Positions 1 to 64,000 of a DNA stretch of 64,000 bases are shown here, piece after piece; position 1 is the stretch's first letter, and each line of letters opens with the position of its first letter. Origin of the DNA: Promethearchaeota archaeon. Its GTDB lineage: Archaea; Asgardarchaeota; Lokiarchaeia; Helarchaeales; RDOG01. Below the pieces are notes generated by a model. It saw nothing but the letters and a program-made list of their open reading frames with translations, was not told the DNA's origin and ran no database searches. Where the stretch lies: positions 186,001 through 250,000 of the forward strand of contig RDOG01000004.1 of assembly GCA_011365055.1 (NCBI GenBank), in the 5' to 3' direction. The position numbers and the translations under genes are program-made.

Positions 1-115
1 AATTCATTTTAAAAAAAAATCTAAATCGAAATTAAATTTGTCAAAAAAAAGTAAAAGGAGAAAATTTTCATTTATTTTTGAAAATCTTTTTCAATTATTT
101 TTGATCTATTTTCAT
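1..115. repeat. AT-rich downstream region with three short T-rich repeats
   Basis: Three near-copies of a 17-base T-rich unit (TTTTCATTTATTTTTG-like) lie at about 64-80, 87-103 and 108-124; the last overlaps the end of nrdD. On the minus strand this is just downstream of nrdD, so it may act in 3' end formation, but T-rich repeats arise easily in such AT-rich DNA. Confidence 0.35.
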
Positions 116-2245
116 TTATTTTTGCAAATTGTAAGTTAAATTGTATCTCATGCGTCCATTTTTCCATTCTTCCACTTTGCTGTGCGGGAATTGCGAGATC
201 AAGGCGTAGTAACCCGTAACTCTCGCTTTGTAGTCTAAATTCTTGCTTCCGCAATGAGGACAATTATTAAATATTCCAGCAGAATTTTTACCACATTTTA
301 AGCAAACCGTAAAATCGAGGGTAAAAGCCCAATAGTATGACGGAGAATTTAAAGCAATTTTTTCATTTAATTTTTTCAATGCTTGCCAATTTGGGTAATT
401 TTCGCCAATCCATAGATGATTTATGACACCATTTTGAATGATAGGATGAAATTGAGATTGTAATTCTATTCGTTCGAACATCGATACGGGGGCGTCATAT
501 CTTAAATGCCCAGAGTTAGTATAATATACATTCCTTGATTTTACATCACCTAATACCAAGGCTTTTTCAGGAAAATATTTCAAATCCAATAATGCGATTC
601 TACCAGCTGTGGATTCACTAGGTTGTTCCCATAGAGAGAATTTCTTTTTATAATCAACGCTGAATTCTAAACAAGTATTTGACATTTCTCTTAAAACTCT
701 TTTGCCAAATTCGAAGGAATTACTACTTTCATGTAATTCTTCACCGGTATGAAATAAAACAGACTCATTTAATCCTGTAAATCCAATACTTAAACTTTGC
801 ATTGATAAATTAAAGAACTTTTTATCACTACCTTTAATAGTACGGCATAAAAGTGGAAGTTTGTTATTTTCTAAGCGATTCTTTATTATTTCATATTTAT
901 TTAAAAGAATATCTTTACTCAATTCCATTCTTTTACGAAGTAATTCGAAATAAAGATCATCATCACCATTAGATTCATAGGCAATTCTCGGTATATTTAG
1001 ACTTACGCTTTGTAATGATCCAAGATTCACGTAATTTTTTTCAAATTCAAATAAATCTGGATCCATACAATACTTCTTTATTTCTCCTTTTCGATTGAAA
1101 AGCCGGCAACATTGTGAATGAACTTCGTCATCACCAATTACATCGAGGTTTAAAAAATAAGGTAATCCAAATTTCGCAGTAAGTTGATAGGTTTTTTCGA
1201 ATGCTTCTGGATAGTCTTTTTCCCATTTTTGTTTTAATTTTATTTCTGGTTTTGGAAATGGATAAAATACTCCATTTTCATCGCCTTCTAAAAATACATC
1301 GTGTACTGCTTTGAAAAATTCCAGGCAATCATCTTCATAATTAGCATATGTTTCAGGTCCGATTTTTCCACCTAATTTTACAGCTTTTACATCCATTAGA
1401 GATTTAGGAATTGTTGGAGTAAGTGTTATACTTGAAAATGTCCTTTGTGCACCTCTTGTTAATCCAACTTGATTTATTCTACAAATAAATACTTGGGCAA
1501 CTTGTTTTTTTTCTTTATATGATAGATTCGCAACAATTGGAGCGAAAATAGCAGTAAAATTATCATATCCTAATCCTCCTGAAAATTCGTTAGTCAAATA
1601 AACTAAGAACGTTGCAGCATGATCTGCAGCTACATCGGCATGATTTGCTCTCCTAAAATTATTAGTATGCGGCCAATTGTTAAGCGGAGGGAGTCCATGA
1701 AGTAAAGGAATTCTCAAGTCTATATTTTGACAAAATGGTCTCAGATCGAAATATCTTAACATATGAATATGAATTTCTCCCTTTAAATGAGCATTTGCTT
1801 GTTCATCCGTCAGCAGTCTTAACATAGAATACTCTTTTGAAATTTTGTCTCCTGCCCATGCGTGTATAGATTCGGGATTTATGAACTGATTGGAATTTTC
1901 TTTAACTCCCTTGCTTAAATATTTTTCATAATCCATCACGGGCATTCCAATTCTTGTATATTTTTTTCTGGCTTCCAGCATTCCTAATTCAGCGAGAACC
2001 GAACAACACATTTCTCTTATTAATGGTCCAGATAACCAATTTATACTTGAAGTAATGATTCTTTTTACTACTGTTTTAGTCACAATTTCAGCATTTGACT
2101 TAGAAATACCTGTTTCTTTGATTAAACTTTCATAGATTTTATTGGCATCGAAATCTTGTAAATTTCCACCAGTGGATTTAACTTTTGGAAAAATATTTTG
2201 TAGTAATTTTTCAGTTATATTTATTTTTTTTGATTGAATGGCCAT
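116..2245 (-). CDS. nrdD: Anaerobic ribonucleoside-triphosphate reductase
   Basis: Class III ribonucleotide reductase, a glycyl-radical enzyme that makes deoxynucleotides without oxygen. An N-terminal ATP-cone (about residues 20-110) is followed by the catalytic barrel. The C-terminal zinc site CLKCGK...CPHCGS and the glycyl-radical loop RVTGYY, with the radical Gly 31 residues from the end, are all visible, and length is normal for NrdD. I chose the ATG at 2245 rather than one four codons upstream because GGTGGAG lies just before it. The activating enzyme NrdG is not in this window. It supports an anaerobic life style. Confidence 0.96.
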   Translation of the reverse strand: MAIQSKKINITEKLLQNIFPKVKSTGGNLQDFDANKIYESLIKETGISKSNAEIVTKTVVKRIITSSINWLSGPLIREMCCSVLAELGMLEARKKYTRIGMPVMDYEKYLSKGVKENSNQFINPESIHAWAGDKISKEYSMLRLLTDEQANAHLKGEIHIHMLRYFDLRPFCQNIDLRIPLLHGLPPLNNWPHTNNFRRANHADVAADHAATFLVYLTNEFSGGLGYDNFTAIFAPIVANLSYKEKKQVAQVFICRINQVGLTRGAQRTFSSITLTPTIPKSLMDVKAVKLGGKIGPETYANYEDDCLEFFKAVHDVFLEGDENGVFYPFPKPEIKLKQKWEKDYPEAFEKTYQLTAKFGLPYFLNLDVIGDDEVHSQCCRLFNRKGEIKKYCMDPDLFEFEKNYVNLGSLQSVSLNIPRIAYESNGDDDLYFELLRKRMELSKDILLNKYEIIKNRLENNKLPLLCRTIKGSDKKFFNLSMQSLSIGFTGLNESVLFHTGEELHESSNSFEFGKRVLREMSNTCLEFSVDYKKKFSLWEQPSESTAGRIALLDLKYFPEKALVLGDVKSRNVYYTNSGHLRYDAPVSMFERIELQSQFHPIIQNGVINHLWIGENYPNWQALKKLNEKIALNSPSYYWAFTLDFTVCLKCGKNSAGIFNNCPHCGSKNLDYKARVTGYYALISQFPHSKVEEWKNGRMRYNLTYNLQK

Positions 2246-2495
2246 TTTCTCCACCAATATTAACCAATATATCGTTTATAGATGAATAGAAATAGTAGTT
2301 GTTTTTTATATTAATTATTAAAAAACTCGAGGAGTTATTTCAAAAAATTAAAATATTTAACAAGACCATTTTAAAAAAGAAATAATTTAGGAACTTTTAA
2401 TTCCCAATCAATTTATATTTTAAAAGAAAAATAGTTTTTCTTCCTTCATTTTCTATTTTAATTAATAAAAAATTAAAAAGGAGAAGATATTTTAT

Positions 2496-2666
2496 TTAAT
2501 CACAAATAAACATTAATTCGTCTGGAGGATATGGGATGTCTATTTTTATTTTTGGCTTTTTTCTTTCGCATTTAAAACATCTTTTTATTCTCCATTCATA
2601 AATAGTAATTTTTTCTCCGCAAGATGGACATTTAGGAGATCCATACTCTTCTTTTGCTAATGACAT
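2496..2666 (-). CDS. Small zinc-ribbon protein (56 aa)
   Basis: A short open frame with ATG at 2666 and TAA at 2496-2498. It has two Cys pairs, CPSC near residue 13 and CFKC near residue 30, spaced as in a zinc ribbon, followed by a basic stretch and a PYPPDE segment. No clear ribosome binding site is present. It sits between nrdD and the accessory block. The Cys spacing makes a real gene more likely than chance, but its function is unknown. Confidence 0.6.
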   Translation of the reverse strand: MSLAKEEYGSPKCPSCGEKITIYEWRIKRCFKCERKKPKIKIDIPYPPDELMFICD

Positions 2667-2980
2667 GAATTAAAATTAAATATTAATTTTTATACAAGTT
2701 AACAAATAAGGAGAATTAATTAATTCAATTAAAATTAATTTTTCTTTGATATTTTTCTATAATTCTAGATAAACTTCTTTTTTAATTAACTAATTCAATT
2801 GATGAAAATGAATAATTAACCGAAATTCAGACATCTTAAATATTTTTATTGGAATTTTATCGAGTCATTACTTTTAAACAAATTATTTTTTTAGGAAGTT
2901 GTTTAAAAAATAGGTTCCTAATTTCAATTAATTTTAAGTGATTTAACTTTTTTGATAATAAAAACGAGCTAATATATCAA
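2667..2980. other. Intergenic AT-rich stretch, no gene seen
   Basis: Very AT-rich. No open frame with protein-like composition and no tRNA-like T-loop was seen. It separates two diverging genes and should carry their promoters, but no TATA box can be singled out. Confidence 0.5.
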
Positions 2981-4222
2981 ATGGCATGGGAAATAAAATT
3001 AAAAATTGAAATTCTAAAGATGGTGATTAAAATAACAAGTTCAACAGAAATAATAAATGGAAATGCAGAGTTTATTACGGCAGAAATATGTAATAAAAAT
3101 AATATAAAGATCCATTGTTCGAATTTGGACCCTCCATTTAATAAAGATAAATTCTATAGGAAATATAAAGATAATTTACCTGAAAATGAGTATTGGACTT
3201 TTATGGAAGATATTTGTAAAAATATATTTAAAATGACTGTTCCAGGTGGATATATTTTTTTCATGCAACGATCTGAAAATGAAGATAAAGTAAAAAACAC
3301 GCTTGAAAATTCAGGATTCACTTATCAAAACACGATAACTTGGAAAAAAATGACTAGCCCGCCTCCAATAAAACATAAATTGGCACCTGCAAAACAAATT
3401 ATAGTCGTAGCGACGAGGGGAATGAAAGCTAGATTGTATAATCCTCTCAGAATTGATGTTGCACCTCCACTTAATTATCAAGTTTCGAACCCAAAAGGAG
3501 TAACTATTAATGATGTCTGGGACGATATAAGGGAGCTAACTAGTGGTTTTTTCGCAGGAACAGAACCGATAAGAATGTCTGAAAATAAAGATATATGTTT
3601 TGAATATAAAATGAACCAGATAAAAGAATTAAAATTGAAAAGATTTCATCTTCAACAGGCTCCAATCGCCCTCCTAACAAGAATAATTCTTTTATCAACC
3701 AAACCTGGGGATTTAGTTTATGATCCTTTTGGAGGAACTGGAACGACTTCGGTAGTTTGCCAACAATTAGACAGAAACTGTATTATAGTAGAAATTGATG
3801 AATTAAATATTAAATGTATAAAAGAAAGAATGAGAATAAACAGAGTTGAGGATAGTCTAATACATAGAGAATATTCTTTCGGAAAGAAAATCGAAATGGA
3901 TTTATTGAAAAAAGGGTTAAACTCGTTAAATAATTTTAAAAGATTGTTAAAGGAAAAAAAATTATCAACGCCCATTTTAAAAAAGGAATTAAATTCGGAA
4001 AAATGGAATTTAAATCAAATTTTTATAGACCATAAAATGACTTTAAAGGATTATTATAGATTTACTCCCGGTATAGAAAATATATGGTCGGATAGACTAA
4101 ATATTGTAAAAGTTCCTAATTTAAAATTAGACGCTACTAGTAGACCAATAGAAAATCTTGAAAGTTTGAGTCCTTTAATAATCTCGGGAAAAAATAAAAA
4201 AAATCTTGAAGCTTTCTTTTAA
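2981..4222 (+). CDS. DNA adenine methyltransferase, beta class (DPPF)
   Basis: SAM-dependent DNA methyltransferase. The catalytic motif IV DPPF is at residues 50-53 and the SAM-binding motif I DPFGGTGTT is at 248-256, so IV precedes I, the order of the beta class (N6-adenine or N4-cytosine; DPPF favours adenine). The target-recognition region would lie between about 100 and 220. About 130 residues after the catalytic core are an extension I do not recognise. Met15 is an alternative start. No clear restriction partner is adjacent; the PD-(D/E)XK-like gene at 16.1 kb is the only nuclease candidate nearby. An orphan or element-borne methylase is plausible. Confidence 0.88.
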   Translation: MAWEIKLKIEILKMVIKITSSTEIINGNAEFITAEICNKNNIKIHCSNLDPPFNKDKFYRKYKDNLPENEYWTFMEDICKNIFKMTVPGGYIFFMQRSENEDKVKNTLENSGFTYQNTITWKKMTSPPPIKHKLAPAKQIIVVATRGMKARLYNPLRIDVAPPLNYQVSNPKGVTINDVWDDIRELTSGFFAGTEPIRMSENKDICFEYKMNQIKELKLKRFHLQQAPIALLTRIILLSTKPGDLVYDPFGGTGTTSVVCQQLDRNCIIVEIDELNIKCIKERMRINRVEDSLIHREYSFGKKIEMDLLKKGLNSLNNFKRLLKEKKLSTPILKKELNSEKWNLNQIFIDHKMTLKDYYRFTPGIENIWSDRLNIVKVPNLKLDATSRPIENLESLSPLIISGKNKKNLEAFF

Positions 4223-4294
4223 TTTCCCATTTTTATTTTTTATTTAAATTTCTTATAACATTTTAATACTAAAATAAAAAAAAGAAAAAATGGA

Positions 4295-5419
4295 CTAATT
4301 TTTGAATGATTCGGAAGCTTCTTCATTAAATTTATTCATTTCAGCCAAAAAACGAATATTTGCAATAATTTTCGCGATAAGGTTATATTTAAAATATCTT
4401 TTCCAATAATATCTAAGAGATACTTCCAACGAATTTTTTCCTATTAAAATTCTTGATAATTCACGTTGTTGTAAAACTCGATAGAGAATCCATTCTGCAG
4501 ACCAAACTGCTGCCATTGAAATATTAAAAGTGTTTTTCCCATACATTGTAGCTTTTGGCAAAAGAGATAAAAGATCGTGAGCAGTTTTCGTTAAAATCGT
4601 TTCATATGTTCGGATATCTATTTTTCTATTCTTTAATTTATAATTGACTTTATCTGAAGTGATAATTTTTGTTACGATTTGCAAAACATAATCTTCGCTG
4701 TTAGTCGTAACAATAATGTCTTTATTAATGGTTTTAATTTGATGCAATAGTTTTCTAATTCCCTTTTTCTTAATTTTTATTTGTCTCTTTTTATATTCAT
4801 TAATTAAATCATTAATTGATATGGGAACATTATATTTTCTGGTTGCCAATAATAGGCAAATTGCTCCAATGTAATGCCACTTTCGTCCAACTTGAATTAA
4901 TTTCTGTGTATAATAATAAATAACCATTCTATAGAAATACAATGCTGAATACTTAATGTTCTTATTTAATTCTAAATGAGATACGATGTCTGTTATTATT
5001 CTCACGTTAGTTTGATGAGTTTTTTTATTCCAATATGGTAAAGTTTTGTTATAATAAGTCTTTAACCGATAAAATTTCTTCTGATCCTTACCATTAATTC
5101 GTTTATTATAAATATCTTTGAAAAATTTAGTTTTAGGTCTATCGATATGGCTGCCTTTGGCTCCAAAAATACTTATAATCGGATTTGCTCCAATTTTTTG
5201 ATTTGAAGAAGCATTAAATATATTTGGATTTTTTGCAGTAGTGACCATAATTTTTCCGCAAACTAGTCCACAATTTCTACAAATATATTCTCCTCTTTTC
5301 ATATCAGGAAAAATTTCAGTTTCTTTTAGGCATTCTGGACAATAAATTTCTTCGTTTTCGTTATAACTTGTAGATTGTTCTTTAGATTTCTTTCTTTTAA
5401 TTGGTACTTCTGTTTCCAT
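4295..5419 (-). CDS. Divergent TFB/TFIIB-like transcription factor
   Basis: The N-terminus has a TFIIB-type zinc ribbon, CPEC then CRNC about 17 residues later, in the usual GEYICRNCGLV setting. The remaining ~300 residues are basic and helical, compatible with two cyclin-like repeats but very divergent from housekeeping TFB. In archaea TFB bridges the TATA-binding protein, DNA and RNA polymerase. Its place in an accessory block suggests a specialised factor that directs transcription of the element, which is an inference. I start at ATG 5419; TTG at 5428 is an upstream option. Confidence 0.75.
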   Translation of the reverse strand: METEVPIKRKKSKEQSTSYNENEEIYCPECLKETEIFPDMKRGEYICRNCGLVCGKIMVTTAKNPNIFNASSNQKIGANPIISIFGAKGSHIDRPKTKFFKDIYNKRINGKDQKKFYRLKTYYNKTLPYWNKKTHQTNVRIITDIVSHLELNKNIKYSALYFYRMVIYYYTQKLIQVGRKWHYIGAICLLLATRKYNVPISINDLINEYKKRQIKIKKKGIRKLLHQIKTINKDIIVTTNSEDYVLQIVTKIITSDKVNYKLKNRKIDIRTYETILTKTAHDLLSLLPKATMYGKNTFNISMAAVWSAEWILYRVLQQRELSRILIGKNSLEVSLRYYWKRYFKYNLIAKIIANIRFLAEMNKFNEEASESFKN

Positions 5420-5890
5420 TAAATTCAACTCTATTAATAATTCATTTCGATTGTCATTTAGCCTAATAATTTATTCTTTGTACAGAAAAACAAAAAAACA
5501 CTGAAAAATGACAAAAAAACTGAATTTAGGTTGTTTAATTAAATCTGTTTAATTTATTACTTTCATTTTTAAATGAATTACTAAATTTAATAAGGACTTA
5601 GAGAAGAGATTTTTTTTCCACTAATGAAAAATTAAATTTTATCCTATATTTTAATTAAAAAATAGAAAGTAGTTTTTAAAATCTTTGAATTAATTATCTC
5701 GATGAATGAGAATTTCTTTTATTTTTGAATAAAATGTCATATCGTCGTTTTATTTTACTAAATAATGAATTAATATGTGATTTGTTTTTGATTTATCTCT
5801 ATCTTTTATTTTTTATTTATTCTAAAAATTAATAAGATGTTTAAAAATCAAAGATAAGATTTTATTAAACTCAGAAGTTTTAATAAAAAT
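5420..5890. other. Divergent intergenic region, no gene seen
   Basis: About 470 bases between the TFB-like gene and the ribbon-helix-helix pair. AT-rich, without an open frame or RNA-like structure that I can support. Both flanking genes read outward, so their promoters should be here; the small DNA-binding proteins next door could act on it. Confidence 0.4.
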
Positions 5891-5897
5891 TCAGGAG

Positions 5898-6284
5898 TTG
5901 ATAATTTTTAATGGTATATTAACGAAAAAAGGAAATTGTAATATTGTAGATTTGTCTCAGGACAAAAAACAAAAGAAAAATGGAAGGCCTGTTCAATTTT
6001 ATGTTCCAGTTCCACTTAAAAAAGTCTTAGATATGAAAATCGATGGAGCAAAGGTCATCAATAATGATGATTATAGAGAATTCATTTTAGTAAACAGTAG
6101 ATCGGCTCTTTTGAGAAACACGTTAGAAGCTGCAGTAGTAATTATATTAGATAAAAAAGATCAATATGATCTCATTCCAAATTATTTAAAAAATAAAATT
6201 GAATTCTTAAAAAAGTTCAAATTTCTTACATATAATGAGATTTTTTCCAATTTTTCACCAATATTTTCAAAAGGAGAGGAATAA
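5898..6284 (+). CDS. Small RHH-like DNA-binding protein, copy 1
   Basis: A protein of about 125 residues whose middle reads RPVQFYVPVPLKKVL, a beta strand followed by helices, as in ribbon-helix-helix proteins. The next gene has the same block (KPVQFYVKKALKDL) with a matching YRxF stretch after it, so the two are paralogs. The fold call rests on pattern only. The start is unclear: AGGAG at 5893-5897 directly abuts the TTG at 5898, so translation may begin at the following ATA or ATT codons (5901, 5904). It precedes copy 2 by one base, so they are cotranscribed. Confidence 0.6.
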   Translation: MIIFNGILTKKGNCNIVDLSQDKKQKKNGRPVQFYVPVPLKKVLDMKIDGAKVINNDDYREFILVNSRSALLRNTLEAAVVIILDKKDQYDLIPNYLKNKIEFLKKFKFLTYNEIFSNFSPIFSKGEE

Positions 6285-6285
6285 C

Positions 6286-6624
6286 GTGGCTTCTGCATCT
6301 GAAACTCAAATAAAAACACCAATTAAAGTAAAATATTCTAAAAGTGGTCAGAAACCAGTTCAATTCTATGTTAAAAAAGCCTTAAAAGATTTACAACAAG
6401 AGATTCCAAATGCAACAATTATTAAACACACTGAATATCGAAATTTTTCCGATTTTTTAAGGGCCTGTTATAAAAAATTTATATATTATTTATTGATTCA
6501 GGAAGAAAAATCCGAAAAAATCCCACCTTATGATAAAAAGAAAATCGAAATACGATCTCAATTAAAAATTATTCCTAAAAAGGATCTAGTTAATGAACTC
6601 ATTCCTTTTTTAGCAGGGATTTAA
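6286..6624 (+). CDS. Small RHH-like DNA-binding protein, copy 2
   Basis: A 112-residue paralog of the upstream gene, sharing PVQFYV and the following helices, with NFSDFLRACYKKF as a likely second helix. The GTG start at 6286 is chosen because GGAGAGG ends seven bases before it; a longer frame runs upstream inside copy 1. The pair could be a heterodimeric repressor for the divergent TFB gene or for the ligase operon, which is inference. No database family is recognised with certainty. Confidence 0.65.
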   Translation: MASASETQIKTPIKVKYSKSGQKPVQFYVKKALKDLQQEIPNATIIKHTEYRNFSDFLRACYKKFIYYLLIQEEKSEKIPPYDKKKIEIRSQLKIIPKKDLVNELIPFLAGI

Positions 6625-6652
6625 GGAAAATGAATTCAAATAAATTTTTTTT

Positions 6653-7084
6653 TTATTTATTTTCGAATTCATCGGATAGGCGATCTAGTCTCTTTGGCTG
6701 CGATTCTTCAAGCCATTTATTTAACGCATGGTCAAAACAAACCGATAATGCTTTTTCGTTTACTTCTTTCTTCCTTAATTCAAGAATCTTATTTCTGAAT
6801 ATTTTCAATTTGCCGAATGGTATTTTTAAATTAACCATTTTATATTCAGGTAATTTTTTAAAACTACCTTTTCTTTCTAACTCATTTATTTTTTCATTCA
6901 ATGAATCTACTTCTTTTTTCGATAAAGGAACCTGTATCCATTTATCAACAATTTCTAATATACAAAAATCTTTTATTTTTCCTTTGAATTTCTTTGTTCT
7001 TTTTATTTTAACGTTTAATTCAATTAATATTTCTTTAAGAATTCCCCATTTTTCGTTTAAAATCCAGATGATTTGTCGGTCCAT
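6653..7084 (-). CDS. Hypothetical, possible RHH-like DNA-binding protein
   Basis: A 143-residue basic protein. Its second half reads VNLKIPFGKLKIFRNKI and then VNEKALSVCFDHALNKWLE, a strand plus two helices that again resembles a ribbon-helix-helix unit. An open frame on the opposite strand is rich in Phe and Ser and looks like a shadow. The gene faces away from the ligase operon with 123 bases between them, so it could autoregulate and control that operon. Function is inferred only. Confidence 0.55.
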   Translation of the reverse strand: MDRQIIWILNEKWGILKEILIELNVKIKRTKKFKGKIKDFCILEIVDKWIQVPLSKKEVDSLNEKINELERKGSFKKLPEYKMVNLKIPFGKLKIFRNKILELRKKEVNEKALSVCFDHALNKWLEESQPKRLDRLSDEFENK

Positions 7085-7195
7085 AAAAAAAATTATGTTT
7101 TTATTTAATAAAAATCGATTGATGAATTTCGTAGTTAAAAATTGTAGAATTTTAAATATGTTATGTAGTTAATTATTCATTAAAAAAGGCGGATT

Positions 7196-7200
7196 GGTGA
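7196..7200 (+). promoter_or_regulatory. GGTGA ribosome binding site of the ligase operon
   Basis: GGTGA seven bases before the ATG at 7208. It supports that start and is the same type of site used by many genes in this window. Confidence 0.7.
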
Positions 7201-7207
7201 AGAATGA

Positions 7208-10186
7208 ATGATTGAACAAGATATAATAATAAATAATAAAAACGCTCACAAGCAAACATTTAACGCTAAATTACATCCCATTCAGAAGGCTTTAGAAAAA
7301 TTTAACACTGATTTTCATCTAGTTGAATTAATCAGAAAATATGAGAAATTAAAAAACCAAAAATTATCAAAAATGGAGATATTTTTAATAGGTCAATTGC
7401 ATCAAATTTATCTTTTTGACGAAGTAATTTCTTTTTGGGAAGTAGATAAGATTTTAAAATTCACGCAACAAGTTGCTATAAAAGAGGCAAAGGATAAGAA
7501 AACCATAAGGTTTTATCCGAATTTAAGTTCATCTTTTCCAAATATTAAAAAAGGAATTATTACGAAAAAATTTACATCCACTCAATTAGAAATTGAATAT
7601 CATACTCCAAAGGAAAATATTATTCTATATAAAGAAATTTATTTGAATTTATTAGAACCAAAGAAGAGGGAAGATTATTTTAAGTTATTACACGAATTTG
7701 CTCAAAAATATGATGTTCCATTTAAATATTTAAAACGATTTGGCAATAGAATTTGTCAACCGGACCTAAAAAATGAATATGTAGTATGTCGGGAAACCAT
7801 ATATCAGGGAGCGGATAGATTAGGATTTTATATTTATGAAGATCAAAATGAATTTGTTGTATTTCATATTGGAGAAAATAATACAGAAGCTATAAAAATA
7901 TTAACCTATTTAAGCAAAAATGGATTATCTCCGATATTATTTGAACAATGTTTTATTAATTCGGGATTTTTAAATCAATTAGGGAAACAACTTCAACGAC
8001 TAAGAGATAGAAAAATAATAATACAAGAAACGTATCTTTCTGATAAGAAAGTTTTTGAAGGAAAGGAGAAGGATTATAACATTTTCAGAATTAAAGTTTA
8101 TTTTTTTAATAAATTTAAAAGTATTCAAAGGGCAAATAGAATTAATGGACCGTGGATCCTACAGATTGAAAGGTCGAATTCTATTATTGATTCAGAAACA
8201 GAAGATAGTGAAAAATTTAATAAGTTACATGAAATTATTTTAAAAATAATGAGCCAAGATTATTTGAAAATATATGAAAAGGCTGCAATTAATAATTTTT
8301 ACTATAAAATTATTATGAATATCACTAAAATTACTAGGAAATTTGATAATTCAGGACAACTCATCGGGTACTTCGAACCTGAAACAGATGCTGAGAGGGA
8401 ATCTAATAAATACTTATTTCATGGAGCTAGTTGTTCAAAAGGTTTTTTTATATATGATAAAAAAAAGGATGAATTTGGTTCCAATCCTAGTTTCTTTAAA
8501 GAATTGGTGGATAAAATTCATGGCTTTTTGGATGAAAAATTCTACAAATCACAAATGGGTACCTTAAATCATAGACCTGCCTTTGAGACGGTTTTAAAAT
8601 GGTATGAAAAGAATTTTTATGACGTAGAAGGAGGATTTGGTCATCCAAAACTTCATTTTAATACTCATTATGGACTCGCTTCAAGATGGATTGAAATAGA
8701 TTGTTGGATAAAATACACGGAAATAATAGATAATTATCGAAGTAATAAACTTTTATTAATTAGTGAAAAATTTGGGGGATATAATGACATAGATATTGAA
8801 AATATTAAATTAGTAGTAGAATATGAAAAAGGACAAATAGAAACCAGATTAAAAGCTAAAGGTTATCAGATGATTCCATCAATGTTAGTAGAAGAAATAA
8901 CACATACCGCAGAAAATAATGTTTTATTTATTTCAATTAATGAAGAGAGGTTTAATTACAAGAAAATTATCCCAGATCGGACCTTTGATACTGGAAATTT
9001 AGAGGTGATGTGCAAAAAAGTAGTTCAAGATTTTAATAAAATGCGATATTCAAGTAAGGATCTTCCAAATATCAGAGAACTTTTCATTTCAGCTGTGGCA
9101 GAATATAAAATTGATGGAGAATGTGGAGTTATTATTACTGATGATGAAGGAGTTATTTATTCCCAAGTAAAAAATACTGAAACAACGATACAAGCTGCAG
9201 GATCAAAGGGAAACGCAAATCTATGGAAATTGCCTAACATTATTTTGGAACAATTTAAGAAATTTCCTAATTCGACGTTTAAAGTTGAACTTTTAATTTC
9301 TCCAGGAATAAAAGAAGATACCGAAAAAAATAAAGAAGAAAACGGATATGTCGATTTAGATGAAGATGATGACATAGCTCCTACTTCAGTGGTGATATTA
9401 GATGTATACAGATTTAAAGGTACAGACTACACAGATCCAAAATTCGCCAATGCCATTCAAAGAAGGGAATTATTAGAAAAATATTTTCGAATAATGGATA
9501 ATAGGCAAGTTATCAATAGCCAACTATTATGTATACCAAAAGGATTAAAAGTTTATAATACTGAAAAGTCGATGAAGGACCTTTATCAATTCATTATTGA
9601 TACTTTTGAAAATGAAGAATTATATCCCGTATATCTTGATGGTATTTTTTTAAAATTTAACGATTATTCTTTAAGGAAAAAGAATTGTGAAAAAACAACG
9701 TTAAAAATAAAAAGTATTGAAAGCATGAGTTATGATCTTTTGTTATATGCAATTAGAAAGGCAGGGAATAACCAGATTTGGGGGATTTTTGTAACTTATG
9801 ATGATGAAAATAATATTTATTTAATTGGTACAGGAACAGTCGCTAAAAAATATTTATATGGAATAGTAAATCCAAAAGATACTTCCCAAATTATAGATAA
9901 AAACGTGGTTTCTAATATTCCTCGGAGTAAAATGGATTGGATTGACATTTCTGATTTTGATATTAGAATGCAGGTACAGTTTTCTCCTATTCGATTTACT
10001 AGAATCATTCAACGTGTTTATCCGATTAAGAGACGAAGTGGTTATAATTATACAGGGTTGGATTCACCTTCAACCTTTTTGTATAATCCAGAAAAAGGAT
10101 GGAAGGGAATTTGGATAGCGCAGGAGAAGATTAAAGAGCATTTTAAAAATATTAAAAGGAAACTATTCGAAGATAGGAGGGAATGA
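7208..10186 (+). CDS. Giant ATP-dependent DNA ligase-like protein
   Basis: A 992-residue protein. Residues ~620-990 carry the nucleotidyltransferase signatures of ATP-dependent DNA ligases: motif I KIDG with the nucleophile Lys634, motif III with Glu694, a IIIa-like stretch with RRELLEKYF, motif IV YLDG (811-812), motif V LKIK (833-835), then an OB-like part with GTGTV. The first ~620 residues are not the usual ligase DNA-binding domain; a winged-helix-like stretch lies near 240-300. It would seal nicked DNA or possibly RNA. It begins a four-gene operon and its stop is one base from the next start. Ligase assignment is good; the substrate is unknown. Confidence 0.8.
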   Translation: MIEQDIIINNKNAHKQTFNAKLHPIQKALEKFNTDFHLVELIRKYEKLKNQKLSKMEIFLIGQLHQIYLFDEVISFWEVDKILKFTQQVAIKEAKDKKTIRFYPNLSSSFPNIKKGIITKKFTSTQLEIEYHTPKENIILYKEIYLNLLEPKKREDYFKLLHEFAQKYDVPFKYLKRFGNRICQPDLKNEYVVCRETIYQGADRLGFYIYEDQNEFVVFHIGENNTEAIKILTYLSKNGLSPILFEQCFINSGFLNQLGKQLQRLRDRKIIIQETYLSDKKVFEGKEKDYNIFRIKVYFFNKFKSIQRANRINGPWILQIERSNSIIDSETEDSEKFNKLHEIILKIMSQDYLKIYEKAAINNFYYKIIMNITKITRKFDNSGQLIGYFEPETDAERESNKYLFHGASCSKGFFIYDKKKDEFGSNPSFFKELVDKIHGFLDEKFYKSQMGTLNHRPAFETVLKWYEKNFYDVEGGFGHPKLHFNTHYGLASRWIEIDCWIKYTEIIDNYRSNKLLLISEKFGGYNDIDIENIKLVVEYEKGQIETRLKAKGYQMIPSMLVEEITHTAENNVLFISINEERFNYKKIIPDRTFDTGNLEVMCKKVVQDFNKMRYSSKDLPNIRELFISAVAEYKIDGECGVIITDDEGVIYSQVKNTETTIQAAGSKGNANLWKLPNIILEQFKKFPNSTFKVELLISPGIKEDTEKNKEENGYVDLDEDDDIAPTSVVILDVYRFKGTDYTDPKFANAIQRRELLEKYFRIMDNRQVINSQLLCIPKGLKVYNTEKSMKDLYQFIIDTFENEELYPVYLDGIFLKFNDYSLRKKNCEKTTLKIKSIESMSYDLLLYAIRKAGNNQIWGIFVTYDDENNIYLIGTGTVAKKYLYGIVNPKDTSQIIDKNVVSNIPRSKMDWIDISDFDIRMQVQFSPIRFTRIIQRVYPIKRRSGYNYTGLDSPSTFLYNPEKGWKGIWIAQEKIKEHFKNIKRKLFEDRRE

Positions 10187-10187
10187 A

Positions 10188-13100
10188 TTGTTAGATGTCG
10201 AAATATTAAGAGATGATTCTCTTCAATCACATCCGTCTACAATTTATGAAAAAGTAATTGAAGAGATAGTATTTACTTACTGGCCTGAATTGTTATCAAG
10301 AAAATATTCAAATAAAAATGATTTGGATATTTTTAGAACCAGATATGATTTGATTGAGGAACTTTTAGCATTAAGATTGAATAAAACCGAAGAAAATAAT
10401 TTTAAATCCATTTTCAATTCGTTGAATTTACCAGTTGATTATGATAAGAGTTATATATTATCAATTCTTAAAAATTTAATTAAAATTCGGCCTTATTCAA
10501 TAGAACTTACATTTTTTAATGATTTTGCAATTGAATCTTACAAAAAAAATCCACCAAGTGACCCTACAGACGATGAAATTATTTTATCTTTCTATAACAG
10601 GATTCCAACTAAAGGAATAAATCTAGCAAATTTAAAAAATAATACAGAAATTACTAAAGGAGATAAAATACTATGCGATAGAATTGTTAAAAAGGGAATT
10701 GATATGGGGGTATTTTTCCTATTAAAACAAAAGAATTTTACTTCAAGGAAAACCTATTCCATAACTAATATTTATAATGAAAAGGGTGCAAAAAAGATAA
10801 ATGAAAGTATAGAAGATATAAAACCCCTTGCCTTAGAAGAAAGAAAAGAAATAGAAAACAGTCCCAATGATATGATTAACTTGGCTAAATTCATCTATTT
10901 AAACTTAGACATTAAGAAATATCGTTCTAAACCTATAAGATTTACTAAAATTAAGAATTGGTTTTTCTTCAGAAAGGTGAAATCAAAGATATTATTAGAT
11001 ATTCTACAATTAGGAGAGAAATTAGGTTATTTTAAAATAAAGGAAATTCCATTTGGGGCTAAAGATACGATTATTATTAAAAAAAATTTAAATAAATCTG
11101 CTGAAGAGAAAATTAGACTTATTCAAAATCAAATTGACGAAAAAAAAATAAATAATACTAATAATTACAATAAAATTCGATATGAAAACGATAAAAAAAT
11201 TATTAAAATTTTAAATAAATTAAAAATCTTTCTTGTTGAACCTCGTTCTGATAAAGAAATCAATGATTTAGTTAATAACGATGTAAATTACAATGAAATT
11301 ACGAATGTTGAATTTGATATTGAAAAAAAGGATTATACCTTCACGGATATAGATGGGAGATTAAAATTATTACTTAAATTAATAGCTAATAAAAGTATTA
11401 ATTCTAAAATATATCTTAGAAGAGATATCATATTTAAAAAATCAGATGAATTAGGTTTCTTTTGTCCATTTGAAAATGCCCTTTTTCATTTTTCAATCCC
11501 GTTATCTGCTTCTTTTGAGGAAAATCAGAAAAGATATAAGAAAAATCATAAATATTATACAATTATAGAATATTTATCTCATATTTTTAAATATGGAATG
11601 TCTCTAAATTTATTAGAAATTTTTAGATCCATGTTAACAACGAAAAAATACAAACTTAGTGATAAAGAAGTCACAAAAAACTTACTCAATTATAATTTAA
11701 TTAATTTTCAGATGATTAAAAATGATTTAAATTCCTATTATTTAATCACAAGCAAGTTTAAAGTTATTTCAAATAAACAGATTAATTTAAGAAATAAATT
11801 TTGGTTTTCAAAATATGAGACTAAAAAGAGATTCATAAGGTACATTTCAAATAAAATCTTGGATGGTGGAGTAAAAAGAATTACTTTTATCCCCACAAAA
11901 TACAGGAAATTTTTATTTGATGTTAGTTATGAATATAAAATATTAAGGTATAATATGACTGATAAAAAAAGACCAATCATTCAGGATTATTCACAAATTT
12001 CAAAACAATATGCCTGTTTACACGTTTCAATGGGTCAACTTAGTATATTTTTTGATAGAAATATATCGTATGATATTGTGGAAGACGAATTTAGGGAATT
12101 TCTGGAATATAAATTTTCAAGAGCAAGACAAGGACAAATTAATGGTCCTCTTTCATTCGAAAGATTGATAGAATATTGGAAAGAGAGCGGAATTGATGTT
12201 ATTTATTCAGCATTTACCCATGGAAAAAATTTATCACAATGGGGAGGATTAAAATTCCTGGTCCAAAAAACCGTCAAAAATTCAAAAAAACCATATACTT
12301 CAACAGTGGAAGTTGAATTTGATGGATATACAATTTCGAGAAGAAAAGATGGACTTCTTTATCTCTCTTTAATACAACATAAACACGGAACGTATAAAAA
12401 AGGAGATTGCATAGATAGTGTACGTGTTATTACTATAAAGGAAAATAAGAAAAAGTTAGAATATTATCGCCATCTTAAAGGATTTCACTTGTTGAAGCGA
12501 ATCAATCAATTTGAAGTTGTTTATTTAGTCAATAATAATTTAGGCTTTAAGGAATCAACAAATATCTTAAAAAAGAATAATTTTAGAGAAATTGATTATA
12601 ATACTATTGGTTATGAACCAATTGATGAAACCGATTATGATTATTCAATAAAATCAAATTTAAGAAGTAAATTAACTCAAACCTTCAACAACCCCGACTT
12701 CTTAGTTAATGATTATCGTAAAATTTTCGATAAACTTGACAAAGATAACATTATTGAATTTAAAATGAATGGTATTTGTGCAGGTATTTCAATAGAATCT
12801 GATGGGAAGATATTAATTTCGTTAAAAAATAGTGATACCGAAATAATTCTTCCTCCAAATTATGAAAAAGCCTTTAAGTTATATAAAAATTGTTCATTTA
12901 AATTAGAAATAATCTTTAAAGATAATAATACATTTCAAAAATATCAATCAATGACGAGAGATCACAATGTTGATTTTTCTATATTAAAAGAAAATATTTT
13001 TATCGTTATAACAGATATTTTCAAATTTAATGGAGAAAATGTGGATCTTGAAAATTCTTCTTCAAGAAGAAGAATATTAGAAGAGACATTTTTAATTGTA

Positions 13101-13748
13101 TCTAATGGAAATGATTTAAGGAAATATTATGACCAAGATTTTGTTAACTATTTAAAGTTCTGTGGAAGAAATCAGATACTTTGTATTGCTCCAGGAATTA
13201 AGTTTAGCAATACGAAAGAAGGAATAAAGAATCTTACAGATTTTATAGAAAAATACAAATCATTAGTTATATCGGAAGAAGTGGGGTCTTCAGAAAACTT
13301 TTATCATAATATTGACGGCTTCATTATAAAAAAGGATAGTTATAACCTTTTTAATACCGCAATTTCTAGATACGAAGCGATTAAAATTAAAACATTTGAG
13401 ACTTTTTCTCTTAGATTATGGGCAGTCATTAAACAAGACCACTCAAGTTCTGATTTAGGCCTATTAGTCGCTTTAAAATCAAGTGGAAATCCCAAATTTT
13501 TTCCAATTCAAATTACTCAAATTCCTAAAGGGATCGCCAGGAAAGCAAAGTGGCAAATTCTAAGTAAGGAAATCATATATGAATGTGCATTTCCAAAAGG
13601 ACTCTATAAAAATACTATATCAAACGTTAAAAGATATGGTTTGAGACCAAATGCGAATATTGATAATATAAATAAAATATTAAGACATTATAAAATTCCT
13701 CCCGAAGCGATAAAATTATTCCATAATATATTAGAAGGAAAAATATAA
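10188..13748 (+). CDS. Divergent ligase-like paralog with KxNG motif I
   Basis: An 1186-residue paralog of the preceding protein. Motif I reads FKMNG, keeping the nucleophile (Lys859) but with Asn861 in place of the usual Asp. Glu907 (III), SSRRRILEETF (IIIa), IDG at 1042-1044 (IV) and KIK at 1066-1068 (V) remain. Similarity extends upstream: both have a G-x-(L/I)-N...FE...DV...F-x-H-x-K block before the ligase domain. A winged-helix-like stretch lies near 130-200. The Asp-to-Asn change could alter specificity (some RNA ligases vary here) or give a partner with weakened catalysis. The start may be TTG at 10188; AGGAGGG lies just upstream. Confidence 0.72.
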   Translation: MLDVEILRDDSLQSHPSTIYEKVIEEIVFTYWPELLSRKYSNKNDLDIFRTRYDLIEELLALRLNKTEENNFKSIFNSLNLPVDYDKSYILSILKNLIKIRPYSIELTFFNDFAIESYKKNPPSDPTDDEIILSFYNRIPTKGINLANLKNNTEITKGDKILCDRIVKKGIDMGVFFLLKQKNFTSRKTYSITNIYNEKGAKKINESIEDIKPLALEERKEIENSPNDMINLAKFIYLNLDIKKYRSKPIRFTKIKNWFFFRKVKSKILLDILQLGEKLGYFKIKEIPFGAKDTIIIKKNLNKSAEEKIRLIQNQIDEKKINNTNNYNKIRYENDKKIIKILNKLKIFLVEPRSDKEINDLVNNDVNYNEITNVEFDIEKKDYTFTDIDGRLKLLLKLIANKSINSKIYLRRDIIFKKSDELGFFCPFENALFHFSIPLSASFEENQKRYKKNHKYYTIIEYLSHIFKYGMSLNLLEIFRSMLTTKKYKLSDKEVTKNLLNYNLINFQMIKNDLNSYYLITSKFKVISNKQINLRNKFWFSKYETKKRFIRYISNKILDGGVKRITFIPTKYRKFLFDVSYEYKILRYNMTDKKRPIIQDYSQISKQYACLHVSMGQLSIFFDRNISYDIVEDEFREFLEYKFSRARQGQINGPLSFERLIEYWKESGIDVIYSAFTHGKNLSQWGGLKFLVQKTVKNSKKPYTSTVEVEFDGYTISRRKDGLLYLSLIQHKHGTYKKGDCIDSVRVITIKENKKKLEYYRHLKGFHLLKRINQFEVVYLVNNNLGFKESTNILKKNNFREIDYNTIGYEPIDETDYDYSIKSNLRSKLTQTFNNPDFLVNDYRKIFDKLDKDNIIEFKMNGICAGISIESDGKILISLKNSDTEIILPPNYEKAFKLYKNCSFKLEIIFKDNNTFQKYQSMTRDHNVDFSILKENIFIVITDIFKFNGENVDLENSSSRRRILEETFLIVSNGNDLRKYYDQDFVNYLKFCGRNQILCIAPGIKFSNTKEGIKNLTDFIEKYKSLVISEEVGSSENFYHNIDGFIIKKDSYNLFNTAISRYEAIKIKTFETFSLRLWAVIKQDHSSSDLGLLVALKSSGNPKFFPIQITQIPKGIARKAKWQILSKEIIYECAFPKGLYKNTISNVKRYGLRPNANIDNINKILRHYKIPPEAIKLFHNILEGKI

Positions 13749-13766
13749 TCGAAAAGAGGTATATAA

Positions 13767-14819
13767 ATGATGAATCAAGAAATATTGGAAAGAAAACGCC
13801 TTTTTTATCAAAAAGAGAGATTTTTATATGATCTTTTAAAGAAATATAAAAGTAATTCATGCCTTCATTGCGGAGATAAGGGCAAAATAGATAGTCGAAC
13901 CAGATTATGTAATAATTGTATAACAGATCCCGATAAATTGGAATTAATTTCGATAGTAACAGAATATTTATCAATGAAAAACAAAAATAAAAAAGCGATA
14001 ATTAAAACTCAAATTCAAGAACAGGTAGAAATACCAGATAATGGCATTCAGGATATTAATATCAAACAAAAAAAATGTTACTTATGTAATATTATTTTAG
14101 ATAAAAATGACGATTTTTTATGTAAAAAACACCAAGAATTGTTTTTTCCCGATAAAAAAGGGAGAAATAAAAAGATAATAAAGGAATATAGAGAAAGATT
14201 AATTAAAGAAAATAGATGTACTTCTTGTAAAAAGCCTAACATAAGAGGATTTCTTTTTTATTTTTATATTTTTTATGAAATTATTGCTTCTCTTCATGAA
14301 GGAAAGAAGAAATTAGTGTACAGAAAGAAATCGTGTTTCTTTTGTATTAATAATCATAAAATTCGAAGAAAGATAAAAATAAAGAAAAATATATGTTCTA
14401 ATTTACATTGTAACAATAATTTGAGCAATTATTCGATTCAAAAAGGATTTAAAACTTGTTTAACGTGCCGCGAAAAGAATAGACAGCGTATGAAAAGAAA
14501 AGACATATGTAGTCGATGCCATGGAATATTAACACAAAAGCAAATTAACATTTCAATTAGAAAAATTGGAAAGAACAATATACACGTTCATTGTAAACGA
14601 ATTCAAATGATTAATAGCCGTTTAAAGTATTTTTTAAAAGATAAAATTATTAAAGATTTTAAATTAGATATTAGATATAATGAAATTTCGTCCCAAGTTA
14701 AACAAGAATTAAAAAATTTGTTATGTTTTTATTATATTTTTCAAGAACCTTTTCTCCCTTGGAAAAATTATCAATTCAATTATCAATTCTTTATCAATAA
14801 ATTTCTTGAGGTGAATTAA
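13767..14819 (+). CDS. Cys-rich multi-zinc-finger protein, copy 1
   Basis: A 350-residue basic protein with at least five Cys clusters: CLHC...CNNC near the start, CYLC, CTSC, CFFC, CLTC and CSRC followed by HVHC. The C-terminal ~100 residues form a module (CxxC...HVxC, then YYIFQEPFLPWKNY) that occurs once here and twice in the next gene. I know no family with this combination. GAGGT precedes the ATG, and the stop overlaps the next ATG. Likely zinc-binding nucleic-acid-binding protein working with the two ligases; that role is inferred from position. Confidence 0.65.
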   Translation: MMNQEILERKRLFYQKERFLYDLLKKYKSNSCLHCGDKGKIDSRTRLCNNCITDPDKLELISIVTEYLSMKNKNKKAIIKTQIQEQVEIPDNGIQDINIKQKKCYLCNIILDKNDDFLCKKHQELFFPDKKGRNKKIIKEYRERLIKENRCTSCKKPNIRGFLFYFYIFYEIIASLHEGKKKLVYRKKSCFFCINNHKIRRKIKIKKNICSNLHCNNNLSNYSIQKGFKTCLTCREKNRQRMKRKDICSRCHGILTQKQINISIRKIGKNNIHVHCKRIQMINSRLKYFLKDKIIKDFKLDIRYNEISSQVKQELKNLLCFYYIFQEPFLPWKNYQFNYQFFINKFLEVN

Positions 14820-16006
14820 TGAGTATCGATGCAAGAAAAGAAGAAATCATTGAAATAAACAATAAAGAAGTAGCATTCGAATTATTTGATATTTTGGAAG
14901 AAATGAATAAAAGAATATCGATAGATAATTTATATAATTTATCTATTGAAAACGTTGAAATTGGTTCAGCTCTCAAAAATATAGGTTTAATAGAATTAAA
15001 AGAATATCAAAAAGAATATCAAGAAAAGAAAAAGAATAAATATGGAAAGAAATATCGAAGTAGACTAATAAAACAAAATCTATGTACTTGGTGCAAAAAA
15101 GAAAAAATTAGGGGGATTACATTTCTTTTATACCAATTTCACAGATTACTTGTATGTTTAGAACCAAATTATTCTAGAAAATTAGTATATAATAAACAAA
15201 AATGCTATTTCTGTTCGGAGATGGTCAAAAATAAGCGAAAGAAAAAACTAATTAATAATATTTGTATTAGAAATGGTTGTCATAACAGGCTTTCAAACAG
15301 TAAATATAAATCTTGTGATGATTGTAGAAGAAAAGATAGAAACAGAATAAAAAATAGAAAAAATAAATGTTTTGCATGTCATAAATCGATGAATTCTCGT
15401 CAAATAGAGATTTCTAAGAAATATATCAATAAAAGAAATGTACATTTAAAATGTCATAAACAGCAGATCATAAAAAATAGGACAAAGTATATCATAAAAC
15501 AAAAGATTTTGAGAGAAAAAAATTTAAAAGTGCAATATAAATCTATTAGTTCTAAAATTAAGAAAGAATTAGAAAAGATATTAGCAATATATTTCATATT
15601 TCAAGAGCCATTTTTATCGTGGAAGAAATATCGATTTGATATTGATAAATTTTATGAATTAAATTTTCCAAACTACGCACCTGAGCTAAATGATAGGCTG
15701 ATTTGTGTTAGATGTAAAAAGGAATTATCAGAAAAAGCGATAAGATTATCAAAAAAATATTTTGGAAAAGACAATATTCATGTTCAATGTTACAGGAAAA
15801 TTCTTATCAGTAATCGCAAAAAGTACATTTTGATGCATAAAATTCCTAAGAATTTAACTTTTGGAATGAGATTGGACAAAAAAACTAAAAAAGAGCTAAA
15901 AAATATCTTAACTTTATATTATATCTTTCAAGAAAATTTTCTTTCCTGGAAAAAATATCAATTAGACCATCAACTCTTTTGTCAAAAATATTTATCTCCA
16001 CTCTAA
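14819..16006 (+). CDS. Cys-rich multi-zinc-finger protein, copy 2, with tandem repeat
   Basis: A 395-residue paralog of copy 1, joined to it by an ATGA overlap. Cys pairs are at 89/92, 129/132, 149/154 and 166/169. A ~112-residue module then occurs twice: C184/C187...H209/C212 with FIFQEPFLSWKKY, and C296/C299...H321/C324 with YIFQENFLSWKKY. CxxC...HxxC suggests a treble-clef-like zinc site followed by a helical hydrophobic part. A long basic stretch, KNKRKKKL, suggests nucleic-acid contact. It is the last gene of the operon; a T-rich tract follows. Function not recognised. Confidence 0.65.
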   Translation: MSIDARKEEIIEINNKEVAFELFDILEEMNKRISIDNLYNLSIENVEIGSALKNIGLIELKEYQKEYQEKKKNKYGKKYRSRLIKQNLCTWCKKEKIRGITFLLYQFHRLLVCLEPNYSRKLVYNKQKCYFCSEMVKNKRKKKLINNICIRNGCHNRLSNSKYKSCDDCRRKDRNRIKNRKNKCFACHKSMNSRQIEISKKYINKRNVHLKCHKQQIIKNRTKYIIKQKILREKNLKVQYKSISSKIKKELEKILAIYFIFQEPFLSWKKYRFDIDKFYELNFPNYAPELNDRLICVRCKKELSEKAIRLSKKYFGKDNIHVQCYRKILISNRKKYILMHKIPKNLTFGMRLDKKTKKELKNILTLYYIFQENFLSWKKYQLDHQLFCQKYLSPL

Positions 16007-16012
16007 ATTCAC

Positions 16013-16040
16013 TTTTTCTCTTTTTTTTCTTTATTTTCCT
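16013..16040 (+). terminator. T-rich terminator of the ligase/zinc-finger operon
   Basis: A run of T-rich sequence (TTTTTCTCTTTTTTTTCTTT) begins seven bases after the operon's last stop. Archaeal transcription often ends at such tracts without a hairpin. The next genes are on the opposite strand, so the site lies between convergent units. Confidence 0.5.
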
Positions 16041-16123
16041 TGGTTTTTCGATATAAGAATATTCGAATATTTTTCTGGGAGGTTTACAGCAGATTTTATA
16101 ACTTGATTCCTTATTAAAGTAAA

Positions 16124-16678
16124 TTATAATAATTGATTTTTTAGCCAAATTGCTAATTTTTTAAGAGTTTTTTCTTTTTCATCAATTATATTTGAATATT
16201 CAAAACAATAGGTTTTTGGAGATGATATTATTTTTTTATTTTCCCAATTTTCACGTTTACTTTCTAACCATGCTTCATTAGCTTTAACCAATAAATTGTC
16301 TCTTAGGAATTCAGGTTCTATTATCATGAATTGCACGTTATTTTCTCTAAAATATTTATGCATTTGATTACTATATTTAGATGGTTTTTTAAACATGTAA
16401 TCGGAAGCGAATATAATAAAGAAGTATTTTCCCTTTTTAATATACACATTAGTCCATTCTCCATCTTGTATCTCATTTTCCAAAATATTTACTTGATTTT
16501 CTTGAATTTTTGTCCCACCACCCGGTGATTTTACCTCTAAATATAATCTTTTTGTTTCTAATTCATTATATATTAGAACATCAAATTCTTTTGCGATGAA
16601 TTTACATTTGAGTCCAATTTTTAAGACAAATGGTTTGATTTTCTTAAAGAATTCTTCTTCATATTTATTGTATGTCAT
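16124..16678 (-). CDS. PD-(D/E)XK nuclease-like protein
   Basis: A 184-residue protein. FDVLIYN (Asp33) followed by YLEVKSPG (Glu48, Lys50) matches the D...(D/E)-x-K core of restriction-endonuclease-fold enzymes, with Glu7-Glu9 in the first helix. About 130 further residues are unrecognised. GGAAGAGAT precedes the ATG. It may be a nuclease acting with the methyltransferase at 3 kb or with the ligase operon, but it lies on the opposite strand to both. Confidence in the fold is moderate; activity is not shown. Confidence 0.6.
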   Translation of the reverse strand: MTYNKYEEEFFKKIKPFVLKIGLKCKFIAKEFDVLIYNELETKRLYLEVKSPGGGTKIQENQVNILENEIQDGEWTNVYIKKGKYFFIIFASDYMFKKPSKYSNQMHKYFRENNVQFMIIEPEFLRDNLLVKANEAWLESKRENWENKKIISSPKTYCFEYSNIIDEKEKTLKKLAIWLKNQLL

Positions 16679-16733
16679 TATATCTCTTCCAATTAACGTA
16701 TGAGAGTCATAAATTTTAAAAATATTTTTTAAA

Positions 16734-17165
16734 TTACCATTTAAAAAAATTCTTAAAGCGTTGAATTAAAGATATTTTCGATTTTCTTCGATAATCCCAA
16801 TATTCATCATGATGATAGTATAATTCAAATTCTTTCTCGTATTCTTTTACCCAATCAAAATTAGTGATGTGTTTCATAACTTTTTTAACGCTAACTTTTC
16901 TCGTGTTATCCGGTGAACCATCTTTCTTCCAATTAAAAAATGATTTTGCATGATTAAACAAATTAAGAAAGTTATCGGGATCATCAGGATCAATATCGAA
17001 AAATATTGATACGGAAGTTATCTCTTTTAAGTGAACTCTTCCTCCATTAGGAAGAGGTTTTACTAATTTAGCAGACCCAGTTGCTAAAAGAGTTTTTCGA
17101 AATCCCCCTCGTTCAATTAAAGCGTTTTTAATTTGTTCAACATAAATATTATAAATTTCAATCAT
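16734..17165 (-). CDS. Hypothetical protein
   Basis: A 143-residue protein, not recognised. It has a central strand-rich part (VHLKEITSVSIFFDIDPDDP) and a tail rich in aromatic and basic residues (YYHHDEYWDYRRKSK). It lies 55 bases upstream of the PD-(D/E)XK-like gene on the same strand, so the two may be cotranscribed. No membrane segment is seen. Confidence 0.55.
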   Translation of the reverse strand: MIEIYNIYVEQIKNALIERGGFRKTLLATGSAKLVKPLPNGGRVHLKEITSVSIFFDIDPDDPDNFLNLFNHAKSFFNWKKDGSPDNTRKVSVKKVMKHITNFDWVKEYEKEFELYYHHDEYWDYRRKSKISLIQRFKNFFKW

Positions 17166-17429
17166 TATGGGATATTCTATTTGTTAAATATAAATATCTT
17201 ATCTAGTTTAAAGCCACAGGAACACTTCGTGAAAAAATAATTCACCAAGATCTTGAGATGAGTCCTATAGGGTTTTGAAATATGCGAGAGTTGTGAGGCT
17301 AAGGATTTGAAAGAAAGCTTAGATTAATTAAAATGCTGAAATGCTTAAAATATAAATGAAATTGAATATAATATACTTTTATATGAATTATCAAATAATT
17401 AATATAAGGAAAGGAAGAGATTTTAAATA
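17166..17429. other. Intergenic region with a possible gene remnant
   Basis: A patch at about 17207-17278 is less AT-rich than its surroundings. It can be read on the plus strand as a protein-like tail (ATGTLREKIIHQDLEMSPIGF, then stop) without a start codon. This may be the end of a decayed gene at the edge of the accessory block. No tRNA-like fold was found. Confidence 0.25.
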
Positions 17430-17768
17430 ATGAAAACCGAAAAATGCCCCCATTTTGATTATTGCATTACTCCCCAATTTTGGGTTAAGGAAAAAGAAGA
17501 TTTTATTAAGGAAGTTTGTAAAACAGCTCTTTCTACAAGTTGTACGCATAAAAGTGGTATGGATACTCACTTTCATCAATTAAATGAATCAGATATACAA
17601 AGTGAAATTCAAAGAATGAAAGAATATTTGGATTATTTAAATAAAAAGAAAAGTAAAAAAGACCCAAAAGTTGATTTTTTTTCCAGATCAAAGAATCAGA
17701 ATCAAATTGAGAATAATTCTATATCAAGAACCATTAAAGGAAAAGAAAATCTTAAAGATTGGGAATAA
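17430..17768 (+). CDS. Small Cys-containing hypothetical protein
   Basis: A 112-residue protein with Cys at the N-terminus (CPHFDYC, then CKTALSTSC) that could bind a metal or iron-sulfur cluster, followed by a charged helix (about 55-75) and a polar tail. A GGAAAGGAAGAG site precedes the ATG. Not recognised. It marks the point where the gene content becomes more chromosomal. Confidence 0.6.
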   Translation: MKTEKCPHFDYCITPQFWVKEKEDFIKEVCKTALSTSCTHKSGMDTHFHQLNESDIQSEIQRMKEYLDYLNKKKSKKDPKVDFFSRSKNQNQIENNSISRTIKGKENLKDWE

Positions 17769-18126
17769 ATTTAGAGTAAATATTTATCAGAATTAGATAA
17801 AAAATAAAAAAAAGAGACTTTTTTAGTCTAAAACATGTTTTTGATTAAAAATGAATCAATAAAACTATTCTTTCCTTCAATTTATTAGACTTATTATTCC
17901 ACCTCACTTGTAAATAGTAGTTAAAGAAATCTCACTTGGTAGATCATATTAAAATACAACATATTTCTATTGTCATACTGTACATTTTTCGAGAAGGAGA
18001 AGATCCATTAGTGAAAAGTATCTTTTGGAGGGTTAAATTTGATTTCGACCCATTTTTGGAGAGCTCCTTCGGACATTTTTTCATTACCAAGAGCAAGGAA
18101 TTAGCGTTGACTGGTGGAACGTGGGA
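17769..18126. other. Intergenic region with a possible 39-aa ORF
   Basis: About 360 bases. A weak candidate frame runs from GTG at 18011 to TGA at 18128-18130, with AGGAGA at 17995-18000 before it; it ends inside the next gene's start. Its product (KSIFWRVKFDFDPF...) matches nothing I know. Otherwise nothing is seen. Confidence 0.3.
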
Positions 18127-18861
18127 ATGAATGATGATGTTTTTGATCGTAGGCATCGGAAAACGGGAGTGAAACTTAGAGATCTTTATAATAAAACAAA
18201 AAATGTAGCAAAAACAGCAAGATTGATTTTAGATGTTATGAAAGACATCCGGAACGAACGTACACCTCAATGGAGCAACTCATTATATTCAGTAGTAATG
18301 CTTCATACTTCAGGTCTGTTTAATTTTTTTGTTGAACCGAGTAATTACGAAGTATTAGGATCTGTTTGGGATGGCTATAATAGCAAAAGATATCATGGAA
18401 TGAAGGATCATTGGTTTATGTTTTATCCAGACCTCCCTCTCATTAATTCAATGTCTTTATCTTCAAGAAGTTCATTCATGAGCAGGCTGGGAGGGCTTAC
18501 AAGTGGTAAGGCACTTTGCATTCATACGATTGAAGAACCTGCATTAAGATGGATTAAGAACGACATTCCAGAAGCTTATCCAGCAGTAGTTCAATATTGT
18601 CGGGAAATAGGCGTGCCCGTCCCCCGAATGACTTTAGAATGTAAAGTTGGAGGAAAAGATAATTTATTAACATCAGATGAACAATTAAATAGAACATATC
18701 TTGAAGGAACAAGGGTAACAAGAGAAGATATTAATGTAACCGAAGAGGATTTTTATAAAGGATTTTTAACGAATATACAGGATGATGCCCCTTTGGATGT
18801 AAAAGTAACGGAAAAGAACTTGTTATCGAAAAATTTTGGTAAGTATGCTATTTTTTATTAA
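18127..18861 (+). CDS. Hypothetical protein upstream of corrinoid methyltransferase genes
   Basis: A 244-residue soluble protein that I do not recognise. It begins with a charged stretch (DRRHRKTGVKLRDLYNKT) and has a middle with several aromatic residues (YHGMKDHWFMFYPDLP). ATG 18127 is preceded by GGTGGAACGTGG; GTG 18121 is another possible start. It reads in the same direction as the URO-D/corrinoid pair with a T-rich gap of about 145 bases, so a shared function is possible but not shown. Confidence 0.6.
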   Translation: MNDDVFDRRHRKTGVKLRDLYNKTKNVAKTARLILDVMKDIRNERTPQWSNSLYSVVMLHTSGLFNFFVEPSNYEVLGSVWDGYNSKRYHGMKDHWFMFYPDLPLINSMSLSSRSSFMSRLGGLTSGKALCIHTIEEPALRWIKNDIPEAYPAVVQYCREIGVPVPRMTLECKVGGKDNLLTSDEQLNRTYLEGTRVTREDINVTEEDFYKGFLTNIQDDAPLDVKVTEKNLLSKNFGKYAIFY

Positions 18862-18935
18862 TTTTTTTAAAGGATTTGAATAAGAAACCTAAAATTTTTG
18901 AACCGCCCCATGCAATCTTTATGATAGATTCTGAA

Positions 18936-18951
18936 TTTTTTTTCTTTTTTT
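18936..18951 (+). terminator. T-tract downstream of the hypothetical gene
   Basis: Two runs of T (TTTTTTTTCTTTTTTT) about 75 bases after the preceding stop and before the URO-D gene, consistent with an archaeal terminator that would separate the two transcripts. Confidence 0.4.
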
Positions 18952-19006
18952 AATAACTCAATTAAAAGTACATTATAATGAAAGATGTAATTATAATCTA
19001 CTATAT

Positions 19007-20260
19007 TTGGAAAAATTAAACGAAATATTAAAATATAAATTGAAAAAAAATATTAGTTGCATGCCAAATTTAATAGTTACCACGCTTAAAGCTTTAATTA
19101 AAGGTAAACTGGGTATCGGCAAGCTTAATGGGTTAGAGCGCTTTATACTCGCTCAATTGAGTCTCCCGGACCGAGTACCGACATTACTTTCTGCCACAAA
19201 TATTGAACCATATATGTTAGACCCGAAATATAACTGGAAATTAACAGTAGAAAGCATTGAAGCAAATGTTGAGTTAGCTGATATAGTTTGCGAACGTTTT
19301 GATTGTGATATGGTTGCCATGCCAATATGGCAAGGTCTAATGCCATTTGGTGCGTGTGAAATGGGCACAGAATTTAAAATCTCTGAAGAACGGGTGCCGT
19401 ACTCCGTCGGGTATCCGATTAAGACTAAAGAAGACATAAAAAAGATTAAACTTCCAGAGGAAGCTACTGGTCATCTTAAAATGTATTTTGATTTAAATTT
19501 GGAAATACAAAAACGCCATCCTGAATTGTTTCTACCGCTAACTCTTGATGGTCCTTGGGATCTGGCAATGTTGCTGAGAGGAGATGCCAAACTGCCCATG
19601 GATATGCGTCTTCACAAGGATTATGTAGAAACGGATGATCCAATTCGGAAAGAAAAAATAAGAAAACGCGGTGATCCGGATATTTATCCAGCAATTATGG
19701 AATTGACAACCCAAGCAGTGATCAGTATATTTGACTTGGCAGCTAAATATGGGTTATCGCTTATGGGTTCCACAATGATTGATCAATATACAGCTCCTCC
19801 GATTATGGGACGTGAGGACTTTGTTAAATATGTATTGCCCTATATAGAGAGAGTATGGCGGCACCATAAGAAGAAAATAATGATTGTGGCTCCTTGTATT
19901 TCACCCATGCAAATGCGAAAAATCCTCGAGACCGAGCCAAAGGGGATCAATCATCAGATTTTATGGTCAAACTATACTTTCCCGACCACACCAGAAGGTA
20001 TTACTTTACCGGAGTATGATCGTTTCGCATTTGAGCTTGCCAAAGAATACAAGAAGAGTTTTTCGTATATAGTTCATGGTAAGTTTTTAAGAGATTCCAC
20101 AGAACAAGAGATCGAAGCCCTAGTCAAGCGGGTATGCACGCTGGCTAAGGAAATACGGGTGTCTATTTCAATTGCGATTAGCGCTGTACCGCCAGGCACG
20201 GATTTGGAGAAAATAAACTATCTATTCAAGAAGGTGCAAGAATATGGAAGATATAAATAA
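19007..20260 (+). CDS. URO-D superfamily corrinoid methyltransferase
   Basis: About 417 residues of the uroporphyrinogen-decarboxylase fold, which includes methyltransferases moving methyl groups to or from corrinoid proteins (MtaA, MtbA, CmuA). Coupling to a corrinoid gene, which overlaps its end by 17 bases, supports methyl transfer over haem synthesis. The zinc ligands expected of CoM methyltransferases (HxC and a late GCG) read VAPC and SAVPPGT, so only one Cys remains; it may instead take methyl groups from a donor. The TTG at 19007 is uncertain, and Met19 or so is another start. The DNA here is richer in G and C than its neighbours. Confidence 0.78.
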   Translation: MEKLNEILKYKLKKNISCMPNLIVTTLKALIKGKLGIGKLNGLERFILAQLSLPDRVPTLLSATNIEPYMLDPKYNWKLTVESIEANVELADIVCERFDCDMVAMPIWQGLMPFGACEMGTEFKISEERVPYSVGYPIKTKEDIKKIKLPEEATGHLKMYFDLNLEIQKRHPELFLPLTLDGPWDLAMLLRGDAKLPMDMRLHKDYVETDDPIRKEKIRKRGDPDIYPAIMELTTQAVISIFDLAAKYGLSLMGSTMIDQYTAPPIMGREDFVKYVLPYIERVWRHHKKKIMIVAPCISPMQMRKILETEPKGINHQILWSNYTFPTTPEGITLPEYDRFAFELAKEYKKSFSYIVHGKFLRDSTEQEIEALVKRVCTLAKEIRVSISIAISAVPPGTDLEKINYLFKKVQEYGRYK

Positions 20261-20885
20261 ATTTATTTCAATCACCGAAGCAGTTCTTGATGGTAATTCG
20301 TATGATATTGAAGAACTAGTCCAATCCAGTCTGGATTCTGGCAACGATCCTCACGAATTATTCAGCGCCATGATCGCTGGGCTCGAACAATGTGGAAAGT
20401 TGTTCGAGAAGAAAGAGTTCTTCTTACCCGATATGATGATGGCTAGTGAAACATTTACTAAAGGCATGGAAATATTGGAACCGTATCTGGCACAAATCTC
20501 AATAGAAAGTACGGGCAAGGTACTTTTGGGCACAGTTGCAGGTGACGTCCATGATATTGGTAAAAATCTAGTTGGTTTTCTGCTGAAAAGTGCCGGATTC
20601 GAAGTCATCGATATTGGGACGGATATAGATACAAAAAGATTTATACAGGCAGTCAAAAAATATCAACCCGATATCTTAGGTATGTCAGCATTACTAACTA
20701 CCACTATGCAGGGGATGGAAGATGTCATCAAATTGATGGATGAAGAAGGATTGCGCGAAAAAACAAAAGTTATAATTGGTGGTGGACCTGTTTCAAAACA
20801 TTTTGCAGAACATATTGGTGCAGATGCTTACGCCACTGATGCTGTGGAAGGTGTAAACAAAGTCAAGGAACTGTTAGGACTTTAA
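20244..20885 (+). CDS. Corrinoid (B12-binding) methyl-carrier protein
   Basis: A 213-residue MtaC/MtbC/MttC-type protein. Residues 1-85 form the helical cap domain. The B12 domain has GDVHDIGKN with Asp101, His103 and Gly106, where His is the lower cobalt ligand, and later GGGPVS. It carries a methyl group on cobalt between a donor methyltransferase and an acceptor. It overlaps the URO-D gene, so the two are translationally coupled. Neither a RamA-type activator nor an MtaB-like subunit is adjacent. Codon choice matches the URO-D gene rather than the AT-rich neighbours. Confidence 0.92.
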   Translation: MEDINKFISITEAVLDGNSYDIEELVQSSLDSGNDPHELFSAMIAGLEQCGKLFEKKEFFLPDMMMASETFTKGMEILEPYLAQISIESTGKVLLGTVAGDVHDIGKNLVGFLLKSAGFEVIDIGTDIDTKRFIQAVKKYQPDILGMSALLTTTMQGMEDVIKLMDEEGLREKTKVIIGGGPVSKHFAEHIGADAYATDAVEGVNKVKELLGL

Positions 20886-21052
20886 TTTTTTAAACGTTAT
20901 GTGAAAAGAAAAAGGATAAGCAAAGAGAGCAATTTTTCTAAGTTTCAGACATGATAAATCATTTATGGATAAATTATGGTAGTTTTTAAAATTCCTTATT
21001 GAGTGTACAAAAAAATCAATAGAGAGAAAAAAAAGATAGATAAATAAAGAAA

Positions 21053-22033
21053 TTACGGTTTGTTATATTTATTATAGGATGTCAATTTTTTAACAGTAAC
21101 ACGTTCTTCAGTTAAACCTGACTTTAAAGATTCTGCTTGTTCCCCTAATTTACTGGCTGTTGCAGTTATTTCCTCCATTGAAGCAGTTTGTTCTTCTGCT
21201 GAAGAATTAATTTCTTCCATTGCAGAAGATGTTTCCTCACCAAGAATTAATGCACCTTTAATGTCTTCAGTTATTTTACCGATTAAGTCAACAGTTTTAC
21301 CTATTTTGCTGATGATATTCGATATTTTTTCAGTGGAATTTCCAACTGCCGATTTAGATTCTTCTGCTAGTTTTCTTACTTCATCGGCAACAACCGCAAA
21401 TCCCCTTCCATGTTCTCCTGCACGACCCGCTTCAATGCTTGCATTTAAAGCTAACAAGTTAGTTTGCTCGGCAATGTTTATGATGATCTCCATTATTTTT
21501 CTTATATCATCACTTGAATTTCTTACATCTTCTGCTAATTGATTTATGTTCATGGCCGTATCGTTGATATCTGAAAGTTGTTTTACTTGAGTTACTGCGC
21601 CTGAGGAAACTTCTTGAGTTGTTGAAGCTATTTCTTCTGATGAGGCATTCACTTCATTGGCGCTTGCTGCCAATTCTGTTGCCATGTTAGAGACATTTAC
21701 ACTTATTTGTCGACTAGAGCCAATAATCTTGTCAAGCTTTTCATTTCTTTTTTTTATGATTTTAATCACATAAAAAATACATACTAGCATTGCAACTATT
21801 CCACAAGGTGTTAATAATATAGTAAGAATCAAATTATCAGCAAAAACTAGCGTAGTTAACATCGAGAATATCAATACTGTAAAAACAGCAGCTAGAATTA
21901 GCATTGCAACTCTGAATTCGACAGATTTATAATCTCTTTTAAGATAAAAGAAAAATAGCAAGGCTAGAGATGGTACAATCACACTCATTATAATAAAACT
22001 TACTTCTACTGGCAACCCTAATTGCATTTTCAA
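21053..22033 (-). CDS. Methyl-accepting chemotaxis protein
   Basis: A 326-residue chemoreceptor. About four hydrophobic segments fill residues 1-95, with no large extracellular sensor, followed by the cytoplasmic coiled coil. The signalling tip [20 protein letters not shown] and [15 protein letters not shown] is intact, as are the usual Glu/Gln-rich methylation stretches. It should dock to CheW and CheA and be modified by CheR, CheB and CheD, whose genes are at 56-59 kb. Having membrane helices but no sensor domain, it may sense a membrane or cytoplasmic signal. Confidence 0.95.
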
Positions 22034-22333
22034 TCTCCACTTTTTTAATTTTTTATTTAAATTTTAAAATTTTCTTAATCATATCATAAGTAATTTTTAT
22101 TATGATATCCTAGGGATTTTTTTAATCTATAGGAATATTTAATAAATTAGCTAGAAAATTTTTTACTTTTTTTTACAATTTGGAAAAAAAAAGGCAAGAT
22201 AATTTTCAAATTAGTATTAAAATAAGATAAGAATTTACGTATTATCAAATAAAATAAATAATCAATTATTTAATCCTTTAAGATGTTTATAAGGTATAAA
22301 AATAGTGAAAAATGAGTTTTAGTAAATTTTTTC
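22034..22333. other. Intergenic, no gene seen
   Basis: 300 AT-rich bases containing oligo-A and oligo-T runs. No open frame or RNA signal. Likely holds the chemoreceptor promoter. Confidence 0.4.
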
Positions 22334-22846
22334 TTATAATTGTTTTATTTTCTTGCCTTTATTTTTTTTCTTTGTTTCATTTTTTCCTATTTTAGCCTCT
22401 TTTTGCTTTGAATCGCCGTAAAATTGCACGCTATTGACTATATCTATAAATTCTTCTTTAAATTTTTCGAAATCCTTTTCAAATAACGTTAATGCCAACA
22501 GGACAGTCTTACTTCCAGAAGAAATTATAGTATAGACAATCAATATGTCTTTTCCATCAAATTTTTGTCCTCGAAGTTCTATAGACATGGCTTGATGATC
22601 TAAAACCTTAAATTTTTTCAAATTTGATTGTTTTGCTTCCGGAGGAAGATCATTCATTAGTTTCTTAATAATTAATTCTGTCGATTCGTGTAAATTTTTG
22701 ATAATTTCATGCTCAGCTATTTTTAGATTTGGTAACGGTTGAGTCACGTCTTTTCTAGCACCCCACATTCTCAATTCTTCAATGTATTGGTGCTTCCAAT
22801 CCAGCAAGTCTATCTTGCATCCTAAATCTTTAAAATCAACATACAT
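22334..22846 (-). CDS. Hypothetical protein, possible PsbP/DcrB-like fold
   Basis: A 170-residue protein starting at ATG 22846; a longer frame with 15 more residues exists. An alternating helix/strand pattern ends in FKEEFIDIVNSVQFYGD, which resembles the last helix and strand of PsbP/DcrB-like proteins. A Lys-rich tail (KKKNKGKKIK) follows. No signal peptide or membrane helix. The fold is a guess from pattern. Confidence 0.5.
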   Translation of the reverse strand: MYVDFKDLGCKIDLLDWKHQYIEELRMWGARKDVTQPLPNLKIAEHEIIKNLHESTELIIKKLMNDLPPEAKQSNLKKFKVLDHQAMSIELRGQKFDGKDILIVYTIISSGSKTVLLALTLFEKDFEKFKEEFIDIVNSVQFYGDSKQKEAKIGKNETKKKNKGKKIKQL

Positions 22847-22981
22847 TATGATCAAACTCTTTTTTAAAAAATAATTTAGGGATCTTACCAATTTGTATAA
22901 ATTTTACCTTTTTTGAGCTCATAGAATATTTATTTAATTGTTCATATTATAATTTTGAAAACATATTAAAAGATGATTTAA

Positions 22982-23362
22982 ATGGTAGAATTAAAATTTG
23001 AACAAAAAGCAGTAAAAGATGTAGAAAGAGAATTCGAAAAGGTTCAAATTGATGAAAAGATGAAAGGGTTCTTAGATATGATGCTTCCAATGTTAGAACC
23101 GCACCTTCCAGTAAGTGGTATGGCAATAAAGGGATTTACATGGAGAATAATTAAAAAATGGCAGCATGAAAATCATAAATCAATTACTGATATTCGGTCT
23201 TTTTCCCCAGAAGACAAATTTAAGGTTCTTAAGTACCTATTCGTTGAAGGAGAGAATACCTATAAAAAGCTTGTTAAGAGTAAAGAAGAAAAAGAACATA
23301 TTGAAAAGATATTCAAAGATTCGTTTAATACTTTCATTAAACATTACCAACAACAAAGTTGA
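22982..23362 (+). CDS. Small helical hypothetical protein
   Basis: A 126-residue, mostly helical, charged protein with a Met/Pro-rich middle (MKGFLDMMLPMLEPHLPVSG). It stands alone between a divergent neighbour and a short gap, with no recognised domain, signal peptide or membrane segment. Codon use and charge pattern are like the surrounding genes. Confidence 0.6.
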   Translation: MVELKFEQKAVKDVEREFEKVQIDEKMKGFLDMMLPMLEPHLPVSGMAIKGFTWRIIKKWQHENHKSITDIRSFSPEDKFKVLKYLFVEGENTYKKLVKSKEEKEHIEKIFKDSFNTFIKHYQQQS

Positions 23363-23476
23363 TTAAGAATATTTTAAGAAATTTAAACAGAAAATTTTCA
23401 CTACATTCTTTTAAAGAATTAATTTAATGATAAAATTAATGAATTTTTATTTAATTACTCAGGTCACGAAGAGCTT

Positions 23477-23707
23477 TTAAAAAAAATAAGATAGAATGTT
23501 GTTATGCCATGAGAGAAAAATTAAGTTACTAATCTTTATAGTTATAGCCATCAAAAATACTGTTATTATCACTAAAATTATTATCGTATCTCTATCCTTC
23601 ATTTCTTCTCTTTTCTTTCTATCCATGACCACTTTTACAAGTAATGGTAAAATTAAAAAAAATAAAATGACTCCTATTATTGTAAAAGCATAAGGAAATG
23701 ATAACAT
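23477..23707 (-). CDS. Possible small two-helix membrane protein
   Basis: A 76-residue frame with two hydrophobic helices (about 8-28 and 42-62) around a charged loop (DRKKREEMKDRD). It looks like a real membrane hairpin, but its ATG shares the palindrome CATG with the start of the divergent methyltransferase and no ribosome binding site is visible. The opposite-strand frame here seems a shadow. Treat as tentative. Confidence 0.35.
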   Translation of the reverse strand: MLSFPYAFTIIGVILFFLILPLLVKVVMDRKKREEMKDRDTIIILVIITVFLMAITIKISNLIFLSWHNNILSYFF

Positions 23708-24512
23708 GGAAGATGAAATATCCGTTTATAAAAATCTCACGACATTTAGGGAACCATTAATGAGAAAAATTATTAATTCAAATGAAGTTCCACCAATTAG
23801 TATAGGATTAGATGCAGGGTGTGGAATTGGAGCTATTGCAAAAATGCTTTCTGAGAAGATTGGTTCAAATGGGCAAGTTATTGGATTAGATTTGTCCAAA
23901 ACTTTTATTAATTACGCTAGAAGTAATTATCAATCTAAAAACCTTCAATTTAAAGAAGGAGACATAAACTCTCTTCCTTTTCAGGAAAATACATTTGATT
24001 GGTTGTGGAGTGTCGACACTGTATGGCCAGGTCCTAAAGAATTTGGGTGCCCATCAGAGGATCCCATACCAATCGTCAAAGAATTTCATCGTGTTATCAA
24101 ACCAAACGGTTCTATTTTTCTTCTATTTTGGACATCTCAAAAATTGCTTCCAGGTCATCCCATTCTCGAAGCAGAATTAAATACGGCATCATCTGCAGTT
24201 GCACCCTTCACTGAGGATATGAATCCAATACATCATGTGATGAATGCAACTTATTGGTTAGCAGAATTAGGATTTAAAAATATTAAAGTTATTACTTATT
24301 TGCAAAATATTACAGCTCCATTAACTCAGATGGATAAGAGTGCACTTTTAATGCTATTTCAGATGTTTTGGAGCTCAGCAGAGCTTGAAGTTGATGAGAA
24401 ATTTTGGAGAGCATATAAAAAAATATCCGATCCTAACTCGAGCGAGTATTTATTAAATAACGAACATTACCACGGTTTTTATACTTACACGTTATTCAAA
24501 GGAACCAAGTAA
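23706..24512 (+). CDS. Class I SAM-dependent methyltransferase
   Basis: A 268-residue UbiE-type small-molecule methyltransferase. Motif I LDAGCGIGAIAKML is near residue 38, the acidic residue after the second strand is in VIGLDLS, and EGDINSLPF and FHRVIKPNGS follow as later motifs. The C-terminal ~100 residues probably form the substrate lid. AAGGAAATG lies before the ATG. The substrate cannot be read from sequence; its neighbour is a ferredoxin-like protein on the same strand after 145 bases. Confidence 0.88.
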   Translation: MEDEISVYKNLTTFREPLMRKIINSNEVPPISIGLDAGCGIGAIAKMLSEKIGSNGQVIGLDLSKTFINYARSNYQSKNLQFKEGDINSLPFQENTFDWLWSVDTVWPGPKEFGCPSEDPIPIVKEFHRVIKPNGSIFLLFWTSQKLLPGHPILEAELNTASSAVAPFTEDMNPIHHVMNATYWLAELGFKNIKVITYLQNITAPLTQMDKSALLMLFQMFWSSAELEVDEKFWRAYKKISDPNSSEYLLNNEHYHGFYTYTLFKGTK

Positions 24513-24657
24513 CTATCATTACATTGAAACCAAAAAGTATATCAGAAAGTTCGTTTAGTTGAATTATTTTTGTCATACATATATGATAATATAAATTACA
24601 TTAAAATTCGTTGATTAGCTAATATTTTCGTAACAAATTACACGGGAGATTTTTTTA

Positions 24658-25509
24658 ATGAAAAGACCATTATGGTTATTAAAAGTTGTTAAAGCATTGT
24701 TTCCTATTCTAAAGTTGATGGATAAGTTTGCTTTTTTGAATAAAATTACCAAAACCTTGCAAACATTTCCCCTTCCTTTCAATGTATTAGATTTTTCTCC
24801 AATGAAGTATGATTTAGTATATTCTTTGCCAAGGGATCAAGTTATATCATTAGATGAATCCATTGAAATACACCCAGAATATGTTTTACCTTCTGAGGTT
24901 GTTGATTATTTTATAAAAAGAGCAGAACATCACTTAATCATGCGATTCTGTCTTTGTAGATACTCAAATGATTGCAAAACTTACCCAGAGTCAGAAGGTT
25001 GTTTATTTCTTGGTAAGCCAGTTTTAAAAATCAGCCCCGAATTTGGGCGATTAGTCACTAAAGAAGAAGCATTAGACTATGTCCGAAAAGTACGGGAATT
25101 AGGAATGATTCAAATGATTGGTAGAGCGTTTCCAGATGCGTTTGCATTGGGTGTTGGCCCTCAAGACGAGTTAGTGACTATTTGCAATTGTTGTACTTGT
25201 TGTTGTGGCCTAGGAATGTTCAAACACATACCACCTAAATTTGGCAGTAGCGTTTATGGTAAATTACCAGGTATTGAAGTCAAAGTTACTGATAGATGCA
25301 TTGGTTGTGGCACTTGTACAAAGGATATTTGTTTCATACATGCAATTGAAATCATTGATAAAAAAGCTGTTATTGATGAAATGGCTTGCCGAGCTTGTGG
25401 GCGATGTGTTTTGGCTTGTCCTCAAAAAGCCATTGAGCTAAACATTACTGATAGACATTTTTTAGATAAAGCTAAGCGTGAAATTGATTTAAGACTTAAA
25501 CAACCTTAA
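24658..25509 (+). CDS. Ferredoxin-domain iron-sulfur protein
   Basis: A 283-residue protein. The C-terminus has two [4Fe-4S] motifs (CIGCGTCTKDIC and CRACGRCVLACP). Upstream, FCLCRYSNDC, the Cys of EGCLF and CNCCTCCCG supply up to ten more Cys that could bind a further cluster. The N-terminal ~60 residues are basic and hydrophobic. GGGAG precedes the ATG. It is probably a soluble or membrane-associated electron carrier; its partner is unknown, though the HdrD-like gene is next on the opposite strand. Confidence 0.85.
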   Translation: MKRPLWLLKVVKALFPILKLMDKFAFLNKITKTLQTFPLPFNVLDFSPMKYDLVYSLPRDQVISLDESIEIHPEYVLPSEVVDYFIKRAEHHLIMRFCLCRYSNDCKTYPESEGCLFLGKPVLKISPEFGRLVTKEEALDYVRKVRELGMIQMIGRAFPDAFALGVGPQDELVTICNCCTCCCGLGMFKHIPPKFGSSVYGKLPGIEVKVTDRCIGCGTCTKDICFIHAIEIIDKKAVIDEMACRACGRCVLACPQKAIELNITDRHFLDKAKREIDLRLKQP

Positions 25510-25591
25510 ATTCAATTCATAATATTTATTTTAAAGCATCAAATTTACAAGAGATTAATATTATTTATCAAAATTAAATTAATAGAACATT

Positions 25592-26746
25592 TCATAAATT
25601 TTGGGTCAAAGTAGATGCCATAGATAATGATTTATTTATTAGTTCGTTGATTATTTGAGGATGTCTATTTAAATCTATTTTTTCACCACATGCCATCCTT
25701 AGGAGTTCTAAAACTGAGATTATTTTAAATTTATCTTTTCGAACTTTCCTATCCATTGCAAAATTTATGATACAGCCTGGACACGAATTTACTATTATGT
25801 CTGCTCCTGTGTTGCTAACTTCTTCAAGTCGTTTTTTTCTAATTTTTCCCATTTGACTTATTCCATTTAAACCAAGAGCTAATCCACAACATAGAGCATT
25901 TTCACGATTATGATCCAATTCTATTAATTCGGCACCCGTTGCTTCAATTATTTTACGAGGGTGATTGAGCAACTCGGGATATTTTTTAACGGAGCAAGGA
26001 TCATGATAGACTACTTTGAAATTAAGATTATTTTTAATCTTTAATTCACCAGATTCAATAGCATTTGAAATGTATTCCCAAATTGAAATAATTTTATAAT
26101 TTTGTGCTATTTTTTTGTACTCATTTCGATAAGCTTCATGACATTCATTGCAAAATACAATCAATTTATCCGTTCCCAAGGCGGAAAATTTTGAATTAAG
26201 GTGCTCTTCGACTTCAGGTTTTGAGATCGGGTAACATAAACGGTGATAAAGTTCACCACAGCAGAAATCTAAACCTCCTGCTATGTTTTTTCCTTCAAGT
26301 AAACCTTTAATTGTAGAATTATCATAAAAATCTTGATAAATATAAGAAATTGCACAACCTAATAAGACTAATTCATCGGATTTTTGAGGAGATTTCCATT
26401 TTTTTAGTTTTTGAAGATTTTCAGGGGGCATCATTGTATTTTCGTACATTTTAAAAATATTTTGACTATTAAATGGTAACATAAAATTCACTACTTGTGG
26501 AACTTGACCTTTTTCTTTTAATGCTTCCATCTGCGCATATTTCAAGTTCTTTATTAATTCCATTGGCGTTAGATTTTCAGGACAGTTGAGATCACAAGTA
26601 CCACAAACAGCACATTGATTTACAATGAAACTTGATCCATTAATTAGGTTTTGTATTTCTTCTTTTGCTTGATCTATATTCAAATCAATAACTGGACAAC
26701 TCATTAAACATGTTCCACATCCGGAACATTTATTAACATCAAACAT
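25592..26746 (-). CDS. HdrD/GlpC-like iron-sulfur oxidoreductase with CCG domains
   Basis: A 384-residue protein. Two N-terminal [4Fe-4S] motifs (CSGCGTCLMSCP and CAVCGTCDLNCP) are followed by two CCG domains, the first with FCNECH and CCGELYHRLC, the second with HDPCS, CCGLALG and SCPGC. This layout is that of HdrD, GlpC and LldE-type subunits, which pass electrons to disulfide or quinone acceptors. No HdrA, HdrE or flavoprotein partner lies alongside. The start is ATG 26746, the usual position before the first cluster. Confidence 0.9.
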   Translation of the reverse strand: MFDVNKCSGCGTCLMSCPVIDLNIDQAKEEIQNLINGSSFIVNQCAVCGTCDLNCPENLTPMELIKNLKYAQMEALKEKGQVPQVVNFMLPFNSQNIFKMYENTMMPPENLQKLKKWKSPQKSDELVLLGCAISYIYQDFYDNSTIKGLLEGKNIAGGLDFCCGELYHRLCYPISKPEVEEHLNSKFSALGTDKLIVFCNECHEAYRNEYKKIAQNYKIISIWEYISNAIESGELKIKNNLNFKVVYHDPCSVKKYPELLNHPRKIIEATGAELIELDHNRENALCCGLALGLNGISQMGKIRKKRLEEVSNTGADIIVNSCPGCIINFAMDRKVRKDKFKIISVLELLRMACGEKIDLNRHPQIINELINKSLSMASTLTQNL

Positions 26747-27096
26747 TCTTATTCATTTCTCTTTAATTTATGTAAAAAAATTTATAAAGAAAGGAAATTT
26801 GCTTTTTCTCATTTGTTTTTTGTGACTTATATGCATTTTGTAAATTCTAATAAATCAAACCATTATATAATTTCATTTTGCAATTATCAACGTTCTCTTG
26901 ATTATTTGTATTCTATCAATGAATATACAGTAAAATCGAATATTTTTGGAAATATTATGAAATAAACCTAATTAAAAGAAATCTTACGTCTAAGATCAAA
27001 ATTAATGGGGAAAAAAAAAATTAATTTAATTTAAAAATGTTATTATATTAACGTTTTCTAATTATTTAAACGGATTGTTTGATTTTTTCTTAAATA
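26747..27096. other. Intergenic, no gene seen
   Basis: About 350 AT-rich bases between two minus-strand genes. No frame of protein-like composition and no RNA structure seen. A promoter for the HdrD-like gene is expected near 26760-26850. Confidence 0.4.
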
Positions 27097-27717
27097 TCAT
27101 CCAATTTCTAATTCTAAATTATCATTTTTCATTAATTTATCAAATTCTTCTTTTGCTCTTTTTTCATTATCAAATATTTTTAATTTTAATTCTTCAATTC
27201 TTTTAAGACTTTCTTTAAAATTAGATTCTAGAGATGAATAAGTAGTTTGTTCGGCTTCAATTTCATTTTTTATTTTGTTATATTCCTCTTCGATTTCTAT
27301 GAACTTGTTGTTATATTCAATACTGGTGTTAACTGCATTATCATAATCGCTTTTTAATTCGTCTTCTTTTTCTTTGATTTTATTCAATTTATTAACTAAC
27401 TTCTCTTTTTCTTTTTCCTTTAAATCCTCTATTGAATTTTGATCAAATTCATAAATTTTTTGAGCAATCTCATCTCTTTCTTTAACAGCATCTTCATATT
27501 TTTTTTGGAGGTTTAATTCTGCGGTTTTTGCTTTATTTGCTTTCTTCTGACTGTCTTTAAATTCATTGTCTAAATTTTTTAATTCTTTTTTCTTTTTTTC
27601 AAGAATTTCAAGTTTTTCTTCCATCAAATTTTTAATTTGTTCGCAATTTTCACTTGAAAGTTTGATTTTTTCTTCCATTTCAACTTTTTGGACATCTAGC
27701 TTCTTTAATTCTTCCAT
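27097..27717 (-). CDS. Long coiled-coil protein
   Basis: A 206-residue protein that is almost entirely heptad-patterned coiled coil, rich in Glu, Lys and Leu, with no globular domain or membrane segment. The start is ATG 27717 with GGTGGA upstream; a TTG six codons earlier is possible. Such proteins are often structural or scaffolding parts. It is alone on its strand, divergent from the permease pair. Confidence 0.75.
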   Translation of the reverse strand: MEELKKLDVQKVEMEEKIKLSSENCEQIKNLMEEKLEILEKKKKELKNLDNEFKDSQKKANKAKTAELNLQKKYEDAVKERDEIAQKIYEFDQNSIEDLKEKEKEKLVNKLNKIKEKEDELKSDYDNAVNTSIEYNNKFIEIEEEYNKIKNEIEAEQTTYSSLESNFKESLKRIEELKLKIFDNEKRAKEEFDKLMKNDNLELEIG

Positions 27718-27898
27718 CTTCAGACAATCCACCAATATTCCTAAAAAGTCCTTAGTAAAATTAAAATAATATTGAAATCCATTTAATTTATTAATTTCAT
27801 AACTTAAAAATCTCTTAGAACGTCAATATTAATAGTTTTTCAAAGGTTATTAGTTAACATTTCAATTCCATATGAATTATGACTTGGAGAAAAAATGA

Positions 27899-28438
27899 AT
27901 GAGCATAAATTTCTTATTAGAACTATTGCCACCAATCATATTGGGAGGATTAGCGATTGTTCTATACTTAATAAGCCTTAAAAAAGATAAAGAAAAAACA
28001 AAGAAGGCGATAAAGAAATCATTAAAAATATTTATTACTGCTTTACCACTTTTTGCTGTAGCTTTAATTTTAACGGGACTATTTTATAGTGACATAATTA
28101 TGCCCCCGTATTTTGTGGAACAGGTTTTAGGCACTTCAGCAGGTCTAGTGGGGATTTTAATAGGAACGCTTCTCGGATTTCCTATGCCTGGACCCCGGTA
28201 TGCAATATATCCATTATCTATGGTTCTTTTACAAAAAGGTGCAGGTGTCGGTACTATTACGGCATTGATCATGGGACAACAGATAATTGATGTTCCAGAG
28301 GGATGTTTTATTGAAATAAAATACATGGGTACGAAATTTTTCATCATAAGAACGATAATATCAGTTCTTGTAGTTTTTACATCGGGAGTAATCGCAGAAC
28401 TGTTATCATGGATCATTCCTTTAAACATTTATGCATAG
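27899..28438 (+). CDS. Half-size permease (ArsP/DUF318-like), part A
   Basis: A 179-residue integral membrane protein with about five helices. The loop LGFPMPGPRYAIYPL and IMGQQIID resembles the conserved loop of the COG0701 ArsP/DUF318 permeases. Full-length family members have two such halves in one chain; here the halves are two adjacent genes, so A and B should pair in the membrane. GGAG precedes the ATG. The substrate is unknown (arsenicals or metals in known members). Confidence 0.75.
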   Translation: MSINFLLELLPPIILGGLAIVLYLISLKKDKEKTKKAIKKSLKIFITALPLFAVALILTGLFYSDIIMPPYFVEQVLGTSAGLVGILIGTLLGFPMPGPRYAIYPLSMVLLQKGAGVGTITALIMGQQIIDVPEGCFIEIKYMGTKFFIIRTIISVLVVFTSGVIAELLSWIIPLNIYA

Positions 28439-28447
28439 GTGAGCTTA

Positions 28448-29029
28448 TTGGAAGTAATACAAGAAAAAAAGAAGTTCGAGTTGGGTCCATTTTTATTAGA
28501 TATCATGTTAGTTTTTGTAGTTCTTGCGGTTTGCATCATTATAATAATAATTTTTCCAACTGAGTTCATTTCTATATTTCAAGTATCGTTATCAGTTACG
28601 ATTGATCAATTAATTTCAATCATACCAATATTTTTAGTCGCCACTTTTCTTGCAGGTATCATGGATATTTGGATAGATAAAGAAATGGTTGTAAAACTTT
28701 TTGATAAAACTAGATTAATCGTAGGTTTATTATTTATTACTTGTATCGGAATAGCTACTCCGGGTCCAATATTTGCAATGTTCCCTATAGTACTAGTGTT
28801 AAAACGTAAAGGAGTGAAGTCTCATTTCTTAATTGCTTTCATTGCAGGGCAAACGATGATGGGACCGATGCGTATCCCATTAGAATTAATTTATTTAGGA
28901 CCCACGTTCTTACTAGTTAGGGCACTTTTAGCTATTTTTTCGGGTCTTATGAGTGGATTGCTAGCACTTCCATTTTCAAAATGGCTTGATAAAGATATTA
29001 CAAAATATGGTCAAGAAGAGAAAATATAA
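28448..29029 (+). CDS. Half-size permease (ArsP/DUF318-like), part B
   Basis: About 193 residues with five helices and the same signature as part A, here GIATPGPIFAMFPIVLVLKRKG and IAGQTMMGPMRIPLELIYLG. I chose the TTG at 28448 since GGTGAG (28438-28443) is properly spaced before it; GTG 28439 is the alternative. The ribosome binding site begins inside part A's stop codon, so the two are coupled. Having its own start argues against a broken single gene. Confidence 0.75.
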   Translation: MEVIQEKKKFELGPFLLDIMLVFVVLAVCIIIIIIFPTEFISIFQVSLSVTIDQLISIIPIFLVATFLAGIMDIWIDKEMVVKLFDKTRLIVGLLFITCIGIATPGPIFAMFPIVLVLKRKGVKSHFLIAFIAGQTMMGPMRIPLELIYLGPTFLLVRALLAIFSGLMSGLLALPFSKWLDKDITKYGQEEKI

Positions 29030-29112
29030 TAATGGAGAAATATACCTAAAAAAATATAAAATATCATTTTAAAAATATATGAAATAAAATTAACATCTCT
29101 TGAGGGTAAAAA

Positions 29113-30003
29113 ATGGCAGATAAAAAATCTTCTGAAGAAATACAGCCCGGAGAATTAAAAAGAATAGTTCCAAGAGTTACTTATGAAATAGTTGGAGCTT
29201 TTAACTTATTAAATGCACCAAAAGATGTTGCAGAATTTTATTCTTTTATTCTTTCAAACCCAAATTGTTCAACAGACCAAATTCAATCTCAATTCCATCG
29301 AAAAACAAAGAATTTAGAATTTTTGAAGTCCTACGGATGGATAAAATCTTCGAAGGGGACTGAAGGCGAGACGCTTTATAACGTGGTTCCACCAAATACG
29401 ATTTTGGACCCACTCATTGATGAAAAAGAAGTTCAATTAAAAAAATTACAGAAAGAAGTGAAAAAATTAGAAGATGATGTGATGACTCTAAACCTTGCAC
29501 GACGAGATTTATTAGCATTGTCAAAAGAAGGTTTTGCTAGTGAAGTTTTGAATACTCCAGATGATTTTTATCGTGTCCAAGGTTATATGTGTCGAAATGC
29601 GAAAAAAAATATAATTGCAGTAACTGATAGATGGTTGCTAGCATTATATATTCAACAATTAGATAATTCAATAAAAATTGCTGCTGAAAACGGAGTTGAC
29701 ATAAGAATTTTAGGGCGTATTGAGGATGAAGATCCATCGATGTGCAGGGAATTAGCGATCAGGGCTAGAGATCTACTTGATGCGGGTGCAAAAGTACGTG
29801 TATTAAATGAAAAAGTCAGAATTCGTTTTATGGTTATAGATGAAGAATCAGTATTTTTTGCTGTTAGACCACCAAAATCATTACATAGAGGCTCATATAT
29901 TAGGCATCCAGATTTTGCAAAAAATTTTGTTGATGAGATGGAAATTCTATGGGAAAAAGCTGAAAAACCAGATGAATTAATTAAAAAATACTTGAAATCC
30001 TAG
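29113..30003 (+). CDS. TrmB-like transcriptional regulator
   Basis: A 296-residue protein with a winged-helix domain (about 20-90, INSERT-like pattern RKTKNLEFLKSYGWIKSS), a coiled coil (95-130), and a C-terminal PLD-like sensor domain (135-290) of the TrmB family, which in archaea controls sugar and other genes. The strand pattern (NIIAVTDRWLLAL, VDIRILGRI, KVRVLNEKVRIRFMVIDEES) fits. It directly overlaps the toroid gene, so it may regulate that operon and be cotranscribed with it. The ligand is unknown. Confidence 0.75.
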   Translation: MADKKSSEEIQPGELKRIVPRVTYEIVGAFNLLNAPKDVAEFYSFILSNPNCSTDQIQSQFHRKTKNLEFLKSYGWIKSSKGTEGETLYNVVPPNTILDPLIDEKEVQLKKLQKEVKKLEDDVMTLNLARRDLLALSKEGFASEVLNTPDDFYRVQGYMCRNAKKNIIAVTDRWLLALYIQQLDNSIKIAAENGVDIRILGRIEDEDPSMCRELAIRARDLLDAGAKVRVLNEKVRIRFMVIDEESVFFAVRPPKSLHRGSYIRHPDFAKNFVDEMEILWEKAEKPDELIKKYLKS

Positions 30004-31241
30004 TGGAAGAAAGTAGCATGAGCAAACGAGAAGTAATGGAAGAAATTAAAGCAACAAAAATTGAACTAAATAATTTTTTTAGTGAATTTGAGCAGAAGAT
30101 GGATGATAAGGCAGATAGAAGTTTAAGCTTTGCTATTGGAAGAGGTTTAAAATTTTTAGAAAATGTTCAGAATCAAGATGGAGGCTTTGGTCTCACCAAA
30201 GAAAGAGAATCAAACCCCCATCTTACAAGCTTTTCCCTATTAGCATTAAGTAAAGGAGGTAGAACTAAAGAAAATGAGGTCATAAAGCGTGCCCTTCGAT
30301 TTCTTGAAAACACCCAAAATGAAGAAGGTTGGTGGTCATATGAAACAATTAGCGCAAGTGAAAGCATAGGAGTTACAGGATTGATTGTTCAAGCTTTTCA
30401 GATTTTAAAAGTAAGTAAAACTCATCCAATGTATAGAGCAGCTTTAAATTTTCTTAAAAGATCTTTTTCAGATGATGAAGGATGCTGGCGAGACAATAAA
30501 TTTTCAGAATATGGTGAAATTTCAGTAAACGAATCTGCATTCAATGCTATCGAGGGAGAATTAAAAAAAAATCAACTTGATAAATTTAAATTGTTATTTA
30601 GATCACGATTAAATGCTGATGATGGATATGGATGGAAATTAAGATCTGAAATGGGGGATGAGGTAAGTGATATCGAAAATACTGGTATAGCATTAAAAAT
30701 TTTAAATAAATTAAATTTTTCTAAAGAAGACGAATTTATGAAAAAAGCAATTGAATATGTTATAAGCTCACAATTACCAAACTATGGTTTTCCTCGGAAA
30801 AAATTATTAGCTAAACGCATTGAAACTGCTGAGAGAGATATTGAATTTGATGCAACTAGTTTAGCGATATCCGGTCTTATTGCTTCGAATTTTAATCCTT
30901 ATAGTAAGATTATTCAATCTGCAGCAGAAAGTTTAGCAAATTATATAAATGAAGATGGTGGTTGGGGTGATGGGCCAGGAAAAGAAAGCGACACAGATTC
31001 TACTGCACTTGCAGTCATTGCATTGATAGATGCAAGTAGAGCTGCAGTCCCTCTAGCAGATATTCAATATGAATTTTATGAAGCAAAAAGTTTTATTAAA
31101 AATTATATTGATAGAAATGTAGAGCAGTTAAATAATGAAATAAAAGAAACTAAAAGGTTAAATCGTTTGCTTAAATATTATACACTCATCTTAATTACCA
31201 CTCTAATAATTGTAGTGATCTTATTCACTACAATTTTGTAA
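30003..31241 (+). CDS. Tail-anchored alpha-alpha toroid protein, copy 1
   Basis: A 412-residue protein built from prenyltransferase/squalene-oxidase-type repeats, for example FLENVQNQDGGFG, LENTQNEEGWWSY and YINEDGGWG, which form an alpha-alpha barrel. A short N-terminal helix precedes the repeats and a single membrane helix near 385-410 ends the chain, placing the barrel in the cytoplasm if tail-anchored. The DxDD or zinc residues of cyclases and prenyltransferases are not obvious, so it may be a binding protein. GTG 30003 abuts the previous stop; ATG 30018 is equally possible. Confidence 0.78.
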   Translation: MEESSMSKREVMEEIKATKIELNNFFSEFEQKMDDKADRSLSFAIGRGLKFLENVQNQDGGFGLTKERESNPHLTSFSLLALSKGGRTKENEVIKRALRFLENTQNEEGWWSYETISASESIGVTGLIVQAFQILKVSKTHPMYRAALNFLKRSFSDDEGCWRDNKFSEYGEISVNESAFNAIEGELKKNQLDKFKLLFRSRLNADDGYGWKLRSEMGDEVSDIENTGIALKILNKLNFSKEDEFMKKAIEYVISSQLPNYGFPRKKLLAKRIETAERDIEFDATSLAISGLIASNFNPYSKIIQSAAESLANYINEDGGWGDGPGKESDTDSTALAVIALIDASRAAVPLADIQYEFYEAKSFIKNYIDRNVEQLNNEIKETKRLNRLLKYYTLILITTLIIVVILFTTIL

Positions 31242-31260
31242 TTTATAGGGGATATATAAT

Positions 31261-32466
31261 TTGGTTACGAAAAAAAAAGAATTTGATTTAAGGGGAAAAT
31301 TAGAGGAAGTTGACAAATATTTTTATGATTTGAAAGATGAATTTGATGATTTAGCGGATAAAAATCCGAATTGGGCTATAGATAAAGGATTGAAATGGTT
31401 AGAAAGAGCTCAAAATAGTGATGGAGGTTTTGGAATTAGTGAGGGAAAAGATTCTGTTATTCATTTAACTGCTTTAGCATTATTGGTTTTAAGTAAAGTT
31501 GAAAAGTATACTTTAGACAACAATGTAATTAAAATTGCTTTAAAATATCTTGAAAGCACCCAAAATAAAGAAGGTTGGTGGTCATACGATTTAGGTAGCA
31601 AAACAGGAAGTGTTGGAGTAACAGGTCTAGTTGTTCAAGCATTAAAGAGAATAGGTGTAAATTCCTCCAATATTATGTTTCAAAAATCAATAATGTTTCT
31701 TAAAGAATCTTTTTCGGATGAAAAATCGTGTTGGCGAGATAATCCTTTTTCAGAATATGGAGAAGTTTCCGTAAACGAAGCAGCATTTAATGCTATTTAT
31801 GATCTTCTTGATAAAGTACCGCTAAAAAATTGTGAAAATTTAATTAAAACAAAATTAAATGCGGATGAAGGATACGGATGGAATTTTTTTTATGATAATG
31901 AACAGGATGAAAGTGATATTGAAAATACAGCTTTAGCATTGAAAATTATTAAAACTCTTGACATTCCAGCAACTGAATCTCCAGCAAAAGAAGCAATAAA
32001 TTATATAATAAGTTCTCAAGTGCCAAATGGAGGATTTCCAAGAAAGAAACATATAGCAAAACGCAATGAAGATGCAGAAAATGATGCTACAGCGCTTGGA
32101 ATTTCGGGTCTTATTGAAATGGGAATCGAACCTCATAATGAAGTAATTCATGCAGCTACTTCATTTTTACTTAGAAATATTAATATTGATGGAGGTTGGG
32201 GTAATAAACTTGGAAGTGAAAGTGATACTGATTCTACTGCACTTGCATTAATGGCGCTAATGGATGCTTGGAAAAATTCAATTCCATTAGTAGATATCAA
32301 ATTAAAAATTTCTGAAACAAGAAAATTTATTGATTCTTTTATTGAAAGTCATGTTGATCTATTAGATGATGAATTAAATAATTATAAAAGTTGGAATCGC
32401 ATTTTAGAAATAAGCATTACTTTATTAGGGGTATTAATTCCAATTGTAATCACGCTATTCATTTAG
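31261..32466 (+). CDS. Tail-anchored alpha-alpha toroid protein, copy 2
   Basis: A 401-residue paralog of copy 1, aligned along its whole length: FLERAQNSDGGFG-like, LESTQNKEGWWSY and INIDGGWGNKLG repeats, then a C-terminal membrane helix (LEISITLLGVLIPIVITLFI). Start is TTG 31261 after AGGGGAT. The two toroids probably form a heterodimer, as protein prenyltransferase subunits do, though no lipid-enzyme active site is evident. Nineteen bases separate the copies. Confidence 0.78.
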   Translation: MVTKKKEFDLRGKLEEVDKYFYDLKDEFDDLADKNPNWAIDKGLKWLERAQNSDGGFGISEGKDSVIHLTALALLVLSKVEKYTLDNNVIKIALKYLESTQNKEGWWSYDLGSKTGSVGVTGLVVQALKRIGVNSSNIMFQKSIMFLKESFSDEKSCWRDNPFSEYGEVSVNEAAFNAIYDLLDKVPLKNCENLIKTKLNADEGYGWNFFYDNEQDESDIENTALALKIIKTLDIPATESPAKEAINYIISSQVPNGGFPRKKHIAKRNEDAENDATALGISGLIEMGIEPHNEVIHAATSFLLRNINIDGGWGNKLGSESDTDSTALALMALMDAWKNSIPLVDIKLKISETRKFIDSFIESHVDLLDDELNNYKSWNRILEISITLLGVLIPIVITLFI

Positions 32467-32574
32467 AATTAAAAATAAATTAAGATCAAAAATCAATTAA
32501 ATAATGTGAGAGATATAATTCAATGTTTTAATTTTATTCTAAATTAGAAAAATAATCTTGAAGGTGATTCTTAT

Positions 32575-35127
32575 ATGGTTGAAGATGAATCAGACGATTT
32601 TGTAGCGGAGCTCAAAGATGTCATAAAAGGAAGGTATTATACATATGCAAGAGAAAGATACAATGAATGGTCAGACAAAGAATCCAAGTTAGGATTGAAG
32701 TTGAAGAAAGAGATTTATGAAGGTATTATAAAAGATTCAAAAGAATTTATTGAACATAAATTCAAACATTTAAAAGCATATGTGAAAGATAGAAATTACA
32801 CACGTTTAGATCTTGAAATGAAAATAATTAAAAAAAATCTCAATTATTTACATGATATAATTGCAGAACTTAATACAGACGATCAAATCAATTGGGATAA
32901 ATTACAGGTCGAATTTCGTATATTTGCTAAAAATACTGCTCAAGCATTAATGAAATATGAAAATGATTATCGAAAATTAATTGAAGATGAAAATAAGAAT
33001 TTTGAAAAAATGAAAGAAAAATTAGAGAAAGGGAAAGATAAGGAGAAAATAGCTGCAATTGAACAAAAAAAAGTGCAATTAATATTAGAAACCAGAGAAG
33101 GAAACTATCACGATAAATTTATAGAATACATCCCATTTTTTGGAGTTTCTACAATAAGATTAAGAGTTATTATTAATGAACCAGTTAAAGATCTTTGGAT
33201 CAGACCGCATTTTACCCCAGATCTCTACTCAACTAATGTTGCATGGAGTAATTATGTATGTGGACTGAATAACGAACATACGGATTTTAATATAACCCAC
33301 GGATTTATTGCTACATACGGGGGTGGTAATCTAGGGGGATTCAAAATTGGAGAAGTTCCAGAACATACAGAAAAATATGTATTTTTCTTTCTTAGGCATC
33401 ACGATGAAAAATTAAAAGATTTATTAGATTTTTCTATTACATTTGATGCTGTGGAAGAAGATGGATGGGGTCAAAAAGTCATGGATTCACTCACGATACA
33501 ATTAAAATATCCTGATGATATTCGACCTGAAACTCTCAAAGAAATTCCAGATTTAGCAGATCCAAAATGTCCATGTTACCCAATCTATAGTTACGATTAC
33601 AAAGACTTCAAAGGAAGACCTGATGAAAAATATAGAGAAATTAATTTTAGAGGTAACATGCTACCCGGTTATTATCCAAGATGGATTCCGCCACAAAAGA
33701 TAGAATATGAACCTATTTCAGAGAAGTTGAAAGAAAGAATAAGTAATTTAAAGGTACGAACTTATCCAAATGGTGAAGTTAGAATTTGGTATTATTTTGG
33801 AACTGAACCTCGATTGATTGCCCATTTAAAAGGTAGTTTATCCGATGCAGTTTTTTATGATCCACTAAAAATGGTTACAGCTGATATCATGAGATTCTAT
33901 TCTGAGGATATCATTGTTATAAGGATTTGGTTCTGGTGGATTGATTTACGAATGAATGATAAAAAATGGAGAATGTTTCATGAAATGCCGGATTTTGAAC
34001 GCGTGGATTTTGTAATAGATCTCAATAATCCTCAAAAAAACAAGAATATAATTCCATTTATTTCGACAGATGTTCATTGGAAAGAATTTTGGTTGGATAC
34101 GAGATATGTAGATAAAGTAGTAGATGTTAAATTTACTCCAATAGGGATTGATTTGGTTAATTGGAAGCAATTGGTTGCATACTTCTCGCATCACCTCGGA
34201 ATTCTTTATAATCCCTTGCCTGCAATCATATATTCTTTATTTACTGGATTACAAGATGATAAAGATTTTTATTGCGTGATTTGTGGTAAAAAAACCTCTG
34301 AACCACCCAATGTAGCTGCAATAAAACAAATAGCAGAAGAAATTGATGAAAAGAATTTAACAGAAAAAGAATATGCAAAAATGGCGGAAAAGATAATAGC
34401 GGATGATATGACAGATTTAATGTGTCCAAGCTGTAAGAAAATAATAAGAAAAGATGATAAATTGCAATACTTGTTTTTATTTAAAGATTTTGAAAAATTG
34501 CATAAAAAATTAAGTGATGAGATTTTAAAAGATGCTTTAAAAGAGGAGACTAAGGAAGCTGGTGTAAAACATGCGCTAAGAATTCAAAATTGTCATGTAC
34601 CAACCCCAGCTGATGGAATTACTTCGCATGAATGGTGTTCTTCAACAGTCGTTAAACCTCTTCCCTTAAAGGAATTAGAAACTCGAGAAGAATTTGAGAA
34701 TAGTTTGAAATTAAATAAATTAGATCATTATGATATTACCAATTTGGAAGGTATGAAGAGTAGTTATGCAGTGAAATTATATAAATTAGGAATAAACAAG
34801 TTACGAGAATTAGTTAATGCAGATATAAATCAAGTATATGAATCAATAGAAAGAACGGGATTATCCCAAAAAGAAGTCGAAGAACTTTATGATTTATTAT
34901 CTCGGTGGCAACACATGGCTGAACTTTATCAAATTAAGGGAATAGGAAGCCAAATGAGCGATTTATTGGTCGAAGTCGGTGAAAATATTAGATCCTTGGC
35001 AGACAGGAATCCCGAGGAGCTTTTAGTGGATATTAAAAGATATAATTCAATACATAATGATGTAAGTAGAGTACCTTCTATAGAAAAATTAAAAGATTGG
35101 ATTGAGCAAGCAAAAACATTATTATAA
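32575..35127 (+). CDS. Large protein with C-terminal DUF4332-like helix-hairpin-helix
   Basis: An 850-residue protein. Residues 1-190 are helical and charged; the middle (190-580) is strand-rich with many aromatics and is unrecognised; a split zinc site follows (CVICGKK near 565 and CPSCKK near 625). The last ~130 residues repeat L-x-G-x-x...LYKLGI and IKGIGSQMSDLLVEVG, the DUF4332/HhH type that binds DNA or protein. AGGTGA precedes the ATG. It follows the toroids on the same strand and may form a complex with them. Confidence 0.65.
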   Translation: MVEDESDDFVAELKDVIKGRYYTYARERYNEWSDKESKLGLKLKKEIYEGIIKDSKEFIEHKFKHLKAYVKDRNYTRLDLEMKIIKKNLNYLHDIIAELNTDDQINWDKLQVEFRIFAKNTAQALMKYENDYRKLIEDENKNFEKMKEKLEKGKDKEKIAAIEQKKVQLILETREGNYHDKFIEYIPFFGVSTIRLRVIINEPVKDLWIRPHFTPDLYSTNVAWSNYVCGLNNEHTDFNITHGFIATYGGGNLGGFKIGEVPEHTEKYVFFFLRHHDEKLKDLLDFSITFDAVEEDGWGQKVMDSLTIQLKYPDDIRPETLKEIPDLADPKCPCYPIYSYDYKDFKGRPDEKYREINFRGNMLPGYYPRWIPPQKIEYEPISEKLKERISNLKVRTYPNGEVRIWYYFGTEPRLIAHLKGSLSDAVFYDPLKMVTADIMRFYSEDIIVIRIWFWWIDLRMNDKKWRMFHEMPDFERVDFVIDLNNPQKNKNIIPFISTDVHWKEFWLDTRYVDKVVDVKFTPIGIDLVNWKQLVAYFSHHLGILYNPLPAIIYSLFTGLQDDKDFYCVICGKKTSEPPNVAAIKQIAEEIDEKNLTEKEYAKMAEKIIADDMTDLMCPSCKKIIRKDDKLQYLFLFKDFEKLHKKLSDEILKDALKEETKEAGVKHALRIQNCHVPTPADGITSHEWCSSTVVKPLPLKELETREEFENSLKLNKLDHYDITNLEGMKSSYAVKLYKLGINKLRELVNADINQVYESIERTGLSQKEVEELYDLLSRWQHMAELYQIKGIGSQMSDLLVEVGENIRSLADRNPEELLVDIKRYNSIHNDVSRVPSIEKLKDWIEQAKTLL

Positions 35128-35133
35128 AAAAAT

Positions 35134-35151
35134 CTTTTATTTCTTTTTTTT
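35134..35151 (+). terminator. T-tract before proS
   Basis: TTTTATTTCTTTTTTTT shortly after the stop of the preceding gene, a typical poly-T archaeal terminator that would separate that operon from proS. Confidence 0.45.
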
Positions 35152-35199
35152 AGTTTATATTTATTAATATTAAATATTTCCAATTAATATTTCCGTTAC

Positions 35200-35204
35200 G
35201 GAGG
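35200..35204 (+). promoter_or_regulatory. GGAGG ribosome binding site of proS
   Basis: A strong GGAGG, seven bases before an ATT codon at 35212 in the proS frame. No ATG, GTG or TTG lies between the preceding in-frame stop (35185) and ATG 35365. It therefore indicates a non-standard start. Confidence 0.65.
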
Positions 35205-35211
35205 CTTAAAA

Positions 35212-36714
35212 ATTTCTGATAAATCAAAAGAAGAAGTTCATAAACTACCAAAGAAGGAAAATATTGACGAATGGTATAGCGAAATTCTTTTACGAGCACA
35301 AATTATTGATAAACGAATTCAGGATTCAAGAGGATTTTACGGTTATCCTCCGTATGGAACACGAATGATGATAGAATTAGAAAAATTACTTATTAACGAA
35401 TTAGATAAAACCGGTCATGAACCGATTCGTACACCCACGGTCATACCATGGTCCTTACTTGAAATTGAACAAGAACATGCTGAAGGTTTCGTGCCAGAAG
35501 TTTGGAAAATAACTCAAGGTCGGGAGAGTAAAGAATTAAACATCCCTAAAGTATTGCGACCAACAGGAGAAACGCTAATCTACTCACTATTTCATTATTG
35601 GATTCGAAGTCATCTCGATCTCCCCTTAAAAATTTATGAATGCCGTCCAAGCTTTCGAGCTGAACCAGATAATGCCATAGTACCATTTCTTCGTACGCAT
35701 GAGTTCTTCTGGATTGAATCTCATTGTGCCTTTTCTTCTTATGATGGTGCAGTAAGACAGGTCCGAGAGGATATGGAAATCTTTGAGAAAATCATTTGGA
35801 ATGAATTAGCAATTCCTTTTCGACTTTATAAGAGACCCGAGTGGGATAAATTTCCAGGAGCGGATTATACATGCGCTTATGATGCACCTTTAGAAAATGG
35901 AAAGGTCATTCAAATAGGTACGACACATAATTTGGGTTATAGATTTGCAAAACCATTTAATGTAAAATTCCAAAACGAAAATAACGAAGAAGAACTTGCA
36001 AGCCAAACATGTTTTGGTCCAGGAATAAGTCGAATAATCGGAGCTTTAATTTTAATTCATGGAGATGACCAAGGATTAGTGTTACCTCCAATTTTAGCAC
36101 CGATCCAATTTGTAATAGTCCCAATCATAAAAAAAGAAAATGAAGATGCAATAAGAAAATATAGTGAAGAAATTAAAAATATACTGAATTCTGTTGCTCG
36201 TGTCAAGATAGATTATTCAGATAACACGCCCGGTTCTAAATTTTATGTGTGGGAAGAACGAGGAGTTCCATTCAGAATTGAAGTTGGGCCAAAAGAGTTA
36301 GATAAGCAAGAAGTTATGATTGTTAGAAGGTTGGATCGTAAGAAACAGAAAGTAGAAAAGAAGAACCTTATCAATATTGTACCAAATTTATATGAGACAT
36401 TGATCAAAGACATGCAGAATAAAACAAAAGAACTATTCAAAATTGCTAGGTTAAATTCCATTGATGAGTTGTCTCAATTAATTGAGGATAAAATCCATCT
36501 AATAATCACGCCATTTTGTGATGACGAAGCCTGTATTGAATTGTTAAAAGATCAATACAATTTAAAAGTGCGAGGAATCCCATTATTTCAAAAAAATGAA
36601 AAAGATATTGATGAATGCGAAGAAAATTATAAAATCAAAGATAAAAAAATTAAATGCCATATTTGCAATGAGCGCCCAGCGAAAAGAGAAGTTCACCTAG
36701 CAAGACAATATTAA
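35212..36714 (+). CDS. proS: Prolyl-tRNA synthetase, archaeal type
   Basis: Charges tRNA-Pro. Class II features: LRPTGE, the motif-2 region around PFLRTHEFFWIESH, motif 3 SQTCFGPGISRIIGAL, the anticodon-binding domain, and the archaeal/eukaryotic C-terminus with CDDEAC...CHICNERPAKR. The frame reads into the family's normal N-terminus (ENIDEWYSEILLRAQI...YGYPPYGTR), which lies upstream of the first ATG at 35365. With GGAGG at 35200-35204 the start is probably ATT 35212, giving 500 residues, the usual length. ATG 35365 would delete an essential part of the domain. Confidence 0.95.
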   Translation: MSDKSKEEVHKLPKKENIDEWYSEILLRAQIIDKRIQDSRGFYGYPPYGTRMMIELEKLLINELDKTGHEPIRTPTVIPWSLLEIEQEHAEGFVPEVWKITQGRESKELNIPKVLRPTGETLIYSLFHYWIRSHLDLPLKIYECRPSFRAEPDNAIVPFLRTHEFFWIESHCAFSSYDGAVRQVREDMEIFEKIIWNELAIPFRLYKRPEWDKFPGADYTCAYDAPLENGKVIQIGTTHNLGYRFAKPFNVKFQNENNEEELASQTCFGPGISRIIGALILIHGDDQGLVLPPILAPIQFVIVPIIKKENEDAIRKYSEEIKNILNSVARVKIDYSDNTPGSKFYVWEERGVPFRIEVGPKELDKQEVMIVRRLDRKKQKVEKKNLINIVPNLYETLIKDMQNKTKELFKIARLNSIDELSQLIEDKIHLIITPFCDDEACIELLKDQYNLKVRGIPLFQKNEKDIDECEENYKIKDKKIKCHICNERPAKREVHLARQY

Positions 36715-36871
36715 GATAATACCAAAATAATTTGAGATAATATCAATTAGATATTCATTTTTCACTTGAATGTCATCACAATATTTTTATTCATAATTTA
36801 TCAAACATTTTAAACTTAAATTAAACAAAAATTTAGTATATTTAAATTACAGATTAAAACGTGCAGCAACC

Positions 36872-38056
36872 ATGGATGTATTTGAAGCAAATATCAAAAA
36901 AATTTATGCATACAGCTTTTTTATGGGATTACATTTTGTTGGAGGCGTATTGGTCCCATTTTTTACTCAATGGGGTCAAATTTCCTTCATGCAAATAATG
37001 ATCCTGCAATCGTGGTTTATGTTTTGCACTTTCTTATTTGAAATTCCTACAGGAACGATTGCAGATTATATAGGAAGGAAACACTCACTAATCCTTGGCG
37101 GAATAATAAATGTTAGTGCTGTTTTAGTTTATACAAGCATCCCAAATTTTTTTATTTTTATGATAGGAGAGTCTTTGTGGGCATTGGCTCAAGCCTTAAT
37201 TTCTGGGGCAAATGAAGCATTAATATATGATACTTTAAAGGAGCTTAAAGAGGAAAATAGATCAAAAATAATTTTTGGAAGACTTCAAAGCGCTAATATA
37301 ATAGGTTTAATGATAAGTGCACCTATTGGTAGTTTTGTCGCGTTTTATTTTGGTGTTAGAATACCAGTCTTAATTATGAGCGTTCCTTTTTTTATAGCTT
37401 TTATTTTAGCTTTCACATTCAAGGAACCGGAAATAAAGGAGGATAAAGAAGAAAGAAAGAGAAGTTATTTTCATATTCTAAAAATAGGATTAAAACAATT
37501 TATAAATAATAGGATATTGATAACATTAGCAATTGACATGATAGTAATAGGAACAGTATCTTTTATGATGGTTTGGTTATATCAACCGTTTTTAATGGCA
37601 TACAAAGTTGATATAGCATTTTTTGGTATTTTCCATGCAATATTCCTCATAATACAAGTGATAATAATGAATAATTTTGAAAGATTGGAAAAATTTTTCC
37701 GCTCTAAAAAAGGATATATATTTGCATCTTCAATAATAACGGGTATTGGATTTTTATTAACTGGACTGATCATCTTTTTACCAATAGCAATTATAGGAAT
37801 GATATTAGCGATTGGATTTGGCATGACAAGAAAACCATTGTTAATAAATTACATGAACAAACACATACAATCTAGCGAGCGAGCAATAAATTTATCTACA
37901 GTTAACATGTTTCAAACGTTTGTTTGCGTGATAATATATCCATTTACAGGATTGTTAGCTGAATGGTCTTTAAATATAACTTGTATTATCTTGGGAATGA
38001 TAGCAATCGTGTTTGCTTTTATTTCAAGAGTAGAAGAAAATCATTTAATTGATTAA
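36872..38056 (+). CDS. Major facilitator superfamily transporter
   Basis: A 394-residue integral membrane protein with about 12 helices and the MFS motif A in the 2-3 loop (GTIADYIGRKHSL). A charged loop between the halves (KEPEIKEDKEERKRS) is typical. The substrate is unknown; the family covers drug and metabolite export. It is followed by another membrane protein on the same strand after 62 bases. Confidence 0.88.
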   Translation: MDVFEANIKKIYAYSFFMGLHFVGGVLVPFFTQWGQISFMQIMILQSWFMFCTFLFEIPTGTIADYIGRKHSLILGGIINVSAVLVYTSIPNFFIFMIGESLWALAQALISGANEALIYDTLKELKEENRSKIIFGRLQSANIIGLMISAPIGSFVAFYFGVRIPVLIMSVPFFIAFILAFTFKEPEIKEDKEERKRSYFHILKIGLKQFINNRILITLAIDMIVIGTVSFMMVWLYQPFLMAYKVDIAFFGIFHAIFLIIQVIIMNNFERLEKFFRSKKGYIFASSIITGIGFLLTGLIIFLPIAIIGMILAIGFGMTRKPLLINYMNKHIQSSERAINLSTVNMFQTFVCVIIYPFTGLLAEWSLNITCIILGMIAIVFAFISRVEENHLID

Positions 38057-38118
38057 AATTATTCATATAGATAATTGTGAATAATCATTAATTTTTATTT
38101 TTAGATGGTGAAATTGAA

Positions 38119-40002
38119 ATGAATGATGAAAAATTAGTGAAGACCGCTTCGGATCGAATGGAGAAAGAACTTAAAGATAAAATTGGGACAAAAGTCTCTG
38201 TAGGTTTTTTAATTTTAATATTATTGATTTCAATTGGTTTAAGTGTAGCGATATTCTACATAACTACGAATCTGGTTGTCCAAATAATAGTTATTGCTTA
38301 TTTGGTTTTGTCGTTCATCATTTCAATAGTACATTATTCAGATAATAAGAAATTGCAGCCATTTAATAAATTTATAAGATATTTATTACCAATTAATGAA
38401 GAACGAGTTAGAGCGGGTCCGACTACTATCCTTAGATATATATACATGATTACATTGGGTGTAATACTTGCAGTAATAATCTTCACAACTAATTCGGTCT
38501 TCAATCTCATTCCAGGATTAACTCCTATTACAGCAACACAATATGGTTTTTATTCAATGATCTGGGAAACAGGATCTTTAACAATGTTATGTATCTTTTT
38601 ACTAATTGTCATTAGCCCTGTCGTTTTTAGCACTCTTTTTTCAGGTGCAGCGATGATTTATAATGATAAAGAAGGAGTAAGATATGCTAGAATAGTTTCA
38701 TTCCTCCCCATATTGTTTTTTCTCCCAAGCTTTGCAATTTTAATGACAAAATTAATAGATATTATTGTTAAAATATTTGCAAATGGGGGAACTTTAGTAT
38801 CACTTCCAATTTTACAAGCTAAAGATATTTATTCATTCTTAAGTTTTTTAATTTCGTTTTTAATTTTTCTTATTGCATGGATTATAACGCTTAAAATTTG
38901 GTATGAAAAAGGAGGAAAAAGGAATGTTTTTATAATAATAAGCATAGGATTTATTCAGGCAATAGCTTCTTTATTTATCTTTTACCATAATCTCATTCAA
39001 CAGTTAATATTTGGACATGCAAACTCTTTTTTATGGACTAATCCAATTCAAGGTATTCTTATTCAAGTAATCTGGTTTGGAACGCTCGTATTTATACCAA
39101 TTATCATGAAATTGTTTGATAGAGGCAAAATTAAATTTATAGGAATTCTCTTTGCAGTTGCAGCAGCCTTCGCATTTCAAACTTGGAGCATGTTTACTTG
39201 CCATAATAACATTCTCACCATTTTGATGGGGGAAGGCAAAGGACTTCCAGAAATTGAGATATTTCTGGGGCTTGGGTATATCTATTATTACTTTTTTATC
39301 TTTTTAATTCCAATATTTTTCTTATTTGGATATTTTCAAGTCTTATTTGTAAAATCAATCTATCTCACTTTCAGAAATTACGGTTTAAAAAGAAATATTC
39401 TTACTCGAAAAATTGCGACTATCATTGGAATTAGCATTTCAGTAATAGTACTCATGTTTTGGACATTAATTTATTATTTCTTAATGTACCAACCAATAGA
39501 TTATTATGCATCGCTATCTTCCATGGGAGCAGTCTATTCTGGAGTTTTATTTATTTTATATAAAGGAATAATGGATGGCATTCCATTTATTAAAGTAATT
39601 ACAGATTTTCTTATCAATGCAAATTATGTTGAATGGACTAGTATTTTAATAACTGTTAGTTTTATGCTTTATTCAACGTTTCGATTAGCACATAATCTCA
39701 CTTCAGAATCGGAGAAAATAGGAAATGAGCAGTTTTTGTCCAAAACCATTAATGTATTTAAGGAAAAATCTTCATACAAGTCAAGGATCATATTTGGATT
39801 TGCTCTTGTTTCAATATTTGTAGGTACCATTTCAATATATGCATTTCTTTGGATATATTTAGATATTTTTATCAATACACCAAATTCTTTTACAGGCGTA
39901 ATCATGCTAACTTTAGCTATCATGGATAATATCAAGTTACTACTCGCAGTTATCGGATTCATTACAGCAGTAGTATTCTTCTTTAAATATATCCGAAAAT
40001 AA
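38119..40002 (+). CDS. Polytopic membrane protein of unknown function
   Basis: A 627-residue protein with a charged N-terminus (about 30 residues) and about 13-14 hydrophobic helices. No transporter motif is recognised, and the hydrophilic loops are short. GGTGAAA precedes the ATG. It may be a channel or transporter acting with the MFS protein upstream, but nothing in the sequence proves that. Confidence 0.7.
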   Translation: MNDEKLVKTASDRMEKELKDKIGTKVSVGFLILILLISIGLSVAIFYITTNLVVQIIVIAYLVLSFIISIVHYSDNKKLQPFNKFIRYLLPINEERVRAGPTTILRYIYMITLGVILAVIIFTTNSVFNLIPGLTPITATQYGFYSMIWETGSLTMLCIFLLIVISPVVFSTLFSGAAMIYNDKEGVRYARIVSFLPILFFLPSFAILMTKLIDIIVKIFANGGTLVSLPILQAKDIYSFLSFLISFLIFLIAWIITLKIWYEKGGKRNVFIIISIGFIQAIASLFIFYHNLIQQLIFGHANSFLWTNPIQGILIQVIWFGTLVFIPIIMKLFDRGKIKFIGILFAVAAAFAFQTWSMFTCHNNILTILMGEGKGLPEIEIFLGLGYIYYYFFIFLIPIFFLFGYFQVLFVKSIYLTFRNYGLKRNILTRKIATIIGISISVIVLMFWTLIYYFLMYQPIDYYASLSSMGAVYSGVLFILYKGIMDGIPFIKVITDFLINANYVEWTSILITVSFMLYSTFRLAHNLTSESEKIGNEQFLSKTINVFKEKSSYKSRIIFGFALVSIFVGTISIYAFLWIYLDIFINTPNSFTGVIMLTLAIMDNIKLLLAVIGFITAVVFFFKYIRK

Positions 40003-40043
40003 AATTATTATTTCATAATTGTAAATAGTATATCAAGAAAAAA

Positions 40044-40346
40044 ATGAAGATAATTCTTATGAGAGAAGAGCAAGAAAATATTAAAAAAAATAAGGAATAT
40101 TTGGAAGGATTAACTCAAAAAAATAAATTTATTGATTTAAAGGTTTGTCCGGCATGTAAATCCGCGAATATAAAAATTTATGGAGATATAATTGGTCTAT
40201 ATTCCCCACTTAGTCCAGTAAAATATTTGTGTAATAACTGTGGTTGGATTGGGCGAGTTACTATTGAAATGACTAATAAAATTGGAGAAAAAGACGAAGA
40301 AGTGCTTGAGGATATCATCTCAATGTTTTCAGATGAAAAAAAATAG
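40044..40346 (+). CDS. Zinc-ribbon protein
   Basis: A 100-residue protein. A zinc ribbon (CPACKS near residue 35 and CNNCGW near 62) is flanked by an N-terminal charged helix and an acidic C-terminal helix. The start at 40044 or ATG 40059 (MREEQEN) is not settled, as neither has a clear ribosome binding site. Function not recognised; such proteins often bind nucleic acid or other proteins. Confidence 0.65.
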   Translation: MKIILMREEQENIKKNKEYLEGLTQKNKFIDLKVCPACKSANIKIYGDIIGLYSPLSPVKYLCNNCGWIGRVTIEMTNKIGEKDEEVLEDIISMFSDEKK

Positions 40347-40356
40347 AAATAAAGAA

Positions 40357-41193
40357 TTAAATATGTTTATCTAACCAATCACTTAAATCTTTTAATACTA
40401 TTTTTCTATCTTGTTCTATTTCATTATATATCTCGTGAAATAAACCATCATATATTTTGACTGTCTTGTCTTCCATACAAAGTATTTCTGCTAATTTTGA
40501 TGCACCTATTATTGCTATATCGACCGAACCACTTTGCAGTAAGCAAGGCAATTTAAACGTTCCAGCAAATTTTTTAATTGAACTAGCTGCATTCATCATT
40601 TCTGCAGCTAATCTTGAGCTGACATCGTAATAAACCATAGGATCAGTTGCATAAGCTTTTACAACTTCTGGATCGCGACTTACAAAATCCGTACCAAGCC
40701 CTGTTGCGAATCTTTTATGAGGTGCTAATTTTGATATTAATTTTCCCAAGGCACGAATGATAGCATTCGTTCCAGAACCACCGACTTGAATGCCACTACC
40801 TGACAAAATTAGTCCTTTCAATAAATTTTCATATTTTTTAGCGAAATGCATCGCTATGAATGAACCTATTGAATGCCCTAGCATAAATATTGGCAATTTA
40901 GGATGTTTTTCTTTAATGATATCAAATAGAATTTTTACATCATCAATGAATTGGTTAAAATTATCGACATAGCCACGTTCTCCTTCTGATTTACCATGGC
41001 CTCTATGGTCATTAGCATAAATAATATATCCTTTGGGAACTAATTCATTTATTACGTTTATATATCGACTGGAGTGTTCAGCAAATCCGTGAATTATTTG
41101 AACGACTGCCTTGGGAGTAATTTCAGGAAGCCAGCATTGATAAAATATTTTTATACCTTGAACTCCTTTAAATTCTCCTTCCTCATTTTTCAT
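40357..41193 (-). CDS. Alpha/beta hydrolase, monoacylglycerol lipase type
   Basis: A 278-residue serine hydrolase of the Hydrolase_4 family. The oxyanion segment IHGFAEHSSRY, the nucleophile elbow GHSIGS, the acid in GSVDIAI and the His in YDGLFHEIYNE give a complete triad. Known members cleave monoacylglycerols or lysophospholipids. Archaeal membranes use ether lipids, so the substrate in this cell is uncertain. GGTGACATA precedes the ATG. No signal peptide, so cytoplasmic. Confidence 0.88.
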   Translation of the reverse strand: MKNEEGEFKGVQGIKIFYQCWLPEITPKAVVQIIHGFAEHSSRYINVINELVPKGYIIYANDHRGHGKSEGERGYVDNFNQFIDDVKILFDIIKEKHPKLPIFMLGHSIGSFIAMHFAKKYENLLKGLILSGSGIQVGGSGTNAIIRALGKLISKLAPHKRFATGLGTDFVSRDPEVVKAYATDPMVYYDVSSRLAAEMMNAASSIKKFAGTFKLPCLLQSGSVDIAIIGASKLAEILCMEDKTVKIYDGLFHEIYNEIEQDRKIVLKDLSDWLDKHI

Positions 41194-41330
41194 TATGTCA
41201 CCTTGTGTAATGCTGTGTATAAGAAAAAATAGTAAAATAAAAATTTGTTCATAAAAGACTAAGACCTTTTAGAAGAAACAATCTGGAATTTGCATCATTT
41301 TTCTATCAATTTTTTATGTCTAATAAAAAA

Positions 41331-42086
41331 TTAGACAAAATATTCTTTTCTTAACTCTCTTAATTTTTCTTTCTTACCTTTATTTGCATATATTTCGAAG
41401 ATTTCTTCAGCAAGTTGAGAGGTCTTGGTTAAAGGATGATCTAGAGCTCGATTTACCACGTATTTAGACATTTGGACTAAAATTGGATCTCTTTTAATAA
41501 ATTGCTTTGCATATGTCATAACAGAATCCATAAAATTTTTTGAAGGAAAAATTTCGTTGATTAAACCCAAATTTTTTGCTTTTTCTACATCAATTTTTTT
41601 CCCAGTTATTATGATTTCTTTCGCAGCTTGAATACCTATTAATCTGGGAAGTATCGTGAGACCAGACCATATTGGTAATAATCCTATGCTCACTTCAGGT
41701 AAACCAAAAACTGCATTTTCTGATGCAATTCTGAAATCAGTGGACATAGCAATTTCAAATCCGCCACCAAGTGCAAACCCATTAACCGCAGCTATAGTAA
41801 TTGCGGGCAAATTTAATATTTTTAAACACATACTTCGCCCTATTTTAGTAAATTCAAATGCTTCTTCAGGGGATAATTTTCCTTTTAAGTCATTTCCAGT
41901 TGAAAAAGCGCGTCCTTTCCCAGTTACAATTATAACTTTTAACTTTTCATTATCGTTTAATTCATTTAACATGTTATTAAAAAATCTCAGCGTATGAATG
42001 TTGAAACAGTTCAATACATCGGGTCGATTAAAAGTTATTATTCCAATCTTGTTTCTTTGTTCAAAGAGTACCGGATCTTCATTCAT
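41331..42086 (-). CDS. Enoyl-CoA hydratase/isomerase (crotonase fold)
   Basis: About 251 residues. The oxyanion-hole segments (AFSTGNDLK and ALGGGFEIAMSTDF) and both catalytic-type Glu residues, in GGGFEIA and LPEVSIGLLP, are present, so hydratase activity is plausible. The expected fatty-acid or amino-acid degradation partners (thiolase, dehydrogenase) are not adjacent. Start ATG 42086; GTG 42095 is an option. Confidence 0.9.
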   Translation of the reverse strand: MNEDPVLFEQRNKIGIITFNRPDVLNCFNIHTLRFFNNMLNELNDNEKLKVIIVTGKGRAFSTGNDLKGKLSPEEAFEFTKIGRSMCLKILNLPAITIAAVNGFALGGGFEIAMSTDFRIASENAVFGLPEVSIGLLPIWSGLTILPRLIGIQAAKEIIITGKKIDVEKAKNLGLINEIFPSKNFMDSVMTYAKQFIKRDPILVQMSKYVVNRALDHPLTKTSQLAEEIFEIYANKGKKEKLRELRKEYFV

Positions 42087-42156
42087 TTTAATCACTACAC
42101 CATAGAATAATAATTAATTAAATAAAAAATCAATAAAAAATTTCCTTTTAGCCTAA

Positions 42157-42600
42157 TTACTTTTTTAATCTTTGCTTTAATTTTGCTACTAAAAATTCCT
42201 GAAATAAAGGTTCTACGTATTCGTTTAAATTGATATTAAAATAAGTGGATAAAATGCGTAAATAATTTTCCCGAATGAGATCATTTATAATTTGGAAAAA
42301 TTTTTCTTCAGTATGACCACTGAGCTTGCAGAGATGATATAAATCAGCAGTAGGGTTCGATCTGATTTTTCCATAAAGACCAAAGTGTTCTGGTCTACTA
42401 CGTAGAGCAATAGGGTCTCTTTGAATGAGAGGATAATCAATCCATTCATCATCAAAAAGATTTTCCTTAATAGCCTTACGAATGATATTTTTTGCCCATT
42501 GTCCTGCATCCCTCATTTCCTCAAAGACAGAACTTTTCGATGCTCCGAAGTTAAAGAGATTTCGGACCCATTCAGGCACTGTGTTATCATCAGCAACCAT
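42157..42600 (-). CDS. Hypothetical protein
   Basis: A 147-residue helical protein that I do not recognise. It contains an N-terminal VPEWVRNLFNFGASKSS and a C-terminal helix ending in AKLKQRLKK. The pattern of helices around residues 60-130 would suit a winged-helix or HTH-type domain, but no motif decides it. It precedes the enoyl-CoA hydratase on the same strand. Confidence 0.55.
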   Translation of the reverse strand: MVADDNTVPEWVRNLFNFGASKSSVFEEMRDAGQWAKNIIRKAIKENLFDDEWIDYPLIQRDPIALRSRPEHFGLYGKIRSNPTADLYHLCKLSGHTEEKFFQIINDLIRENYLRILSTYFNINLNEYVEPLFQEFLVAKLKQRLKK

Positions 42601-42609
42601 TATAATCAA

Positions 42610-43093
42610 GATTTCTATTGCGATTTATTTTTTCCCTTGTAATATTTTATGAAAGTTAAATAATCTAATATTATACGTTTTCAATTTAAATTTTTCTGGC
42701 TTCTAAAATTGATTAGAAAACCGATTATAATCTTATAAAGTTTATCTTTTCAAGGGGTATTTTTTTAATATTTCAAAAATATTTTTATATAATTTAGGAT
42801 TTAGATAAAAAAAAAATTGAAAACATGAAAAATTCTCAAATTTAATATTTAATTTTAGTCAATTTCTTCTATTTAATTTCCAATATTATACTGCTTTGAT
42901 ATAATCAATGTCATGTGTTATGACATGTAACAATCATAAACGAAGGAGTTTGAAATTTATTATTAATATTTTTATCTGAAGATTTATTAATCATAATTTA
43001 CAATTTTATCAATATACTTATGTGGATTTAACTCAATTAACCATTAAATAATTCTAAAATTCAAAATCTAATAAGATATATTGGTTGAATAGA
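42610..43093. other. Intergenic region with an inverted repeat
   Basis: About 480 very AT-rich bases between divergent genes. The one structured element is the inverted repeat at 42908-42926. No open frame or tRNA-like feature was found. Promoters of both flanking genes are expected here. Confidence 0.4.
42908..42926. repeat. Perfect 7-bp inverted repeat, candidate operator
   Basis: ATGTCAT at 42908-42914, a five-base spacer GTGTT, then ATGACAT at 42920-42926. It lies about 170 bases before the small GTPase gene, in a region where chance repeats are usually pure A/T; this one contains G and C. It may be a binding site for a dimeric regulator. Confidence 0.4.
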
Positions 43094-43633
43094 ATGAATG
43101 TCCCAGAAAGAAACGTAAGATTTAAACTAGTTTTATTTGGAAACGCATCCGTTGGAAAAACATCTTTAGTAGAACGATTCGTAAATGACAGGTTTGACTC
43201 GAATTACATGAGTACATTAGGATATAATGTATATGAAAAAAAAATAGCTTATAAAAATGCTCTAATTTCTTTAATGATTTATGATATAGGAGGACAAGAG
43301 CAATTCCGAGAATTAAGGAGAAAATATGCTGAAGGTGCACACACGGGGATTATTGTTTATGATATAACAGACCTTAGATCATTTGAAACGGTTTCAGATT
43401 GGAAATTTAATTTATATGAATTTGCTGGTGAGATTCCTTTTATTATTATCGGTAACAAAGTTGATTTAGAGCACAATCGTAAAGTAAATAAAGATATGGC
43501 TTCAAATCTTGCAGTTGAATTGGATGCGGTTGAATTTTTCGAGACTTCTGCAAAAAATGGCGATTTTGTTCAGAATGCATTCACAAAATTAGCAGCCAAA
43601 ACATATGACAAGTTCGTGGAACAGGATACATAA
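43094..43633 (+). CDS. Ras/Rab-like small GTPase
   Basis: A ~180-residue eukaryote-like GTPase. G1 GNASVGKTS (16-24), switch-I Thr41, G3 DIGGQE (64-69), G4 NKVD (121-124) and G5 ETSAKNG are all intact, and Gln68 is the usual catalytic Gln. No C-terminal Cys for lipid attachment is present, as is normal for Asgard members. ATG 43094 is favoured over TTG 43085. Its position directly before the longin-like receptor suggests that they work together, which is inference. Confidence 0.93.
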   Translation: MNVPERNVRFKLVLFGNASVGKTSLVERFVNDRFDSNYMSTLGYNVYEKKIAYKNALISLMIYDIGGQEQFRELRRKYAEGAHTGIIVYDITDLRSFETVSDWKFNLYEFAGEIPFIIIGNKVDLEHNRKVNKDMASNLAVELDAVEFFETSAKNGDFVQNAFTKLAAKTYDKFVEQDT

Positions 43634-43696
43634 TCTACATACTTTTTATAAATTCACTTGACTCTTATTGAAATAAAATTAAAGTAGGGAGTTATC

Positions 43697-46600
43697 ATAT
43701 CCTCAAAAAAAAAAGGAATTTTAATAATTACATTCATAATTTTAGTATTAGTAATGATTCTTTTTCAAAGTTTTATCGAATTTATTCCAATTAATTTAAT
43801 AAAAAATCAAAATGAAAAAGATAAAACACCAATTAAAGAACAACCTATTTACAAAAATGAAACTCTATTAGAATCTAAAAATAACCTGAATTTATGTTAT
43901 GAAAATTATTATCCAGAGTCTTTTTCTTTAAAAAATGGCACGACAGGATTGCTTCGAGACCAAAATTTTAATACAACAGAGTTTTGGAATTGGACTTCAT
44001 CATCAAATATTACTGTTTCAAAAACAACTTCAAATATGACAATGTTCCAACATACTTCACCAGAAAATCCAATTGAAATCCTCAATTATACTAGTTATTC
44101 GACAGATTGGGACTTTTCAGACCAAGGTACTGTGCAATCAGGTAGCCTTTCTGATACTTATACAAAGGATAACGTTGCTTTTACTCTATCAGAAGTAAAA
44201 TCATTACAAAATTATCAATTGGGAGTCATTTTTAATTTCACAGGATTAAATAAATCATTAATTAATTATCAATTAAATATTTTTGTTAAAAATACTATAA
44301 CTGAGCAGTTTTTAATCAAGATATTGAATCACACTTCTCAGAATTTTGATAATCTTGATATATTTAATTATACTGATTATATGTGGGTTAACAATTCATT
44401 CGATAATAATTATGTTGATGAATATAGCAATGTTTGTATTTTATTTCAAGATAATTCAAGAAATGAAGATCAAACTATAAGAGATGATTTGTTTTTAGAT
44501 TATATTGAAATCAAATATGATAATGTAACATATGATTTTAAAACTTTTAATCAAATAGCAATGATAAATCAGAGTTTTATTAACAATAATGAACAAGCAT
44601 TAACTTATAATCTTACTATCAAATATAAGGTTGAAAATCTTACGAATATTAAAGCAACTTCAATTCAAGCGAGGGTTTGGAACGATGTTGGAGATTTAGG
44701 GGTTGTTTGGGAGACAATCATAACTTCATCTTCAGGATGGGTTATAAATTATTCAGAAGTATCAGATTATATACAAAATATTGGAAATTATAATATATTA
44801 ATTGAATTAAATCTAACCTTAAATACCACTTACGAATCAAATATTACATTATTATTAGATTTTGTCCAGGTGATTACGGAACCGGATTCTTATTCGTTTC
44901 AATATGTTGATAATAATTATATTAGAACTTTTGAAATACGAGATACTTTAGATTTTGAAATGAATTTTTCAATCAATTCTCCAGAATCAGTCTATCAATT
45001 AAATTTCAGTATTTATTCTATTTCAATTAATGAGACTTTTTACGTGAGATTATATAATTTTAGTGCATCTTCATGGGTTGATTTTATAACGCTGGATGAA
45101 ACTACGTGGAATTGGAAGAACTTTAGTGTTAAAATTGGCGTTTTAGATTTGATAGATGAAAATAACATAACAATGTTAAAAATAACGGATAAAGGAAATC
45201 TTGATGGTTTTAATGGATTAATCGAATTTGATTTTATCGAGGCGAAAAGATATGCAGCCCCAACATACATAAATAATATTTCAACTCCAGAGGGAGAAGT
45301 AATGGTAGGTGATTATGCCATTTTTATCGTAAAAATAAATGATTCATATGGAAATCCGGTTATTAATGCATCAATAACCGCGAATTATACTGAAGATTCT
45401 TATTTTTTTGAAGATTATAAAAATGGTAATTATTCTATCTCTTTTTATACCGAACTAGCGGGACCTGGAGAAAAATACATAAAAATTTTAGCTGAAAGAA
45501 TATTTTATAACTCTTCAATATTAATAATAAACTTTACAGTTGGAGGATTTCCCACCAATTTAACAATAACTCAAGGAGCCTTAAACATATCGAATACATG
45601 GAATGCTTATCCGCAACCGTATGTAAATGATACAACAAAAAAAATTCGTGTTTTTTATAACAGTACTACTGGAGGAATAAGACGTGCTCAAATTTACGCA
45701 GTACCTCAATGGAATAATGAAACACTTCTTTCATATGTAGATATAGGATATATAGAAGGTACTGCATATTATGGTTATTATGACATAAACTTAGATACAA
45801 TTGGTTTACATCAAGGGGAAACGTATTTAATCTATATCACTGCATTGAAGTTAGGCTATCTCTCTTGTAATATTACGTTAAATATCACAATTCAAGCAAG
45901 AAATGCTTCTATTTCAACTATTGGCTATGAAAATATCACAGCTTATGAACAAGAAATTACAACTATTGGAGCAAGTTTTATAGATTCTGTTAGTAATTCA
46001 CCAATTATTCTTAAATTACCTCAATATGGAAACGTAACTTGGGAATTTGAGAATAATTCCACAATTAATGGAACAATGCAACTCTTTATTTGGTCATATA
46101 AAGCTGATATTGATATTAATACTCTTGGAATTCAGCCAGGGAAGTATAATATAACGATCAGAGGAAATGCAATTGATTATCAGATTGTTGAAACTAATAT
46201 TGAATTAAATGTTTTGAGCAGAAAAGATGTTGAATTAATATTTTTGGGAATACCTCAAGAGATCTTGAGTGGAAATACTTTACAAATTTTGGTGAAACTC
46301 CAATTCAAAAATGGTACCGTTTTATCTGGGGAAAAATTAGATTTAAAAATAACTTATATCACAACAGGAGAATTAATAGAAACAAGTATTTTAACGGATT
46401 CACAAGGATTAGGTCAATTCCAATTTTTATTCACCGGTATGGATACTCTTATTTTAATAGAAGTAGAATTTGATGGTGAAACTTCCATTAAAAACAGTTA
46501 TAATAGAGTCCAAATTTCGGGCATAACTATATTTACTTTATTTATAAGATTCTCCCCAATATGGGGAACTTTTTTGGTCATTGGTGTCGTAAGTAGCCTG

Positions 46601-47350
46601 TTTTATTATTTTAGATATAAAAAACCTAAAAAAGAAAGAAAAATTCGAATACAAAAGAAGTTAAAAACGGAATTTGATGATATTAATAATCTATTATATG
46701 TTTTAATTCTTCAAAAGAAAGGAGGTATTTTATTATATCAATATGCAGTAAAACCTTCAACCATGAATCCAGTTTTAGCTGGCGGTTATTTACAAGCTAT
46801 TTCAACCTTTAAAGATGAAATTTTAAAGTCAAAAAACAAAAGTCAAGAGGAAAAGTGGGAATTAGCATATGAAAATTTCAAAATTTACTGGATCAGTGGA
46901 CAATTAGCTTTTTTCATTTTTCTTTCAGAAAAACAACTTTCAACAACAACAAAACAAAAAATTGATAAATTTATTCGAGCATTTGAATTTAAATTTAAGG
47001 ATAAAATTAAGGATTTCATCGGTAATGTTGATGAGTTTAACTCAAGTGAAGATTTAATCAAGAAAGAGTTAGAATTAGATTTAATATTACCACTTAAGAT
47101 AGATTGGAAAAAATTTCAATCATTTGAGGGTCTAGATAAAATCCAAATGACATTAGTTCAGTTAGCAATTTCTTTAGAAAAGGAAAAAAACAATTTCAAC
47201 ATTGAAAAATTACTAAAAACAGCAATATATAAAATGGGAGAACCAGAATTTAAGATATATGAGGAATTATATAATTTATGGAAGAACAATATCTTTATAC
47301 CATATGAATCATTCGAATCTGAACAGGAAAATGCTAGCAAAAAGAAATAA
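43697..47350 (+). CDS. Giant surface receptor with longin-like cytoplasmic domain
   Basis: About 1217 residues. A Lys-rich start and one helix (GILIITFIILVLVMILF) form a signal anchor. About 900 outer residues are beta-rich with dozens of N-x-S/T sequons. A second membrane helix (IWGTFLVIGVVSSLFYYF) leads to a ~240-residue inner part whose pattern (LYVLILQKKGGILLY, then YWISGQLAFFIFLS) looks like a longin/roadblock-type domain. No ATG precedes the anchor; ATA 43697 after AGGGAG is a possible start, otherwise ATG 43754 cuts into the helix. It may couple an outside signal to the adjacent GTPase. Confidence 0.72.
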   Translation: MSSKKKGILIITFIILVLVMILFQSFIEFIPINLIKNQNEKDKTPIKEQPIYKNETLLESKNNLNLCYENYYPESFSLKNGTTGLLRDQNFNTTEFWNWTSSSNITVSKTTSNMTMFQHTSPENPIEILNYTSYSTDWDFSDQGTVQSGSLSDTYTKDNVAFTLSEVKSLQNYQLGVIFNFTGLNKSLINYQLNIFVKNTITEQFLIKILNHTSQNFDNLDIFNYTDYMWVNNSFDNNYVDEYSNVCILFQDNSRNEDQTIRDDLFLDYIEIKYDNVTYDFKTFNQIAMINQSFINNNEQALTYNLTIKYKVENLTNIKATSIQARVWNDVGDLGVVWETIITSSSGWVINYSEVSDYIQNIGNYNILIELNLTLNTTYESNITLLLDFVQVITEPDSYSFQYVDNNYIRTFEIRDTLDFEMNFSINSPESVYQLNFSIYSISINETFYVRLYNFSASSWVDFITLDETTWNWKNFSVKIGVLDLIDENNITMLKITDKGNLDGFNGLIEFDFIEAKRYAAPTYINNISTPEGEVMVGDYAIFIVKINDSYGNPVINASITANYTEDSYFFEDYKNGNYSISFYTELAGPGEKYIKILAERIFYNSSILIINFTVGGFPTNLTITQGALNISNTWNAYPQPYVNDTTKKIRVFYNSTTGGIRRAQIYAVPQWNNETLLSYVDIGYIEGTAYYGYYDINLDTIGLHQGETYLIYITALKLGYLSCNITLNITIQARNASISTIGYENITAYEQEITTIGASFIDSVSNSPIILKLPQYGNVTWEFENNSTINGTMQLFIWSYKADIDINTLGIQPGKYNITIRGNAIDYQIVETNIELNVLSRKDVELIFLGIPQEILSGNTLQILVKLQFKNGTVLSGEKLDLKITYITTGELIETSILTDSQGLGQFQFLFTGMDTLILIEVEFDGETSIKNSYNRVQISGITIFTLFIRFSPIWGTFLVIGVVSSLFYYFRYKKPKKERKIRIQKKLKTEFDDINNLLYVLILQKKGGILLYQYAVKPSTMNPVLAGGYLQAISTFKDEILKSKNKSQEEKWELAYENFKIYWISGQLAFFIFLSEKQLSTTTKQKIDKFIRAFEFKFKDKIKDFIGNVDEFNSSEDLIKKELELDLILPLKIDWKKFQSFEGLDKIQMTLVQLAISLEKEKNNFNIEKLLKTAIYKMGEPEFKIYEELYNLWKNNIFIPYESFESEQENASKKK

Positions 47351-47464
47351 TATGAATTTTCAATTATATTCAAAGGATTTTTTACTAAGAATTTTATTTA
47401 AAAAAATAAAGAAAAGATTTCAATTTTCAAAGTTTGAATCTTGATCGGATGTGAGGTGATTAGT

Positions 47465-47737
47465 TTGGAAAATAAAAATGTCATTTTAGAGTTTTTTACG
47501 TCAAAAACTTGCCTCTATTGTCGAACCGCATTGAAAATGGTTCAAAAAGCAAAACAAAAATTTGGGACTCGGCTTGATATTCAGGAAATAGATATTGATA
47601 CACCTAATGGACAAATCTTAAAACAAATTTATATGGTAGAAGGGACTCCGACAATAGTAATAAATCGTATAGTAGCTTTCCGAGGGTTACCACCTGGTCA
47701 AGAAGAACTTGAGACAAAAATTGAGGAATTTTTATAG
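47465..47737 (+). CDS. Thioredoxin/glutaredoxin-like protein
   Basis: About 90 residues with the thioredoxin fold. The active site is CLYC (TSKTCLYCRTA) and the cis-Pro loop is GTPT. The TTG at 47465 follows GAGGTGA and removes an unneeded N-terminal extension. It reduces disulfides in the cytoplasm. It is smaller than usual thioredoxins and resembles archaeal small redox proteins. Confidence 0.88.
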   Translation: MENKNVILEFFTSKTCLYCRTALKMVQKAKQKFGTRLDIQEIDIDTPNGQILKQIYMVEGTPTIVINRIVAFRGLPPGQEELETKIEEFL

Positions 47738-47892
47738 AAATTTTTATCTTATTAAATTATTTACGGCAAAATCTTATTTCGCTAATTAAAAATAATTTCA
47801 CTTGAAATTTTTAATAATTCAAATAATTTTTAAAATAAGTTTAACCTAATCATTATCTTGAATGTATAGATAAAAGTAAAAGATGAACCGAA

Positions 47893-48309
47893 ATGAAAGA
47901 TTTTATGTATGTAACATCAGAAAATTTAGTTTATTGCACACCAGACTGCACGATTCCTATAATCGCAAAGAAACTTTTAGAAAATTGGACAGATACTGTT
48001 CTTATTGCTGATGGAAAAAGCAAAGTTTTAGGAATTGTTACAGATGGTATTATCTGGAACTTAATCTCGAAAAGAGATCCAAAAATTTACGATTATAAAG
48101 CAAAAGACATCATGGATAAGAATTTAAAAATTATAGAGGTAAAAAAAGGATTTAATTTCATTGATAAAATGAGAAATGAGATAGATAAAACACCAGTAAA
48201 GCGTTTAATTGTTAAAAAGGAAGGGGAAATTATTGGATTAATACAAAAGAAAATTTATGAAAAAATAAAAAGACATGCTAGAACATTCAATGTCGAATTT
48301 AAAACATAG
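47893..48309 (+). CDS. CBS-domain pair protein
   Basis: A 138-residue protein made of two CBS motifs (for example VLGIVTDGIIWNLI and KRLIVKKEGEIIGLI), which usually bind adenosine nucleotides as an energy or signal sensor. Its stop overlaps the ribosome binding site of the next gene, also a CBS protein, so they are likely cotranscribed and may form a joint regulator. No enzymatic domain is attached. Confidence 0.85.
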   Translation: MKDFMYVTSENLVYCTPDCTIPIIAKKLLENWTDTVLIADGKSKVLGIVTDGIIWNLISKRDPKIYDYKAKDIMDKNLKIIEVKKGFNFIDKMRNEIDKTPVKRLIVKKEGEIIGLIQKKIYEKIKRHARTFNVEFKT

Positions 48310-48322
48310 GAAGGCTTTATTT

Positions 48323-50206
48323 TTGTTTGAGATATTTGACAAAAAAAATAGTGAGGAATTTCCCACAAAATCGCAAACGTTCTATCAAGTCTTCTTATGT
48401 TATTTTGATGAAGCAAGGGGGCATTTGCCACTTTATACATTCCCATCAGAATTAAAATATGATGAAAACGAATTAAGAATCATTAAAATTCATAGTATTT
48501 GGTTTTTAGATTCTGAAGCGCAAGAAAATTTATCGCATGTTGATTTAGAATATGGTGATAAAATATATTTGGCAATGAAATTTAAAGGAAAATCTTGGAG
48601 AACGAAAAATAGGGCAGGATTAGAAGAGGATACCCCCGAAACTTATGTCTTAATAATAAGTTTGCCTCGCGAATATTCTTTTTTAGGGTCAGATTTATTA
48701 ATATCATTATATTCAAAAATTAAAGATTTATCAGATAGTATGTATATTTTAATTAAGGCTGAACTTGCTTCTAAAAAGGTCATTAAAAATGAGAAAGATA
48801 AGACGATAATTCAAGAAGGAATAGCAATAGAAAATGATATTCAGAAAGTATGTGGAAAATTATTGCCGAATCTTTCACCAGATGTAGGAGCTTTGAAATC
48901 TTTAGTAAGTGCCGAAACTAGAAAGCAAGAAAAATTAGCATATTTACTTTTTCAAGACATGATTAATAAAACTCCTGAAAAAACAAGAGAATTTGAAATT
49001 TCGATTGATAACAACAAACTACAAGAGAATAAAAGAAAATTTTTTGTAAAAAAAGTAAAAATTGTAAATGTGGAGTTATCTCCAACTAATGATAGATTAA
49101 AACTAACAATTAAAAATTTTGATGATGATTTAAAAAACATTAAAATCCAAATTTCTCAAGTTAAGTCTTTTTTTGAAACATCAAGTTGGGAAACAAGTGT
49201 TGATACTTGGTATTCAGGAGAAGAATTGGTTTTTCAATATCCTATTACAGATTTTGAAGTAGTTTTTCAGTTGAAGGTTAATAAAATGGATGGAGAAGTC
49301 CTCCTTAGAAAGAATATCAAACCTAAAAAATATTTACCAGAAATAGAATCGCCTTTAGAGGTATTAAAAGTCAGGGATTTTATGAATCCCGCTCCAGCCA
49401 CGATTTCATATTCATCCAATATTGTTGAAGCAGTAAAAATTATGAATAAAGAGAAATTAGATTACATTTTAGTAACATTGGATGATGTTCCGATTGGTAT
49501 CATAACTCCTCGGGATTTACTTCAAAAAGTAATAAATTCTTGTATATTAGCCAGAAATATAGGTGTTAAACAAATTCAATGTAAAAATATTATGTCTTCA
49601 CCTCTTCATTTTACTTCTGAAGATACTTCCATCCAAAAGGCAGCATTACAAATCATTCAAGCGGGTATTAAAAAACTACCTGTATTAAAAGACAAACAAA
49701 TTAAAGGGATAATATCAACAAACGATTTAATTAATGCTTATTTGTCCATCAAAATGAAGGATGAAAAAAGTCTAAAAGATGAAAAAATTAGGGAAATCTC
49801 TGAATTAACAAAAAATAAAGTCCAATCGATAATGCAAAAAAATGTTATAAAGATGGATTTTAATCAAAGCTGCCAAGAGTTATTACAAATTTTAATAAAG
49901 AAAAAAATTGGAAGCGTTGTTGTGTTACAACACAACAAACCTGTAGGAATTGTTACTGAACGAAATGTATTTAAAAAGATCATAGAGGATGGTATGGATC
50001 CGAAAACTACGGTAATAGGTGATTTAATGTCTTCTCCTATCATTTCAATTACGCCAGATACAGAAATCGTAGAAGCTATTGAAATTATGAAGCATAAAGG
50101 CATACGATACATCCCTATAATGAATGAAAATGACCCATATTTAATAGAAGGAATTATTTCAAATACAGATATCTTAAATTTGGATGTATCTACAACACTT
50201 GACTAA
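48323..50206 (+). CDS. Four-CBS protein with beta-sandwich and N-terminal sensor-like domain
   Basis: About 627 residues. Residues 1-120 have the pattern FYQVFLCYFDEARGHLPLY...IHSIWFLD, which I have not assigned to a family. A beta-sandwich module (near 270-330) follows, with VKSFFETSSWETSVDTWY. Then there are four CBS motifs (KVRDFMNPAPATIS, KNIMSSP, VQSIMQKN, IGDLMSSPIIS), two Bateman pairs. TTG 48323 is chosen because AGGAAGG (48308-48314) precedes it; a longer frame overlaps the previous gene. It likely links nucleotide sensing to a partner protein. Confidence 0.78.
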   Translation: MFEIFDKKNSEEFPTKSQTFYQVFLCYFDEARGHLPLYTFPSELKYDENELRIIKIHSIWFLDSEAQENLSHVDLEYGDKIYLAMKFKGKSWRTKNRAGLEEDTPETYVLIISLPREYSFLGSDLLISLYSKIKDLSDSMYILIKAELASKKVIKNEKDKTIIQEGIAIENDIQKVCGKLLPNLSPDVGALKSLVSAETRKQEKLAYLLFQDMINKTPEKTREFEISIDNNKLQENKRKFFVKKVKIVNVELSPTNDRLKLTIKNFDDDLKNIKIQISQVKSFFETSSWETSVDTWYSGEELVFQYPITDFEVVFQLKVNKMDGEVLLRKNIKPKKYLPEIESPLEVLKVRDFMNPAPATISYSSNIVEAVKIMNKEKLDYILVTLDDVPIGIITPRDLLQKVINSCILARNIGVKQIQCKNIMSSPLHFTSEDTSIQKAALQIIQAGIKKLPVLKDKQIKGIISTNDLINAYLSIKMKDEKSLKDEKIREISELTKNKVQSIMQKNVIKMDFNQSCQELLQILIKKKIGSVVVLQHNKPVGIVTERNVFKKIIEDGMDPKTTVIGDLMSSPIISITPDTEIVEAIEIMKHKGIRYIPIMNENDPYLIEGIISNTDILNLDVSTTLD

Positions 50207-50337
50207 ATTGTAAACAGTTATTTCCGTTTGTGATTTAAAAGAGTCACAAAAGGGGATAATTTTTAAAATATATAACACCACATTTAGATCCATAAATAAC
50301 TTTTACGTATTTTTTTCAAAATAAAATAGGTGGTCTA

Positions 50338-51798
50338 ATGGTTGAAGAAGAGAGCCAATTCGATAAAAGTTTCAGATTTTTGGCAAACCGCCTTGAAGGT
50401 GGAAAAGATTCTTATGGAAAATTGATGAAAGAAATAGTCAATACGGGCGTTTGTTGTCATTGTGCATCATGTGCAGCGGCATGCGATGTTTTAGAATGGG
50501 ATGAAGTAACAAAACGACCAAAACTAACGGGTAAGTGTACTGGATGTGGAATTTGCTATAATCAATGCCCACAGACTTTAACTTATATACCAGATTTGAT
50601 TGGAGATTATAAAGCAGCCTATACTGGAAGAAATTTAAAAAAAATCGATGGACAAGATGGAGGAATTGTAACTGCGCTTATAATGTATGGTCTTGATGAA
50701 GGATTGTTTGATGGAGCTATTGTAACAAAAAAAAGTCAAGCAGAACCTTGGAAACCTGTTCCCACTTTAGTTACTAGATCAGAGGATTTAATGGGATCTT
50801 CAGGATCTGTTTATGTTCATTCCCAAACTACAATCCCTTTAATAAAAGCAATAAGAGACGGACTTGGATCAATCGCATTCGTAGGAACCCCTTGTAATAT
50901 CAATGCAATTAGTAAAATGCAAGATAGCCCAACAGGTTTAGTTCATCTCTTTATGAGGGCAAATATATTTAGAATTGGATTGTTTTGCATGGATAGTTTT
51001 TCTTATGATGGGTTGAAATCATTTTTAGAAAAAAATCATAATTCTTGGAATGATGTCGAAAAATGCATGATATCAAAAGGAAAATTTATATTTAAATTGA
51101 AAAACGGAGAAACAATTGAAAGAAAAGTACACGGACTCAACCAATATAAATCAACTTCATGTAATTTTTGTACTGATTTAACTTCAGAATTAGCTGATAT
51201 TTCAGTAGGGTCTGTTGGTTCAGATGATGGATGGTCCACCATCTTAGTTAGAAATGATTTAGCTCATGAAATTCTCTTGGATGCTGCTGATAAAGGATAT
51301 CTTGAAATAGCACCCTTATTACGTGGAAAATTAAGATTTGTAGTAAATCTCGCTAGAATGAAGAAACAATCATTTTACAATATAAGGGAACGTAGAACGT
51401 TTGTTTATCACGTACCTGATAATATAGAATTAGAACAGAAAAAAGAAGTCAAGCCTACAAGTAAAGAGGAAATACTCGCAGCAGCACAACGAAAAATGGT
51501 TAATCTTTCTAACCAAATATTTGATGAAAAAACAAAAATTCTTAGTCTAACAGTAATAAACACTTCAGGAGAGAGTCTAGAAGAAGTAGATATTAATATC
51601 TCAAATGTAAAAGAATTTTTTGAACTAAAAGCTTGGCCAACAAAAATTTCACTTTGGTATCCATTTGAAGAATTAACATATGAAATCCCAATTGATGATC
51701 TAGAATCGGAGGTTCTCATTCAATTATCAGATAAAAAAGGACTCTTATTATCTAGGAATATTAACATCCAAAAATTAATGGAGAGGTCTAAAAGTTAA
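50338..51798 (+). CDS. FrhB/F420-type flavin iron-sulfur protein with C-terminal beta module
   Basis: A 486-residue protein of the F420-hydrogenase beta subunit family. Two N-terminal clusters (VCCHCASCAAAC and CTGCGICYNQCP), the flavin/F420 part with GGIVTALIMYGLDEG, GTPCNINA and SCNFCTDL are intact to about residue 370. The last ~100 residues (VKEFFELKAWPTKISLWY) are the beta module also found in two neighbours, not a usual FrhB part. GGTGG precedes the ATG. It probably moves electrons between ferredoxin and F420 or a flavin partner. Confidence 0.88.
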   Translation: MVEEESQFDKSFRFLANRLEGGKDSYGKLMKEIVNTGVCCHCASCAAACDVLEWDEVTKRPKLTGKCTGCGICYNQCPQTLTYIPDLIGDYKAAYTGRNLKKIDGQDGGIVTALIMYGLDEGLFDGAIVTKKSQAEPWKPVPTLVTRSEDLMGSSGSVYVHSQTTIPLIKAIRDGLGSIAFVGTPCNINAISKMQDSPTGLVHLFMRANIFRIGLFCMDSFSYDGLKSFLEKNHNSWNDVEKCMISKGKFIFKLKNGETIERKVHGLNQYKSTSCNFCTDLTSELADISVGSVGSDDGWSTILVRNDLAHEILLDAADKGYLEIAPLLRGKLRFVVNLARMKKQSFYNIRERRTFVYHVPDNIELEQKKEVKPTSKEEILAAAQRKMVNLSNQIFDEKTKILSLTVINTSGESLEEVDINISNVKEFFELKAWPTKISLWYPFEELTYEIPIDDLESEVLIQLSDKKGLLLSRNINIQKLMERSKS

Positions 51799-51948
51799 TA
51801 AAAGCCAAGAAATAACTTTTACAAGAAAATTTAAATTAAAACTCAAAGTTTTTTAAGAAGAGAAAAAGAATAAAAAAAATTAAGGAGAATTGAAATTTAG
51901 TAAAATTAAAGTAATTAAACAAAAATTTAAATTAGGAGAAGAAGATTT

Positions 51949-52860
51949 ATGAAAATAAGTTTAGTTGGATTGAGCGGATGCGGGAAAACTAGCATTTATG
52001 CAACAACTTTTGCTTCAAAGAAGCCAGAAGAAACTAAAGAATTTGCTCCAACTGTTATGTATGAAATTAGAAATCATCCGTATTTAGGTGTAAATGTTTC
52101 ATTTTTTGATTTTGGGGGTCAAGAGGATTACAGGAGTTCATACTTTGAAAAACCAGATGTTTTCAAAGAAACTAACGTCTTAATTCCAATAATTGATCTT
52201 CACGATCCTGAAAAAATGAGTGAAGCAGAAATTTACTTTAAAAAAATCGTTGATACGCTAAAAAACTTAAGCTTATCCCCAGAGGTTATCATTTTTTACC
52301 ATAAATATGATTCTGAAGGTTATCAAAAAGAATTGCTTGAGGCGAACCTAAAAAAAGCGAAGAGCGTTTTTCCAAAAATATTCGCGGGTTTTAAATGTAA
52401 AGAAAGTATCACTTCCATATATGAACAAGAAAAGTTATCAATAATATTTAGGGATATTCTATTAGCTAATTATGCTGATATTGAACAGCATGTTGAAAAT
52501 GCAGAGAAACAACTATCTGAAATTTCGGCAAAAATCATTGTGAGTGACATTTCTGGCAACGTTATCGTCCATAATGTTCCTGGAATTTCGACAGGATTAC
52601 AACTACGGGCTGATCTAAGAGATTTCATCTCCTCTTGTAATACGATTCGTGAAAATTTCTTTAATACTGATTCAGTAAAGTTTGTTGGATCTACTAAAGA
52701 GGCAGATAAAGAAATCGATATTTATATTTTTAAGTACATTCTTTCAGTTTTAATTATGGGAGCAAATTTGGAAGATAAGAAGACAGCAGAGCAACTAGAA
52801 ATCTTATTAAAAGACCTTGAACTATTTGCAGATCTAGTAGTAAAGGCTCATGAAGAATAG
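51949..52860 (+). CDS. Rag/Gtr-like GTPase with C-terminal roadblock-like domain
   Basis: A 303-residue protein. G1 GLSGCGKTS (7-15), Thr35, G3 DFGGQEDY (54-61) and G4 HKYD (118-121). The HK-x-D G4 motif and long insertion-free G domain are hallmarks of RagA/Gtr1 rather than Ras. Residues ~190-303 (AKIIVSDISGNVIVHN...) look like a roadblock/longin half, as in Rag C-termini. In eukaryotes Rag GTPases control nutrient signalling on lysosomes. AGGAGAAGAAG precedes the ATG. The next gene is an arrestin-like protein. Confidence 0.85.
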   Translation: MKISLVGLSGCGKTSIYATTFASKKPEETKEFAPTVMYEIRNHPYLGVNVSFFDFGGQEDYRSSYFEKPDVFKETNVLIPIIDLHDPEKMSEAEIYFKKIVDTLKNLSLSPEVIIFYHKYDSEGYQKELLEANLKKAKSVFPKIFAGFKCKESITSIYEQEKLSIIFRDILLANYADIEQHVENAEKQLSEISAKIIVSDISGNVIVHNVPGISTGLQLRADLRDFISSCNTIRENFFNTDSVKFVGSTKEADKEIDIYIFKYILSVLIMGANLEDKKTAEQLEILLKDLELFADLVVKAHEE

Positions 52861-52873
52861 ATGAGTGAATTTA

Positions 52874-54022
52874 ATGGCAAAATTAGTAGAATTAGAATCT
52901 CAGACAGTTGCAAGGATCGGAATACCTGTCCCGGTTACAGTACGGTACAATTTGGATTTGTTAGAAAATGAAATTAATGTGACTTGGGCAGGATTACGAA
53001 TATATTTAAATCGTCCGTGCAAAAAAAATATTTTGGTCTCAATTTCCGAGGTTTTTACTAATGGGAAATTTGAAACTACAAAATATAAACGGACTAAAAA
53101 CCTACAATTGACTAGACGAATGATTCCTACTATAAATAATAGCGATATTATATATACCATTCATGGAAGTCTTGCTTTTAAATCCGAACGAGGTGAAGAA
53201 GACAATTACGATGATGAAAAACTAATCATCTTACCTACTTTCAGAGAAAAAAGGACGCCAAAACCAATAAAAATAGAACTTCAAGGAATTGTTCTAAGCA
53301 TTAAAAAAGATACATATAAAGAAGAAGAAGAAGTAGAAATAGATTATCAATTAGAAAATTTCAAGAATTTAGAAATTAATTTAGTACAAGAATCGAAAGT
53401 AAACTGTAAATGCGAAGATTATAAAACTTGTGTCTATATAAAGCCAGATAAAGATAAAATAGTAACTTTAAAAACTGAGATAATAAAAAATCCTCTTTCA
53501 ACGGGCAAAGTTACGATAAAATTGCCAAAAGGTTTGGATGAATCTCAAGATTATTCATGGGATGATGCTAGCAAGTCAAAAATATTGCATCTTTTGAAAT
53601 ATTCTAATAGTTATTATTTAAAGGTTAATGCAATAAATAGTAATGATGAAATCATCAAATTTCAAACACCAATAGTAATTACGAAAGATCAAGAAGAAAT
53701 GGAATTATTTACAAAATCTACAAAGGAACCGTTTAAATTTATTAGCTCGCCAGATCTCATAAAATTAATCGAAAAAAAAGTAGAAGGAAGCAAAACTTAT
53801 TTTACTCTTAAAAATACTTCTAAAAACAATTTCGAAGGGGTAACAGTAAAATTAACAGGGATCAAGGAAATGTTCTTTGAACTACCCCCTTTAATGATTG
53901 GTAAAAAAGTTTGGAACAGTGGAGAAGATTTGGTTATTTCAATTGCTGAGACTTCTTCTAACATAGAATATCAAGTAATGATAGAAGACAATAATGGAAT
54001 CGAGATAGTCAAAAAAATATAA
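52874..54022 (+). CDS. Arrestin-like two-domain beta protein
   Basis: A ~382-residue, strand-rich soluble protein. Residues ~1-125 form a first sandwich. A second (about 135-270) has KIELQGIVLSIKKDTYKEEE and LENFKNLEINL, the pattern of arrestin/Vps26-like C-terminal domains. A third part (IKEMFFELPPLMIGKKVW) matches the module shared with the two genes upstream. It immediately follows the Rag-like GTPase, so it may be its effector or cargo adaptor; that is inference. ATG 52874; the frame extends nine bases upstream. Confidence 0.6.
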   Translation: MAKLVELESQTVARIGIPVPVTVRYNLDLLENEINVTWAGLRIYLNRPCKKNILVSISEVFTNGKFETTKYKRTKNLQLTRRMIPTINNSDIIYTIHGSLAFKSERGEEDNYDDEKLIILPTFREKRTPKPIKIELQGIVLSIKKDTYKEEEEVEIDYQLENFKNLEINLVQESKVNCKCEDYKTCVYIKPDKDKIVTLKTEIIKNPLSTGKVTIKLPKGLDESQDYSWDDASKSKILHLLKYSNSYYLKVNAINSNDEIIKFQTPIVITKDQEEMELFTKSTKEPFKFISSPDLIKLIEKKVEGSKTYFTLKNTSKNNFEGVTVKLTGIKEMFFELPPLMIGKKVWNSGEDLVISIAETSSNIEYQVMIEDNNGIEIVKKI

Positions 54023-54325
54023 AAAAAAACAGTATATAATTTCAATTTTTATTATATTTTTTCATTTATGATAAATTAATTCAATAAATTTCAATGAAAT
54101 ACTCTAATTCTTTTAAATCCGCTCTTAAGTTCTGAATTTCTAGCGAAGAACGTGTTGACATTTTCTTTCCATTCATAACTCTTTACAATTAAATGAAGGA
54201 CTAATATATTTACTTTAAGAATTTTGGAATAAGGTATGCATTTTTAATATTTTTTATTACAATCTATAAGGAGATAAAGAATTAATATTCGAATTAATAA
54301 TTTGTCTTTATAGGGAAATTGTAAA
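54023..54325. other. Intergenic between convergent units, one tiny ORF
   Basis: AT-rich, with poly-A and poly-T runs consistent with terminators for both sides. The only coding candidate is the small frame at 54081-54176. No RNA structure recognised. Confidence 0.4.
54081..54176 (-). CDS. Possible 31-aa small protein
   Basis: MNGKKMSTRSSLEIQNLRAD is followed by a short amphipathic helix ending in YFIEIY and TGA. The composition is protein-like and helical, similar to the small gene next to it, but no ribosome binding site is clear (GGAAAG would fit the second Met). Weak. Confidence 0.25.
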   Translation of the reverse strand: MNGKKMSTRSSLEIQNLRADLKELEYFIEIY

Positions 54326-54532
54326 TTAATCGTCTAAATATTCTATTGGTATTTCATATATTGGTTCTAGTTTATTAAGAATCTGTTCATTTACTTGTTT
54401 TCTGATAATCAATAATCTTTGATTTATTTTTTGTAGTCTATTATTAGTTAAGTTTAACCTTAGATCTAAAATCGAATACATTTTTCGAATATTATCTCCA
54501 ATCTTCCTAATTTCTTTGATTTCTCTTCTCAT
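54326..54532 (-). CDS. Small coiled-coil protein at the end of the che operon
   Basis: About 68 basic residues forming one long helix (RREIKEIRKIGDNIRKMY...QRLLIIRKQVNEQ) and a short acidic end. ATG 54532 follows GTGGA; GTG 54544 is an alternative. It is on the same strand as the chemotaxis operon, 150 bases downstream, so it may be a separate unit. Function unknown. Confidence 0.5.
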   Translation of the reverse strand: MRREIKEIRKIGDNIRKMYSILDLRLNLTNNRLQKINQRLLIIRKQVNEQILNKLEPIYEIPIEYLDD

Positions 54533-54681
54533 AATATATTCCACTTTTTAATAGAGATAATTCTCTATCAACTAATATAAATGGAACTATTTAAAGTATA
54601 GGATGAATTAATCAAATTATATTAAAATTTACTTTAAAAATGATTTAAACGAAATAAAACTGATAAAATTTTAAAAAAATC

Positions 54682-55689
54682 TTAAAAAATAGACTTTTTA
54701 TTGGAAATAATTGTTAATAATGAAGTAAATACTTCATCAATCCCTTCTCCTGTAATTGCTGAAGTTATAAAAAATTGATAATTATGTCTATCAGCAATAT
54801 TTTTTGCAATTTGTCTCAATTCATCACTATATTCGATTAAATCGATCTTATTCCCAATCAAGAAGTAAATAACATCATTACCACTGATAAAATTTTTTGA
54901 TTCTTCAATCCATTTTTCAATATTTTCTAGGGTTTCTAATCTTGTAAAGTCAAAAATTATTAAAACAATTTCACTGTGACCCAAGAAAATCTTTCTCACT
55001 TTCCTATAACTTCTTAATCCAGAAGTATCAAAGATTTGATAAATGATTTTTACTTTATTTGATATTTGCATTTCTTTTTCAAATATAGAGATTCCAACTG
55101 TTGGAATATAATCATGTTCAAACTCCCCATTAACAAATAAGTTCATTAAAGAACTCTTACCTACAGCAACATCCCCTAAAACAATCAATTTTATTAAAAG
55201 ATTTTCTGCATTAGAAGGTTTTTCGTGTGTTTCTATGAAAATTATTTTTTCAGGATTAATTTTTGGAACAAATAAGGAAACATTTCTAGCGTTAAGGATT
55301 TGAGAAACCTTTTCACCTATAATGTATAGGTATGGAATTATATCATCGAGATTTGAAGTTGTATCTGTAAGTAATACTAGAATTGCAGGTGTATGTTCAC
55401 CTAATTCCATAAAAATTAATTGATATTCGTCAATATTAAAGATACCACTTCCAATAGAGGATGTGGTTAAAGTTTTTATTCTTTTCATCGTTGTATCAAT
55501 AAGCGCCATTACTGCACTTAATATCGACTCATTTATTTTTTTTTTCGATTGATTAGCTATAAATAATCCATCGAAATCAACAACGAGTGCTGCATTAAGT
55601 TGAGGTAATGTTTCCAAAAGATTTGAAAGTACCTCATTTAGTTTCGATTGATAAATTAAATGTTTTTTTTCGATTTGTGAATCATCCAT
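54682..55689 (-). CDS. Roadblock-small GTPase fusion
   Basis: A 335-residue protein. Residues 1-140 form a roadblock/LC7 domain (LNAALVVDFDGLFIAN), followed by a linker and a Ras-family GTPase: G1 GDVAVGKSS (172-180), Thr197, G3 DTSGL (221-225), G4 NKID (280-283) and G5 TSA (309-311). The residue equal to Ras Gln61 is Leu225, which in Ras blocks GTP hydrolysis. As the last main gene of the che operon it may couple chemotaxis signalling to a GTPase switch. Roadblock domains often act on GTPases, here in cis. Confidence 0.9.
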   Translation of the reverse strand: MDDSQIEKKHLIYQSKLNEVLSNLLETLPQLNAALVVDFDGLFIANQSKKKINESILSAVMALIDTTMKRIKTLTTSSIGSGIFNIDEYQLIFMELGEHTPAILVLLTDTTSNLDDIIPYLYIIGEKVSQILNARNVSLFVPKINPEKIIFIETHEKPSNAENLLIKLIVLGDVAVGKSSLMNLFVNGEFEHDYIPTVGISIFEKEMQISNKVKIIYQIFDTSGLRSYRKVRKIFLGHSEIVLIIFDFTRLETLENIEKWIEESKNFISGNDVIYFLIGNKIDLIEYSDELRQIAKNIADRHNYQFFITSAITGEGIDEVFTSLLTIISNKKSIF

Positions 55690-55707
55690 TTTATAATTCT
55701 CATTTAA

Positions 55708-56373
55708 TTATTTTTCAAATATATTCATATCATATTGAGCATTAATCGCATTAAAAAATTTTTTTATTGTATCTAAATCGGGAATTAAACATAGAATTCC
55801 TTCCAATTCTAGAATTTCTATTTCAATCTTGGTCTTAATAATTACTAAGTAATCAATTATTTTTGAAAATTCAGCAACTATGCTATTTAGAATTGTTTCA
55901 AAAGAATCCAAGACTATCATAGGACTGTTGGGCATCAAAGTAATTCCCATTAAATTAGCCATTGAACTTGCATAATGACCAGCTAATATGTTACCAAATT
56001 CTGAAATAATGCTTAAAGAATAATTATCCAAATCATTCAAGCTTTTTATTTCATTTTTAAATTTATTTTTTGATTCAGATAAATCTTTTATTATATTTAG
56101 TATAGAATTTTTGGGAAAAAATTGTAAAACTGCCATGGATTCCTTTCCTTTCATGTTCGAGCTTATCCCAAATATTTCAGTATCTGGCTTTTCAATTAAT
56201 TGAGTAATTTCCCAGAAAGGTATAATTTGAACAGAAGTAATTGACATTTCTATTTGTTTTTTTAATAAATCAGATAATGCAGTAATGGCGTTACCGGAAC
56301 CTATATTTCCGAGTTCTTTTAAAATATCAAGTTGTTTCTCACTTAAATTAAGAATATTATTATTATCTTCCAT
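55708..56373 (-). CDS. cheC: CheC-type phosphatase
   Basis: A 221-residue two-lobed CheC. Both phosphatase motifs (D/S-x3-E-x2-N) are present: LDILKELGNIGSGNA near residue 15 and LSIISEFGNILAGHYAS near 120. CheC removes phosphate from CheY and works with CheD. AAGGAGT precedes the ATG, and one base separates it from cheD, which supports the known CheC-CheD partnership. Confidence 0.93.
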   Translation of the reverse strand: MEDNNNILNLSEKQLDILKELGNIGSGNAITALSDLLKKQIEMSITSVQIIPFWEITQLIEKPDTEIFGISSNMKGKESMAVLQFFPKNSILNIIKDLSESKNKFKNEIKSLNDLDNYSLSIISEFGNILAGHYASSMANLMGITLMPNSPMIVLDSFETILNSIVAEFSKIIDYLVIIKTKIEIEILELEGILCLIPDLDTIKKFFNAINAQYDMNIFEK

Positions 56374-56374
56374 T

Positions 56375-56944
56375 TTATTTTTTTACTCCTTTTTTATTTA
56401 ATATTCTAAACTCATCTTCACCCGTAAATTTTGACAAAATTAAATTATTTTTAACGTCATATTTAATCACTCGACCTCTATGTCCTCCCGTTTCATAGCA
56501 TTCTAAAATAATGTTAAATTTATCAAGTTCTTCTTTTACTTTTTTAGTATTTTGCCCTCCTATTGCATAAATTCCATTTCTAAAAATATCTGCTCCTCCG
56601 ATAATAGCAGCTTTAATATTTTTATGTTCAGCACCAAGCTCGAGCATTTCATTTAATAATTCTTTTACTGAAAATTCAGCATATTTATGAGGAAATTCTC
56701 TATGAGTCGATTTTTTTATGTTCTTTAACTCTGGTAGAAGAATATGAGACATGGCATGGATGTTATTATTAATATCTCGCATTATTAACGCGATACAAGA
56801 ACCTAAACCACTTATTATTATATCTAGAGAGTTATTTTTTACAACATTTTCCGAAGTTAGTAAGACATAATGACCAATCGGTAAATAAACTTCTCCTTTT
56901 TCCGTTGTTCGATATATTCTATCTTTCCGATTACTTTTTGTCAT
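56375..56944 (-). CDS. cheD: Chemoreceptor glutamine deamidase CheD
   Basis: About 189 residues. The catalytic Cys is in GLGSCIALIMRD and the His in AMSHILLP, with GGADIFRN and GGHRGR further on. CheD deamidates chemoreceptor glutamines and is controlled by binding CheC. ATG 56944 with AGGAAA upstream avoids the overlap of a longer frame with cheB. Confidence 0.94.
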   Translation of the reverse strand: MTKSNRKDRIYRTTEKGEVYLPIGHYVLLTSENVVKNNSLDIIISGLGSCIALIMRDINNNIHAMSHILLPELKNIKKSTHREFPHKYAEFSVKELLNEMLELGAEHKNIKAAIIGGADIFRNGIYAIGGQNTKKVKEELDKFNIILECYETGGHRGRVIKYDVKNNLILSKFTGEDEFRILNKKGVKK

Positions 56945-56969
56945 GATTCTATATTTCCTAATATTTTCC

Positions 56970-58094
56970 TTAATTAAAGCGTTTAGCAAATCGAATTATT
57001 TGATCCTTAATCTTATAATTAGGAATTATCATATCAACTACGCCTCGTTCTGCTGCAATTTTTGGCATACCATATAAAATAGCTGTTTCTTTCGATTCAG
57101 AAATTGTCATTCCTTTATATTTTTGAATGGCTTGTAACCCATCAACACCATCTTCGCCCATTCCAGTTAATAAAATACCCAAGGTATTATTTTTATAGAC
57201 TCTTGCAGCTGAAAAAAATAACATGTCAATAGATGGTTTACAAAAATTTACAGGTTCGGAATTTACCAGTTCAATACATGGTTTATTATTTCTTACTGAA
57301 ATTGTCATATGTGTACCACCAGGAGATACATATACATTACTAGGTTCGATGAATTCATTTTGCATTCCAACTTTTATTTTAATATCACAATTATTGCCTA
57401 ATGTTCCAACAAATTGATCAACAAAATGTTCATTTAAATGTTGAACTACAAGAATTGGAGCTGATAAATCCTTTGGAATTTCTTTCAGAATTTGTTTAAG
57501 AGTTCTAGGACCACCAACACTAGCACCCATTACAATAATATTTGACTTTAAGTTACTCACATAAATAGGTGATAAATCAAAATGAGGTTTTGATAATTTT
57601 CTTTGTGATGGCAACCTTTTAAATCTAACAGGTTTTTCTAATACAATTTTTTCAACATATTCAGCAGGACTTCTTTTAAATTCTCTTTTAACGTGTGATT
57701 TGGCAGCTAATAGAACTTTAGAAATCAATTCTTCCCTAAATTTTGGGAATTCGACTTTCCATTCACCGCCTGGTTTTATAATATAATCCACTGCGCCTAA
57801 AACTAAAGCTTTTACAGAATTGTCTAAAGAACGAGGATCAAGCACTGAAAATATTATGGTAGGAGTTGGATTTTGCTCCATTATTTCTTTTAAGGCAGTT
57901 AGCCCATCAACTTTTGGCATTAATAGGTCTAAAACTAATACATCTGGCCTATATTTATTGACCATTTCAATTGCTTCTTCACCATTTCGAGCCATATTTA
58001 TTACATCAATAAATTCATGACCATCTAACATTTCAGATATAATTTTTCTTTGGAATGCAGAATCTTCTGCGATTAAAACTTTAATTGACATCAT
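56970..58094 (-). CDS. cheB: Protein-glutamate methylesterase CheB
   Basis: A 374-residue protein. An N-terminal receiver domain with phosphorylatable Asp in DVLVLDLLMPKVDG and Lys in DYIIKPGG, and a C-terminal methylesterase with Ser in GASVGGP, His in VVQHLNEHF and Asp in GMGEDGVDG. It removes receptor methyl groups added by CheR. GGAG precedes the first of two ATGs. Phosphorylation by CheA is expected, though cheA is outside the window. Confidence 0.96.
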   Translation of the reverse strand: MMSIKVLIAEDSAFQRKIISEMLDGHEFIDVINMARNGEEAIEMVNKYRPDVLVLDLLMPKVDGLTALKEIMEQNPTPTIIFSVLDPRSLDNSVKALVLGAVDYIIKPGGEWKVEFPKFREELISKVLLAAKSHVKREFKRSPAEYVEKIVLEKPVRFKRLPSQRKLSKPHFDLSPIYVSNLKSNIIVMGASVGGPRTLKQILKEIPKDLSAPILVVQHLNEHFVDQFVGTLGNNCDIKIKVGMQNEFIEPSNVYVSPGGTHMTISVRNNKPCIELVNSEPVNFCKPSIDMLFFSAARVYKNNTLGILLTGMGEDGVDGLQAIQKYKGMTISESKETAILYGMPKIAAERGVVDMIIPNYKIKDQIIRFAKRFN

Positions 58095-58104
58095 TAATAC
58101 TCCA

Positions 58105-59094
58105 TTAATCCAAATCCTTAGAATCTTTTATATAAATATGGTTCTTACTATCAACTAACTTTAAATTCTTATATGAATTAAAGAGAGTCTCAGTTTTTCC
58201 TAAGACAAGTAATCCTCCTTCAGCAAGTTTGTTATGTAAAATATTAAGAATCTCATTCCTAGTGTTTTTATCAGTATATATTAAGAAATATCGACAGAAA
58301 ATTATATCATATTTATATTTTTTTTGGTGTCCCTTGGTAACATCTTCCTTTATAAATTCAATATTCTTTTTAATTTTTTCATCAAATAAATATCTTTCAC
58401 CTAAACGATGATTTACTCTATTAAAATATGATTTCTTAAAATAATAAGGAACCTCTTTCAACGATTCTTCCAAATACATCCCAATTCTTGCATTTTCAAG
58501 TGCTTTTTCATCAATGTCTGATGCTATAATTTTATAATTAGGAAATTTGGAAATATTATCACGTATTGATTGAAAAAACATTGATAAAGAATATGGTTCT
58601 TCTCCAGAAGCACAAGCACATGACCAAATATATATTGTGGAATCTCCATTTAATTTATTTTTAATTTTTTTGCTCAAAGACATTTTATTTAAAAAAATTG
58701 GTGTTTTTTCTCTTTCATGATAATAAATTTTTTTATTTAGAAAGAACATATTGTTTGACATACCGGAATTACTTTCAAATTTTGGAGGTATTGCGTTTAA
58801 ATTTGCCTTTATAATTTGTCCAATTTTTTCATATACTTCTATATTTCGAAAAAAATAAGATGTGTTAATGGTGAATCCAGACAAAAATTTTGGAATTTCT
58901 TCTGGATTTGTTAAAATATATTGAAGATAACCCTTTGCATCACTTAAATTAAGTCTAATCATACGTGATTTAATTCTTTTTTCAACAAAATTCTCCCGAT
59001 AATATTTAAAATCAATATTAGTAATTTCCTCTAACTTACAAATTAATCTTTTATAATCATTTGGAATGAAAATTATATCATTTATATTTATCAA
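58105..59094 (-). CDS. cheR: Chemoreceptor methyltransferase CheR
   Basis: A 329-residue protein with the helical CheR N-domain (RIKSRMIRL, NTSYFFRN) and the SAM fold (IWSCACASGEEPYSLSM, IIASDIDEKALENAR, DIIFCRYFLIY). The start is TTG 59094, with no canonical ATG in frame nearby. A ~30-residue Asn/Lys-rich insertion near 105-140 is unusual. It methylates the chemoreceptors, such as that at 21 kb. Confidence 0.94.
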   Translation of the reverse strand: MININDIIFIPNDYKRLICKLEEITNIDFKYYRENFVEKRIKSRMIRLNLSDAKGYLQYILTNPEEIPKFLSGFTINTSYFFRNIEVYEKIGQIIKANLNAIPPKFESNSGMSNNMFFLNKKIYYHEREKTPIFLNKMSLSKKIKNKLNGDSTIYIWSCACASGEEPYSLSMFFQSIRDNISKFPNYKIIASDIDEKALENARIGMYLEESLKEVPYYFKKSYFNRVNHRLGERYLFDEKIKKNIEFIKEDVTKGHQKKYKYDIIFCRYFLIYTDKNTRNEILNILHNKLAEGGLLVLGKTETLFNSYKNLKLVDSKNHIYIKDSKDLD

Positions 59095-59103
59095 GAGTCA
59101 TCA

Positions 59104-59709
59104 CTAAATCTGAATTTTTTTCATTATTTCTTCTATTTGGGAGATTTTTTGCTCCACATGTTTAAGCGTATAAACTATATGACTATGAATTTCCTTGATT
59201 TCAGCTAATGTTTTTTTAATTTTCGAATAATCAGAACTTAATATTAAATATGATTGATTTGTCTTTTCGGCAAAATTTTGATAAGAGGATATAGGTTCAT
59301 TTTGCACGACATTTATTTCTTGTATATTTTCTTCTCTATGAAAATTTTGTGCTTCACTAATATCCGAAATAGACTCGAGCTCAATGCTAGTTGTATTATT
59401 TTCTTGAATATGGTTATTATTTATATATTTTTCATGAAGTTCAAGGAATTCTTCAGGTTCCTGACCATCTTTTATCATTCGATATTTAAAAGTATTAAAT
59501 TTTTTTCTATATTTTAATTTCCCAGCCCAAGATGCTGCAACATACCGATGAAATAACCGAGATCTTTTACCGGACCAAATCCATATAATTTGATATTTTT
59601 CATCAACAATTAAATAAACTTCTGTATTTTCCATTAATTTAGCGGGTTTCGGTTCAATATTTTCTCCCAATATCTGAAAAATATATGAATTTGATTCTCC
59701 AACTGACAT
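59104..59709 (-). CDS. Gelsolin-domain-like coiled-coil protein
   Basis: A 201-residue protein. Residues ~25-95 match the gelsolin/villin repeat: EVYLIVDEKYQIIWIWSGK, then a helix (HRYVAASWAGKL) and YRMIKDGQEPEEFLEL, the usual core strand, VWxGK turn, helix and GxEPxEF end. A polar linker and a C-terminal coiled coil (160-200) follow. Gelsolin domains bind and remodel actin, and Asgard gelsolins are known. Here the gene is inside a chemotaxis operon with cheR next to it, an arrangement I have not seen described. The domain call rests on pattern. Confidence 0.72.
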   Translation of the reverse strand: MSVGESNSYIFQILGENIEPKPAKLMENTEVYLIVDEKYQIIWIWSGKRSRLFHRYVAASWAGKLKYRKKFNTFKYRMIKDGQEPEEFLELHEKYINNNHIQENNTTSIELESISDISEAQNFHREENIQEINVVQNEPISSYQNFAEKTNQSYLILSSDYSKIKKTLAEIKEIHSHIVYTLKHVEQKISQIEEIMKKIQI

Positions 59710-59778
59710 TTTTTTTCAACTTGTTTCCATCTTTTTTTTTAAATACAGAGATTATTTATAAAATACTCCATTAATTTA

Positions 59779-60444
59779 TTATATTTCAATTTGAAATTCA
59801 GATAAAGCATCCAATAATGCTTTTAATTTATCGAGATCTGGTATAAAGAGAAATGAACCCTGAATTTTTTTCTCTTTTAAAATGATTTGTGTTGTAATTA
59901 CGAGCGATAATTCCTTGACTAATCCTAAATCCTCTTTTAATATTTTGACTAAGTTTTTTCCGCTATCAATATTTACATCTGGTGGATCAGTCATTAATCT
60001 AACATTCAATAAATTGCCTAATGCATTCGTATAATGACTACCTAGAATGTGTCCAACTTCACTCAATGCACTTTGATATAATTCTGGAAAATCATTAAAC
60101 TTATGAATTTTATCTACTTCTATCTTTGATTCTTCGCCAATTATTAGGGAAATAATATCTATAATTTCATTTATTTTAAAAATAGTAAGTACTGTTGCAT
60201 TTGTTAATCCTGAAATATGACTCCAGCATAAAAATAAATTATTAGATATTTTGCTCCATGTACCAGCAAAATCTTGTACTTTTAACATTTCAACTTTGGG
60301 AATATCAATATCCACTCTTTGATTAATCATTCTAGCTAAAGCGTTGGCTGCATTTCCAGAACCTATATTGCCCACTTCCATCAATGCATCGATTTGACTT
60401 TTAGTTAGCTTTATTTCATCAGTTTTATCATTTATTTTTTTTTT
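59779..60444 (-). CDS. cheC: Second CheC-type domain, lacks a proper start (possible frameshift partner)
   Basis: About 220 readable codons from after a TAA at 60447-60445. The first phosphatase motif is IDALMEVGNIGSGNA (D-x3-E-x2-N); the second is SALSEVGHIL, with His in place of Asn. The only start codons, TTG 60384 and ATG 60381, lie after the motif's Asp and would remove the first helix (KLTKSQIDAL). The frame upstream is open and conserved but has no ATG, GTG or TTG. A -1 shift on the A12 run at 60446-60435 would join it to the CheW-CheC protein. It may otherwise use ATA 60435. Confidence 0.8.
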   Translation of the reverse strand, partial: KKKINDKTDEIKLTKSQIDALMEVGNIGSGNAANALARMINQRVDIDIPKVEMLKVQDFAGTWSKISNNLFLCWSHISGLTNATVLTIFKINEIIDIISLIIGEESKIEVDKIHKFNDFPELYQSALSEVGHILGSHYTNALGNLLNVRLMTDPPDVNIDSGKNLVKILKEDLGLVKELSLVITTQIILKEKKIQGSFLFIPDLDKLKALLDALSEFQIEI

Positions 60445-61784
60445 TTATCTTCGCTTTCTTGCATTTTATCTTCTTCAATCCCTAAAATTTTGAATAAATC
60501 TTGAAGGGCATCATAATCAGGTATAAAGAAAAATATTCCTGTTATCGCTAAATCAACAATTTTAATCATAGTTTTTATCATTACTACATAACTAGAGATA
60601 CTTCTCAATTCGTTTGAGAGAAATTCACTCAGTTCTCCCGCTTTCATCATAGCAAAATCAGGGACATAAGGCACTAGCTTTGTTCCCATTAGGTCTGCTA
60701 ATGCTGAAGCGTAATGTCCTGCTAAAATATTTCCTAATTCTTTAATGGTAGAAACAGTAAATTCATCCAAGTCTTCTCTTTTTTTAACTTCCTCAAACTT
60801 CTTTTTTTCCATTCCTTCTAATGTTTGAACTAATTTAAGTAGGGGATTCATTTCAAAAATTTGGAGTAAAGTCGATTGAGATGGCTTTTCTATATGAGAA
60901 AAAATCCCACATACAAATTCATTCTCGCCACCAAACTGAGAGATAATATCTTCATTTTTTATTATATTTACATCAGTAAAATCAACATCTACACGCCTAT
61001 TTATTAGATTAGATAAAGCTGTAACAGCATTACCAGTTCCTATGTTCCCTACCTCTTTTAACATATCTTTTTGAGCATCAGTGATTTTTAATACTTTTTC
61101 AGCTTCCGTTGATCTAATAACAGGTTTAGGAGAAGAAGATCTTTTTCCAAATTTGGAAGAAGATATTTTTGAAACGATTTTTGAAGCAGGAGGATTTACA
61201 TCAACTTTAGGTAGAGATTCTTTTTTAACGACTTCTTTTTTTGGTTCAGGTTTTGATATTTTAGGGTTTATTTTGATAGTTTGTTTGGGTTCAATTTCAG
61301 CTTTTTCTTCAATTGGCTCTTCTTGAATTTCTGGTTTAGAAAGTAATTTACCTATATCTAAAAGAATAATTGATTGATCATTTAATACTCCAATTGACTT
61401 AATATATTCCCAATCCAAGCTTGTTTCAATAATTGAGCTCTTTTTATCAAAAATTGATAATGGTACTTCTGTAACACCAACTACAGAATCTACTAAAAGC
61501 CCTAGATTTATACCCTCGGATTCTAATAATAAGACACGTGTTTCTTTGGTAAATTCATAATCAGATTCTTCAGAATTAACAACATGCCTTAATGAGAGGA
61601 TAGTATAAATGATTCCTCTTATATCTATCACTCCAACAATAGAATTATCGGATAAAGGAATTGGAATAATTTTCTCTCCGGGAATGAATATTTCTTTAAT
61701 GTGATTTACTTCAATCATATATCTTTCATTTTTTATTTTAACTATAATTCCATTAATATTTTTGGTTACTTCAGTTTTTATCAT
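60432..61784 (-). CDS. CheW-CheC fusion protein
   Basis: A 450-residue protein. Residues 1-155 are CheW-like (IIPIPLSDNSIVGVIDIRG), the adaptor joining receptors and CheA. A Pro/Lys/Ser-rich linker (160-245) leads to a CheC domain with both D/S-x3-E-x2-N motifs (DMLKEVGNIGTGN, STIKELGNILAGH). It ends EDKKKK and a stop right after a run of 12 A. AGGAGTGG precedes the ATG. A scaffold-phosphatase fusion would localise CheY dephosphorylation at the receptor array. Confidence 0.9.
   Translation of the reverse strand: MIKTEVTKNINGIIVKIKNERYMIEVNHIKEIFIPGEKIIPIPLSDNSIVGVIDIRGIIYTILSLRHVVNSEESDYEFTKETRVLLLESEGINLGLLVDSVVGVTEVPLSIFDKKSSIIETSLDWEYIKSIGVLNDQSIILLDIGKLLSKPEIQEEPIEEKAEIEPKQTIKINPKISKPEPKKEVVKKESLPKVDVNPPASKIVSKISSSKFGKRSSSPKPVIRSTEAEKVLKITDAQKDMLKEVGNIGTGNAVTALSNLINRRVDVDFTDVNIIKNEDIISQFGGENEFVCGIFSHIEKPSQSTLLQIFEMNPLLKLVQTLEGMEKKKFEEVKKREDLDEFTVSTIKELGNILAGHYASALADLMGTKLVPYVPDFAMMKAGELSEFLSNELRSISSYVVMIKTMIKIVDLAITGIFFFIPDYDALQDLFKILGIEEDKMQESEDKKKK
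60435..60446 (-). promoter_or_regulatory. A12 homopolymer, candidate slippage/frameshift site
   Basis: Twelve A residues on the minus strand encode the last four Lys codons of the CheW-CheC protein, directly before its TAA. A -1 slip here enters the open frame of the next CheC domain. Poly-A of this length permits polymerase slippage or ribosomal -1 shifting; it is also where homopolymer sequencing errors occur. Confidence 0.5.
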
Positions 61785-61786
61785 TT

Positions 61787-62647
61787 TTATACCACTCCTT
61801 TTAACATAATACCTTTCCAGATAAGCTCTAACTCACTTTCTTCTTGTGAATATTCAGAAAAATATCCAATACTTTTATAAATTGAAATTTGGCCTCCTTC
61901 AGACATTTTATATACATAATTTAATAAATCTTGCATTCCTGTAAAATTATAAGCTGCAACCGTTAGATCCTCATCATTAATAATTAATAAATCATCTGAA
62001 TTAAATGGTCTTTTATCTTCAATCCATTCAACCCAAATCTCAGGAACGATGATTGCTTCTCCAATGACTACTATTTCATCTAATGGAACATTTCTATAGA
62101 CTCTATTTGTCGCAAAAATTAAACTGTTAATATTTTTTGGTGTTTTATTCAAAAATTCTTTAATTTTACTAATATTACTATTATATTGATCTAAATCTAA
62201 TATATCATAACAAGAAACAAATAAAATTTGGTCATCTTCAGTAGATATTGAAAAATCTATTAAGTCTTCTAGATTCGAAAATGGATTAAATTTAATTTCT
62301 TTTATGATGATTTCCTTAATAATTTTCAAATTCTGGTAAAAACGCCATTTTACAGCATTTTTATCAGATAATTCCTTGCTAATGAATGTTTTATATAAAA
62401 TTTCAATTTCTTGATCACTTAATTTGGAATAATCAGTGTCTTTTTTATCAATTTGACCGCTAAATATAGTGATATCATTATTTTTTTCCTTTGTTTGTTT
62501 TGTTTTTTTTGTTTTACTATCGTCATTTAAATCAGATAAAATTATTTTTAACTCGTTATTATTGAGTTTGGGAGAAATTTGGTCAAGTAAATATAAAATT
62601 CTTTCTTTAGATTTATCCAAAAGCGTGTTATAATATTGATAACTCAT
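61787..62647 (-). CDS. Hypothetical protein in the che operon
   Basis: A 286-residue, mostly charged soluble protein. An N-terminal helix pair and a Lys/Thr-rich linker (KTKKTKQTKEKNND) precede a mixed alpha/beta region with strand-like VVIGEAIIVPEIWVEWI. ATG 62647 is chosen because GGAGTGA lies just upstream; the gene ends two bases before cheW-cheC. I do not recognise a family. Its location suggests a chemotaxis or motility-linked part. Confidence 0.65.
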   Translation of the reverse strand: MSYQYYNTLLDKSKERILYLLDQISPKLNNNELKIILSDLNDDSKTKKTKQTKEKNNDITIFSGQIDKKDTDYSKLSDQEIEILYKTFISKELSDKNAVKWRFYQNLKIIKEIIIKEIKFNPFSNLEDLIDFSISTEDDQILFVSCYDILDLDQYNSNISKIKEFLNKTPKNINSLIFATNRVYRNVPLDEIVVIGEAIIVPEIWVEWIEDKRPFNSDDLLIINDEDLTVAAYNFTGMQDLLNYVYKMSEGGQISIYKSIGYFSEYSQEESELELIWKGIMLKGVV

Positions 62648-62668
62648 AAATTTCACTCCATTTTAAGC

Positions 62669-64000
62669 TCAACTAACTATATATGATTCTAATTCTGCAT
62701 AATCAATTGTTTTTCCACTAATACTCTTTATATAGTATCTAATTTCTTTTTCTTCATATGGTTGTATAGATTTTATATTAAAGGATAGAGTTTGTGGCGT
62801 ATCTTTTTCTGATTTCTTAATTTGATATTCATTATTAGACGAAACTATTTCACAATTATTTGGGATACTATCAGATATGTTAAGATCCTTTATTTCAATT
62901 TCAGATTTGTTAATAATATGAATATTGATACCAAATTCTTCAATATTTCTTCCAGGAAATATTTCTTTACCAATTTCTATGTTTCGACGACGGTGAATAA
63001 TATGAAGTTTTGGTTCTTCATGTTTAGATAACACGTATTTCGCTTCAACTAATTCTTCAGGAGATATAGAATTAGGATTTGAAGAGAAGAAAGAGGAGAT
63101 TTCTAATGGAAATTGATAATTTTTAGTATGATCGGGTGCTATAGCTTTAATTTTGTATTTAACTTCAATAAAATCATTTACTTCAATTTTAAAATCAGAT
63201 TTCGTGTTTTGAATATTTAATGAAATTTCAACGATATGATCAGTGGAAGGATCATCATTTGGAGGCATTATAGAAACGTTTACGCTATCTTGGATAGAAG
63301 TTCCTGAAGATAGACGAATTTGAAAATCCTTTACATCAAATGGTGGTAAAAAGTCTGGCGGGATAATTTCTCTTAATAGAATTGCATTAATCGGAATAGT
63401 TCCTATATTTTTTAAAGAAATTTTATTATTAATTATTGATTCTTCAAATGAATTTAATTCGGTTTCAGAAAATGATTTTGATAATTCCATATCTACAATA
63501 TCAAATTTAGTATCATCAACGCTTATAAGAATTTTAGATGATTTTTTTGATTCATAAGTGAGAGAATAAATGATTTTTCTAGAAAATTGAGGTTCTTTCT
63601 CATTCATTATTTCCCACGTTTCAGTTTCATAACGATCTCCTGGTAATAATTTTATAGGATTATTTGAAGAATTGGAATCAAATTCAAAATATTTATTTTC
63701 CATATTTTCATCAAAAACTGAAATATTTTTAATCATTAGATTATAACTGCTATTATTTTTAAAAAAGAGATTACATTCCCAATTATTTGGTTCTTTTTCT
63801 TTCTCTTTTTTTCGAATTGAGTGCATGGCATGAGTAAAAGCAGAAAAATGATTAATTTCAGTACTTGAAAGTACAACTCCATCAAGTGTAAAATTTACTT
63901 CAATATCGCCACTTTTTAAGATTTCTTTCTTTTTTGGTAAAATTTCGGTAGTTATTGTTATTAATGCTTTTTCTTTAGGTTTCAATTCGTTAATATGCCA
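62669..64000 (-). CDS. Beta-sandwich repeat protein, 5' end beyond the window
   Basis: The frame is open to the window edge, so the start is missing; TTG 63985 is the first internal candidate. The readable ~443 residues are strand-rich and hydrophilic, with at least three Ig/DUF11-like units (for example SLKNIGTIPINAILLREIIPP and IHIINKSEIEIKDLNISDS). No membrane helix or signal peptide is seen, so it may be cytoplasmic. It is the first known gene of the minus-strand chemotaxis operon, 21 bases before the next. Confidence 0.6.
   Translation of the reverse strand, partial: WHINELKPKEKALITITTEILPKKKEILKSGDIEVNFTLDGVVLSSTEINHFSAFTHAMHSIRKKEKEKEPNNWECNLFFKNNSSYNLMIKNISVFDENMENKYFEFDSNSSNNPIKLLPGDRYETETWEIMNEKEPQFSRKIIYSLTYESKKSSKILISVDDTKFDIVDMELSKSFSETELNSFEESIINNKISLKNIGTIPINAILLREIIPPDFLPPFDVKDFQIRLSSGTSIQDSVNVSIMPPNDDPSTDHIVEISLNIQNTKSDFKIEVNDFIEVKYKIKAIAPDHTKNYQFPLEISSFFSSNPNSISPEELVEAKYVLSKHEEPKLHIIHRRRNIEIGKEIFPGRNIEEFGINIHIINKSEIEIKDLNISDSIPNNCEIVSSNNEYQIKKSEKDTPQTLSFNIKSIQPYEEKEIRYYIKSISGKTIDYAELESYIVS

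Follow-up and report, generated by a model that had tools for sequence, protein, structure and literature searches.

The window analysed here, 64,000 nt of a Promethearchaeota archaeon genome (Lokiarchaeia; Helarchaeales; RDOG01; assembly GCA_011365055.1, contig RDOG01000004.1, positions 186,001-250,000), contains four tightly packed open reading frames on the plus strand, which we call genes A to D. The features referred to below are as follows.

2981-4222: DNA methylase
7208-10186, plus strand: gene A, 992 aa, ATG start, with an N-terminal module, a middle part and a C-terminal ligase-type nucleotidyltransferase core
7358-8596, plus strand: N-terminal module of A (residues 51-463), common to the stand-alone 385-aa Helarchaeota protein P0008
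9101-9712, plus strand: A residues 632-835, with motifs I EYKIDG (K634), III FKVE, IIIa VILDVY, IV DGIFLK and V LKIK
10188-13748, plus strand: gene B, 1186 aa, TTG start, with a long N-terminal part and a ligase-type core
12756-13391, plus strand: B residues 857-1068, with motifs I EFKMNG (K859), III FKLE, IIIa VITDIF, IV DGFIIK and V IKIK
13767-14819, plus strand: gene C, 350 aa, 19 Cys, seven CxxC
14493-14816, plus strand: predicted CCHC finger unit in C (C248, C251, H273, C276; alignment A9)
14819-16006, plus strand: gene D, 395 aa, 16 Cys, five CxxC
15353-15673, plus strand: first predicted CCHC finger unit in D (C184, C187, H209, C212; alignment A9)
15692-16003, plus strand: second predicted CCHC finger unit in D (C296, C299, H321, C324), weakly resembling zf-PARP

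The initial annotation had described these four frames with gaps of 1 and 18 bp and an ATGA overlap; the frames and both gaps (A/B and B/C) were confirmed, whereas the overlap was given slightly wrongly, since the C/D junction reads TAATG, a one-base overlap. An AGGAGGG sequence lies 6 nt upstream of the TTG start of gene B. Judged by spacing and shared strand, A-D form a four-gene operon and, just as had been noted at the outset, none of its products had a polymerase or helicase family listed (E up to 1 in Pfam, up to 0.1 in NCBIfam).

Both neighbouring pairs are paralogous, as the initial annotation had proposed. Residues 368-906 of A can be aligned with residues 597-1149 of B (22% identity, E 6e-17), and C aligns with D at 45% identity across 211 columns (E 8e-51), with approximately the last 100 residues of C present as a second copy within D (47%, E 1e-23). 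By these alignments A and B are distant paralogues and C and D close ones, D containing an internal repeat unit. Tandem paralogues are also found among the small genes at 5898 and 6235, directly upstream of the operon (E 3e-10).

The C-terminal parts of A and B each carry, in order, the five covalent-nucleotidyltransferase motifs I, III, IIIa, IV and V, in agreement with the ATP-ligase motifs, and with K634 and K859 as the motif I lysines, that had been read from the sequence earlier. This pattern, which was composed after A and B had been seen and permits Asp in motif IV and Asn in motif I, arose in none of 20,000 shuffles of either protein, occurred in only two of the 22 window open frames of at least 350 aa (A and B themselves), and recovers four of nine Asgard ligase cores. 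Moreover, the residues of the motifs have been conserved between the two proteins despite their low overall identity. The Pfam ATP-ligase family PF01068 scored the whole of B at 25.2 bits, below its cut-off of 26.2, and residues 785-1186 alone at 28.4 bits (E 1.6e-6), above it; gene A had no Pfam or NCBIfam family match. Motif IV carries Asp in both proteins versus Glu in all nine aligned Asgard ligases, and motif I of B reads K-x-N-G versus the K-x-D-G of DNA ligases. As a rule, ligases need Glu in motif IV.

When a profile of the nine Asgard ligase cores was used, A was absent among the matches listed, and B reached 1.7 bits over its whole sequence, within the range of its own shuffles, and 7.9 for its best single domain versus 8.0 for the top shuffle. 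A weak match (probability 10.5%, 52 columns) resulted when the A/B C-termini were compared, profile against profile, with seven Asgard ligases. No ligase N-terminal DNA-binding or C-terminal OB-fold family was listed for A or B in Pfam at the sequence level, and a C-terminal OB part with motif VI was not recognisable in their alignment with Asgard ligase cores. AlphaFold models of full A (3-row alignment, pLDDT 31.8) and of its C-terminal 412 residues (2-row alignment, pLDDT 30.2) were unusable. On the evidence of the alignments, A and B look like very divergent DNA-ligase-like proteins that depart from the ligase consensus.

The N-terminal module of A has one clear relative among the sequences searched, P0008, which matches only the N-terminal half of A (27% across 423 columns, E 5e-36). 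In Helarchaeota genome G002 this relative lies in tight, same-strand order with genes for an HNH-like protein and a protein matching the PADLOC model PD-Lambda-4_A (E 3.4e-25), an apparent operon. The initial annotation had held that homologues occurring alone as ordinary DNA ligases would speak against its reading; this was not borne out in that form, as the stand-alone homologue found, P0008, lacks a ligase domain, though the B core does distantly match the DNA-ligase family.

C and D are, as had been remarked, rich in CxxC motifs: the seven of C were reached in one of 10,000 shuffles and the five of D in two of 10,000. The ligand residues, zinc ligands as judged by sequence only, are invariant across the three predicted CCHC units and are spaced by 21 in all of them. 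PF00645, the zf-PARP family, was listed for only one of the three, the second D unit, with E-values of 0.065 and 0.098 in two fragment scans and a best score of 14.4 bits versus a cut-off of 39.3. A profile of the units aligns with 19 Asgard zf-PARP fingers along its length, including CxxC and HxxC (hhalign 20.5, P 0.0039), with a probability of only 8.7%, and this score was equalled by six of 200 column shuffles with the Cys/His columns fixed and by one of 200 full shuffles. Because the score is below the PF00645 cut-off and the spacing of 21 falls outside the ligand-spacing range of the family (PMC3094755), we rejected zf-PARP membership; the fingers nevertheless faintly resemble, in their sequence, the nick-sensing finger of PARP and ligase III. 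Sequence searches of the PDB returned a single match each for the finger alignment (Tim15, E 0.32) and for the last D unit (E 1.1), both taken as chance.

Searches for further relatives were almost uniformly negative. By sequence, A and B matched nothing in the PDB at E up to 10 and only themselves in the protein database, where scoring covered the 7,994 and 7,992 candidates with the most words in common; a two-row N-terminal profile (A5) retrieved only P0008 among 4,381 candidates. No relative appeared in IMG/VR (profiles A1, A2 and A5, and D and B), INPHARED (tblastn with A, B and D), PLSDB (A and B) or genome contigs (profile A1). Across 227 Asgard genomes, matches were obtained in one for A, none for B, two for the C/D profile, four for the N-terminal profile A4 and none for the A/B C-terminal profile, the zeros being weak because the first pass forwards few candidates per genome to scoring. 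Both C/D-profile matches were dropped, one (G097, E 9.4e-4) lying in a 64-aa frame antisense to a 341-aa frame and the other (G211, E 0.007) containing six internal stops. Among the four A4-profile genomes G002 alone was kept; two matches (G131, E 0.001; G141, E 0.005) were in short frames, alkyltransferase-like by eye, and one (G146, E 0.009) had internal stops. A second locus with A-D together was not found in the collections searched. The initial annotation had counted such an absence against its proposal, but since A-D are themselves orphans in these collections the absence cannot decide the matter.

GC content is low for 2300-17800, at 25.6% versus 28.8% for 28000-64000, but third-position GC is about equal to that of the rest. 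The window contains no tRNA, Rfam gave no match in 1-20000, and only short, imperfect repeats (74-95%) occur in 1-24000. An inverted 23-nt pair (2306-2328 and 17385-17407, 83%) is situated, as it happens, near both edges. No empty site turned up: the regions compared in G001 and G002, those around NRDD and the TFIIB-like gene, have no gene order in common with the window. That the operon region is an integrated element is unproven.

Starting from the operon, both duplications, the five motifs of A and B and the repeated CCHC units, all visible in the sequence itself, we tentatively favour, at somewhat less than an even chance, a reading in which the products of this Asgard chromosomal operon assemble into a strand-sealing complex of several subunits, perhaps with a role in genome conflict. 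A and B would take AMP from ATP onto their C-terminal lysines, K634 and K859, then activate a nucleic-acid 5′ phosphate, with DNA as the presumed substrate, for joining to a 3′ end. The enzyme would be positioned by the long N-terminal regions of A and B, which look like winged-helix DNA-binding modules, and C and D may bind breaks or ends through their repeated CCHC fingers and recruit or orient A and B. We infer pairing of A with B and of C with D, and a role in repair or conflict. The initial annotation had proposed two heteromeric pairs acting in nucleic-acid end joining, repair or element replication, a reading that the sequence supports in part, through the ligase-type motifs, both duplications and the close packing of the genes. 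Rather unlikely is a split end-joining machine in which two dissimilar ligases and two dissimilar zinc proteins that sense breaks work as one complex; it would have been assembled independently of the ligase III/PARP-finger arrangement that it parallels, and would be deployed in conflict, either against mobile DNA or by it.

A and B might instead act on RNA, as ligases resealing cleaved tRNA or other RNA molecules, and C and D would then be zinc proteins that bind RNA, perhaps in counter-defence against RNA-cutting immunity. The five motifs are common to DNA and RNA ligases, and RNA ligases are freer at motif I, where B has Asn; that no DNA-ligase DNA-binding domain was listed for A or B also fits. 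However, the only supported family match is to a DNA ligase, no RNA-ligase family was listed for the A/B C-terminal parts (Pfam, E up to 10, with HMMER filters on), and none of the 20 proteins scanned from 116-25509 had a supported match to an RNA end-processing family, and we consider this unlikely. Equally doubtful is that the ligase-like domains serve in defence, as effectors or sensors that adenylylate or bind broken nucleic acid and do not repair it. The recurrence of the A N-terminal module beside HNH-like and PD-Lambda-4_A-like genes and the methylase at 2981-4222 are consistent with this, as are the 9.1 defence systems per Helarchaeales genome reported in PMC11291487; against it, A-D have no supported PADLOC match (best E 0.025), and the module is shared at only 27% identity, with different partner genes.

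A pair of non-ligase covalent nucleotidyltransferases, capping-like or protein-adenylylating, or an arrangement in which A is catalytic and B regulatory, seems quite improbable: the motif IV Asp is as in capping enzymes, and the Asn in motif I of B and the unrecognised OB part agree with it, but the Pfam match is to a ligase, no capping family was listed, and both proteins have the motif V lysines. That A-D are mere neighbours, produced by two separate tandem duplications in a variable part of the chromosome, is highly improbable given their spacing and common strand, even though no second A-D locus was found in the collections searched and the small tandem paralogues upstream mean that duplication may simply be frequent here.

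If the strand-sealing reading is true, the operon would specify a four-subunit ligase assembly that has hardly any relatives, belongs to the archaeal phylum nearest to eukaryotes and has its break-sensing zinc partner supplied in trans; if defence or counter-defence is true, a strand-joining activity would be added to that repertoire. The ordinary outcome, a decayed or very fast-evolving ligase pair, would be a caution against inferring function from motif sets.

The initial annotation knew of no described system of this make-up, and we likewise found none in the literature searched. Likeness to PD-Lambda-4 defence is limited to the locus of the relative in G002, and a PADLOC scan of 16 window proteins listed no PD-Lambda-4 model. 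The operon resembles bacterial and archaeal Ku-LigD end joining (NHEJ) in that ligase-type genes are encoded with a candidate end-binding partner, but Pfam and NCBIfam listed neither a Ku nor a polymerase family for A-D. In Helarchaeota genome G001 a separate small ligase adjoins a gene that reads, by eye, as Ku (L030). A and B share with ATP-dependent DNA ligases (PF01068; Asgard L023-L029) the ordered five motifs and, in B, a C-terminus above the family cut-off; they differ in being much larger and without a recognisable DNA-binding or OB domain, in the Asp of motif IV and the Asn in motif I of B, and in being two adjacent paralogues with zinc-protein partners. Finally, C and D resemble the DNA ligase III/PARP finger (PF00645) in having CCHC ligands, in several copies, encoded together with a ligase-like gene, and in a profile that aligns along the domain.

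The four plus-strand open reading frames of the initial annotation lie as follows, with intergenic gaps of 1 bp (A to B) and 18 bp (B to C):

7208-10186, plus strand: A, large ligase-like protein, 992 aa
10188-13748, plus strand: B, large ligase-like protein, 1186 aa
13767-14819, plus strand: C, Cys-rich zinc-finger-type protein, 350 aa
14819-16006, plus strand: D, Cys-rich zinc-finger-type protein, 395 aa

The final junction, previously described as an ATGA overlap, is actually TAATG, a one-base overlap. B begins with a TTG start codon preceded by AGGAGGG. Counts of sigma-70-type and terminator-like sites were not above those in shuffles; to our knowledge, sigma-70-type promoters are not expected in archaea. 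The operon is real, rare and unusual. Directly upstream of A, two overlapping small tandem paralogs (5898-6284 and 6235-6624, plus strand; 28%, E 3e-10) make a third duplicated pair in the stretch. Beyond D, a 184-aa protein (16124-16678, minus strand) has a segment, EVKSPGG, that on visual inspection suggests a PD-(D/E)xK nuclease, with no supported family match.

Two observations make the window look like Helarchaeota-like chromosomal DNA: a GTPase (51949-52860) is 72% identical to its counterpart in one Helarchaeota MAG (G001, locus L001) and 65% identical to that in a second (G002, L002), and gene order around it (48-54 kb) is kept, for four genes in the former and three in the latter. A divergent TFIIB-like protein (4295-5428, minus strand; NCBIfam, 65 bits versus 384 required) has long matches at 29% identity in both MAGs and is perhaps a Helarchaeota TFB paralog. 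A 246-aa open reading frame (18121-18861, plus strand), with 33 matches in G001 and 16 in G002, aligns with only part of these counterparts; since they are mostly ~380-470 aa, it looks truncated in the window.

A and B are indeed paralogs, with ~540-550 residues aligned at 22% (E 6e-17), and their catalytic type is fairly well supported. Motifs I (K634 in A, K859 in B), III, IIIa, IV and V are ordered in both proteins, a set found in 0 of 20,000 shuffles of either one; the window has 22 open frames that are 350 aa or longer, and of these A and B alone carry it. Because this pattern was composed after inspection of A and B and picks up 4 of 9 Asgard ligase cores, it checks order and chance rather than providing independent discovery. 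PF01068 scored 25.2 bits against the whole of B, below the Pfam cut-off of 26.2, and 28.4 bits against residues 785-1186 alone; no Pfam family was listed for A. The call that A and B are probably covalent nucleotidyltransferases of the ligase type, DNA or RNA, has good support but is kept short of final, because the motif and Pfam evidence is opposed by two further comparisons. When 9 Asgard ligase cores were built into an HMM, B scored within the range of 400 shuffles and A was absent among the matches listed; profile-profile comparison of the A/B C-termini with 7 Asgard ligases gave a weak, short match (probability 10.5%, 52 columns; 0.1 and 0.2% for control comparisons with the N-terminal and middle parts). 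At a separate locus (L030, G001:C3, ~1101759-1102313), a 276-aa ligase (PF01068) adjoins a 263-aa protein recognised by eye as Ku-like, a candidate archaeal NHEJ pair.

In a single-sequence query of 227 Asgard genomes, the sole relative of A was a 385-aa G002 protein, which aligns with residues 51-463 (27%, E 5e-36), stopping short of the ligase core, and also with B (133 columns, E 7e-6). An N-terminal profile built from A and this relative, searched against the protein database, again recovered this relative only (P0008, named as a Helarchaeota hypothetical protein). Winged-helix-like stretches identified by eye in this module are a reading, not a result, and a low-confidence model of A reached pLDDT 50-70 only around residues 141-180. 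Two Asgard open reading frames (L011, L012) that read as alkyltransferase-like proteins both matched part 89-163 of an N-terminal profile (E 0.001-0.005), probably by chance, possibly through a common winged helix. The 385-aa protein itself belongs to a candidate defence operon of five genes on one strand in the Helarchaeota MAG G002 (L006:12445-19341):

Gene 1: 132-aa protein
Gene 2: 385-aa protein, A-like N-terminal module
Gene 3: 151-aa partial copy of the start of the 385-aa protein (E 2e-13)
Gene 4: HNH-like protein (PF14279, E 0.0098, below that family's cut-off)
Gene 5: 1269-aa protein, PADLOC match to PD-Lambda-4_A (E 3.4e-25)

PD-lambda-4 is named together with a P-loop NTPase in PMC10952713, and Asgard defence is among the subjects of PMC11291487 (further related literature: PMC9246712, PMC4245714). 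Titles and abstract openings of the open-licence papers listed on Asgard viruses, defence, mobile elements, ligases, zinc fingers and PARP described no operon such as A-D, nor did those on Helarchaeota viruses, archaeal zf-PARP and anti-phage DNA ligases.

As for mechanism, we infer that A-D most likely act together to seal strands, as a complex in which two dissimilar zinc-finger proteins would find the breaks for two dissimilar ligases. Only duplication and operon packing suggest the two-plus-two subunit pairing.

C and D proved to be paralogs as well (45% identity, 211 columns), with the last unit duplicated within D and C-x2-C-x21-H-x2-C common to all three units. One of the three, the last of D, matched zf-PARP weakly in Pfam (E 0.065 and 0.098). 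The three-unit profile was also compared with one made from 19 Asgard zf-PARP fingers (from 20 fetched loci, one having escaped the search pattern) and scored 20.5 (P 0.0039, probability 8.7%). Column shuffling that left Cys and His in place gave scores at least this high in 6 of 200 cases, and full shuffling in 1 of 200. Of the 227 Asgard genomes, 54 have genuine zf-PARP fingers that reach the Pfam cut-off (G001 and G002 not being in this set), as against 0 of 14 control genomes, and the fold is therefore at hand within the phylum. Several of the Asgard fingers (L032-L051) terminate proteins of ~230 aa; at six inspected loci of the 20, neighbours judged by eye on the first residues of open reading frames of at least 150 aa do not read as ligases. 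The ligand spacing of 21 in C and D lies outside the family range taken from PMC3094755, and membership in zf-PARP was rejected on this ground and on the Pfam score; the units are classed instead as CCHC fingers with a slight PARP-type likeness.
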